NCBI GenBank assembly: GCA_026225275.1
Contig: JAMFSL010000082.1
Coordinates: forward strand, 1 to 38,601
Origin: Puia dinghuensis
Lineage (GTDB): Bacteria; Bacteroidota; Bacteroidia; Chitinophagales; Chitinophagaceae
DNA: 38,601 bases
Direction: 5' to 3'
The notes under the pieces are model-generated. The model saw only the letters and a list, made by a program, of their open reading frames with translations. It made no database searches and was not told where the DNA came from. Made by a program: the position numbers and the translations under genes. This document shows, piece after piece, positions 1 to 38,601 of this stretch. How positions within the stretch are numbered: position 1 is the first letter of the stretch; every line of letters begins with the position of its first letter.

Positions 1-1
1 G

Positions 2-241
2 ATCATGCCATCCATTATTTCCTTTGCGCTATTCCGGTTTGAATTGAGTATCCGGTTGTCCGTGGTGTTGGGGGCGGTCGGCGCGGGTGGGATCGGGCTG
101 GAGATGTACCGGGCCTTTTTCCTGCTGGATTATCCAAGGGCGACGACTGCGCTGCTGGTGATCCTGGCGATGGTGTTCGTTACCGAGCGGATATCAGAAT
201 TTTTACGGAAAAAAATCAGCGGTGGGGAGGCTTTGAAATGA
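2..241 (+). CDS. phnE: Phosphonate ABC transporter permease PhnE, C-terminal part (cut by window start)
   Basis: The reading frame is open from the first bases, so this is the 3' end of a longer gene; about 80 residues are visible. It is an inner-membrane permease subunit of a phosphonate/phosphite importer. The visible part has the typical end of PhnE: a glycine-rich stretch (GAVGAGGIGLEM), a short polar link, a last membrane helix (TTALLVILAMVFV) and the ending TERISEFLRKKISGG. The same pattern closes the next gene, which supports a tandem PhnE pair. The cytoplasmic EAA loop must lie upstream of the window. Its TGA stop overlaps the next start as ATGA, showing translational coupling. An in-frame ATG at position 5 is internal and is not the real start. 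Confidence 0.85.
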   Translation: MMPSIISFALFRFELSIRLSVVLGAVGAGGIGLEMYRAFFLLDYPRATTALLVILAMVFVTERISEFLRKKISGGEALK

Positions 242-1053
242 AAACTACTTTACGTTATACGTTCTCGCCGGTTAGTTACCGCCAAAGGGCCACCATCTTC
301 AGTGTGGCTGCGATAGTGATCGTGGCTGCGTGCGTCTTCATGGGGTTCGATCCGGCCATGCTGTTCACGGAGTTCCATTATGTCATCGATCTGCTGAAGA
401 GCATGACTCCGCCGAATTATCAAATGTTATGGACTGACAAGACCATTGGCATGGCCATCCTCGAGACCCTATCCATGGCCTTCATGGGTACGTTGATCGG
501 CGGGAGCATTGCGATGTTGCTGGCTTTTCTGGCGGCGGCGAATACCATGCCTTTACGGGGGGTGCGAGTGGTGGTCAGGGTATTGTTGTCTTTCCAGCGG
601 GTGATCCCTTCCTTGTTCATCATTTTAATCTTCGTGGCGGCCGTGGGGCTGGGGCCCTTTGCGGGTATGCTGACCCTGGTGTTGTCCACGCTGGGAACAT
701 TCGGGCAACTCTTTACAGAGATCATAGAGAACAGCGATCCGGCTCCTGCGGATGCTATTTATGCGGCGGGGGCGACGAGGTGGCAAGTGATACGTTTTGC
801 GATATTACCGCAGATATTACCTTCTTTCACCGCCAATTTGTTCTATGCCTATGACATCAATATTCGAACGGCCATCGGTCTCGGCATATTTGGCGGCGGG
901 GGTATTGGTTTTCAATTATTTCAAGCGATGCGGCTGCTGCATTACCGGGACGCCCTGGGGTTAATCTGTGTGACCGTGTTGCTGATCGTGCTGACCGAGA
1001 AGATATCCGATGCCTTGCGTGGACAGTTGTTGGGCGGCGGTGCATTGAAATAA
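238..1053 (+). CDS. phnE: Phosphonate ABC transporter permease PhnE (second copy)
   Basis: A 271-residue inner-membrane permease for phosphonate-type compounds, of normal length for PhnE. A cytoplasmic N-terminus leads into a first helix (about residues 20-37), then several more helices. An EAA-like loop sits near residues 175-195 (AIYAAGATRWQVIRFAILPQ), the surface that docks on the ATPase. The end, with GIFGGGGIGF, a last helix and TEKISDALRGQ, matches the gene before it. The start overlaps the stop of the first PhnE by four bases (ATGA). The two permeases probably pair as a heterodimer with PhnC and PhnD encoded upstream of the window; that part is inference. PhnM follows 53 bases downstream on the same strand. 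Confidence 0.92.
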   Translation: MKTTLRYTFSPVSYRQRATIFSVAAIVIVAACVFMGFDPAMLFTEFHYVIDLLKSMTPPNYQMLWTDKTIGMAILETLSMAFMGTLIGGSIAMLLAFLAAANTMPLRGVRVVVRVLLSFQRVIPSLFIILIFVAAVGLGPFAGMLTLVLSTLGTFGQLFTEIIENSDPAPADAIYAAGATRWQVIRFAILPQILPSFTANLFYAYDINIRTAIGLGIFGGGGIGFQLFQAMRLLHYRDALGLICVTVLLIVLTEKISDALRGQLLGGGALK

Positions 1054-1106
1054 GACAAAACGCTTATGATAGTCTAACGACCGACTAACAATCCAACCAG
1101 ATATTT

Positions 1107-2273
1107 ATGATAGATATGAATACGCATCTTCTGACCAATGCACAGGTTGTCACGCCCACCGGGCATTTTAACGGGACTATAAGCATCGACAACGGCATCA
1201 TCTCGGGTATTTACAAGGATAAGTTTTATGCGGAAGGTATCGATCTCCAGGGGCAATGGTTGATCCCGGGGTGTATCGATATTCATACCGATTATCTGGA
1301 GAAAGAGTTGCATCCCCGATCCAGTGCGTCTTTTGCGCCGCCGTTTGCCGCACATTTTCTGGACGTACGTGCAGCATCATGCGGGTTGACGACTGTGTTC
1401 AGCGCCATCAGCTTTTCCGAGCAGGAAACCAAGCAACGGACCATCGAACAGGCGCTGATACTGGCCAGGCAGATCGATGTGACGCGGGGGAGTATGTTGG
1501 TGCGGCATTACCTGCATGCGCGGATCGATCCCAATACCGATACCCTCTTGCCGCATCTGGCCGACCTGGCTGCGTTGGAGAGTCTGTATCTGGTTGTTTT
1601 CAACGATACCATTCCGGGTACGCGACAATTCACCATCGAGCAGCAGATCCAAACGCGGATCAAGGAACGCGGCTATACAAGGGAGAAGGCTATCGAGACC
1701 ATCGAGCAGCAGATACAACGGACGCAGAAGGTCAATAACCGGGATAAGATACGTGAGACTTTCGCCGGAAAATGTATTCTCGGAAGCCATGATGATACCA
1801 CCGTCGAGCATGTCATAGAGGCGTCCGCCTGTGGGGTGACGCTGGCTGAAATGCCAACGACACTGGCAGCGGCCCGGAAGGCGAAGGAGTTAGGCATGTG
1901 GGTTTGTATGGGTGCGCCTAACTATTTCCGCGGCGGATCACATTGCGGAAATCTTTCATGCAAGGAGGCGATGGATGAGGGGTTAGTGGACATTCTTTGC
2001 AGTGATTATCACTTTCCTACGATGCTGGGCAGTGTTGTCCGCATGATCGAAGACGGTATTGCGCCGCATGAGGCCGTCAACCTTGTATCGCTGAATCCGG
2101 CGAAGATGCTGGGTTTCGATGCGTATACCGGTAGTATTGCCGTCGGAAAAAGAGCCGACCTGGTCAGTTTTTCCGGTGACCGTTCTTTTGCTGCGGTTTC
2201 TAACGTATGGGTAGACGGTACCAGCAAATTCGCTGCCGATTATAAGAAAGGAGTCTTACCTTTGGTCCGATGA
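1107..2273 (+). CDS. phnM: Alpha-D-ribose 1-methylphosphonate 5-triphosphate diphosphatase PhnM
   Basis: A cytoplasmic amidohydrolase-superfamily enzyme of the C-P lyase pathway. It removes pyrophosphate from ribose 1-methylphosphonate 5-triphosphate before the C-P bond is cut. At 388 residues it has the usual PhnM length. The metal-site motif appears as [14 protein letters not shown] (residues 58-71; PhnM has HxD where most relatives have HxH), followed by the family stretch ending in [11 protein letters not shown]. Later signatures are GSHDDTT, the [12 protein letters not shown] block that carries a metal-binding Asp, and a C-terminal GKRADLVSF strand. The start is the first of two close ATGs (MIDMNTH); the second, three codons on, is possible. 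The stop overlaps the next gene by four bases. PhnG-L are not in the window. Confidence 0.93.
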
Positions 2274-3052
2274 AAATAGGTGTCATCGCAGACATTCATG
2301 AAGATATAGTCGCGTTGAAAGCGGCCTTGTCCTTACTTGAAAATGCTGGTTGTACCGAAGTGGTATGCCTGGGAGATATAGTTGGGTTCAAAGTAAATAC
2401 CTACCGTTATCTCGATACACGGTCTGCGCATGAATGCATTGCGATGATACGGGCCAACTGCAGCGGAACAGTCATTGGCAACAACGATCTTTTTCAGATC
2501 AGGAAATTACCTTCTCACACGACTGTATTCGATTTCCCTGACAACTGGTACGAGTTGGATTTCTTCGAGCGCAAGGCGCTGGGGGAGAATCACATTTTTT
2601 TGTATGAGGATATTCAGCTGGATGCTTTGCTGACGAAGGCAGACAAGGCGTGGCTCGAATCGCTGCCGGATACCTGGATCGGTAAATATGATGACCTGCG
2701 CATTTTATTCACTCATTTCGCCATGCCTGACCTGCACGGGATCAGGACTTATTTTCCAAAACGGGCTGAAGAATTCCGGGAGCATCTGGCGTTTATCGAC
2801 CAGCATGGCTGTACGCTGGGTATTTCGGGGCACATGCATTTTGAGGGGTTGAGCCGGGTGAATGAGGAGGATATCCGGCGGCAGGATTTCGGCAGCTATG
2901 TATATACGAGGGAATTACAATATTGGTATGGGCCTTGTATCGCCAGGGGTCCCTTCGACAATGGCTGTCTGATCATCGACACGGCCGAATCCACCGTCGA
3001 GGCGGTGAGGTTGCCAGTAGCGGCGTTACATGCGCATGCGCATCACGGCTAA
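2270..3052 (+). CDS. Calcineurin-like metallophosphoesterase in the phosphonate operon
   Basis: A 260-residue cytoplasmic metallophosphoesterase. All dinuclear metal-site motifs are present in order: DxH (D8, H10), GD (D36), GNND (70-73), a later His (H149) and GHMH (187-190). The layout resembles the YfcE-type phosphodiesterase class. It starts inside the phnM stop codon (ATGA), so it is translationally coupled to PhnM. In the known C-P lyase pathway the step after C-P cleavage opens 5-phosphoribosyl 1,2-cyclic phosphate, done by the MBL-fold PhnP or in some bacteria by a PHP-family enzyme. I infer that this unrelated phosphoesterase may do that job here. It could instead act on another phosphodiester. 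The fold is certain; the substrate is not. Confidence 0.85.
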
Positions 3053-3070
3053 ATGCGGCGGCGATTTCCT

Positions 3071-3454
3071 TTATAATACCAACGTTTGATGTAGTCTCGC
3101 GAGGGCTGCAGACGGATCGGCGCAGAAGCCCGGGTGGACGCGAGAGGTTTGCAGGATCGTGCTGCGGGTGGCTGTCAGCCAGCGAAACCGGGAAGGTATA
3201 TCCAGTCTGCCGATAGGTCCTCCTTCTTTACTACCCCGGGTAATGTTACCAAATGCGCGGAGGTATTCTTCTATTTCCGTGAGGTCCAGGGCAGGGGCGA
3301 AGGACAGCAGGCGGGTAGGGTCGAGGGTATAGATCAATTCCAGAAATTTCGGGTGAGGGCAATAGAGAATGACGCCTATATTGAGGAATTCTTCCCGGTC
3401 TACTCTGGGAACAATGCGGATGACGGCGTATTCAAACAAGTGCTTGTCTTGCAT
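3071..3454 (-). CDS. DUF3037 family protein
   Basis: A 127-residue cytoplasmic protein of the DUF3037 family, recognised by its N-terminal pattern FEYAVIRIVPRVDREEFLNI followed by GVILYC and by an arginine-rich C-terminal half ending in HPGFCADP. The biochemical function is unknown. Its start lies 23 bases inside the end of the HipA-like kinase gene, and the two are almost certainly co-transcribed. This order, kinase then DUF3037, is a recurring pair in many bacteria, which suggests that they work together; that is known only as gene association. The gene ends convergently 18 bases from the metallophosphoesterase, with no terminator seen between them. Confidence 0.85.
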   Translation of the reverse strand: MQDKHLFEYAVIRIVPRVDREEFLNIGVILYCPHPKFLELIYTLDPTRLLSFAPALDLTEIEEYLRAFGNITRGSKEGGPIGRLDIPSRFRWLTATRSTILQTSRVHPGFCADPSAALARLHQTLVL

Positions 3455-4259
3455 GCTGGGCTTCTTTTGTAAAGATGCCGGACGCGGCGATCCGGGAATT
3501 TAAAAATTGGGCATATACCGAGCGGATATCGTCGGGTGATGCTGTTGGCGACCAGCCGGGGCCGGTGAGCCATTCATCCGGCAGCAGGTCCACGATCGTG
3601 CGGATGAGAGCCGGGGTAAGTATCTGGCGGGCAGCGGTATCGACTTCATCCAGCCGGGAGGCCCGGGGCAGCAGCACATGATCTTTGATCTGCACAAAGG
3701 GTCGTTCGGCCTGATGCTGAATCTTTTCGGGTGAAAGATGATGATCATTTTCCCAGGAATGATGAAAATACAAAGCGGCGCCGTGGTCGATGAGCCACAG
3801 CTCTTTATTCCAGACGAGCATATTGGTATTACGGGCGGTACGGTCGACGTTCGTCAGCAGTGCATCCATCCAGACGATGCGGGAGGCTACGAGAGGATCG
3901 ATGGCGGTGACGGCAGGATCGAAGGTGATAGAGCCGGTCAGGTAATGGAGGCCCAGGTTGAGTCCGACGCTGGCTTTCAGCAGATCCTGGATCTCTTCAT
4001 CCGGTTCCGTGCGGCCGAAGGCCGAGTCCAGCCGGGCGAGGACCATTTCGGGAATTTTCAGGCCGAGGGTCCGGGCGATTTCGCCGCCGATGAGCTCCGC
4101 TACCAAGGTCTTGACTCCCTGGCCTGCGCCGCGGAATTTGAGTACATAGAGGAATCCGTCGTCGGCTTCGGCGATGGCTGGTAGTGAGCCGCCTTCCCGC
4201 AGGGGGGTGACATACCGGATCACCTGGACTGTGCGGGGTGAGTAGGGATGATCGTGCAT
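3432..4259 (-). CDS. HipA-like kinase domain protein
   Basis: A 275-residue cytoplasmic protein of the stand-alone HipA-like kinase family usually paired with DUF3037. A nucleotide-binding Lys lies in YVLKFRGAGQG (K41). The catalytic loop reads NVDRTARNTNML (137-148), with an Asp and two Asn as in HipA kinases, and the metal-binding motif is LIDHGAAL (156-163). All key residues are therefore present and the protein is probably an active kinase; its target is unknown. There is no HipB-type antitoxin gene, so I do not call it a toxin-antitoxin system. I chose the ATG at 4259 over a TTG six codons upstream. A TAnnTTTG box lies 15 bases before that ATG. The downstream partner overlaps by 23 bases. 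Confidence 0.83.
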   Translation of the reverse strand: MHDHPYSPRTVQVIRYVTPLREGGSLPAIAEADDGFLYVLKFRGAGQGVKTLVAELIGGEIARTLGLKIPEMVLARLDSAFGRTEPDEEIQDLLKASVGLNLGLHYLTGSITFDPAVTAIDPLVASRIVWMDALLTNVDRTARNTNMLVWNKELWLIDHGAALYFHHSWENDHHLSPEKIQHQAERPFVQIKDHVLLPRASRLDEVDTAARQILTPALIRTIVDLLPDEWLTGPGWSPTASPDDIRSVYAQFLNSRIAASGIFTKEAQHARQALV

Positions 4260-4274
4260 ATGCGAAATGTAGGT

Positions 4275-4282
4275 CAAAAATA
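4275..4282 (-). promoter_or_regulatory. Bacteroidota -7 box for the HipA-like kinase
   Basis: Read on the minus strand the sequence is TATTTTTG, an exact match to TAnnTTTG, 15 bases upstream of the chosen ATG. No convincing TTTG -33 element is seen. The box also argues against the TTG start at 4277, which overlaps it. Confidence 0.5.
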
Positions 4283-4296
4283 TGAATCGCTGCCGT

Positions 4297-4304
4297 TATA
4301 TTTG
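4297..4304 (+). promoter_or_regulatory. Bacteroidota -7 box for the ABC ATPase
   Basis: TATATTTG matches TAnnTTTG exactly and ends three bases before the ATG at 4308. If used, the transcript would begin at or within a few bases of the start codon. It lies back to back with the box for the divergent kinase gene. No clear -33 element is visible. Confidence 0.45.
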
Positions 4305-4307
4305 GGG

Positions 4308-5342
4308 ATGGATCTATTACAGGTGGTTGGGGTTACGAAGCGAATGGGGTCGCTGGGAGCTTCGGCGACCAAGAGGACGTTCGAGGGACCGGCCGATATC
4401 AGAAGCGACAGCGCTGTGGTCGGGCATGCCGGAATAAGCGGCATCAGCTTTGTCCAGCAAAAGGGGCAGAAACTGGCGTTGTCGGGGGCGGCGGGCTCGG
4501 GCAAGAGCACGTTGCTGAAAGTGATTGCGGGGTTGTTGCAGCCCGATGCGGGTGAGGTATTGTTGGAAGGGGCCAGGGTGCGGGGGCCGCTGGAGACGCT
4601 CGTCCCGGGTCACCCGGGGATTGCTTATCTGTCTCAGCATTTCGAGCTTTGGAATAATTATCGGGTGGCGGATATACTATCTTATGCCAATGATCTGTCC
4701 GATGAGGAAGCTGGCGCGCTGTATGCCATGTGCAGGATCGATAGCCTGCTGGGACGGAAGACCGACCAGTTGTCGGGTGGGGAGCGGCAGCGTATCGCAC
4801 TGACAAGGCTGTTGGTCAAGCCGCCGCGGCTGTTGCTGTTGGATGAACCGTATTCCAATCTAGACAGGATACACAAGGAAATCCTCAGGATCGTCATCCG
4901 GGATATTACCGAGCGGATGGGCATCAGTTGTATCCTGGTGTCGCATGATCCACAGGATATCCTGTCCTGGGCGGATGAGATACTGGTGTTGAGCGGGGGG
5001 CAATTAATTCAGAAGGGCACACCGGAAAGGATCTACCGGCAGCCGGTCGATGAATATACGGCGGGGTTATTTGGTAAATACAATCTGGTCGATCCGTCGC
5101 TGGCGGCCAGGCTAGGAAGGCAGGCTTCGGCTGAGGGGCGGAGAGTCCTGTTTATACGGCCGGAGAAGCTGACATTGTCGGCGATGGGTAATGCTGCCGC
5201 GCAAGGGCGGGTAATGGGCGTGACATTTTTTGGGAGTTATTATGAAGTAGAGGTGGAATTGGCATCCGCACGCCTGCTTGTGCGGGCGGACACCAATATA
5301 TATCAGAAGGGGCAGGCTGTTTTTGTTGGCCTGGCGCCTTAA
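4308..5342 (+). CDS. ABC transporter ATP-binding protein with C-terminal TOBE-like domain
   Basis: A 344-residue ATPase subunit of the PotA/MalK-like import class. The motifs are complete: Walker A GAAGSGKST (60-68), Q-loop YLSQ (107-110), signature LSGGERQRIALTR (155-167), Walker B LLLLDEP (175-181) with D-loop SNLD, and switch His in LVSHDPQD. After about residue 255 a TOBE-like beta domain follows (FIRPEKLTL, then GVTFFGSYYEVEVEL). An insert-like stretch of about 27 residues, rich in small residues, sits before strand 2 (residues 14-40). I place the start at 4308 because the family's first strand begins at MDLLQVVGVT and a promoter box lies just upstream; an in-frame ATG at 4248 would overlap the divergent kinase gene. 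No permease or binding protein adjoins it, so the substrate is unknown. Confidence 0.88.
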   Translation: MDLLQVVGVTKRMGSLGASATKRTFEGPADIRSDSAVVGHAGISGISFVQQKGQKLALSGAAGSGKSTLLKVIAGLLQPDAGEVLLEGARVRGPLETLVPGHPGIAYLSQHFELWNNYRVADILSYANDLSDEEAGALYAMCRIDSLLGRKTDQLSGGERQRIALTRLLVKPPRLLLLDEPYSNLDRIHKEILRIVIRDITERMGISCILVSHDPQDILSWADEILVLSGGQLIQKGTPERIYRQPVDEYTAGLFGKYNLVDPSLAARLGRQASAEGRRVLFIRPEKLTLSAMGNAAAQGRVMGVTFFGSYYEVEVELASARLLVRADTNIYQKGQAVFVGLAP

Positions 5343-5364
5343 TCGATCGGGCCTTGCGCGAATT

Positions 5365-6345
5365 TTAAGAGTGACCCAGTACCGGATGGGGGAGATAGGG
5401 TTCTTCCAGCCGGGCGATCTCTTCCTTTTCCAACTTTACTGACAGGGCGGCTACTGCATCTTCGAGGTGGCCGGGTTTGCTGGCGCCGATGATCGGGGCG
5501 GTGATAGCTGGTTTGGAGAGCATCCAGGCCAGGGCGATCTGAGCGGCGGGGAGTCCTTTTTTGTCGGCGAGTTCATCTACGCGTTTGATGATCTCGAAAT
5601 CGTCGTCACGGTCATACAGGGATTTGCCGAAGGCGTCTGTCCTGGCACGCAGGGTTTCCGTCCTTTCTTTCGTGCGTTTGCCGGTCAGCAGGCCGCGGGC
5701 CAGTGGTGACCAGGGGATGACCGCCAATTGCTGATCGATGCAGAAGGGGATCATTTCCCTTTCTTCTTCCCGATAGAGCAGGTTGTAGTGTGGCTGCATG
5801 GAGACGAAAGGTGTCCAGCCATTTTGTGCTGCTACGAACTGGGCCTGAGCGAACTGCCAGGCGAACATTGAACTTGCGCCGATATAACGGGCTTTGCCTG
5901 CTTTGACCACATCGTGTAAGGCCTCCATCGTCTCTTCGATGGGCGTATTATAATCCCAGCGATGGATCTGATAAAGGTCTACATAGTCTGTGCCTAAGCG
6001 TTGCAGGCTGGCGTCGATGGCGCTCATGATATGTTTGCGGGAAAGTCCCTTGTCATTCGGGCCGGGGCCCATAGGGTTGAAGACTTTCGTGGCCAGGACG
6101 ATGGCGTCGCGTGAAGACAGCTGCCACAAAAGTTTTCCGGTGACCTTTTCGCTTTCCCCGCCGGTGTAGACGTCGGCGGTGTCGAAGAAATTAATACCTG
6201 ATTCGAGGGCCTTTTCAAAGAAAGGCCGGCTTTGCGTTTCATCGAGGGCCCATTGCCATCTTTCAGTGGGTTTGCCGTAGGTCATACAGCCGAGACAGAG
6301 TCTCGATACCATCAGCCCGGTGTCGCCGAATTTTATGTATTCCAT
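5365..6345 (-). CDS. Aldo/keto reductase, YajO-like
   Basis: A 326-residue cytoplasmic NADPH-dependent oxidoreductase with the TIM-barrel aldo/keto reductase fold. The catalytic tetrad is visible: D55 and Y60 (FFDTADVYTGGESE), K87 (LATKVFNP) and H128 (LYQIHRWD). The start VSRLCLGCMTYG and the motifs GASSMFAWQ, VSMQPHYNLLYREEE and PWSPLARG place it near the YajO group, as I recall it. The substrate is unknown. The start at 6345 (MEYIKFGDTG) fits the family; a TTG six codons upstream was rejected. The gene runs convergently into the ABC ATPase gene (22 bases apart) and divergently from the M1 peptidase. Confidence 0.9.
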   Translation of the reverse strand: MEYIKFGDTGLMVSRLCLGCMTYGKPTERWQWALDETQSRPFFEKALESGINFFDTADVYTGGESEKVTGKLLWQLSSRDAIVLATKVFNPMGPGPNDKGLSRKHIMSAIDASLQRLGTDYVDLYQIHRWDYNTPIEETMEALHDVVKAGKARYIGASSMFAWQFAQAQFVAAQNGWTPFVSMQPHYNLLYREEEREMIPFCIDQQLAVIPWSPLARGLLTGKRTKERTETLRARTDAFGKSLYDRDDDFEIIKRVDELADKKGLPAAQIALAWMLSKPAITAPIIGASKPGHLEDAVAALSVKLEKEEIARLEEPYLPHPVLGHS

Positions 6346-6486
6346 TACTCCTGTTAACAACAATCCATGGGTCTTGTTTACAATGTATTATCCAAATAGC
6401 CTTCTTTTTTTCCGCACATCCTTAAAATAACCAACTCTTGTACCTGCATTACTTACCTTCGCTGCCATAATAAATTTAGTTTACAT

Positions 6487-8460
6487 ATGAGAAAGTCCTT
6501 CGGGTTTTTGGCCCTGGCGGGGTTGTTGCTGCAGCAGCAGGTTTCCCGGGCGCAGTCTACGTCTACGCCTACATCCGTCTATGATCATCATGAGGCGTTT
6601 GCGCCATTCTTTTATCCTTCTTATGGGGATGATCTGCGGTCCGCTGCGGGCAGTCCTGGTCCCCATTATTGGCAGAACCGCGCAGATTACAAGATCGATG
6701 CCCGGCTGGATGAAGTGAACCAGTCCCTTTCCGGCGCCGTTACCATCACCTATAAGAATAACAGTCCCCAGAGTCTGCCTTTCGTATGGTTGCAGCTGGA
6801 TCAGAATATATATAGTACCGATTCGCGCGGTAATGCAGTGACCGAGATCAGCGGCGGGCGGTGGGCTAACCGAAATGCGTTTGCCGGCGGCTATGAACTA
6901 AAGTCCGTGGAGGTGATCAATCCCACTACCGGGAAGGGTACTCCTGTCGACTATACAGTGGCCGATACGCGGATGCAGATCAAATTGCCGACCGACTTGA
7001 AATCCGAGGGTGGGGTGCTGAAGATCCACATCGAATATTCCTTCAAGGTACCTGAATATGGTACAGACAGGATGGGCCGGAGCCAGGCGAAGGATGGGGG
7101 ATGGATGTATGAGATTGCGCAATGGTATCCGAGGATGTGTGTGTTTGACAATGTGTATGGGTGGAATACGCTTCCGTATCTTGGACAGGGGGAGTTCTAC
7201 CTCGAATATGGGGATATCGAGTACAATGTCAATGTTCCGGGCAATATGATCGTAGGCGGCAGCGGTGAGCTCGTCAATCCGACGGAAGTACTGACGCCCA
7301 AGGAGCAGCAGCGGTTTATGGAAGCCAAAAGTAGTGATAAGACCGTCTTCATCCGCGGAGTGGATGAGGTGGCTAATCCTGCCAGCCGTCCTGCGAAGGA
7401 CCGGCTTACCTGGAGGTTCCGTTGTATCAATACCCGGGACGTGGCCTGGGCCGCCAGTGCTTCCTATGTCTGGGACGCGGCCAGGATGAACCTGCCTGAC
7501 GGCAAGAAGTCGCTGGCTGAATCCCTCTATCCTGTGGAGGCGGCTGGTGATTCTGCCTGGGGTCGTTCCACCGAATATGTCAAAGGCGCTATCGAATATT
7601 ATTCCGGCTATCTCTATCCCTTCAGCTACCCTTCGGCAACGAATGTGGCGGGCATTACCGCCGGGATGGAATATCCCGGCATCGTCTTCTGCGGTATCCG
7701 GGCGCGGATGAGGCAGTTGTGGGGAGTAGCGAGTCATGAATTTGGTCACAACTGGTTCCCCATGATAGTGGGCAGCAACGAGCGAAAATATCCATGGATG
7801 GATGAGGGATTCAACACCTATATCAATACACAGGCCGATTCCGCCTTCAACAAGGGGGAATATTATCGTTCGGAGAACCGTGTACGGGAGGCCTTTTACT
7901 GGCATAATGGAGACGATCCCATCATGACCATTCCCGATGTCGTACAGGGTCGGAATCTGGGTGTTACTGCCTATGCCAAACCCAGTCTCGGGTTGCAATT
8001 ACTGAGGGAAGAAGTGCTGGGCAAGGCCCGGTTCGACTATGCCTTCCGGTATTATGTTCATCAGTGGGCCTTCAAGCATCCGACGCCGTATGATTTCTTC
8101 CATGCGATCGAGAATGGTGCTGGCGAGACGCTGGATTGGTTCTGGCGTGGATGGTTCCTGGAGGACTGGAAGATCGATCAGGCGGTAGTTGGGGTGGATG
8201 CTGTGAGCAGCACCGATCCTTCTCAGGGGGTGACCATCACCATTGAGAATATGGAGAAGCTGCCGATGCCTGTTACCGTTGAGGTGAAGGAGTCCAATGG
8301 TACGACCAACAGGGTCAAGCTGCCGGTAGAGATCTGGATGCATGGGCCGGTATGGAAGTTCCATTATGCGTCTACCAACAAGGTCGATCAGGTAACGATC
8401 GATCCGGACCAGCGTTATCCTGATACCAATCCGGGGAATAATGTCTGGAAGGCGCAATAA
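6487..8460 (+). CDS. Secreted M1 family metallopeptidase
   Basis: A 657-residue zinc metallopeptidase of the aminopeptidase N-like M1 family. An N-terminal signal peptide (residues 1 to about 22, hydrophobic core then QQQVSRAQ) sends it to the periplasm or beyond. The substrate-anchoring motif reads [10 protein letters not shown] instead of the usual GAMEN. The zinc site is HEFGH (417-421) with the third ligand E440 in WMDEGFNTY, exactly the HExxH-x18-E spacing of M1 enzymes. A C-terminal beta domain follows (from about residue 560). All catalytic parts are present, so it should be active; peptide specificity is not predictable. A degenerate promoter box, TAAATTTA, lies at 6471-6478. A strong terminator follows the gene. 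Confidence 0.92.
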
Positions 8461-8505
8461 TTGAAATGCGGGGCATCGCCACGCGGGACATATGTTAATA
8501 AGTGG

Positions 8506-8536
8506 AGCCGGTTCAAACTTTTGAGCCGGCTTTTTT
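8506..8536 (+). terminator. Rho-independent terminator after the M1 peptidase gene
   Basis: GCCGGTTCAA (8507-8516) pairs with TTGAGCCGGC (8521-8530) with one G-U pair and a four-base loop (ACTT), followed by six T. It lies 46 bases after the peptidase stop. Its position shows that the upstream TTG of the next open frame at 8461 is not the start of the zwf gene. Confidence 0.88.
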
Positions 8537-8552
8537 GTTGCGGGAAAATAAC

Positions 8553-8560
8553 TAAGTTTG
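8553..8560 (+). promoter_or_regulatory. Bacteroidota -7 box for zwf
   Basis: TAAGTTTG matches TAnnTTTG and ends five bases before the zwf ATG. A TTTG lies at 8534-8537 in the terminator T-run, about 15 bases upstream, slightly closer than the usual spacing. Transcription would start almost at the ATG. Confidence 0.55.
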
Positions 8561-8565
8561 TTATT

Positions 8566-10092
8566 ATGATCAAGCCTAAAAAATCGGAATCAGCAGCAAT
8601 CACTATTTTTGGCGCGAAAGGAGATCTGACCAGCCGTAAGTTAATTCCCGCTTTTTATAATTTGTATGCGGACGGGCATTTGCCAACAGCGTTTGCGATT
8701 TTTTGCGTAGACTTTGTCACTATCGACGAGCAGGCTTACCGGGATGAGCTGCTGACGGCGGACAATCAGTTTAGCCGCAGCGGCAAGGCCGACAAAGATA
8801 AATGGGCTGCTTTTTCCGCCAATATTTTTTACATCCAGGGTGATTTTCAGCAGGCAAAGACCTATAATACGCTGAAGGAAAAGATAAAGGATTTCGAGCA
8901 GAAGCAAAAGCAGAAAGGGAGCAGGATGTTCTATTTTGCCGTGGCGCCCCGCTTCATAGAGATCATCGGAGATGCCTTATGCCAGGCGAAGCTTTGCACG
9001 AGTGATACGCAGCATCGGATCGTCGTCGAGAAGCCTTTTGGCACCGATCTGGATTCCGCCAAGAAGCTGAACCGGTACCTGAGCAAGCGATTCGAGGAAA
9101 AGCAGATCTATCATATCGATCATTACCTGGGAAAAGAGATGGTGCAGAACATCATGGCCTTCCGTTTTGCGAACCACGTCTTCGAACCGCTCTGGAATAA
9201 AAACTATATCGATCATATTCAGATCAGCGTTGCCGAAGAGGTGAGTGTGGGTAAGCGTGGCGGCTATTATGACAGCAGTGGCGCTTTGCGGGATATGATA
9301 CAAAACCACCTGTTGCAGCTCTTTTGTATCATCGCAATGGATTGTCCCAAGCAATATGAAGCGGAGGCTATCCGGGATGCGAAGGTGAAGGTGCTGAAGC
9401 AGGTCAGGCCATTGACGACCGACGGGGTCTTCAAGAATGTTGTGCGGGGTCAATATACGGAAGGTGAGATCCATGGGGAGAAGCAGGTGGCTTACCGGCA
9501 GGAGGGTCAGGTCGCGCCCGATTCCCCGACCGAAACTTTTGTGGCTGCGAAGCTCCTCATCGATAGCGAGCGATGGAAAGGAGTGCCCTTTTTCTTACGC
9601 ACGGGCAAGTGCATGGCCCGCCAGTCTTCCGTCATCACCATCCAATTCAAGGAGTCGCCGCACAAGATCTTCAAGGATGATATCGTGCCCAACAAGCTGA
9701 TCATGAGTATCCAGCCGGAGCTGGAAATCGGATTGCTGTTCGAGAGTAAGGTTCCGGGACTGCACATGAAGCTAACGCCAGTCGAGATGGATTTCATGTA
9801 CAAGGATAATTATAGCCAGTCGCTGCCGGAGGCTTATGAAGCGTTATTGCTGGATGTGCTGGAGGGTGATGCCACATCGTTCATGCGGACCGACCAGATC
9901 GAGCAGGCGTGGAAGATAGTTATGCCTATCATCAATGCCTGGAAAAAATTTCCGCGCAAGCAGCTGCAATTTTATCCGGCGGGCAGTTGGGGGCCGGCAG
10001 CTGCGGATCGGTTGCTGAAGCCATATGCCAAAGAGTGGTTTAAGCTGGCGCCACGAAATGAGGTGGCTCATAATACGGCGGCGATCGAATAG
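8566..10092 (+). CDS. zwf: Glucose-6-phosphate 1-dehydrogenase
   Basis: A 508-residue cytoplasmic enzyme oxidising glucose 6-phosphate to 6-phosphogluconolactone with NAD(P)+, the entry of the oxidative pentose phosphate pathway. The Rossmann motif reads FGAKGDLTSRKL (15-26), the usual FGAsGDLa form. VVEKPFG (153-159) and the active-site signature IDHYLGKE (184-191) are intact. The C-terminal substrate domain is full length. I start the gene at 8566 (MIKPKKSESA) because the longer frame from 8461 runs through a terminator and a promoter box. The next pathway genes, gnd and pgl, are not beside it, but a ribose-5-phosphate isomerase lies three genes downstream. The gene converges on mgtC with a 41-base gap. 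Confidence 0.96.
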   Translation: MIKPKKSESAAITIFGAKGDLTSRKLIPAFYNLYADGHLPTAFAIFCVDFVTIDEQAYRDELLTADNQFSRSGKADKDKWAAFSANIFYIQGDFQQAKTYNTLKEKIKDFEQKQKQKGSRMFYFAVAPRFIEIIGDALCQAKLCTSDTQHRIVVEKPFGTDLDSAKKLNRYLSKRFEEKQIYHIDHYLGKEMVQNIMAFRFANHVFEPLWNKNYIDHIQISVAEEVSVGKRGGYYDSSGALRDMIQNHLLQLFCIIAMDCPKQYEAEAIRDAKVKVLKQVRPLTTDGVFKNVVRGQYTEGEIHGEKQVAYRQEGQVAPDSPTETFVAAKLLIDSERWKGVPFFLRTGKCMARQSSVITIQFKESPHKIFKDDIVPNKLIMSIQPELEIGLLFESKVPGLHMKLTPVEMDFMYKDNYSQSLPEAYEALLLDVLEGDATSFMRTDQIEQAWKIVMPIINAWKKFPRKQLQFYPAGSWGPAAADRLLKPYAKEWFKLAPRNEVAHNTAAIE

Positions 10093-10133
10093 ACGGGACC
10101 GACCAGGTCATTACGTTTTTCCGGCCATCTCAA

Positions 10134-10670
10134 TCAGGGTTCTTCGTCTGTATCCGGGTCGATGACAGCCTGGTCTTCCGAGGGGGGTGAGGGAGTTCTT
10201 CGATTCAGCCGATCTTTTCTACGTTCCATCATGCGATGTTCCAATGGTTTGATCACTGCCAGGATGAGGAGGGCTATCACTGTCGTGGCGATGGCTGCGA
10301 GGTAGAGTCCTCCGCCGACGGCCAGTCCGATGGCGGCGACCGTCCATAATCCCGCTGCTGTCGTCAGTCCGCGAATCACCTGCGGACGCAGGAAAACGAT
10401 AGTGCCTGCTCCCAGGAAGCCAATACCGCTGATCACTTGTGCAGCGATACGGGAAGGATCCAGTACGACATCCGGCCGGCCGAGAATATCTTCGAATCCA
10501 AAAGCTGACACGATCATTACCAGGGCGGACCCCAGGCAGACCATCATGTGGGTGCGCAGGCCGGCGGCGCCTTCTTTGCGTTGCCGCTCCCAGCCGATCA
10601 CGCTGCCCATTACGGCCGCCAGGGCCAGGCGAGCGACCGTTTCGAGTGGTGAAAGCTGATAATTCTTCAT
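10134..10670 (-). CDS. MgtC/SapB family inner-membrane protein
   Basis: A 178-residue integral membrane protein of the MgtC/SapB family. The hallmark is a first helix leading into GWERQRKEGAAGLRTHMMVCLGSALVM, followed by a cytoplasmic loop, the GIGFLGAGTI helix (which gives the family its small-residue motif), VRGLTTAAGLW and two further hydrophobic helices. A polar, Arg-rich then acidic tail (about 45 residues) ends the protein. MgtC relatives have been linked to growth in low magnesium and to control of ATP synthase and phosphate balance in pathogens; the role of environmental members is not clear. The ATG at 10670 (MKNYQLSPLE) is preferred over a TTG 14 codons upstream. It is divergent from the DUF1080 gene by 48 bases. 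Confidence 0.9.
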   Translation of the reverse strand: MKNYQLSPLETVARLALAAVMGSVIGWERQRKEGAAGLRTHMMVCLGSALVMIVSAFGFEDILGRPDVVLDPSRIAAQVISGIGFLGAGTIVFLRPQVIRGLTTAAGLWTVAAIGLAVGGGLYLAAIATTVIALLILAVIKPLEHRMMERRKDRLNRRTPSPPSEDQAVIDPDTDEEP

Positions 10671-10718
10671 GTGATGTCGCGTTTCATGCCGTAAATTACA
10701 GCATAAAATCAAGCAACG

Positions 10719-11564
10719 ATGTTACGCCATTTTTATCTATTTCCTGCCTTGCTGACGATGGCCGCTTTTACGGCGGGGGGACCGGTTGCTGACAGAGGCT
10801 GGGTAAATCTTTTCAACGGCAAAGACCTTTCCGGCTGGGACACTTACCTGGCGCCGCCGATGGACAGTACGGGAAAGCGGATTACTGACCAGCCGGTCGG
10901 ACTCAACAGTGATCCACAGCATGTTTTTACGGTGGTGACCGATGGCGGGGAAAAGGCCATCCGCATCTCCGGTGAGGGAACGGGTGCGGTGATCACACAA
11001 AAAAATTATGCGGACTATCATTTGCGGCTGCAGTTCCGGTGGGGTGTGCTGACGTGGGGTGCTAAGAAGAATAAGAAAAAAGACAGCGGCCTGCTGTATC
11101 ATTCCGTTGGGCCCTATGGCGCCGATTTTGGCGCATGGATGCGGTCGCATGAGTTCCAGGTGCAGGAAGGGGATGTGGGTGAATACTGGGGTTGTGCCGG
11201 TGGGATGGCGGATATTCCGGCGGTGAAGAGGCCGGACAGTGGATATGTGTATGACCCGGCCGGGCAATTGTATACTTTTTCGGTGTATAACGCTATGGGG
11301 CGGCATTGTTATAAGCGGGGTGATGCGGAGAAGAGTACGGGTGAATGGAATACGCTTGATCTGTATTGTCATGGCGATACCAGCGTGCATGTCGTCAACG
11401 GGCGGGTCATGATGGCGTTGTATCATCTCGCGCAATCGGATAACGGGACTGTATCGCCGCTTGCTGCCGGCAGGATACAGCTGCAGTCGGAGGGGGCGGA
11501 GGTGTTTTATAAGAACGTCAGGATACAGCCGATCACGCAGATTCCGGTGGAGATGCTGAAGTGA
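10719..11564 (+). CDS. Secreted DUF1080 (3-keto-disaccharide hydrolase domain) protein
   Basis: A 281-residue exported protein with a signal peptide (about residues 1-20) and one concanavalin-like DUF1080 domain. The domain starts with the classic WVNLFNGKDLSGW and goes on through a YADYHLRLQFRWG strand, SGLLYHSVGP and a HEFQVQEGDVGEYWG region. Members of this family have been linked to cleavage of 3-keto-glycosides and are abundant in Bacteroidota. No lipobox is seen. It is followed after 27 bases by the ribose isomerase gene and then by the exporter, so all three may be one operon, though the roles do not obviously fit together. The actual sugar substrate cannot be told from the sequence. 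Confidence 0.87.
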   Translation: MLRHFYLFPALLTMAAFTAGGPVADRGWVNLFNGKDLSGWDTYLAPPMDSTGKRITDQPVGLNSDPQHVFTVVTDGGEKAIRISGEGTGAVITQKNYADYHLRLQFRWGVLTWGAKKNKKKDSGLLYHSVGPYGADFGAWMRSHEFQVQEGDVGEYWGCAGGMADIPAVKRPDSGYVYDPAGQLYTFSVYNAMGRHCYKRGDAEKSTGEWNTLDLYCHGDTSVHVVNGRVMMALYHLAQSDNGTVSPLAAGRIQLQSEGAEVFYKNVRIQPITQIPVEMLK

Positions 11565-11591
11565 AGAGTTCAATAGAAAGAAAATACAATT

Positions 11592-12281
11592 ATGGATTAT
11601 AAGATGCAAGCCGCCAAAGAGGCGCTAAAGCTTATCAGACGGGACAGCGTTGTTGGATTTGGGGCGGGTTCGACGATGGCGAATCTTATCGGGCTAATCA
11701 AGGAAGATGAGGCTTTGGCTGCTTCATTGACAACGCTGTCTTCTTCTTTTACGACGCGGCGCTTATTAGAGCAGCAGGGGTTTGCCGTGCGGGAGATGGG
11801 GTGGATGGATCGTGTCGATCTTTACTTTGACGGGTGCGACCAGTTCGACCGGCGGCTGAGCGCGCTGAAGAGCGGGGGTGGCGTGCACACCAGCGAAAAG
11901 GTCCTGGCTTCGATGGCTGATGAGTTTATCATCGTCGGCGATGCGGCCAAGCGGGTAGAGCGGCTGGAGTCCACCTATCCGTTGGTGCTGGAGGTGATTC
12001 CCGAGGCGCTGGCTTTTGTGTCGGACCGGGTCAAGAAGTTTTTTAATCCGGTTAAGTCTGAGCTGCGGCTGAGCAATAAAAAAGACGGAGCGGTCATCAC
12101 CGAAAGGGGAAACTTTCTGATCGACTGCTGGTTCGATCCCTTTCCCGAGCCTGCGGTGATCAATGACCGGTTGGCCGGGATGCCCGGGGTATTGGAGCAT
12201 TCACTGTTCTATAACCTGGCGCAACGGGCGATTGTTGCGGGGCCGGACGGGATAGAGTATTTCACGCGGAGCGGATATTAA
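11592..12281 (+). CDS. rpiA: Ribose-5-phosphate isomerase A, variant active site
   Basis: A 229-residue cytoplasmic enzyme interconverting ribose 5-phosphate and ribulose 5-phosphate. The phosphate loop reads GFGAGSTMA (22-30). The active-site block that is DGADE in most RpiA proteins reads DGCDQ here (80-84): both Asp are kept (D80, D83) but Ala became Cys and the Glu became Gln. The catalytic Lys is kept in SEKVLA (K103) after SGGGVHT, itself a change from the usual GGGxA(L/H)T. GNFLIDCWF matches the late GNxLxD motif. It is a divergent but probably working member; another sugar-phosphate isomerase activity is possible. Start ATG at 11592; only nine bases separate it from the exporter gene. 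Confidence 0.87.
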   Translation: MDYKMQAAKEALKLIRRDSVVGFGAGSTMANLIGLIKEDEALAASLTTLSSSFTTRRLLEQQGFAVREMGWMDRVDLYFDGCDQFDRRLSALKSGGGVHTSEKVLASMADEFIIVGDAAKRVERLESTYPLVLEVIPEALAFVSDRVKKFFNPVKSELRLSNKKDGAVITERGNFLIDCWFDPFPEPAVINDRLAGMPGVLEHSLFYNLAQRAIVAGPDGIEYFTRSGY

Positions 12282-12290
12282 TTTCTTACT

Positions 12291-13472
12291 ATGACGAGGC
12301 GAACTTATTTCACCTATGTACTTATTTTAGGGTCATTGACGGCGTTAGGCCCTTTTTCCATCGATATGTATCTCCCGGGATTCGGGGAAATAGCCAGGAG
12401 CCTGGGGACTTCCGTGGCGACGGTGGCGTTATCGCTGTCGAGCTTTTTTGTGGGGATCTCGCTGGGGCAATTGTTGTATGGCCCTTTGCTGGACCGACAT
12501 GGCCGGAAGAAGCCGTTGTATGCCGGGCTGTTGTTGTATCTGGTGGCCACCTTTGTGTGTATGCAGGCGAAGGATATTCATACGTTGATTGTTTTGCGAT
12601 TTATACAGGCTGTGGGTAGCTGTGCCGGTACGGTAGCGGCTATGGCGATGGTAAGGGATCTGTTCGGGCCGAAGGATAGTGCCAAGGTCTTTTCGCTGTT
12701 GTTGCTGGTACTCGGCGCTTCGCCGCTGATCGCGCCTACGGCCGGTGGGTATATCGTGACTGTCTGGGGTTGGCGGGTGGTATTTCTCGTCCTGCTGATC
12801 CTGGGGGTATTGGTCTCGTTGCTAACCGTATTTTTTTTACCCGAGACTTATCCGGCCGATAAAAGCTTTTCTTTGAAGCCGCTGCCGATATTGAGAAATT
12901 TTTTGGCTGTGCTGCGGGAGCCGCAGTTTATCATTTACATGCTGGTGGAGGCGTTGGCTTTTGCCGGGCTGTTTGCGTATGTCGCCGGGTCGCCGTATGT
13001 ATTCATGGATGTGTTTCATGTCGATAAGAAGACCTATGGATGGATCTTTGCGGGACTTTCGGTGGCATTTATCGGGCTAAGTCAGTTCAACAGCCTATTG
13101 TTGCGACGTTACAGCAGCCAGCAGATCATCCGGGTGGCATTGACGGGGCAGGTGGGCGTTTCGTTGGTGTTTTTGGCTGGCAGTATGGCCGGATGGTACG
13201 GGTTGGGATATACGATTGTCCTGCTGTTTGTTTTTTTGGCGTGTCTGGGGTTTACCAATCCGAATGCGGCGGCGTTGTCGCTGGCGCCATTCGATAAGAA
13301 TGCGGGGAGTGCTTCTGCGTTACTAGGCGCTACGCAGATGGGGGTAGGAGCATTGGCGTCCGTTGGGGTGTCGGTGTTTAGTAATGGGACCGCCACGCCG
13401 ATGGTAGCGATCATTGCGGTGACGTCGGTGCTGGCGATGGGGGGGTTGGTTGCCGGGCGCTATGTGCGGTAA
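12291..13472 (+). CDS. Bcr/CflA family multidrug efflux MFS transporter
   Basis: A 393-residue inner-membrane proton-drug antiporter with about 12 membrane helices. The first helix carries the Bcr/CflA hallmark ALGPFSIDMYLPGF (18-31). Loop 2-3 has the major-facilitator motif GPLLDRHGRKK (64-74), and motif C-like ASPLIAPTAGGYI follows in helix 5. Members export chloramphenicol-, bicyclomycin- or sulfonamide-like compounds, but specificity differs and cannot be assigned. It follows rpiA by nine bases and probably shares its transcript. Its last 13 bases overlap the end of the convergent monooxygenase gene, right at the left edge of the A+T-richer region. Confidence 0.92.
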   Translation: MTRRTYFTYVLILGSLTALGPFSIDMYLPGFGEIARSLGTSVATVALSLSSFFVGISLGQLLYGPLLDRHGRKKPLYAGLLLYLVATFVCMQAKDIHTLIVLRFIQAVGSCAGTVAAMAMVRDLFGPKDSAKVFSLLLLVLGASPLIAPTAGGYIVTVWGWRVVFLVLLILGVLVSLLTVFFLPETYPADKSFSLKPLPILRNFLAVLREPQFIIYMLVEALAFAGLFAYVAGSPYVFMDVFHVDKKTYGWIFAGLSVAFIGLSQFNSLLLRRYSSQQIIRVALTGQVGVSLVFLAGSMAGWYGLGYTIVLLFVFLACLGFTNPNAAALSLAPFDKNAGSASALLGATQMGVGALASVGVSVFSNGTATPMVAIIAVTSVLAMGGLVAGRYVR

Positions 13473-15007
13473 AGAAAATCCATATACGAGATCAGGTCCA
13501 GAGTATCGTCACCGATGAATCCGATGTAACCGTCTGGTCGCACTGCATAGATCAGGTTTTGCGGGACTCCGTAGGCGGAACTGAAATAGCCGTCGGCATC
13601 AACGAAGCTGTCGGCGCCACCGGGTTGGGCGCCACCGTGTTGGGCGATTCGAAATAGCTTGATGTTCTTATGTTGAGTCAGGTTATCCGTAGGAATGTCG
13701 CCGGTGAACAAGATGGTAAAGTGGGGTCCTCTGAACAGATCGAATAGTCGTATAGGTCCGCCGTTGCTATTCTGCAGCGGTGCATCGGGGGCACGGTCGC
13801 CGGCTTGTAAGGGCAATGGCAATAAAGTGGCTTGCTTGCTCAAGCTGCTATTCCTGTAGTTTAGTCTCAACTGAAACCTTTCGTTATTATCATCAGTAGG
13901 TAACGACCTTTCAGCAGATTTGAACTTATCCAGCAGTTGTGTACTTAACTTTAAAACAGCGGCAGCTACAGGAAGGCGTTCTTCCTGGTACGTTTGCAGC
14001 AGCCTGCTATTTGTTCCCTGCAGCACCAAACCGAGTTTCCAGCCCAGGTTATAGGCGTCCTGTATGCCTGTGTTCATGCCTTGTCCACCGGTGGGTGAAT
14101 GTACGTGGGCAGCATCCCCTGCAATAAACACTCTTCCGATGATCGATCGGTCTACCATCCGGATATTTACCTTAAAGGAAGATAGCCAGGTTGGATCATA
14201 CAGCTTAATATCCATGCCTGTCCGCTGATTCAAGATTTGTTGAAACAACTCCAGGGTGGGTTCTGCCTCGAAATCAGGATCTACCTGTGCCTGGAACTGA
14301 AATATATCATTTTTTGCAAAGGGAGTAAGCGCCAAAAAGCCATCCGGATGTTTCTTCCACATATGAGTATGCTCATGGTCCAGCGCATCAGTATGTACAT
14401 CACCTACGAATGCCCTTATTGTTTCACGGGTTTCGCCCCAAAAGCCCACTTGTAAAAATTTACGTACAAAGCTTCGGCCGCCATCGGATGCGACCAGGTA
14501 CAAACAGTTGATCTCCTGTGGTTGCCCCTCCTTCTGTACGGTTGCCGTAACTATATTTTCATTTTGTTCAATGTTCGTCAGCTCGGTTGCCAACTCTACG
14601 TACTTGCCTCCCTTGGCCAACTGCTCTCTCAGTGTATGTTCAATCTGAAACTGCGGCATCCAAAGTGGTGAGGCATAAGGCGTATTCGGGGTATTCGAAA
14701 TTCCTTTGTGCACATCTTCGTCTTTGAGTACGTTCGGGCCATCGTACTCGCGGATAATCGGATGAAAGTAGCCATAAGGAAGGAGCTCATCGATCACGCC
14801 CAAATCATCAAAGACTTCCAGCGAACGGGGGACCAGGCCTTTCCCTCTTGAACCGGGAAAATATTCGGGCGATTTATCGATAATGCGAAAGTTGATACCC
14901 CGGCGGAGTAAGTCGCAGGCCAGTGTCAGTCCTGTCAAGCCGGCGCCGACGATCAGGACCTCTATATCGGCCGAAACCGTCTTTTTTTTGTGGGTATTGA
15001 TTTCCAT
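13460..15007 (-). CDS. FAD-dependent aromatic-type monooxygenase
   Basis: A 515-residue flavoprotein hydroxylase of the group that includes phenol/pentachlorophenol monooxygenases and polyketide hydroxylases. The FAD dinucleotide motif is VLIVGAGLTGLTLA (17-30), the DG motif is ASDGGRS (173-179), and the ribityl-binding GD motif is GRVFIAGDAAHVHSPTGGQG (291-310). A C-terminal thioredoxin-like domain follows from about residue 400. It would use NAD(P)H and O2 to hydroxylate an aromatic or polycyclic compound, perhaps a toxic chemical or antibiotic; the substrate is unknown. It lies 53 bases downstream of a TetR gene on the same strand, with a perfect TetR-type operator 17 bases before its ATG. 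The bases are visibly A+T-richer than in the flanking genes. Confidence 0.9.
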   Translation of the reverse strand: MEINTHKKKTVSADIEVLIVGAGLTGLTLACDLLRRGINFRIIDKSPEYFPGSRGKGLVPRSLEVFDDLGVIDELLPYGYFHPIIREYDGPNVLKDEDVHKGISNTPNTPYASPLWMPQFQIEHTLREQLAKGGKYVELATELTNIEQNENIVTATVQKEGQPQEINCLYLVASDGGRSFVRKFLQVGFWGETRETIRAFVGDVHTDALDHEHTHMWKKHPDGFLALTPFAKNDIFQFQAQVDPDFEAEPTLELFQQILNQRTGMDIKLYDPTWLSSFKVNIRMVDRSIIGRVFIAGDAAHVHSPTGGQGMNTGIQDAYNLGWKLGLVLQGTNSRLLQTYQEERLPVAAAVLKLSTQLLDKFKSAERSLPTDDNNERFQLRLNYRNSSLSKQATLLPLPLQAGDRAPDAPLQNSNGGPIRLFDLFRGPHFTILFTGDIPTDNLTQHKNIKLFRIAQHGGAQPGGADSFVDADGYFSSAYGVPQNLIYAVRPDGYIGFIGDDTLDLISYMDFLYRT

Positions 15008-15024
15008 GATTTTACGATTTTTTG

Positions 15025-15044
15025 CATACCGACCATTCGGTATG
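15025..15044 (-). promoter_or_regulatory. TetR-type operator upstream of the monooxygenase
   Basis: CATACCGACCATTCGGTATG is a perfect inverted repeat: 8-base arms CATACCGA/TCGGTATG around a 4-base centre. It sits between the TetR stop and the monooxygenase ATG. A closely related 20-mer lies in front of the TetR gene itself (16 of 20 bases identical, opposite orientation). TetR repressors commonly bind such repeats. Confidence 0.78.
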
Positions 15045-15060
15045 TTTTGGTTAAAAAATT

Positions 15061-15651
15061 TTATGCCTTGACTAAGAGATAGAGATTATTCCAGGAGGAT
15101 AACGCTTCCGTTTCAATTGCTTCGACATTATCGGTCATGATCGAATGAATGACAATGCCGTGACTGGCATCAATAAAGAGTCTGGCAAGCTGCTCATCCG
15201 GCATTACCGTTTTGATCTCCTGACGGCTTCTGGCATTTGCGATCAGGCTTGTCCAGGCCGCTAAAGTATTCTCTTCATCGCGGGTAACCTTGCTTTTGAA
15301 ATCCGGGAGTATTCTTAGCGCCTCAAACATTAAGGCGTATCGGTTGGTAGCGTTAACGAGCTCCAGGGGTAAAAATCCGGTTCGCATCTTCCTGGCCGTC
15401 GGGAAATAAGCATCGAGGAATTCGCGCAGGTTCGTTTGGGGGAGTTTCGTAAAGTCGATCGCCATAAAATGGCCCAAATACATATCGATCACTGCTTCAA
15501 AAATCTCCTTTTTGTTTTTAAAGTAATGGAAGAAGGCTCCTTTCGAAAAGCCGGTTTGTTCCATGAGTTCCTTAAAGGTGACTGCTTTGTAGCTTTTTTC
15601 GAGGAAAAGCAGCAAGGCTGTTTGGAGGATGTGATTTTTTGATTCTTCCAT
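15061..15651 (-). CDS. TetR family transcriptional repressor
   Basis: A 196-residue DNA-binding regulator. The N-terminal helix-turn-helix is typical: ILQTALLLFLEKSYKAVT, then FKELMEQTGFSKGAFFHYFKNKKE in two steps across residues 26-49, with the family's FHYF recognition-helix end. The rest is an all-helical ligand-binding domain with no close match I can name. It lies just upstream of the monooxygenase on the same strand, and both genes have a matching inverted-repeat operator in front. I infer a repressor that controls itself and the monooxygenase and lets go when it binds the enzyme's substrate or a related compound. Confidence 0.92.
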   Translation of the reverse strand: MEESKNHILQTALLLFLEKSYKAVTFKELMEQTGFSKGAFFHYFKNKKEIFEAVIDMYLGHFMAIDFTKLPQTNLREFLDAYFPTARKMRTGFLPLELVNATNRYALMFEALRILPDFKSKVTRDEENTLAAWTSLIANARSRQEIKTVMPDEQLARLFIDASHGIVIHSIMTDNVEAIETEALSSWNNLYLLVKA

Positions 15652-15656
15652 GAGTG

Positions 15657-15684
15657 TGGACCGACTGGTCGGTATGTAAAGGTA
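15657..15684 (-). promoter_or_regulatory. TetR-type operator and promoter box of the tetR gene
   Basis: The operator at 15657-15676 reads, on the minus strand, CATACCGACCAGTCGGTCCA; the inner arms ACCGA/TCGGT are perfect and only the outer right arm is degenerate. Directly upstream (15677-15684) is TACCTTTA, one base off the TAnnTTTG box. The operator thus covers the expected transcription start, as suits autorepression. Confidence 0.7.
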
Positions 15685-15726
15685 GTGATTAGTTTTAAGT
15701 ATATTGTAAGCATTAACCCTATTTGT

Positions 15727-16903
15727 ATGAACCTTAACACCAGGACCATCTTGGGTCTTTCCCTTCTCCTATTTTGCTTATTTGCCTGCAAAAAGAACAA
15801 TGATACTCACCCGTCATCAGGAGGTACTCCAACCGGAACATTAAGCATCAGTCCGTCGCTTGGCTATGGGATCGAGCTGATTATAAGCGAAACCGGCGGC
15901 AAAGTATTGATGGACACCATGGTAACCAATAATTCAACTATTTTGGCAATCCTCCATACCAATGATACCCTCGTCGATGTAACAGGCATTGATACCATCG
16001 GAGGTGACGGAGAGCCCACCGCCTATATTATTTCTACCTACAAGGCTGTCAATATCGCCCGCTGGCAGACCGCTGGTCCCGGCGATTACGTTGTGCCCCT
16101 TGGTCGGCTGCCCCAACCGACCACTGCTAACCTTACCTATATTAATGCTCCTAGCATTCAAGTGCCTCCCACAGGGGATCCATACTTTTTTAATAGCCTC
16201 TTATTTTCCGATGCGCCAATCAATGCCAGCGTTCAAACGGCCAGCTACACTGGGGGAGCTTATTATACGCCGGGTAAGATTAACTACCAATATAATCAAT
16301 ATGGTAATGACATAGATTATATTTTGTTCGAGGCGTCAGGACAATACAATTTCCATACACACGTCACTAACAATGACACCGTCGATCTGACCGAGATGGA
16401 GACCGGGGCAACGGTTAAATTTTCGCGACCAGCGGAATATTCAACGATCGGATATTGCAATCTGGTCGGATATTGGGACACGACCAACTATGCTAACTCG
16501 ACATTGTTGTACTCTTTATAGCTATGGCAGTACGGTTCCCTCCACGTTGGCCTTGCCGGATGAATCCGCTTATAGTCTCTCGTCGACCACGACCAGCCTT
16601 TTTTCCGTTAATTTCACGGCGCCGAAGCCTACCTATTACGAGACCCAATGGTCAGAAGGGTACTTATACTGGCAATACTTTGCTCCGCCCGATTCAACGA
16701 CCCTGCATCCGCTGTCTACCCTAACGGCATTGAACAGTAAAATGCTGCAGGGCCAAAACCTTAGCAATCTCGCATTGACCAATTTTACTTTTGGCACAGC
16801 CCAGGGGTATGCCTATCTTTCTTATTACGAGTATCTCACAGACCCGGCCCTGCTGAAAGTTAAGCGGCTGCCATCTTTCATCAGCTTTACAAAAAATTTC
16901 TAG
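15727..16903 (+). pseudogene. Putative lipoprotein gene broken by a frameshift
   Basis: The first frame starts at the ATG at 15727 with a lipoprotein signal (NTRTILGLSLLLFCLFAC, lipobox LFAC at the end, then KKNND) and runs 264 residues to a TAG at 16519-16521. The same protein plainly goes on in the next frame from about 16505 to the TAA/TAG-type stop at 16903 (for example LYSYGSTVPSTLALPDES), adding about 130 residues. Removing one T from the CTCTTTATAGC stretch near 16511-16517 would restore a single protein of about 391 residues. The protein is Thr/Ser/Tyr-rich and probably all-beta on the outer face of a membrane. I do not recognise the family. Either a real pseudogene or a sequencing error. 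Confidence 0.7.
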
Positions 16904-16992
16904 CTTCAGTTTCCAATTTTGCCCAATACTGTCTATGCACAGTCGCATGTATTTGAAGGCCTTTTGTTCTAAAACCAATAGTACGCCAGTCG

Positions 16993-17442
16993 TCAAATCT
17001 TAAATATCTTGCGCCAAATGGTTGTCTTTTCAATGGACGGTATAGTAAAAACTTTGACATGGGTAAATTGTTCCATCTCTTGTAATACTGTATACCCCAG
17101 CTGTAGTATATGCTGATATTTGGCCCAGCCGTTCAATTCAAGATAGGCGAAAATTTTAGTAATCCTTGATTTGTCAACCGCCTTAATATCCCATGGCAAT
17201 TCGGAATCCCGCGCCATTTCTTTCCACTCTGACAACGTCTTATGATCATTATTTACGAAAGAAATGTAAAAACAGAAACGAGGCGGTGTTATGGTGACAA
17301 TAAGCAACTCACCCTTGATTTCAAATTTTGATTCTACACCTGTGTTTGAGAAGGAATTCTCTAACCGGCTTTTCAAGATACTAATATTGGCATCAGTTCC
17401 GGCTTCGACAACCCCAAGAAAAACAAATAATGGAGTTTTCAT
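16993..17442 (-). CDS. Hypothetical protein, third gene of the nucleotidyltransferase operon
   Basis: A 149-residue protein of unknown family. It starts six bases after the stop of the nucleotidyltransferase gene and reads the same way, so it is probably co-transcribed and may work with it. There is no signal peptide that I would trust: the start MKTPLFVFLGVVEAGTDANI is mildly hydrophobic but looks like a beta strand of a soluble domain. The middle has alternating strands (ELLIVTITPPRFCFYISFV) and the C-terminal half is helical with many charged residues. Base composition is A+T-rich, like its neighbours. No function is suggested. Confidence 0.6.
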   Translation of the reverse strand: MKTPLFVFLGVVEAGTDANISILKSRLENSFSNTGVESKFEIKGELLIVTITPPRFCFYISFVNNDHKTLSEWKEMARDSELPWDIKAVDKSRITKIFAYLELNGWAKYQHILQLGYTVLQEMEQFTHVKVFTIPSIEKTTIWRKIFKI

Positions 17443-17448
17443 TTAACA

Positions 17449-17928
17449 TTAAGACCCTCCGAGTATTTTTTGTATCCGTTCCAATTCAATCACATCCAAC
17501 TGATCCTTAGGACGATTGACAGCCTTCTTATTGGCGATAAGTTGATTGATATGCAAGAAAGGAACCTGAACACCGTCAATATCCGCGATAGAGGCAATAT
17601 TCAAGCACTCTTCAAAGTTGTACCCTTCCAGCCCTTTCATATCGACCAATATATCCAAACGAAGACCATTCATTAAATTAAAATCTGTCCAGCCAGGGAC
17701 AAACTGCATAGTCTCCAACATATAGTAATCACCCATTCCGCATTCAATAAAGGCTTCCCTGAGTTGCTTCCTGTTTTCGGGCGTATCCTCGATCCAAATA
17801 TCCATGTCCCCGGTATATCTTTGGTAACCGTGGAGATTCGCAGCATATCCCCCTACCATAATATACCTTACCTGGCACTTTTGCAAAGCAGCCCAGAATT
17901 TTAATATTTCCTCATCGAAAATATCCAT
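17449..17928 (-). CDS. Small nucleotidyltransferase-fold protein (MNT/DUF6036-like)
   Basis: A 159-residue cytoplasmic protein with the minimal nucleotidyltransferase fold. The signature is MVGGYAANLHGYQRYTGDMDI (split here as MVGGYAANLHG, 24-34, and YQRYTGDMDI, 35-44): the GG pair at 26-27 and metal-binding D41 and D43, followed by a third acidic residue in RLDILVD (90-96). The end has the typical IANKKAVNRPKDQLDVIEL helix. Relatives include toxin-neutralising and AbiE-type transferases as well as uncharacterised ones. It follows a 66-residue helical protein by five bases and precedes a hypothetical gene by six, so the three form an operon. I infer a possible toxin-antitoxin-like or regulatory module; this is not shown. 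Confidence 0.85.
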   Translation of the reverse strand: MDIFDEEILKFWAALQKCQVRYIMVGGYAANLHGYQRYTGDMDIWIEDTPENRKQLREAFIECGMGDYYMLETMQFVPGWTDFNLMNGLRLDILVDMKGLEGYNFEECLNIASIADIDGVQVPFLHINQLIANKKAVNRPKDQLDVIELERIQKILGGS

Positions 17929-17933
17929 TCTTC

Positions 17934-18134
17934 TTATTTACTTACGAAAGGTTTGTGAGTGATGACAGCTCTCTTCATTGTTTGCTGGACTTTGTACAAC
18001 TGCGTCGCCTTGAGAAACCTTTCCTTATAGGAAAGACGAAGGCTTTCCCGCAACAAATCCATTTCCGCCTTCTCAAAGTCGGGGGTTTGTGTCGGAGTCC
18101 GTTGACCTTTATCGCTGTCCATATTGTCTGCCAT
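17934..18134 (-). CDS. Small helical protein paired with the nucleotidyltransferase
   Basis: A 66-residue protein: a polar N-terminus (about 22 residues, rich in Thr, Gln and Asp) followed by a long amphipathic helix with DLLRESLRLSYKERFLKATQ and a basic tail. Short proteins with a 'LRLSxxERLxxxxxL' helix are often encoded just before small nucleotidyltransferases, as I recall, and this position fits. It may be the partner or antitoxin-like member, by inference only. The start ATG at 18134 is followed by a second one (MADNM) four codons on. An inverted repeat lies 11 bases upstream. Confidence 0.7.
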   Translation of the reverse strand: MADNMDSDKGQRTPTQTPDFEKAEMDLLRESLRLSYKERFLKATQLYKVQQTMKRAVITHKPFVSK

Positions 18135-18144
18135 ATTACAGCCA

Positions 18145-18163
18145 CTAATTTAACAAAAATTAG
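18145..18163. promoter_or_regulatory. Inverted repeat upstream of the nucleotidyltransferase operon
   Basis: CTAATTT (18145-18151) and AAATTAG (18157-18163) are perfect 7-base arms around AACAA, 10-30 bases upstream of the first ATG of the operon. It may be an operator, for instance for autorepression by a gene product. A TAATTTTTG stretch on the minus strand overlaps it and resembles a -7 box with one extra base. Confidence 0.45.
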
Positions 18164-18202
18164 CCAGTCTACAAAACGACTAATTCATTATTCATTGAGT
18201 AT

Positions 18203-18297
18203 CTAATAGTTACATCCACTATTGCCATTCAAACTGTTTTAAGTTGGCGGTCAGTCGGGTGGAATGCTGTACCATTACGTTCCGGTGACGTGGTGCC
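18203..18297. other. Gap without features at the right edge of the A+T-rich region
   Basis: I see no gene, repeat or convincing promoter here. Base composition changes from A+T-rich on the left (up to about 18240) to G+C-rich on the right, so a region boundary probably lies in this gap. No direct repeat or integrase site was recognised. Confidence 0.4.
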
Positions 18298-19062
18298 TTA
18301 AGGCAGCCGGGCGACGAGGCTTTCCGGCAGGGTTTTGAGGATGCGATAGATGATCTTCCATTTCCAGCCCGGGACGATCACGAAGCTTTTTCCGGCATTG
18401 ACGACGGCGTTGGCGATGAAGGAGGGTTCCAGCAGCAGGGATTCCGGCAGGTTGAGGCCGGCGGTGAGTTTGGTGCGGATATAGCCGGCAACGATGGCAT
18501 TGACGACTACGTGGCGGGGAAAAAGGAATTGGCGCATTCCGGCGAGGTATTGGGTAAAGGCAGACTTGGTGCTGCCATAGATGAAATTGCTTTTTCTGCC
18601 GCGGACGCCGGAAAGGGAGGAGAGGCCGATGATACGTTCGAGGTGATCATTGTCCTGGTCCATGGCAATACGGTTCAGGATAGAGACGGCGCCGGCATAT
18701 AAAACCTGGATCATGCGATAACTACCTTCCCAATCCACCAGGGCCTGTTCGTTAGTCACCTGGAAGCCGGCGGCATAGAGAACGATATGGGGTTTTGCGG
18801 GAAGCTGGCGATAGAATTCTTCGTGCGTGTCGAAGGCGGCAGCGTCGAAATAACGGATATCGATGCTGGCTGCGGGTGCGTTAGCGATGGTGGCGGTGGA
18901 TGAACTAATGCCGTTCGTGGCGGCAAAGGACTCCAACTCGCCGGTACTGCGCGAGGCGGCGATGACGTTGTACCCTTTCGCAATATATAACTTGATGGCT
19001 TCTTTCGCTACATCCGAATTGGCGCCGAGGACCAGGACGATTTTGCCGGGTTGTTTATCCAT
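18298..19062 (-). CDS. Short-chain dehydrogenase/reductase (SDR)
   Basis: A 254-residue cytoplasmic NAD(P)-dependent oxidoreductase of the classical SDR type. The cofactor motif is VLGANSDVAKEA (11-22) in place of TGxxxGIG, the active-site Ser is in IGLSSLSG (145-152), and the YxxxK pair is Y162 and K166 in IYGSTKSAF. VLYAAG (95-99) is the NNAG-like strand. The altered glycine motif (GANSDVA) is the form seen in a subgroup of sugar- or polyprenyl-linked SDRs such as DprE2-like enzymes, so a role in envelope sugar metabolism is possible but unproven. A small-residue insert (ISSSTATIANAPAAS) lies at 52-66. It is divergent from the PrsW-like gene. Confidence 0.85.
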   Translation of the reverse strand: MDKQPGKIVLVLGANSDVAKEAIKLYIAKGYNVIAASRSTGELESFAATNGISSSTATIANAPAASIDIRYFDAAAFDTHEEFYRQLPAKPHIVLYAAGFQVTNEQALVDWEGSYRMIQVLYAGAVSILNRIAMDQDNDHLERIIGLSSLSGVRGRKSNFIYGSTKSAFTQYLAGMRQFLFPRHVVVNAIVAGYIRTKLTAGLNLPESLLLEPSFIANAVVNAGKSFVIVPGWKWKIIYRILKTLPESLVARLP

Positions 19063-19066
19063 GGCT

Positions 19067-19074
19067 CAAAACTA
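19067..19074 (-). promoter_or_regulatory. Bacteroidota -7 box for the SDR gene
   Basis: On the minus strand TAGTTTTG matches TAnnTTTG and ends four bases before the ATG at 19062. The nearest clear TTTG upstream is about 26 bases away, a little too far for a standard -33 element. Confidence 0.45.
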
Positions 19075-19116
19075 GGGACAAAAACAGTAACTTTCATTCT
19101 CAAAAAGCATTAGGAT

Positions 19117-20436
19117 ATGTCAATCATGCTGGAATGTGTCGCCGGTAAGGATGAACACCGCAGAATAGCCGTCGATGGACACGCCATAAAAATAGGCCCG
19201 GCGACTGCGCAGCCTGCTCTGGTGATTACAGAACTGGAGCCTTCACAGGGATGGCTGACCGTCCGGGTCGATGACGGTACGCTGGTCATGGATGCATCGT
19301 CCTGTTCGGTGCCCATTTATATCAATAACCATGAGGTACTGACGTCTCCATTGCGGGAGAAAGACGTGTTGCGGATCGGCAGCTCCATTTGGCGGGCGCG
19401 TTATGCCGCCGTGGGACTGACAGCGGAGATGGTGAAGGAGCAATTCACTCATCTCATCGGCCTGGAAGAGTTGAAAGATTTCCGGCTGAGCGTTATTTTT
19501 TCCGATGTCTTCAAGAAACACACGACCGAAGAGATGGAGGACCAACTGATCACCGGTACGAGTCGGCATACTCCCGCGCTGGCGGACCTGGAGGTAGGCT
19601 GGGCCAAGCCCTGGCTATTTGCGCGACTGCTGGCTGTCTCGGCCATCCTGGCCTTTGTGCTGTATGCGGGATTCGAGATATTCCGGAACGTGAACCTTGT
19701 GCCGGGACTGATCTTCGTCGGATCTTTCGCCGTACCGGTGTCGACACTGATCTTTTTTCTGGAAATGAATGTTCCCAGAAACGTATCCATCTTCCAGATC
19801 ATGCAATTGCTGTTCATCGGGGGCATCACATCGCTGATCGTGGCCCTGATCTTTTATGACCGTTTCGATTTCTTCAGCAGTTTCCTGGGGGCCTCTGCAG
19901 CGGGCATTATCGAAGAGTCCGCCAAACTGCTGATCGTTGCACTGCTGATCGGACGTGTGACCCGTTACCCCTGGATATTGAACGGACTGCTGTTCGGGGC
20001 GGCCGTTGGCACCGGTTTCGGCGCTTTTGAAAGCGCGGGATACGCTTTTACGGCTATGTTGCAAGGAGGTTTTGGCGGCGGGGTCACTTCCATCGCACTA
20101 AGGGGGGTACTGGCGCCATTTGGGCATATTGTCTGGACAGCAGATGCAGCGGCGGCGTTATGGCTGGTGAAGGGCAGTCTTCCTTTTTCCTGGGAGATGC
20201 TGAAGGCGCCTGCATTTTTGAGGGTATTCATTGCTGTTGTCGTACTGCATATGATCTGGGATGCGCCTTTTGTCTTGTTGCCGCTGCCCGTGGTCGTGGA
20301 TCTGAAATTCCTTTTATTAGGGGTGTTGGGTTGGGTGATCTGTTTTCGGCTAGTGCAGGCGGGGCTACTGCAATTGAATAAGGCGAGGCAGCAGCAGGCG
20401 GTGACGGAGGCGAGAGCGCTGCCATCCGTGGAGTGA
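19117..20436 (+). CDS. PrsW-type membrane protease with N-terminal FHA-like domain
   Basis: A 439-residue membrane protein. Residues 1-100 look like a forkhead-associated beta sandwich (IKIGPAT, then IYINNHEVLTSPLREKDVLRIGS), though the usual phospho-Thr-binding Ser/Asn residues are not all evident. After a helical linker come about eight membrane helices (from 168) carrying the PrsW motifs: EESAK (266-270), GFGAFESAGYAF (300-311), HIVW (337-340) and HMIWD (378-382). PrsW enzymes are intramembrane proteases; in Bacillus subtilis PrsW starts the cleavage of an anti-sigma factor. The FHA-like part may bring in a phosphorylated partner (inference). All catalytic residues seem present. No anti-sigma factor gene adjoins it. 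Confidence 0.85.
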   Translation: MSIMLECVAGKDEHRRIAVDGHAIKIGPATAQPALVITELEPSQGWLTVRVDDGTLVMDASSCSVPIYINNHEVLTSPLREKDVLRIGSSIWRARYAAVGLTAEMVKEQFTHLIGLEELKDFRLSVIFSDVFKKHTTEEMEDQLITGTSRHTPALADLEVGWAKPWLFARLLAVSAILAFVLYAGFEIFRNVNLVPGLIFVGSFAVPVSTLIFFLEMNVPRNVSIFQIMQLLFIGGITSLIVALIFYDRFDFFSSFLGASAAGIIEESAKLLIVALLIGRVTRYPWILNGLLFGAAVGTGFGAFESAGYAFTAMLQGGFGGGVTSIALRGVLAPFGHIVWTADAAAALWLVKGSLPFSWEMLKAPAFLRVFIAVVVLHMIWDAPFVLLPLPVVVDLKFLLLGVLGWVICFRLVQAGLLQLNKARQQQAVTEARALPSVE

Positions 20437-20439
20437 GGG

Positions 20440-20465
20440 GGTTTGCGGGCAAACCGCTACCTTTG
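20440..20465 (+). promoter_or_regulatory. Promoter box and palindrome upstream of the FKBP gene
   Basis: TACCTTTG (20458-20465) matches the TAnnTTTG -7 box, 14 bases before the FKBP ATG. Two bases upstream lies GGTTTGCGGGCAAACC (20440-20455), a palindrome with perfect 7-base arms and a GG centre, starting four bases after the PrsW-like stop. It could be an operator over the -33 region or a weak transcript-end hairpin; there is no T-run directly after it. Confidence 0.5.
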
Positions 20466-20479
20466 CGAAAAATATTGTT

Positions 20480-20914
20480 ATGGGTATTGCTGACAAGCTA
20501 TTCAATATGAAAAACGAAAAGGCCGCTGCTAACCTGAAGGCCGGCCAGGATTTTTTGGAGGCCAACAAGAGCAAGGCGGGCGTCGTCGCCCTGCCGAGCG
20601 GATTGCAATACGAGGTGCTGACCGAAGGGACAGGTAATAAGCCGCTGGCCACCAATAAGGTGACCTGTCATTATCATGGAACGCTGATTGACGGCACCGT
20701 TTTCGACAGTTCTGTGAATCGGGGGCAACCGGCCACATTCCCTTTGAATGCGGTGATCAAAGGCTGGACTGAAGGTTTGCAACTGATGCCGACCGGCAGC
20801 AAGTGGCGTTTCTTTATTCCGGCAGATCTCGGCTACGGAGACAGGCAGGTCAGTGCGCAGATAGGACCGAACAGCACGCTGATCTTCGAAGTGGAACTGA
20901 TCTCTTTTAGCTGA
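20480..20914 (+). CDS. FKBP-type peptidyl-prolyl cis-trans isomerase
   Basis: A 144-residue protein that speeds proline isomerisation during folding. A short N-terminal helix pair (about residues 1-35, similar to the dimerisation helices of Mip/FkpA-type proteins but shorter) leads into an FKBP domain: LPSGLQYEVLTEGTG, VTCHYHGTLIDGTVFDSS (65-82), VIKGWTEGLQLMPTGSKWRFFIP (92-114) and the end LIFEVELISF. Aromatic pocket residues (Tyr, Phe, Trp, Tyr of LGYGD) are in place. I see no signal peptide, so it is probably cytoplasmic, unlike many relatives. Its last eight bases overlap the convergent Dabb gene. Confidence 0.92.
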   Translation: MGIADKLFNMKNEKAAANLKAGQDFLEANKSKAGVVALPSGLQYEVLTEGTGNKPLATNKVTCHYHGTLIDGTVFDSSVNRGQPATFPLNAVIKGWTEGLQLMPTGSKWRFFIPADLGYGDRQVSAQIGPNSTLIFEVELISFS

Positions 20915-21335
20915 TTCGACTGAAGAGATTCATCGCGTCATATACAACCACCTTTGCCCAAAGATGGCTGCAATTCTTTACGAATTCCAGGTGGAGGGGG
21001 TGTTGCTGATAGTTAGCCTGGCCGCTAAGGTCCGTGAAGAACATCAGTTCCGACACCTGCCAGGAGGCGTCGACGACGTCTCTTTTTTCCGTGTCAGCCA
21101 GTACGCCGACGTATAACTCCTTGATGAGGGGGATGCCTGCAAGCGTCTTGAGGCCTGCCACCAGGCTATTGCGGTCGGCTATCGAATCCGGGTTCTTCAA
21201 CCAGAAAAATACATGATGTACTATGGGCGGTCTTTCTGCTGTGGGTGTCATGATCATTGCGGGGGTTGCGCTGAGGACGGCGCCGGCGGCGGCGGCTCCC
21301 TTGCCGATGAATGCTCTTCTGCTCGATCGTTTCAT
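20907..21335 (-). CDS. Tat-exported Dabb (stress-responsive A/B barrel) domain protein
   Basis: A 142-residue protein. The N-terminus has a twin-arginine signal: SSRRAFIGKGAAAAGAV (4-20), with RR at 6-7, then a small-residue stretch and an Ala-rich cleavage region, so it is exported folded. The mature part is one Dabb ferredoxin-like domain: IVHHVFFWLKNPD, a helix with the LVAGLKTLAGIP motif, ELYVGV and the end strand KVVVYDAM. Dabb domains act as small dimeric barrels, some being enzymes in polyketide chemistry, most unknown. No ligand can be named. The 3' end overlaps the FKBP gene by eight bases. Confidence 0.88.
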   Translation of the reverse strand: MKRSSRRAFIGKGAAAAGAVLSATPAMIMTPTAERPPIVHHVFFWLKNPDSIADRNSLVAGLKTLAGIPLIKELYVGVLADTEKRDVVDASWQVSELMFFTDLSGQANYQQHPLHLEFVKNCSHLWAKVVVYDAMNLFSRIS

Positions 21336-21381
21336 AACGCGATAATTTGATACTATGCCCCTAAGATAGGATGATTTTGCC

Positions 21382-22971
21382 TTATTTCTGCACGGTTACA
21401 TCAAAGGTGTCTTTCAGGCAGCCTGCGGCGTCTTTCACCGAATAGGCCCTGGTGGAAGAAGGACTTACTTCGATGCTGCGGCCGGTCGATTTTCCGGTAT
21501 TCCATTGATAAGGCTGGTCGCTGGGAAAAGAGGCCATCAGGGTTGCGGTCTCTCCTTTCTTTATCGTCAGGTGATGATGCTGGTTGACATTCTTGAAAAG
21601 AGTGAAATGGTCCCTGATCACGCCATCGGTGCAGATCCATTTCCAATCCAGGCGGTTGCCCTGGATCTCGAGCATGCCGGCACCGCCATGGGTCGCATCG
21701 GCATAGGGGAGAGCATCGTGGGGCCAGGAGGCCTGTTTGCCGCCGAGCTGACCTGCGCTGCCACTGACGATATACAGGGTGCCGGTATAGCCGGTGGCGG
21801 AATCTTTGAGGTAAGGGCAGGAGTTAGGGGTTGCGTCATACATCCCGCTGCTGTTGTTGAGTACATAGGCGGCAGGGTCGAAGCTCGTCTCCGGTCCGTA
21901 GTGGCCCTTGATCAGTTTGGACCTTTCGTAGTCGTGGCTATGGCCGCAGATGATCAAGTCTACGCCATAACGCTCGAGGATACGAATGAAGTTCTCCCGG
22001 ATGTGTACCAACTCTTCTTCCTTGTCTGAATTGTGAGATCCCATCGTATAGGGCGGGTGGTGCCAGTAGGCGATGACCCATCCTTTGTGAGCGTTGGCTT
22101 CCAAATCCTGTTTGACCCATACTGCCTGAGGCCCTAACGTGTCATAGATCCGGTATTTATCATCTTCGATGCCATAGCTGTCGAGGGAGATGAAATGGAT
22201 ATTACCCAGGTCAAAGGAATAGAAGGCAGGATTGTGAGAGGCCACGCCACCGGCTTCGCCGTCGACGGGCATGGTAAAATTCTGGTAGTAGGCGACCTGG
22301 TGTGTATGTTGTACTTTTTCTTCCGAGGAATCCCCGTCATAATAATCATGATTGCCCGGGGTGGGATAGAGAGGGTATTTCGTGAGTAGGTTGTCTTTAT
22401 AGATATTGAAGAAATTAGATTGGAATTCCGCATCACGGCCCGTGTAGTAAGCATTGTCACCCAACAGTATCCAGGCATTCATCGAGTCTTTCCTGTTGCC
22501 AAGATAGCCGAGCAACGCATCGCGGACGGCGCGCTGGTTGACGGAATTGTTACCGCAATCACCTACCGCGGCTATCCGGTAAAGAGCTTCTTCACCGACG
22601 GGTGGTAAGGTGACGAAATAGTCCCCGGGCCCGCTATGCAGCGTGTCGAGGAATGATCCGATAGAATAATAATACTTTGTGCCAGGCTCCAGACCGGTCA
22701 GCTTGACCTTGTGTTCCGTCACGATAATCGAGTCCTGTGCATTTCTGTCCAGTTGGCCGGCGGTCTTGCCAAAACGAACGATGCCACGGGTAAGCTCATC
22801 CGTGCGCCAGCGGATGACAATGCTGGTAGTCGTGGCTGCCTGCAGGTAGGGGCCGCGTAAAAGGACGTCCTTACTGGCTGTGGTGGGCCGCTGGGCATGG
22901 GTTGCGGGCGGAATGATCAGCGCAAGTATAATGATCAATAAAGCGAAGGGGAGGGGCGATGTTTGTTGCAT
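21382..22971 (-). CDS. Secreted purple acid phosphatase-like metallophosphoesterase
   Basis: A 529-residue exported enzyme hydrolysing phosphate esters with a two-metal centre. It has a signal peptide (1 to about 27, ending THAQ), then a fibronectin-like N-terminal domain of purple acid phosphatases (about 38-122), then the catalytic domain. Metal motifs in order: GDCG (D138), GDNAYY (171-176, including the Tyr that gives the purple enzymes their colour), GNHD (206-209), HHPP (304-307) and GHSHDYER (343-350). A C-terminal Ig-like/T9SS-like beta domain (from about 450) precedes the end. I prefer the ATG at 22971; a GTG one codon upstream is also possible. A TATCTTTA box lies just before it. 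It may serve phosphate scavenging, like the phosphonate genes, but they are far apart. Confidence 0.9.
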   Translation of the reverse strand: MQQTSPLPFALLIIILALIIPPATHAQRPTTASKDVLLRGPYLQAATTTSIVIRWRTDELTRGIVRFGKTAGQLDRNAQDSIIVTEHKVKLTGLEPGTKYYYSIGSFLDTLHSGPGDYFVTLPPVGEEALYRIAAVGDCGNNSVNQRAVRDALLGYLGNRKDSMNAWILLGDNAYYTGRDAEFQSNFFNIYKDNLLTKYPLYPTPGNHDYYDGDSSEEKVQHTHQVAYYQNFTMPVDGEAGGVASHNPAFYSFDLGNIHFISLDSYGIEDDKYRIYDTLGPQAVWVKQDLEANAHKGWVIAYWHHPPYTMGSHNSDKEEELVHIRENFIRILERYGVDLIICGHSHDYERSKLIKGHYGPETSFDPAAYVLNNSSGMYDATPNSCPYLKDSATGYTGTLYIVSGSAGQLGGKQASWPHDALPYADATHGGAGMLEIQGNRLDWKWICTDGVIRDHFTLFKNVNQHHHLTIKKGETATLMASFPSDQPYQWNTGKSTGRSIEVSPSSTRAYSVKDAAGCLKDTFDVTVQK

Positions 22972-23004
22972 CACTAAAGATAAGAGGCGGATATTACCCG
23001 AACG

Positions 23005-24756
23005 TTATGACTTTTTCGGTAGTGAATCCGTCAATGCACCAATGAAGAGAATGATATCGCCGATCTCGCCGGGAGACAAGTGCAGGGGTGAGGTTGGGAG
23101 AGTCTGATCCGGCACCGGCAATCCGAGTCCGGCACCGCCGCCTTTGTTATAGAAATCCATCAGCCGGTTCAGGTCGCGGAATGCGCCATTATGCATATAG
23201 GGGCCTGTGAGTGCCGCGTTGCGCACCGTCGGCGTTTTGAAAGCGCCTTTGAAAAAAGGAAAGGGATACAAGGTATATCTGCCAGGGTCTTTACTGAGGT
23301 GCGGATCGTCCAGTCGGTCCGTACTGGTGGTGCCCAGCACTTCGAATTCCGTCAGCGCATAGTCGGGAGGGATCAATCCATTGAAAAGCGGTATGAAATG
23401 ACAGGTGGCGCACTGGGCCTTGCCCATGAACAGGTTAGCGCCCCTTTTTTCCCGGGCGTTGAGCGCCGCGGGGTTACCCTCCATGTATTTATCGAAAGCT
23501 GAATTCATGGGATGGAGGGTGCGGACGTAGGCTGCGATAGCCGCCACGATGCGGCCGGTTTCGAGACCCGTTTTCTGGCGGAGAGATTCAGTATCGGCGC
23601 CCATCTCACGGGGATCGTGCAGGACCGTTCTGATCTGTTGTTCAAGGGTGTGAACTCTTCCATCCCAAAATTGATTGTATTGAAATGCGCTGTAGAGCAG
23701 GGTGGGGGCGTTGCGATCGAGCAGATGATGACCGTCCAGGGCGACGCTGAGGGGAAGATGGTCGGTGAATCCTTTATCAGGATTGTGGCAGGAGGCGCAG
23801 CTTTTGTGGCCGGTGCCAGATAGAGAGGGGTCAGAGAAGAGTTTTTTGCCCAGAGCTGTGTCACCGGTGGCGTCTGCGCCGGGAAAACGATCGGGCAGCA
23901 GGGCGTCGGGGCTGAAGAGGTCCGGCGCGTCGTCGTTGAGTACATTGCCAATGCTGAGCTGCAAATCCCTTTCCCGGATGAAAAGTCTGAGCTGCCGTTG
24001 TAATGGGACCGCTGCTGTTGTGAGGAAGGTCAATCGGTCAAAGGCATCGAAATTCCTGTTGCGGCTTGTGATGGCTATCGCTTTATCCAATAAGCTGTGC
24101 AGGCTGTCCGACACAGGCTCGCCCGGCCGAAGGTAGGGCTGCAACTGACACGAGATAGATTGTAAGGCTTCAGCCGATTCGCGAATGCCACTTTTAAGGG
24201 ATGGCGCTTCATAGCCGGTGATGTCCAGGGCCATGATACGGATCAGTTCGACCCGGAGACTGGCGAGGAGTTGCCGGTCGTCGGCCTTGAGATCATACAG
24301 CAGGGCGGGCAGGTCGGCGGCGGAACTTTCCACCGCCCGGGCCTGGGCAAGGAGTTGTTGCCGATCGGGCCTGGGTTCATATAGTAGGGACTCGATTAGC
24401 TGGAGGCCGACTGGTGACTGGTATTCCATGTTGCCGTCCTCCGCTTCAAATTTAGGTGGGCGGTTATAGATCGTTGCGGAGCTGCGGAAGAAGTATTCGA
24501 GGAAGGGCTCAATTTTTTTATAGTGGTTCCGGCAATTTATCAATGCCTGCCTGGCGGTGGCCAGCGTGTGCGGGTCATTGGAGCGGAGGGCAGCCAGGCA
24601 TTGGCGAAGGGTTGTGCAACTGGCGGCAAAGGTGCGGGATTCGACCCGGAAGTAGCTGATGGCGGATTGTACTTCCGCTGAGGGGGCCGGTGGCCCGATC
24701 AGGCGGGGAACGGCTATGAAACCCAGACAACCGGCGAGAAGGATGATGAGGCGCAT
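23005..24756 (-). CDS. Di-haem cytochrome c peroxidase with N-terminal imelysin-like helical domain
   Basis: A 583-residue exported protein in two parts. A hydrophobic N-terminus (1-20) acts as signal or anchor. Residues about 28-265 are all-helical and resemble the imelysin/EfeO-type domain fused to peroxidases in many Bacteroidota. Residues about 275-583 are a bacterial di-haem peroxidase (CcpA/MauG family) with two haem c sites: CASCH (320-324) and CATCH (449-453). NAPTLLYSAFQYNQFWDGR (349-367) and the late TPTVRNAALTGPYMHNGAF block are typical. It would reduce peroxide or oxidise a partner in the periplasm. The gene diverges from the alpha/beta hydrolase gene across a perfect inverted repeat. 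A TACCTTTA box lies eight bases before the ATG. Confidence 0.9.
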   Translation of the reverse strand: MRLIILLAGCLGFIAVPRLIGPPAPSAEVQSAISYFRVESRTFAASCTTLRQCLAALRSNDPHTLATARQALINCRNHYKKIEPFLEYFFRSSATIYNRPPKFEAEDGNMEYQSPVGLQLIESLLYEPRPDRQQLLAQARAVESSAADLPALLYDLKADDRQLLASLRVELIRIMALDITGYEAPSLKSGIRESAEALQSISCQLQPYLRPGEPVSDSLHSLLDKAIAITSRNRNFDAFDRLTFLTTAAVPLQRQLRLFIRERDLQLSIGNVLNDDAPDLFSPDALLPDRFPGADATGDTALGKKLFSDPSLSGTGHKSCASCHNPDKGFTDHLPLSVALDGHHLLDRNAPTLLYSAFQYNQFWDGRVHTLEQQIRTVLHDPREMGADTESLRQKTGLETGRIVAAIAAYVRTLHPMNSAFDKYMEGNPAALNAREKRGANLFMGKAQCATCHFIPLFNGLIPPDYALTEFEVLGTTSTDRLDDPHLSKDPGRYTLYPFPFFKGAFKTPTVRNAALTGPYMHNGAFRDLNRLMDFYNKGGGAGLGLPVPDQTLPTSPLHLSPGEIGDIILFIGALTDSLPKKS

Positions 24757-24772
24757 GCAGTGGGTAAAGGTA

Positions 24773-24792
24773 ATTTTCCACGAGTGGAAAAT
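24773..24792. promoter_or_regulatory. Perfect inverted repeat between divergent promoters
   Basis: ATTTTCCACGAGTGGAAAAT has perfect 9-base arms around GA. It abuts the -7-like box of the peroxidase gene (24765-24772, minus strand) and lies 19 bases upstream of the alpha/beta hydrolase -7 box, that is over the expected -33 region of both. A two-base loop is too tight for a good RNA hairpin, so an operator for a dimeric regulator is more likely. Confidence 0.6.
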
Positions 24793-24811
24793 AAATTAAC
24801 TTTCTGTCAAT

Positions 24812-24819
24812 TAAATTTG
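24812..24819 (+). promoter_or_regulatory. Bacteroidota -7 box for the alpha/beta hydrolase
   Basis: TAAATTTG matches TAnnTTTG and ends four bases before the ATG at 24824. The expected -33 position falls in the right arm of the inverted repeat. Confidence 0.5.
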
Positions 24820-24823
24820 CTTT

Positions 24824-25924
24824 ATGAAACCACTACGGACCTTTTCCTTTTGCTGCTCCTTAATACTGCTTCTTTTATTTTCTCGTGCCGGTGCGCAGAC
24901 CGTCAAGACTAGCGGGGGTCCGGGTTTGTTGAAAACGGGGGTCACTGCAAGGGATTTTGCGGACAGTAGCAGGAGTAACTGGCTGGGAACGGGACCCAGA
25001 CCGCTGAGGACCGTAGTCTGGTATCCGGCCGGCCCCGGCGGGACCAAAGAGGTGATCGAAGACCCTATCCAATTTTCTTCGCCGGTGACTGCTTATCGCG
25101 ATGCCAAAGTGGGCGGTGGGGCCGGGGGAGTCGGTGGCGCCGGCGCCGCCGGTGGTGTCAGCGGTAAAAAGTATCCGCTGGTCCTTATCTCCCATGGCTC
25201 GCAGGGCAACGCCAGTCAAATGCGTTGGATGGCTTATTATTTTGCATCGCGGGGCTATATAGCGGTAGTGGTCAATCATGATGGTACCCAGGAGGAAGAG
25301 CGAAGAAAAGGGTTCCTGAATCTATCCGATTTTTGCATGTGGGAACGTCCGAAGGATATTTCCGTTGTGCTGAATAAGATGCTGACCGATCCGGTCTTTG
25401 CCAACAGCATCGATACAGCCGGGATCTTTGCTGCCGGATTTTCGTCAGGCGGCACTACTGTCATCTGGCTGGGCGGGGCGATACTGAACCTGGATTCGCT
25501 GGAGAAAAATGCACCCCCGCCGCCAGCGGTATTGGCGGATGAGGTCCATGCGGATATCATGCTGGTCACCACCGACTCTATTGTCAAGCATTCCTTTGCG
25601 CGAGCGGACGATTCGTATAAAGACGACAGGATCAAGGCTATTTTTGCCTTATCACCGACTATCGGCCAGGGTTTTGAAAAGAGCGGGCTGGATCATATTG
25701 CTGTGCCCGTTGAAATCGTGGTGGGTGATGCCGATATCATCAATCCCAAGGCGGAGAATGCGCAATACTATACCGAAAACATCCCTTCCGCCCTGCCATT
25801 AATTGTGTTGCCCGGTGAAAGGGGACATTATACCAAACCGCCGGCGGGCAACGAGCGGCCAGGAGAGTTGGAACAGGTGAGTAAGATCGCTTACCAGTTT
25901 TTCAACAAAATCTACAACAAATAA
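24824..25924 (+). CDS. Secreted alpha/beta hydrolase (dienelactone hydrolase/PAF-AH-like)
   Basis: A 366-residue exported hydrolase. The signal peptide covers about residues 1-24 (ending SRAGAQ). The oxyanion-region motif is LVLISHGSQGNASQ (119-132), the nucleophile elbow is AAGFSSGGT (203-211, S207), the acid is probably the Asp in VVGDADIINP and the base the His in GERGHYTKPP. The order fits the platelet-activating-factor acetylhydrolase/dienelactone hydrolase-like family of secreted esterases. A run of Gly/Ala/Val (97-114) just before the first core strand looks like an inserted linker, coded by a G+C-rich low-complexity stretch. Substrate unknown, probably an ester or lipid. The MBL-fold gene follows after 25 bases. 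Confidence 0.87.
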   Translation: MKPLRTFSFCCSLILLLLFSRAGAQTVKTSGGPGLLKTGVTARDFADSSRSNWLGTGPRPLRTVVWYPAGPGGTKEVIEDPIQFSSPVTAYRDAKVGGGAGGVGGAGAAGGVSGKKYPLVLISHGSQGNASQMRWMAYYFASRGYIAVVVNHDGTQEEERRKGFLNLSDFCMWERPKDISVVLNKMLTDPVFANSIDTAGIFAAGFSSGGTTVIWLGGAILNLDSLEKNAPPPPAVLADEVHADIMLVTTDSIVKHSFARADDSYKDDRIKAIFALSPTIGQGFEKSGLDHIAVPVEIVVGDADIINPKAENAQYYTENIPSALPLIVLPGERGHYTKPPAGNERPGELEQVSKIAYQFFNKIYNK

Positions 25925-25949
25925 AAAGGATCAATTGTAATGCCTTGTT

Positions 25950-27041
25950 ATGGCAATATTCCCCGTATTCGGCAAAGCCCCTGCCGGAGCAAGGCTGCAA
26001 CGCATTCTGCAATCTCCCCATTACAAGGATAATCATTTTGAGAATCTGGTTCCTACCTCCGTCGCGTTGGAGGGGGTTTCCATGGTTAAGATGTTTCGGG
26101 ATATGAGTCACCGGCCGGCCGATGTGAAGCCTTCTCATCCTCTTCCTTCCGTGCATACCGATCTTCGGGCCTTACCGAAGGACAGGGCTACCATCGTCTG
26201 GTTCGGGCATTCTTCTTATCTGCTGCAGATCAATCAAACGACGATACTGGTCGATCCGGTTTTCAGCGGTCATGCGTCGCCGGTATCTTTCATGGCGAAA
26301 GCGTTTCCCGGAACGAACATCTATACGGCGGCGGATATGCCGGCAATAGATATTATGCTGCTGACGCATGATCATTATGATCATCTCGACTATAAGACTA
26401 TCAAGCAGCTGATGCCGAAGACTAAGCATTATTGTACCTCACTGGGGGTGGGGGCGCATCTGGAATCGTGGGGGATATCGCCGGATAAGATCACGGAACT
26501 GGACTGGTGGGAGAGCTGGAGTGCGGGCACGGAGAATGGGAAGGAAGCCGGCGGAGGGAAGGGGTCGGGGGATGCTGGGGAGATCATATTCACAGCGACG
26601 CCGGCGCGGCATTTTTCGGGCCGGGCCTTTAAGCGGGGCGGTACTATATGGTCTTCTTTTGTGTTGAAGGCGGGGGGCTATTCCTTATTCCTTGGCGGGG
26701 ACTCCGGCTATGAACAACATTTCAAAGCCATCGGAGAGCAGTTCGGGCCTTTCGATCTGGCGGTGCTGGAATGCGGGCAGTATGGAAAGAACTGGCCGTA
26801 TATTCATATGCTGCCCGAGCAGGTCGTGCAGGCGGCCCTGGATTTGAGGGCAGCGGCGTTGATGCCTGTACACTGGGCGAAGTTCACGCTGTCGCTGCAT
26901 CCCTGGGATGAGCCGATCCGGCGGGTGACAACTGCTGCGGTGGAGAGAGGTATGCCTGTGGCGACGCCGATGATCGGGCAACCGGTCGTGGTGCGGGAAT
27001 CCTATCCCGACGCGCGGTGGTGGGAAGCGATAGTAAAATAA
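25950..27041 (+). CDS. MBL-fold metal-dependent hydrolase (NAPE-PLD/UlaG-like)
   Basis: A 363-residue metallo-beta-lactamase-fold hydrolase. The zinc motif HDHYDHLD (140-147; H140, H142, D144, H145) is preceded by WFGHSSYLLQINQTTILVDP (84-103, in two strands) as in the N-acylphosphatidylethanolamine phospholipase D-like group. Further ligands are in ARHFSGR, LGGDSGYEQHF and MPVHWAKF. There is no signal peptide, so it seems cytoplasmic. A Gly/Glu/Lys-rich stretch (191-210) interrupts the fold between two core strands, like the insert in the gene before. A phosphodiesterase or lactonase action on lipid-like molecules is possible. It starts 25 bases after the alpha/beta hydrolase and may share its transcript. 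Confidence 0.88.
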   Translation: MAIFPVFGKAPAGARLQRILQSPHYKDNHFENLVPTSVALEGVSMVKMFRDMSHRPADVKPSHPLPSVHTDLRALPKDRATIVWFGHSSYLLQINQTTILVDPVFSGHASPVSFMAKAFPGTNIYTAADMPAIDIMLLTHDHYDHLDYKTIKQLMPKTKHYCTSLGVGAHLESWGISPDKITELDWWESWSAGTENGKEAGGGKGSGDAGEIIFTATPARHFSGRAFKRGGTIWSSFVLKAGGYSLFLGGDSGYEQHFKAIGEQFGPFDLAVLECGQYGKNWPYIHMLPEQVVQAALDLRAAALMPVHWAKFTLSLHPWDEPIRRVTTAAVERGMPVATPMIGQPVVVRESYPDARWWEAIVK

Positions 27042-27094
27042 TCCATCAAAATAGTGAAACCTGACATTGCCCGCCGGATGGGGTAAATGTAACT

Positions 27095-27140
27095 TGAGCT
27101 TTCAAAGCATATACTAACGATTGCTTAAAATGAAAGCTTA
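27095..27140 (+). promoter_or_regulatory. Long imperfect hairpin in the leader of the MaoC-SusD operon
   Basis: TGAGCTTTCAAAGCA (27095-27109) can pair with TTGCTT-side bases 27122-27126 (five pairs) and with TGAAAGCTTA (27131-27140, ten pairs, one G-U), leaving a four-A bulge and a 12-base loop: 15 pairs in all. It ends at the ATG of a 26-codon ORF. As DNA the same bases form an 8-base inverted repeat AGCTTTCA/TGAAAGCT. No T-run follows, so it is not a terminator. Confidence 0.4.
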
Positions 27141-27220
27141 TGAAGCCAACGGTTAATACACTTCTGACTGCCATTTCCTCTATATCTACATCGGCCTGTT
27201 CTTCCCTCATCTCTAAATAA
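27140..27220 (+). CDS. Possible 26-residue leader peptide
   Basis: An ATG right after the hairpin opens a 26-codon frame ending in TAA at 27218-27220, eight bases before the maoC ATG. The peptide, [20 protein letters not shown] then SSLISK, is Ser/Thr-rich and slightly like a signal or lipoprotein start (SAC), but far too short for either. It may be a translated leader controlling the operon or a chance frame. No family is recognised, and confidence is low. Confidence 0.25.
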
Positions 27221-27227
27221 AATACTT

Positions 27228-27680
27228 ATGTGGGTGAAGAAGTATTTCGAAGAATTCGAGATCGGCCATACCCGGCAGACGACCGGGCGCACGATTACAG
27301 AAACGGATATCGTGATCCACGCCGGTCAGACCGGTGACTTCTTTCCGCATCATATGGATGAAGAATGGTGCAAGACACAACCTTTTGGTAAAAGGATCGC
27401 TCACGGCACACTTGTCTTCAGCATCGCCATCGGCCTGACGGCCGACCATATCAACGAGGTATCGATGACCTATGGATACGAACGTCTTCGTTTCACCCGT
27501 CCCGTTTTTATCGGGGATACCATCCGGGTGGAAGTGACCATCAAGAGTGTAGCCGATCATAAGAAGCCAGGATATGGGTTGGTCTTCGAGGCGATAGAGA
27601 CTTATAATCAGCACCGTGAAGTGGTCATGGTCTGCGAACATATTTCAATGGTAGAAAAAAAGAACTTTATAAAAGCCTGA
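27228..27680 (+). CDS. MaoC family (R)-specific enoyl-CoA hydratase-like protein
   Basis: A 150-residue cytoplasmic hot-dog-fold hydratase/dehydratase acting on CoA thioesters. The hydratase motif with its Asp and His is [14 protein letters not shown] (34-47; D37 and H42, the D-x4-H spacing of R-hydratases). [18 protein letters not shown] (53-70) is the overhanging-loop region of the family, and [16 protein letters not shown] is the typical central strand pair. Single-domain MaoC proteins of this type hydrate enoyl-, mesaconyl- or related CoA esters. It is the first gene of the long operon, and its stop overlaps the next start by one base (TGATG). With two CoA-transferases downstream, a role on the CoA ester they make is a fair inference. 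Confidence 0.92.
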
Positions 27681-28873
27681 TGCCGGAAATTCATTTAAAA
27701 GGAATCACCTGGGGGCATAGCCGGGGCTTTACTCCGCTTGCTGCTGCTGCGCAACGCTTTTCCGAGCGTTATCCGGGGGTGACCATTACGTGGGAAAAAC
27801 GGAGCCTGCAACATTTTGCCGACTATCCTATCGAGAGGCTAACGCGGCAATACGATTTGCTCATTATTGATCATCCCTGGGTAGGGCGTGCTGCCACACT
27901 GGGTTGCGTGCTACCCCTTGACGAATGGCTGCCCGCTGCCTTTCTACAGGAGCAGGCCGATCATTCCGTCGGAGAGTCCCATCAAAGCTATCAATACGGT
28001 GGCCATCAATGGGCATTAGCCGTCGATGCGGCCACGCCGGTCGCCAGCTACAGGTCCGATCTGCTGCAACAGGCGGGAAGGCGGCTACCGCAGACCTGGA
28101 AAGAGGTGCTGGAGATTGCACGGCTGGGCAAACTGGCTGTGCCGGCCATACCCATCGATCTGCTGATGAATTTCTATATGTTTTGTATCGCTCATGGAAC
28201 GCCTCCTTTTCAACAGGATGCTGAAGTCATCGATCTGGCTACAGGATATGCCGCACTCGGTACCATGAAAGAGCTCTATTCTCTTGTCGATGAAAAGATG
28301 TTTCAGGCCAATCCGATTGCCGTTGCAGAGTGGATGAGCAGCACCGATGATTACTGGTATTGCCCCTTTGCGTATGGGTATTCGAATTATTCACGGGAGG
28401 GGTATGCCGCGCATCCGCTGGCGTATGCGGACCTGGTGGAGATGGGAGGGGGCGGGGAAAAAAGCGGGAGAGGAGTGGCCAAGTTGCGTAGTACCATCGG
28501 AGGAACGGGGCTGGCCGTATCGGCGTACAGTCAACGCCGGGAGTGGGCACTTGCCTTTACGGAGATGGTGGCCGATCCGTTGTTCCAATCCACTTTTTAT
28601 GTACAGCATAGCGGTCAACCGGGGCACCGGCTGGCCTGGGAGAACGAGAGTGCAAACCGACTGACCAACCAATTTTTTTCTACTGTCCTGCCGGCCATGG
28701 AAAGAGGCTATATGCGCCCCCGCTATGACGGATACCTTTATTTTCAGGATCATGCGGGAGATGCCGTTCAGGAATATCTATTGCAAAAGAGAGATGCTGC
28801 CAGCGTGCTTGCGACGATGAATCATCTGTACCGGGAAAGCAGGGAAAAAAACCCGATCAACTCTTTCGTATGA
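27680..28873 (+). CDS. Family 1 solute-binding-protein fold lacking a signal peptide
   Basis: A 397-residue protein with the fold of ABC-importer binding proteins: first strand at residues 4-11, PGVTITWEKRS (32-42), YDLLIIDHPWVGRAA (58-72), VLPLDEWLP, then WALAVDAATPVASYRSDLL (111-129) and the PQTWKEVLEIA hinge helix (137-147). Binding proteins are normally exported, but here the first core strand begins four residues from the start, and the start codon overlaps the maoC stop, leaving no room for a signal. I see no nearby ABC permease or ATPase. So it is probably a cytoplasmic ligand-binding or enzyme-assisting protein of the CoA-transferase cluster. A Gly-rich loop (255-266) is odd. Its stop overlaps the next start (ATGA). 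Function unknown. Confidence 0.88.
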   Translation: MPEIHLKGITWGHSRGFTPLAAAAQRFSERYPGVTITWEKRSLQHFADYPIERLTRQYDLLIIDHPWVGRAATLGCVLPLDEWLPAAFLQEQADHSVGESHQSYQYGGHQWALAVDAATPVASYRSDLLQQAGRRLPQTWKEVLEIARLGKLAVPAIPIDLLMNFYMFCIAHGTPPFQQDAEVIDLATGYAALGTMKELYSLVDEKMFQANPIAVAEWMSSTDDYWYCPFAYGYSNYSREGYAAHPLAYADLVEMGGGGEKSGRGVAKLRSTIGGTGLAVSAYSQRREWALAFTEMVADPLFQSTFYVQHSGQPGHRLAWENESANRLTNQFFSTVLPAMERGYMRPRYDGYLYFQDHAGDAVQEYLLQKRDAASVLATMNHLYRESREKNPINSFV

Positions 28874-30012
28874 ATCAATTACCGTTACACGGATTGACCG
28901 TATTGGAATTCAGCCAATACCTCTCAGGGCCGTCCGCCGGACTCCGGCTGGCCGATCTGGGGGCGCGGGTCATCAAGATAGAACGACCTGTCACGGGTGA
29001 TGCCTGTCGTCGCCTGTCCATCAAGAATCTCTGGATAGACGGCGATTCGTTGTTATTCCATACCATCAACAGGAATAAAGAAAGCTATACCGCCGACCTG
29101 AAATCTCCGGAAGACAGGGTAATCCTTCGGAAGCTCATTGCAGAGGCGGACGTGCTGACACATAATTTTCGTCCCGGGGTGATGGAGAGTGCAGGTCTCG
29201 ATTATCCAGCGGTGCAGCTCTTGAATCCACGGATCGTTTATGGAGCTATCAGCGGCTATGGCAATGAGGGGCCCTGGAAGGGCCGGCCGGGGCAGGATCT
29301 GCTGCTGCAATCCATGAGCGGGCTGGCGTACATGACCGGTAACGAAATGGATTCTCCCATGCCGTTTGGGCTCTCCATTGCCGATAGTCTATGTGGCGCT
29401 CAATTGGTGCAGGGTATCCTGGGTGCGCTGGTGCGCAGACATAAGACCGGCGAAGGCGCGCTGGTGGAGATCAGCATGATGGAATCCCTACTGGACCTTC
29501 AATTCGAATTTATGACCACCTATCATAGTAGCGGGGTATTGCCACGGCGCAGTAAATTCAGCAATGGGAATCCGTTGCTGAGCGCGCCATACGGCATCTA
29601 TGCCACATCCGACGGGTATATCGCCATTGCGATGATCAACATCCCCCAGCTGGCCCAGGCCATTGAATCCGAGGCGCTGGCGGAATTCAGTCAGGAGCAA
29701 GCATTCAGTCACCGGGATGAGATCAAGGAGATTCTGACCCGGCACCTGGGAGGTCAAGCGACAGGTTGGTGGTTAGAGCGGCTGCATGCCGAAGATATGT
29801 GGGCCATGGAAGTGCTCGACTGGCAACGGCTGACGGCGCATGAAGGATACCGCTGTCTGGAGATCGAGCAGCCTATCATGACCCATCGGGGCAAGAGTCT
29901 GGTGACTACCCGTTGTCCGATAAGGATAGATGGGGAGAGATTATTTTCGGCCAAACCGGCTCCCTCTCTGGGGCAGGACAACGAACGTATCGTTATGGAA
30001 CTTTTAAAATGA
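28870..30012 (+). CDS. CaiB/BaiF family CoA-transferase, first of two
   Basis: A 380-residue cytoplasmic type III CoA-transferase, moving CoA between an acyl-CoA donor and a carboxylic acid. Family signatures: [20 protein letters not shown] (12-31), [10 protein letters not shown] (31-40), [14 protein letters not shown] (99-112) and [10 protein letters not shown] (127-136). The candidate catalytic Asp, equivalent to Asp169 of formyl-CoA transferase, is D172 in SIADSLCG. The length is slightly below the usual 390-430. It is coupled by four-base overlaps to the binding-protein-like gene before and to its paralogue after. The two share roughly half their residues by eye over their full length, so they may form a heteromer, as in succinyl-CoA:malate CoA-transferase. 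Substrate unknown. Confidence 0.92.
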
Positions 30013-31178
30013 TGCAGGGAATGAATTTATTGCAGGATATGATCGTCATCGATTTCAGTCAGTTTTTATCAGGGCCTTCCGCGGGTCTGCGGCTGGCGGA
30101 TATGGGGGCCAGGGTGATCAAGATCGAGCGGCCGGGGACGGGCGATATATGTCGTCAGTTATACGTTTCTGATACCCGGATCGAAGGCGAGTCGACCATC
30201 TTTCATGCGATCAACCGTAACAAGGAAAGCTATGCTGCCGATCTGAAGGATGCGGGAGACGTAGAAAAGGTCAGGCAACTGATCAGCCGGGCCGATGTGG
30301 TGTTGCATAATTTCCGGCCCGGGGTGATGGAGCGGCTGGGGTTCGATTATGCCACCGTGAAGGCCATCAAGCCGGATATTGTATATGGGGAAGTCAGCGG
30401 CTATGGTAATGAAGGCCCCTGGGCCGATCTGCCGGGACAGGACTTGCTGGTGCAGGCGTTGTCGGGTCTGACGTGGCTAAGCAATAACAGAGACGAGCGG
30501 CCGACGCCCATGGGGGTATCCGTTGTGGACATACTGGCGGGCACTTATCTGACCCAGGGCATTCTTGCCGTGCTGTACCGCCGGGAATTGAAAGGGATCG
30601 GCGGCCTGGTGCAGGTCAGCATGCTGGAAGCGATCCTCGACTTTCAGTTTGAGGTGCTGACTTGTTTTTATAATGACGGGCGGCAGCTGCCGGTGAGGAG
30701 CCGGATCAGCAATGGCAATGCCTATATACCGGCCCCCTATGGCATTTATAAGACGAGGGAAGGCTATCTCTCGCTGGCGATGGGAGATATTCCCCGGTTA
30801 GCCGCGTTGCTGGAGTGCGCTGAACTGGAAAGTTTTACTGATAGTACCGAATGGTACGACCAGAGAGATGAGATCAAGGCGATACTGGCCGATCACCTGC
30901 TGACGCGGACTGCGGATGAGTGGTTGTCCATTCTGCAGCCGGCAGATATCTGGTGTGCAAAGGTGATGGACTATCGGGAGCTGATGGAACAGGTCGGTTA
31001 TAAGGTGCTGGATATGGAATTAAAGGTGAAGACCAGCAATGGGTTGTCCATCAGGACCACCCGCTGTCCCATAAGGGTAGACGGACAATTATCCCTGTCC
31101 GAAAGGGGTGCGCCCATACTGGGAGAGCATAATGATCTTATCGACGCCCAATTTGGGTTGGGTGTCGCCGCTACATAA
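30009..31178 (+). CDS. CaiB/BaiF family CoA-transferase, second of two
   Basis: A 389-residue paralogue of the preceding gene, aligning end to end with it: [20 protein letters not shown] (14-33), [14 protein letters not shown] (101-114), [10 protein letters not shown] (129-138) and a kept catalytic Asp (D174 in SVVDILAG). Both copies therefore look active. I start it at the ATG at 30009, which overlaps the previous stop (ATGA); the frame is open further upstream from a TTG at 29913, but that lies inside the first copy. A 29-base gap leads to the lactonase-like gene. Whether the two copies act on different acids or as one heteromeric enzyme cannot be told from sequence alone. Confidence 0.92.
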
Positions 31179-31207
31179 GCTAAATTTATGGTTCATACCA
31201 TAAACAT

Positions 31208-32113
31208 ATGATTGAAAATGTGATTGATACGCATGTTCATATTTGGGATTTCGACCATGCGGACTATCCCTGGCTGAAGGGGGATACCTCGCTGCTCAAC
31301 CGGACGTATGCGCTGGAAGAGCTCGAGGCAGATCGGATAAAGGTTGGTGTTACCGGGGGCGTGCTTGTTCAGGCGGCCAATAACCGGGAGGACACCGATT
31401 GGATGCTGCGGGTAGCTGCTCGCAGCGGGTGGATCAAGGGGGTTGTCGGGTGGCTGCCTTTGCAAGATCCGGTTGCGGCAGGGTGGGCGCTCGAGGAGTT
31501 TTATGGGGAGGGTAGTTACCTGAAAGGGGTTCGGCATTTGATACATAATGAGGCTGATCCTGGCTGGCTGTTGCAGGCGCCGGTGCTGGAAAGTCTGGGG
31601 CTGTTGGCGGCGCGCGACCTGCCTTATGATGTGGTGGGTGTCGTTGCCGATCATTTGCGGACGGCGTTGCGGGTGGCGGAGAGATGGCCGGGGTTGCGGT
31701 TGGTGCTGGACCATCTGAATCAGCCGTCGATAGGGAAGCCGGGAGAAGAAAAGGAGTGGAGGGAGTTGATGACAGCGGCGGCGGCGCATGAAAATATTTA
31801 TGTGAAGATCTCGGGGCTGGGGACCATAGCGATGGCGGGGTTAGCGGCGAGAGGGAGTCCTGTAGCGGGGAACGGGCGGGATTGGAGGCCGGAGGATCTG
31901 GAGCCATCCATCGGGTTCGTGCTCGAGCAATTCGGTACCGATCGCATCTTTTGCGGAGGAGACTGGCCTGTGTGTCTGCTGGCGGGGAGTTATGAGAGGG
32001 TTTGGGCGGCATATCGATCCGTCCTGGAAAAATATCTGGATAGTGGGGATCAGGCAAAGGTGCTTTATAGCAATGCTAAACGATTTTATAAGCTTCCGGA
32101 AGGAGGCCTATAG
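31208..32113 (+). CDS. Amidohydrolase-2 family hydrolase, lactonase-like (COG3618 type)
   Basis: A 301-residue cytoplasmic TIM-barrel hydrolase. DTHVHIWD (7-14) gives the HxH metal ligands (H9, H11), DWMLRVAARSGWIKGVVGW (64-82) the second strand, GVRHL (107-111), LDHLNQP (168-173) a further ligand His, YVKISGL (199-204) and GGDWPV (250-255) the final Asp (D252). This arrangement is that of lactonases for fucono-, rhamnono- and galactaro-lactones and of pyrone-dicarboxylate lactonase. Beside a RhaT-like carrier and a sugar-type dehydrogenase, a sugar lactonase is the best reading (inference). A small Gly/Ala/Ser stretch (210-222) follows the KISGL strand. The next gene begins 15 bases on. Confidence 0.88.
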   Translation: MIENVIDTHVHIWDFDHADYPWLKGDTSLLNRTYALEELEADRIKVGVTGGVLVQAANNREDTDWMLRVAARSGWIKGVVGWLPLQDPVAAGWALEEFYGEGSYLKGVRHLIHNEADPGWLLQAPVLESLGLLAARDLPYDVVGVVADHLRTALRVAERWPGLRLVLDHLNQPSIGKPGEEKEWRELMTAAAAHENIYVKISGLGTIAMAGLAARGSPVAGNGRDWRPEDLEPSIGFVLEQFGTDRIFCGGDWPVCLLAGSYERVWAAYRSVLEKYLDSGDQAKVLYSNAKRFYKLPEGGL

Positions 32114-32128
32114 CTTAAACAAAGCCAT

Positions 32129-33145
32129 ATGAACGTCATTATCGGGTTAAGCATGCTCATATTAGGCGGGATCTCCGCCGGTAGCAGTTATGTGCCCTTG
32201 CGTGGGGTCAAGGGCTGGGCCTGGGAAAGTCTTTGGGCTGTGCAGGGTGTTGTGGCATGGTTGCTACTACCCTTGTTGCTGGCCCTGGTGGCCGCGCCTC
32301 ACCTGGGCGAAGTGCTGCGTTCTACTTCCTTTTCAACGCTGGCGACTACCTATAGTTTTGGTTTTCTGTGGGGGCTGGGTGGCCTGGCCTGGGGTATAGC
32401 CGTACGTTATATCGGGCTGGCGCTTGGTTTTTCCATCGCTACCGGCTTCTTGTCTTCTCTTGGTACGTTAGTCCCCATCATTGCGGCCGGCAGACTGCCC
32501 GAGGTCATGGGGAGTGTTTCCGGCAGAGTTATCCTACTGAGTGTGGGCATTTCTTTGCTGGGTATTTTTATTTGCGGTGTAGCGGGCTGGAGGCGGGATA
32601 AGGAGATCGGTAAGGACCAGACATTTCAATTCAGGAGGGGGGTATTCATAGCGTTGGCTGCCGGGGTGTTGGGGGCCTGTTTTGCTTTCGGGATCACTGC
32701 GGGGGAGCCCATCAGAGTGCATGCGATAGCGGCGGGTTGTCCGCCGGTGTGGGCCGCTTCGCCGATCTTCTTCGTCGAGCTGCTGGGCGGCATCACCGTA
32801 AACCTGCTGTATTGTCTGTGGATGAACCGGCGCAACGGGACTTTTTCCGATTACCGGTCGACCAAGGTGGAAGGTGCGCTGGCCGGTAACTATCTCTTTT
32901 CAGCGTTGGTGGGAGCGCTATGGTATCTGCAATTCGTTTTTTATGGGATGGCCTCTTTTTATATGGGCCCTTACAGTTTTGCCAACTGGTCCGTCCACAT
33001 GTCCTTCATGGTGGTGGCCAGCAATCTGTGGGGTTATTATTTCAAAGAGTGGAAGGGTGTTTCTGCCGCGACGATACGGTGGAATAATGCCGGGATACTC
33101 GTGTTGGTGGTGGCCGGTATTGTGATGGGCATTGCCGGGTATTGA
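32129..33145 (+). CDS. RhaT-like L-rhamnose/proton symporter family protein
   Basis: A 338-residue inner-membrane transporter with about ten membrane helices, belonging to the RhaT family of the drug/metabolite transporter superfamily. The start, IIGLSMLILGGISAGSSYVPLRGVKGWAWE in helix 1 and the first loop (given as LILGGISAGSSYVPL and KGWAWES), the WGIAVRYIGLALGFSI stretch and the GALWYLQFVFYGMA helix match RhaT's conserved regions. The E. coli protein carries L-rhamnose or L-lyxose with H+. Bacteroidota have many copies inside sugar loci whose substrates are unknown, so the gene symbol is withheld. It probably imports the monomer used by the flanking dehydrogenase and lactonase. The next gene's ATG is 22 bases after the stop. 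Confidence 0.87.
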   Translation: MNVIIGLSMLILGGISAGSSYVPLRGVKGWAWESLWAVQGVVAWLLLPLLLALVAAPHLGEVLRSTSFSTLATTYSFGFLWGLGGLAWGIAVRYIGLALGFSIATGFLSSLGTLVPIIAAGRLPEVMGSVSGRVILLSVGISLLGIFICGVAGWRRDKEIGKDQTFQFRRGVFIALAAGVLGACFAFGITAGEPIRVHAIAAGCPPVWAASPIFFVELLGGITVNLLYCLWMNRRNGTFSDYRSTKVEGALAGNYLFSALVGALWYLQFVFYGMASFYMGPYSFANWSVHMSFMVVASNLWGYYFKEWKGVSAATIRWNNAGILVLVVAGIVMGIAGY

Positions 33146-33167
33146 TAATAGCATAAAGACAAGGAAC

Positions 33168-34235
33168 ATGATCATTGAGACCAGTAATACGTTGCCACGG
33201 CAGGCGAGACCCATCATTCTGATCGGGGCTGGCGGCATTGTCAACGGGGCACATTTACCTGCGTATAAGCTGGCGGGTTTCTGGGTGGCCGGGATTTACG
33301 ATATCGATCGGGAGAAGGCGTTGCGGACGGCGACCGATTTTGATATTCCGCTGGTGTATTATACTATCGAAGACATGCTCGACCGGTCGCCCCGTTCGGC
33401 GGTTTTCGACATTGCGGTGCCGGGGTCCGAGATACTGGCTGTGCTGAGGCAGCTGCCTGACGCCGCTTATGTGCTGATGCAGAAACCGATGGGTGAGGAC
33501 CTGGCGATGGCCCGGGAGATCCTGGCGCTGACGCGCGAACGGCGGATGACGGCGGGGGTCAACTTCCAGCTGAGATACGCTCCCTATATCAATGCTGCCC
33601 GCAACATCATCAGCCAGGGGCTGATCGGCGAATTGTGCGACATAGAGGTTAACGTCAATGTGCATACACCGTGGAACTTATGGAAATTCCTGTATTCTCT
33701 GCCGAGGGTGGAGATCCTTTATCACAGTATTCACTATATAGACCTGGTCCGGACTTTCTTAGGCAATCCTGACAGTGTTTATGCAAAGACCACCCGGCAT
33801 CCTTCCATGCCGGAGCTGGCGTCCGTTCGATCGGCCATCATCATGGATTATGGAGAGACCATCCGCGCCAATATTTTGACCAATCATTGCCATGACTTCG
33901 GATTAGAGCAGCAGCACTCCTACATCAGGCTAGAAGGCACACGGGGCGCCATCCTGATCAAGATGGGCGTGTTGATGAATTATCCGGAGGGAGTGGCCGA
34001 CAGTTTTCAATATGTGATCAAGGAAAATGGAAAGGTGCCCGAATGGAAGACATTGGAGGTTGCGGGCAGTTGGTTTCCCCATGGTTTTATCGGCAGTATG
34101 GCGCAGGTGATGCTGGCTGCTGAGGGGGCGATCGAGCGGCCTGACAATTCGGTTGAAGATGCTATCCACACAATGGCTTGTGTGGAGGCGGCCTATGAGT
34201 CTAATGTCCGGGGAGGGGTGCGGCCACTTCTGTAA
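33168..34235 (+). CDS. Gfo/Idh/MocA family oxidoreductase
   Basis: A 355-residue cytoplasmic NAD(P)-dependent dehydrogenase. The nucleotide motif is ILIGAGGIVNGAHLPAY (17-33); the EKP motif of the family reads QKPMGE (105-110) with the catalytic Lys K106 kept and Glu replaced by Gln. NFQLRYAP (132-139) and HSIHYIDLVRTFLGNP (186-201) give the catalytic His/Asp pattern (H189, D192). The C-terminal alpha/beta domain is complete. It would oxidise a sugar, cyclitol or sugar acid, possibly giving the lactone for the hydrolase two genes upstream. I prefer the ATG at 33168, preceded by AAGGAA, over a TTG 12 codons upstream. SusC starts 15 bases later. Confidence 0.9.
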   Translation: MIIETSNTLPRQARPIILIGAGGIVNGAHLPAYKLAGFWVAGIYDIDREKALRTATDFDIPLVYYTIEDMLDRSPRSAVFDIAVPGSEILAVLRQLPDAAYVLMQKPMGEDLAMAREILALTRERRMTAGVNFQLRYAPYINAARNIISQGLIGELCDIEVNVNVHTPWNLWKFLYSLPRVEILYHSIHYIDLVRTFLGNPDSVYAKTTRHPSMPELASVRSAIIMDYGETIRANILTNHCHDFGLEQQHSYIRLEGTRGAILIKMGVLMNYPEGVADSFQYVIKENGKVPEWKTLEVAGSWFPHGFIGSMAQVMLAAEGAIERPDNSVEDAIHTMACVEAAYESNVRGGVRPLL

Positions 34236-34250
34236 ACCAACACTTGCTAT

Positions 34251-37200
34251 ATGAACACGCGATTAAAAAACCGATTTCTGTGGAATTTATTTATTCTGCT
34301 GCTGATCGCTTCACCTGGTTTTTCGCAGGTAAGGCAGATCACCGGCGTTATTTATGATGAAGGGACCGGTCAGCCGCTGGCCGGCGTCAGTGTCAGCATC
34401 TTCGGAAAGGGGGGTGGCACAGGTGCGAATGGGCAAACATCCGTTACCGATAGTTCGGGCGCCTTTAGCATTAGGGCTGGCGACCATGCCACCCTGGTCT
34501 TTACGTACATCGGCTACGAGCGAACGGAGTACAAGTCAGGTAGTCAGAATATTATTCGGGTGGGTATGAAAAAGACTGATAAAAGCATGGATGAGGTAGT
34601 CGTGGTCGGCTACGGCACGGTCAAGAAGAGAGATCTTACCGGCGCCATCTCGACTGTTAAAGCCGATGATATAGTCAGGTCGCCCACGTCCAATCCGCTG
34701 GAAGCGGTGGAAGGGATGGTGCCGGGAGCGGATATTACCCAAACATCGGGTAAGGCCAATTCGACGCCCAATATCGAGATCCGTGGCGACCGCAGTATTA
34801 ACGGGAGTTCGACTCCGTTGTACATTATCGATGGTATCCAGGGCGGTAACATCAATACCATCAATCCCAACGATATCGAGTCCATCGAATTCCTGAAGGA
34901 TGCTTCGTCTACGGCGATATACGGTTACCAAGGCGCGAATGGGGTCGTGATCGTGACCACGAAAAAAGGTAATGCAGGAAAGGTGAAAGTCAATTATAAC
35001 GGATATTACGGCGTCAACGGGTTCATTCAATATCCCACGCCACGGGTAGGTGCGTCGTATCTCGATCTGCGACGGGCGGCGAACTTGCAGACGGGCGTCT
35101 GGAACAGTCCTGCCGACGATGCCAAGATCTTCGGAGCGGCATATCCGGCCGTGGAGGCCAACCAATGGGTGAATTGGGTAAAACTGGTGAAGCAAAACGG
35201 GATCCGCCAAGATCACTCTGTCTCCATCAGCGGAGGCAGTGAAAAGAGCAAGACCTATCTTTCCGTCGGGTATTTCCAGGATGACGGGATGGTGAAGATG
35301 AACAATATCAGGCAGTACAATGCGCTGTTAAACCACGACCAGACCATCAGTCCGTGGGTCAAGGCGGGTGCGCAGGCTTCTTTCGTTTATTCCAACGCCA
35401 ATATCCGGTCGGGTGACCCTTATTCGCTGGCCGAAACGGCGATTCCGCTGGGTACGCCTTACAATGCCAATGGGACCGTCGATGTATACCCGATAGCCGG
35501 CAATGCGGCATCGCTGAGTCCTTTGTCGGATGACAGGGGGTCGTTGATCGCTACCAATAATTCCATTTCCACGCAGACAGGCTTAGTCGGCCATATCGAT
35601 CTGACGCCGCCGATGATCAAAGGGTTGACCCTGCGGACGCAATTCGGAGCTAATTTCTATAGTACCCGGAGTGGGTCCTTCTTCGATTCGTCTTCGCTGG
35701 AAGAGGTCAGCAGCAAACTTGTAACCGCCAGCGTGACCAATTCCAACAGCCGTGCCTATGACTGGGATAATATTCTAACCTATAGCAGGCAGCTGGGCGA
35801 CCATTCCTTCACGCTGACCGCTCTCAGCAGCTATATCGGCAATTATAGCGAAACTTATACCGAATCGGGTACGGGCCTGATCTATAATTCGCAGTTATTC
35901 TTTGCGTTACAGAGCACCACTCCCACCAACCGGACCATATCATCGGGCTATACCCAGACCAATAGCATGTCCTATGCGGGAAGGCTCAATTATTCCTACA
36001 AGGGCAAATATCTACTGACCCTTACGGAACGCGAGGATGGGGTATCCATTTTATCGGCGGGGCATAAATGGGCAGCGTTTCCCTCTGCCGCGGCGGCCTG
36101 GCGGATCAGTGATGAAAAATTCATGCAGAATGTCAGCCCTGTATCCAATCTAAAGCTGCGTTTCAGCTATGGCGTAGCGGGTAACTCGGGCATTCCGGCT
36201 TATGGAACGCAGAGCTACCTCGTCGTGCAGCAAATGGGATTCGAGAATGCCGCCGCGCCGGCGTATATCTTCAATACGACCATCGGCAACCAGGATGTAG
36301 GCTGGGAGTTGTCCAAGACGGCAGATCTGGGGCTGGACATGGGATTCTTCAAAGAGCGGCTGGATGTGACCGTGGATGTGTACAATACCAATACCGACCA
36401 TATTTTGTTGTTGCGCAGTCTGCCGTTGAGCCTCGGCGTTCAGGACACGTATCAGAACGTAGGCGTTTCGCAGAACAGGGGGATCGAGACTGGGATCAAT
36501 GCCCGTATTATCGACAACCGGTCTTTCAAATGGATATCTACGGTCAGCTTTATGTCGAACTCTGAGAAGATCACCAGGTTGATCAATGGTACCGATATCA
36601 TCAGCTCGGCCAATGCGGAGACCGAATCCCTTTTGCTAGGTCATCCCGTTCACTCTTTTTACAATTACATCAAGGAAGGCATCTGGCAGACGGCGGATTC
36701 GGCGCAGGCGTCGCATCTCCTCAATGGAACGACGCCGTTCAAGCCCGGGGATATCAAGCTGAAGGATCTTAACCATAGCGGCACCATCTCGCCGGACAGT
36801 GACCGGACCTATATCGGTTCAGTTGAACCGAAGTGGTCGTTAGGTTTTCAAAACACCTTCATCTACAAACATTTCGACCTGACCCTATATGCGATAGCCC
36901 GTTGGGGGCAGATGATCGACGCAGGTTTCCTGGGAAGGTATGACCCTGAGGGCATCACCAATGGGCCGGCATATTTCAGCTACTGGACGCCGACCCATCC
37001 GACCAATGATTATCCGCGGGCGCAGTCCAATGAAACGTTGTCCGGGTATCTGGGCAATACGACCCTGGAATATGTGAACGCCTCTTATGTGAAGCTGAAG
37101 ACGGCGACGCTAGGGTATACGTTGCCGGCCAGTGCATTGAAGAGTGCCTGGATGACGAGTATCCGGGCCTATGTGACCTGCAACAATATTTTTGTCAAGG

Positions 37201-37301
37201 CCAAAAGCCATCTGATCAAAGACTACGATCCGGAAAGGGGCGGGGCGGAAGACTCGCCATTATCCCGTCAGCTGGTCGTGGGATTGAACGTCGGATTGTA
37301 A
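34251..37301 (+). CDS. SusC/RagA family TonB-linked outer-membrane transporter
   Basis: A 1016-residue outer-membrane beta-barrel receptor that takes up oligomers with TonB energy. Order: signal peptide (1 to about 25, ending SPGFSQ); carboxypeptidase-regulatory-like domain (about 27-105, starting ITGVIYDEGTGQPLAGVSV); the TonB-interacting stretch DEVVVVGYGTVKKRDLTGAI (about 115-135); plug domain with NPLEAVEGMVPGADI and IRGDRSINGSSTPLYIIDG; a large barrel domain; and a short final strand QLVVGLNVGL. No STN domain, so no direct anti-sigma signalling. The length is typical. A Gly-rich stretch (GKGGGTGANGQ) widens the N-terminal domain. It pairs with the SusD gene 59 bases downstream. Confidence 0.96.
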   Translation: MNTRLKNRFLWNLFILLLIASPGFSQVRQITGVIYDEGTGQPLAGVSVSIFGKGGGTGANGQTSVTDSSGAFSIRAGDHATLVFTYIGYERTEYKSGSQNIIRVGMKKTDKSMDEVVVVGYGTVKKRDLTGAISTVKADDIVRSPTSNPLEAVEGMVPGADITQTSGKANSTPNIEIRGDRSINGSSTPLYIIDGIQGGNINTINPNDIESIEFLKDASSTAIYGYQGANGVVIVTTKKGNAGKVKVNYNGYYGVNGFIQYPTPRVGASYLDLRRAANLQTGVWNSPADDAKIFGAAYPAVEANQWVNWVKLVKQNGIRQDHSVSISGGSEKSKTYLSVGYFQDDGMVKMNNIRQYNALLNHDQTISPWVKAGAQASFVYSNANIRSGDPYSLAETAIPLGTPYNANGTVDVYPIAGNAASLSPLSDDRGSLIATNNSISTQTGLVGHIDLTPPMIKGLTLRTQFGANFYSTRSGSFFDSSSLEEVSSKLVTASVTNSNSRAYDWDNILTYSRQLGDHSFTLTALSSYIGNYSETYTESGTGLIYNSQLFFALQSTTPTNRTISSGYTQTNSMSYAGRLNYSYKGKYLLTLTEREDGVSILSAGHKWAAFPSAAAAWRISDEKFMQNVSPVSNLKLRFSYGVAGNSGIPAYGTQSYLVVQQMGFENAAAPAYIFNTTIGNQDVGWELSKTADLGLDMGFFKERLDVTVDVYNTNTDHILLLRSLPLSLGVQDTYQNVGVSQNRGIETGINARIIDNRSFKWISTVSFMSNSEKITRLINGTDIISSANAETESLLLGHPVHSFYNYIKEGIWQTADSAQASHLLNGTTPFKPGDIKLKDLNHSGTISPDSDRTYIGSVEPKWSLGFQNTFIYKHFDLTLYAIARWGQMIDAGFLGRYDPEGITNGPAYFSYWTPTHPTNDYPRAQSNETLSGYLGNTTLEYVNASYVKLKTATLGYTLPASALKSAWMTSIRAYVTCNNIFVKAKSHLIKDYDPERGGAEDSPLSRQLVVGLNVGL

Positions 37302-37314
37302 ACCTGATCTTACA

Positions 37315-37333
37315 GCGCCGCTGAAAGCGGTGC
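37315..37333 (+). repeat. Hairpin between susC and susD
   Basis: GCGCCGCT (37315-37322) pairs with AGCGGTGC (37326-37333) with one G-U pair around a GAA loop, 14 bases after the SusC stop. No T-run follows, so it is not a terminator; such intergenic hairpins can protect the upstream message or tune the SusC:SusD ratio (inference). Confidence 0.5.
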
Positions 37334-37360
37334 ACATTTATCAACGATAAAAACGCCATT

Positions 37361-38601
37361 ATGCAAACGTTAAAATATTTTTTAGTTATCGGGATCACAG
37401 GTCTACTGCTGACCGGGCTGTCATCCTGTAATAAAAATCTGACTGAATATAATCCTGGTAACGGGACTGCAAATACCGTCTGGTCTACACCGGCGGGTTT
37501 TCTGACTAATGTAAACGGAGCCTATTCCTACATTCCCTTTCTGTATGGCAATGATGAGAACGGGCTGTTCCTTTCCGAACCGGGAACTGATCTCTGGTAT
37601 AATTATAATAAGACCGCTTATGATGTCGATCTGACCCAGTACCAGAATTTCAATTCGGGGTCCAATCCGTGCAAGAGCGTCTGGACGACCTTGTATGCGG
37701 GCATCAACCTATGCAATGCGGGTATCGGCAGGATCAATGGCGCCGGATTTACAAACCCGGTAGAGATGAATATGCGGCTGGCGGAATTGAAATTCCTGCG
37801 GGCCTTCTATAACTGGTGGGTGGTGGAAAGTTTTGGCGGGGTGGTGCTGGATACCGTCGAGACGACGACCGCGCAGTTAACGGCGCAGCGCAGTTCCGTC
37901 ACCGATTTTTACAATCTGATCTTCAGCGATCTGAAATTTGCCATTGCGAATCTGCCTAATGTGAGCGGCAAGAATACGAATGTTTCCAGCGGTATCTGGG
38001 ATTTTGGCCGGGCGACCAAGCCGGCGGCGCTGGCGCTGATGGCGCGGGCCTGTCTGTCTTATGGGTATTATAGTACGGGAGGGAATACCTATTTCCAGCA
38101 GGCGCATGACTATGCGGATTCCATCATCCTGAACCAGTCGCTGTACAATGTAAGCTTGTATCCAAGTTATGCCAATATGTGGGCGCCGGCCAACCGGCTG
38201 GGCAGCAGCAGCGCCAAGACGAACCAGGAGGCGATCTTCTGGGCCACCTATTCCCCTACTACGACGCTGGATATCAATTCCAATGCGGACAGGACCCATC
38301 TGTGGTTCCTCACCAATTACAGCGGTTATTCGGGGACAGCGATACCGGGGCTGACGCTGAGTCTGGCCTATGGTAATGATCAGAAGAATCGCCGGTTCAT
38401 GCCGACGCGGGCAGCGCTTGAGTTTTACAATGACACCATTGATTCGCGGTTTGCGGCGAGTTTCCAGGGGTTGTGGCTTTGCAATGAGGTCGATACGCTG
38501 AAGGCTGCGGATATAAAGACCTGGGGTAAGGATCCGAGCCTGATCGGTCACGTTTTGCATATCGGGGATACGGCGATGCTGATCAGCAAGTATCCGATTC
38601 C
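37361..38601 (+). CDS. SusD/RagB family outer-membrane lipoprotein (cut by window end)
   Basis: The first 413 residues of a SusD-like substrate-binding lipoprotein. The signal ends in a lipobox (LTGLSSC, Cys at about 24) followed by NKNLTEYNPG. Then come the SusD-N region (FLTNVNGAYSYIPFLYGNDE) and the tetratricopeptide-like helices with the hallmark AELKFLRAFYNWWVVESFGG (about 148-167), a Bacteroidota motif for the first core helices, then DLKFAIANLP and ALMARACLSYGYYS. The protein binds the ligand at the cell surface and lids the SusC channel. The frame stays open to the last base, with the C-terminal third missing. Base composition matches SusC. Confidence 0.93.
   Translation, partial: MQTLKYFLVIGITGLLLTGLSSCNKNLTEYNPGNGTANTVWSTPAGFLTNVNGAYSYIPFLYGNDENGLFLSEPGTDLWYNYNKTAYDVDLTQYQNFNSGSNPCKSVWTTLYAGINLCNAGIGRINGAGFTNPVEMNMRLAELKFLRAFYNWWVVESFGGVVLDTVETTTAQLTAQRSSVTDFYNLIFSDLKFAIANLPNVSGKNTNVSSGIWDFGRATKPAALALMARACLSYGYYSTGGNTYFQQAHDYADSIILNQSLYNVSLYPSYANMWAPANRLGSSSAKTNQEAIFWATYSPTTTLDINSNADRTHLWFLTNYSGYSGTAIPGLTLSLAYGNDQKNRRFMPTRAALEFYNDTIDSRFAASFQGLWLCNEVDTLKAADIKTWGKDPSLIGHVLHIGDTAMLISKYPI

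Follow-up and report, generated by a model that had tools for sequence, protein, structure and literature searches.

A putative oxidative 6-deoxyhexose operon with class III CoA-transferases and a signal-less binding-protein homologue in Puia dinghuensis

Background

The oxidative, non-phosphorylative route of L-fucose and L-rhamnose degradation consists of a dehydrogenase, a lactonase and a dehydratase, followed by an aldolase or by a dehydrogenase and an FAH-type hydrolase. In the CaiB/CaiD carnitine pathway, CoA is exchanged between the substrate and the dehydrated product, and the dehydration takes place on the thioester. The methylaspartate cycle employs a succinyl-CoA:mesaconate CoA-transferase and a mesaconyl-CoA hydratase (excerpt of PMC5592240), and cyclohexadienyl dehydratase represents a solute-binding-protein fold turned enzyme (excerpt of PMC7683729).

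Gene arrangement and comparison with described systems

The window analysed here, a stretch of 38,601 nucleotides from Puia dinghuensis, is the entire contig C172. Nine genuine, closely spaced genes lie at its right end on the plus strand:

27228..27680, plus strand, MaoC-type hydratase/dehydratase (PF01575, 88.9 bits)
27680..28873, plus strand, signal-less MalE-fold binding-protein homologue (SBP_bac_1)
28870..30012, plus strand, putative CaiB/BaiF (class III) CoA-transferase, first copy (PF02515, 321.6 bits)
30009..31178, plus strand, putative CaiB/BaiF (class III) CoA-transferase, second copy (PF02515, 316.6 bits, from 30012 on)
31208..32113, plus strand, Amidohydrolase_2, L-fucono-1,5-lactonase-like (PF04909)
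32129..33145, plus strand, RhaT-like sugar/proton symporter (PF06379, 183 bits)
33168..34235, plus strand, Gfo/Idh/MocA dehydrogenase (PF01408, PF02894 and PF22725 over cut-offs)
34251..37301, plus strand, SusC/RagA TonB-dependent receptor (TIGR04056, 778.9 bits, above cut-off)
37361..38601, plus strand, SusD-like lipoprotein, truncated by the contig end (PF14322)

The operon resembles the oxidative fucose/rhamnose route in its L-fuconolactonase-like amidohydrolase, a sugar dehydrogenase and 6-deoxyhexose carriers, and in some relatives the block adjoins genes for a mutarotase, an FAH or a DHDPS protein. The CoA-transferases, the MaoC or crotonase and the presumably cytosolic binding-protein homologue set the module apart from that route as we know it. 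The proposed CoA exchange and thioester-level dehydration would be analogous to the CaiB/CaiD pathway, but the hydratase belongs to a different family and the L-carnitine CoA-transferase model gave 86.6 and 78.2 bits for the window copies (cut-off 413). With the mesaconate system, as presented in the excerpt of PMC5592240, the operon shares the pairing of a class III CoA-transferase with an enoyl-CoA hydratase for an organic acid; however, the window copies reached 153 and 175.5 bits against NF041294 (cut-off 700), and the window offers a sugar-degradation neighbourhood, two transferases and a binding-protein homologue. SusC and SusD, together with glycoside hydrolases past SusD in the relatives L116 and L117, are in keeping with a Bacteroidota polysaccharide-utilisation locus, whereas a CoA-based catabolic block immediately upstream of SusC is not. 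As in cyclohexadienyl dehydratase (excerpt of PMC7683729), a binding-protein fold may have a metabolic role in the window; here it is a MalE-type sugar-binding fold without signal, and the role is putative. Among the matches listed, no publication described this gene set by title or abstract start, and searches for data on a Sinorhizobium meliloti locus yielded nothing concerning this block.

Every family named in the initial annotation was recovered by a Pfam match, and its description of a tightly packed single strand was confirmed: overlaps of 1, 4 and 4 bases are followed by gaps of 29, 15, 22, 15 and 59. The second CoA-transferase was assigned to ATG 30009, the longest open reading frame starting at TTG 29913; with the alternative start TTG 33132 for the Gfo/Idh/MocA gene, the gap of 22 turns into an overlap. 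The intergenic gaps had no promoter- or terminator-like match apart from one promoter-like match at 33120-33149, which spans the RhaT stop, and such matches were about as common as in shuffled sequence (12 versus 11.1 and 11 versus 9.4). The motif TAnnTTTG, which we take to be the Bacteroidota -7 motif, did not occur above chance across the window. Since the window is the whole contig, SusD is incomplete at the right; a continuation was not found in the window's own assembly by a search run without a positive control.

Conservation of the module

The core is a module of the signal-less binding protein, CaiB/BaiF CoA-transferases and a MaoC or crotonase, often with Gfo/Idh/MocA. Two CoA-transferases were present at 17 of 18 other binding-protein loci in an evenly drawn Bacteroidota sample, and CoA-transferases at 75 of the 80 closest loci. 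In the family of Cohnella (G001), at least one was found at 24/24 places, two at only 12/24. The association is above chance, because it recurs in other genomes and CoA-transferases were absent from all 20 control regions. Co-conservation in several genera, proposed earlier as a check, was thus observed and extends to other phyla: related gene sets are spread over Bacteroidota, Bacillota, Alphaproteobacteria and Actinomycetota, and a haloarchaeon probably has one through a second binding-protein family. The haloarchaeal plasmid carries an additional AMP-binding acyl-CoA-ligase-like gene, which fits genuine CoA chemistry.

The initial annotation had joined SusCD and CoA chemistry into one set, and this was not supported. 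SusC/SusD within about 10 kb accompanied 4/18 loci of the even sample versus 2/14 Bacteroidota control regions, so there is no clear phylum-wide enrichment, and the pair, adjacent in the window, was rejected as part of the defining gene set. It was close in 13/23 loci of the Chitinophagaceae type, which indicates a lineage-specific polysaccharide-utilisation setting; in L003, L004 and L005 the amidohydrolase, RhaT, Gfo and SusC genes are contiguous. The window SusD is 67 % identical to that of relative L116 (over residues 2-413 of its 595). L116 shares a contig with L003, which has the window's gene order, and bears GH95, GH2 and GH78 domains after SusD; in L117, on a separate contig, glycoside hydrolase genes also lie beyond SusD. 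The reported lack of glycoside hydrolases did not extend to relatives, and in the window it is explainable by the contig ending in SusD.

Properties of the encoded proteins

The binding protein begins right behind the MaoC stop, at the first strand of its predicted MalE-type sugar-binding fold, and consequently has no room for a signal peptide, as had been claimed. Inspection by eye placed a start codon of the homologues at the equivalent position. ABC permease genes are lacking among the nine genes of the operon. The structure comparison gave only sugar-binding proteins among the matches listed, which does not exclude other families. Across 80 sequences from several phyla 31 positions are invariant, five of them by selection. 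The protein occurs without CoA-transferases in 5 of the 80 closest loci, all five with MR/MLE and four also with UxuA-like genes, and further in L156 and Microvirga. A second signal-less binding protein (c5) was present in 45/80 loci and a close amidohydrolase in 25/80, never together; in the even sample the frequencies were 11/18 and 4/18, again without overlap. This mutual exclusion, which would suit c5 as a candidate alternative lactonase, is confounded with lineage. In Persicobacter, c5 adjoins another lactonase-like gene, and in Flavobacterium a more distant amidohydrolase is present.

Both window CoA-transferases (51 % identical) are putative class III enzymes. The first has Asp143 within PGQD, which we take to be the catalytic residue of class III CoA-transferases; an aspartate occupies this position in both copies and in 238/238 aligned CoA-transferases. 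In the tree, 87 of 103 second-position copies formed one clade free of first-position copies (support 0.98). All NCBIfam matches were under cut-off.

MaoC contains the motif GDFFPHH, presumably the Asp-x4-His (D-x4-H) dyad of MaoC and (R)-hydratases, which is present in 110 of 118 homologues above the score cut, repeats of the same locus included; the best solved relative was 4ffu (E 4.9e-55). In some lineages a crotonase stands in for MaoC. One or the other was found at 17/18 loci of the even Bacteroidota sample and 23/24 Cohnella-family places; in the latter they never occurred together (10 and 13), which fits alternatives at one step. L153 and L065 match both, counting against strict alternatives.

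The amidohydrolase scored 153 bits against NF052480 (cut-off 400), with 4dlf as best solved relative (E 2.4e-29), and the carrier 336.6 bits against NF010024 (cut-off 468). The Gfo/Idh/MocA protein is below every NCBIfam cut-off; its QKP motif is present in 98 of 102 homologues above the score cut (repeats included). Its step is uncertain, because Flavobacterium carries both Gfo and a fucose dehydrogenase. An aldolase or FAH-type hydrolase is not among the nine genes, the contig stopping within SusD. Candidates for the downstream cleavage occur at other loci: L058, L064 and L115, from Clostridium and its family, each have a DHDPS-family aldolase gene, and genes resembling 2,4-didehydro-3-deoxy-rhamnonate hydrolase, with scores under cut-off, were seen at L078 of Flavobacterium and L123 of Qingshengfaniella.

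Substrate and the dehydration step

Judged by the neighbouring genes, the substrate appears to be a 6-deoxyhexose (fucose, rhamnose). RhaT/FucP-type carriers near the module support this, several phyla have genes for a rhamnosidase or fucosidase close to the block, GH78, GH106, GH95 and GH141 were found in relatives, and an L-rhamnose mutarotase is annotated in 7 of 13 hand-chosen plasmid regions. Within the even Bacteroidota sample, only 5/18 loci had rhamnosidase/fucosidase-type matches and 1/18 a mutarotase, which counts against the assignment.

The operon's nine genes include no enolase- or IlvD-type sugar-acid dehydratase. A further departure from the oxidative route is seen in two Flavobacterium genomes (G008, G732), where a genome-wide search for these two families found no such dehydratase: the sole enolase-superfamily genes resemble DgcA and MenC, each scoring under its cut-off, and the sole ILVD_EDD gene is IlvD (over cut-off). 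G008 holds the remaining steps of the oxidative fucose route, with genes for fucose dehydrogenase (over cut-off), a lactonase-like protein, an alcohol dehydrogenase and a hydrolase beside the module. Among other Flavobacterium genomes, G583 has a third enolase-type gene and G764, G784 and G878 a second ILVD_EDD gene. The gap cannot be claimed for the window's own genome, since six enolase-superfamily genes lie outside the operon. Genome-wide absence is not borne out as a general rule, as 18/18 genomes examined hold enolase-superfamily genes. In five Alphaproteobacterial regions (L121-L123, L125, L132) an enolase-type gene lies next to the module, and two of the five, those of Shinella and Roseibium, additionally have an annotated L-fuconate dehydratase; 5 of the 75 closest loci with CoA-transferases have an MR/MLE-profile match nearby (L024, L049, L065, L066, L069). 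These cases weaken the view that the module is in every instance a substitute for the dehydratase. A mandelate-racemase-family gene is also present in the haloarchaeal region, and the 24 Cohnella-family places include two MR/MLE and two UxuA-like matches.

Proposed pathway and alternative explanations

From the protein families and their neighbours we infer, with a probability of about 0.5, an oxidative operon for 6-deoxy-L-hexoses of the rhamnose/fucose type within a polysaccharide-utilisation locus, in which the sugar acid is dehydrated as CoA thioester. SusCD and RhaT would take up the sugar, Gfo/Idh/MocA would oxidize it to the lactone and the amidohydrolase would open the lactone to the aldonate. 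The CaiB/BaiF pair would move CoA onto the aldonate, and MaoC would eliminate water across C2-C3 of the aldonyl-CoA. The resulting enol would yield 2-keto-3-deoxy-aldonyl-CoA, from which CoA would be handed on to the next aldonate. An aldolase or a dehydrogenase/hydrolase pair, with genes located elsewhere, may then cleave the free 2-keto-3-deoxy acid. The order of oxidation, lactone opening, CoA transfer and MaoC reaction suggested in the initial annotation is consistent with this scheme. The signal-less homologue would be cytosolic, as substrate-presenting subunit or separate enzyme. At slightly less than even odds, we propose that CaiB/BaiF transferases, of which many lineages have two copies, take the place of the metal-dependent sugar-acid dehydratase together with a MaoC or crotonase. 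A cytosolic sugar-binding-protein homologue, no longer exported and now either catalytic or presenting the substrate, would assist them.

The L-fuconate dehydratase retained in Shinella and Roseibium would be explained if the module handled a substituted 6-deoxy-sugar acid (e.g., 3-O-methyl, 3-O-acyl) by beta-elimination from the CoA thioester and fed the ordinary fuconate/rhamnonate route. The surroundings of the Flavobacterium locus L078, which are of pectin type (GH28, pectic lyase, GH141), agree with this, but no substituent-specific gene was recognised among the annotated genes and the required ordinary dehydratase was not found in two Flavobacterium genomes; we regard it as unlikely. A comparably low probability is given to the binding-protein homologue being itself the sugar-acid or lactone enzyme, with the CoA-transferases and MaoC processing another product of the same sugar. 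Its invariant positions, its occurrence without CoA-transferases in five loci and Microvirga, and the dehydratase evolved from solute-binding-protein folds (excerpt of PMC7683729) argue for such a function; however, MR/MLE or UxuA-like genes could dehydrate in the transferase-free loci, and association with CoA-transferase and MaoC/crotonase is far commoner.

It is rather improbable that the CoA genes degrade an acyl group (acetyl, malonyl, aromatic or similar) freed from a glycoside instead of the sugar. Most members of the CaiB/BaiF and MaoC families act on ordinary organic acids, and the Rufibacter block has sialate O-acetylesterase and acetylxylan esterase genes nearby, but the annotation of L121-L123, L125, L132 and L133 (Alphaproteobacteria) shows no esterase of this kind beside the block, which is accompanied by mutarotase and Gfo. 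The low SusC/SusD frequency in the even sample, close to that of the controls, would suit a generic uptake locus fused by chance to an unrelated acid-degradation operon; the contiguous genes in L003, L004 and L005, the Chitinophagaceae-type loci and the rhamnosidase/fucosidase genes in several phyla make such a coincidence equally improbable.

Implications

If correct, dehydration of the sugar acid as CoA thioester would be an undescribed mode of sugar-acid dehydration, and signal-less proteins automatically annotated as "extracellular solute-binding protein" would obtain a function, which may be a further instance of metabolism recruiting a transport protein. It would also fill a gap in the use of rhamnose and fucose from pectin and other plant glycosides by some soil- and plant-associated bacteria.

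Organization of the operon

The initial annotation had proposed a tight operon of nine genes on one strand, which open reading frames and Pfam searches confirmed. The features are:

25950-27041, + strand: metallo-beta-lactamase-fold hydrolase gene, just upstream of the operon
27228 to the window end, + strand: nine-gene operon with the Pfam families MaoC, SBP_bac_1, CoA_transf_3 (two genes), Amidohydro_2, RhaT, Gfo/Idh/MocA, SusC (Plug, CarboxypepD_reg) and SusD-like, in this order

The first four operon genes overlap by 1, 4 and 4 bases, with short gaps further on. SusC/RagA was matched over the NCBIfam cut-off; none of the seven catabolic and transport proteins preceding it was, and the binding-protein homologue, a signal-less protein of MalE fold, had no NCBIfam match at all. 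The window is one entire contig of the source assembly, hence the SusD gene is truncated. Neither its remainder nor the gene following SusD in relatives was found on the other contigs of this assembly. A relative of the metallo-beta-lactamase-fold hydrolase also lies upstream of the block in the related loci L003 and L004.

Conservation of the module

A genome scan for the binding-protein gene yielded 162 relatives. The best 80 loci of these were kept, seven of them shorter than 15 kb; at least one CoA-transferase was nearby in 75, two in 73, MaoC in 72 and the Gfo dehydrogenase in 70. Because this set is biased to close relatives, an even draw of genomes was made, and the gene was present in 19 of 395 Bacteroidota genomes and 10 of 170 genera, the window's own counted (E 1e-60). 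The co-occurrence of the nine families considered in the initial annotation stood in part: in the 18 other evenly drawn loci, two CoA-transferases (17/18), MaoC (15/18) and Gfo (15/18) recur with the binding protein, but SusC or SusD was within about 10 kb in 4/18, versus 2/14 Bacteroidota control regions. MaoC or a crotonase was present in 17 of the 18, both together in one (L153), the crotonase matches being weak (165-168 bits). The Cohnella family (genome G001) had the gene in 20 of 295 genomes at 24 places (E 1e-80), all with a CoA-transferase and 12 with two copies; MaoC was found at 10 and a crotonase at 13, one of them at 23 and both at none. In the Clostridium family (genome G002), 2 of 250 genomes had the gene.

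As controls served 20 same-sized regions from other places in the same set of contigs, 14 of them from Bacteroidota and six from the Cohnella family. None contained a CoA-transferase, MaoC, crotonase, amidohydrolase of the operon type, RhaT or binding-protein homologue; the matches obtained were weak Gfo (50-53 bits) in three, SusC or SusD in two, GH2 in one and a weak SSF carrier in one. Gene spacing was counted in 122 loci (80 + 18 + 24, three belonging to two sets). A CoA-transferase gene overlapped or abutted the binding-protein gene in 84 and was at most 60 bases away in 18 more, overlaps being overstated by the use of longest ORFs; in six, no same-strand CoA-transferase was found.

Presumed catalytic residues were largely kept. 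In the CoA-transferase alignment (copies of at least 250 bits and 340 residues; known repeats of one locus removed, a few left), the presumed catalytic aspartate occurs in 238 of 238 sequences, both window copies included. These two are 51% identical. The pair is old, since 87 of 103 second-position copies form one clade free of first-position copies (support 0.98, midpoint-rooted tree). Among homologues above a score threshold, with repeated copies of a locus counted, the Asp-x4-His motif was present in 110/118 MaoC, the QKP motif in 98/102 Gfo and the HxH metal motif in 39/40 amidohydrolase sequences; the eight deviating MaoC homologues are a second kind of MaoC from the same loci.

Several related gene sets were observed. 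The same operons also encode signal-less MalE-fold proteins of a second family, at L078 (13550-14770) and 44 more of the best 80 loci of 162; these never share a locus with the close amidohydrolase type. A set of CoA-transferase, binding protein and crotonase, in most of its loci adjoined by ABC permease matches, is present in L096, L097, L099-L103, L105-L107, L130, L135, L137 and L138 and probably serves another sugar acid. In L011 (5980-15526) and L128 (6096-12761), UxuA-like and RraA-like genes accompany the binding-protein homologue in place of CoA-transferases, joined in L011 by a PhyH-like oxygenase gene.

Polysaccharide context and substrate class

Among the closest Bacteroidota loci, SusC or SusD was within about 10 kb in 29 of 74, and in 13 of 23 loci of Chitinophagaceae type. 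Gfo is directly followed by SusC and SusD in L003 and L005, like in the window; the contig of L004 stops inside SusC. On the contig of L003 (region L116), a large gene to the right of SusD (1786-4395, no Pfam match at E 0.001) precedes long ORFs with GH95, GH2 and GH78 domains. Relatives of this gene are at the equivalent place in L117 and L118, and one in L014 gave a weak GH20b match only. L117, another contig of the genome of L004, starts inside a SusC gene, which suggests continuity with L004; SusC/SusD is followed there by the relative of the large gene, a GH2 gene and a relative of the GH78 cluster. L118, on the contig of L005, ends within its relative of the large gene. As glycoside hydrolase genes lie right of SusD in relatives, the window is best interpreted as covering the left portion of a polysaccharide-utilisation locus directed at material rich in rhamnose or fucose.

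Neighbouring genes in several phyla point to 6-deoxyhexoses as substrate class. An annotated L-rhamnose mutarotase is present in 7 of 13 hand-chosen plasmid regions (Alphaproteobacteria and the haloarchaeon Halostagnicola), a mutarotase-like gene at 4/24 Cohnella-family places, in 5/80 best loci (of 162) and in 1/18 evenly drawn Bacteroidota loci. A Pedobacter relative has a FucP-type carrier over the TIGR00885 cut-off. Genes of GH78, GH106, GH95, GH141 and alpha-L-fucosidase type are nearby in relatives; GH78, GH106 or GH95 profile matches were within reach in 41 of the best 80 loci (of 162), but in only 5 of the 18 evenly drawn loci. The closest solved structure to the window amidohydrolase is 4dlf, which we take to be an L-fucono-1,5-lactonase. 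On a Halostagnicola larsenii plasmid (L126, 8921-17231), CoA transferase, AMP-binding protein, signal-less binding protein, MaoC, Gfo and rhamnose mutarotase are encoded together, adjoined by an alpha-L-fucosidase gene.

The dehydration step

In Flavobacterium genome G008 (L078), the block lies beside a fucose dehydrogenase (over cut-off), a lactonase-like amidohydrolase, an alcohol dehydrogenase and a 2,4-didehydro-3-deoxy-rhamnonate hydrolase-like gene (under cut-off). Judged by its genes, the sugar route is complete there except for the dehydratase. Eight of nine Flavobacterium genomes have only two enolase-superfamily genes (about 100 bits), and six of nine a single ILVD_EDD gene. Gene by gene, these are in G008 and a second Flavobacterium, G732, DgcA-like and MenC-like (both under cut-off) and IlvD (over cut-off). 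By elimination within these two families, which were searched genome-wide, the CoA module is the candidate for the dehydration. In G732 (locus L142), custom profiles revealed of the route the amidohydrolase and the hydrolase alone. A DHDPS-family aldolase gene accompanies the block in L058, L064 and L115 of Clostridium and its family. L115 also encodes (13937-15256) a 439-residue protein without Pfam match, membrane-protein-like by eye, adjoining the binding protein, two CoA-transferases and MaoC; no Gfo or amidohydrolase match was close to it.

Against a replacement of the dehydratase stand enolase-type genes adjoining the module in five Alphaproteobacterial regions, two also with an annotated L-fuconate dehydratase, and a mandelate-racemase-family gene in the haloarchaeal region. 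MR/MLE-profile matches were found in 5 of 75 CoA-transferase-bearing loci among the best 80 (of 162) and at 2/24 Cohnella-family places, where UxuA-like matches were equally frequent (2/24); neither occurred in the 18 evenly drawn Bacteroidota loci. The binding-protein homologue is present without CoA-transferases in five of the best 80 loci (of 162) and in Microvirga, always with MR/MLE and, L015 excepted, with UxuA-like genes; L156, likewise without CoA-transferases, has neither. The genome of the window itself has six enolase-superfamily genes. Thus, in some organisms the CoA step may be additional to another dehydration and not its replacement, and the binding protein may serve the sugar acid under either mode. 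The gene set is a conserved and, apparently, so far undescribed CoA-dependent module for 6-deoxyhexose acids, its proposed chemistry being deduced from the genes present and a single clear gap.
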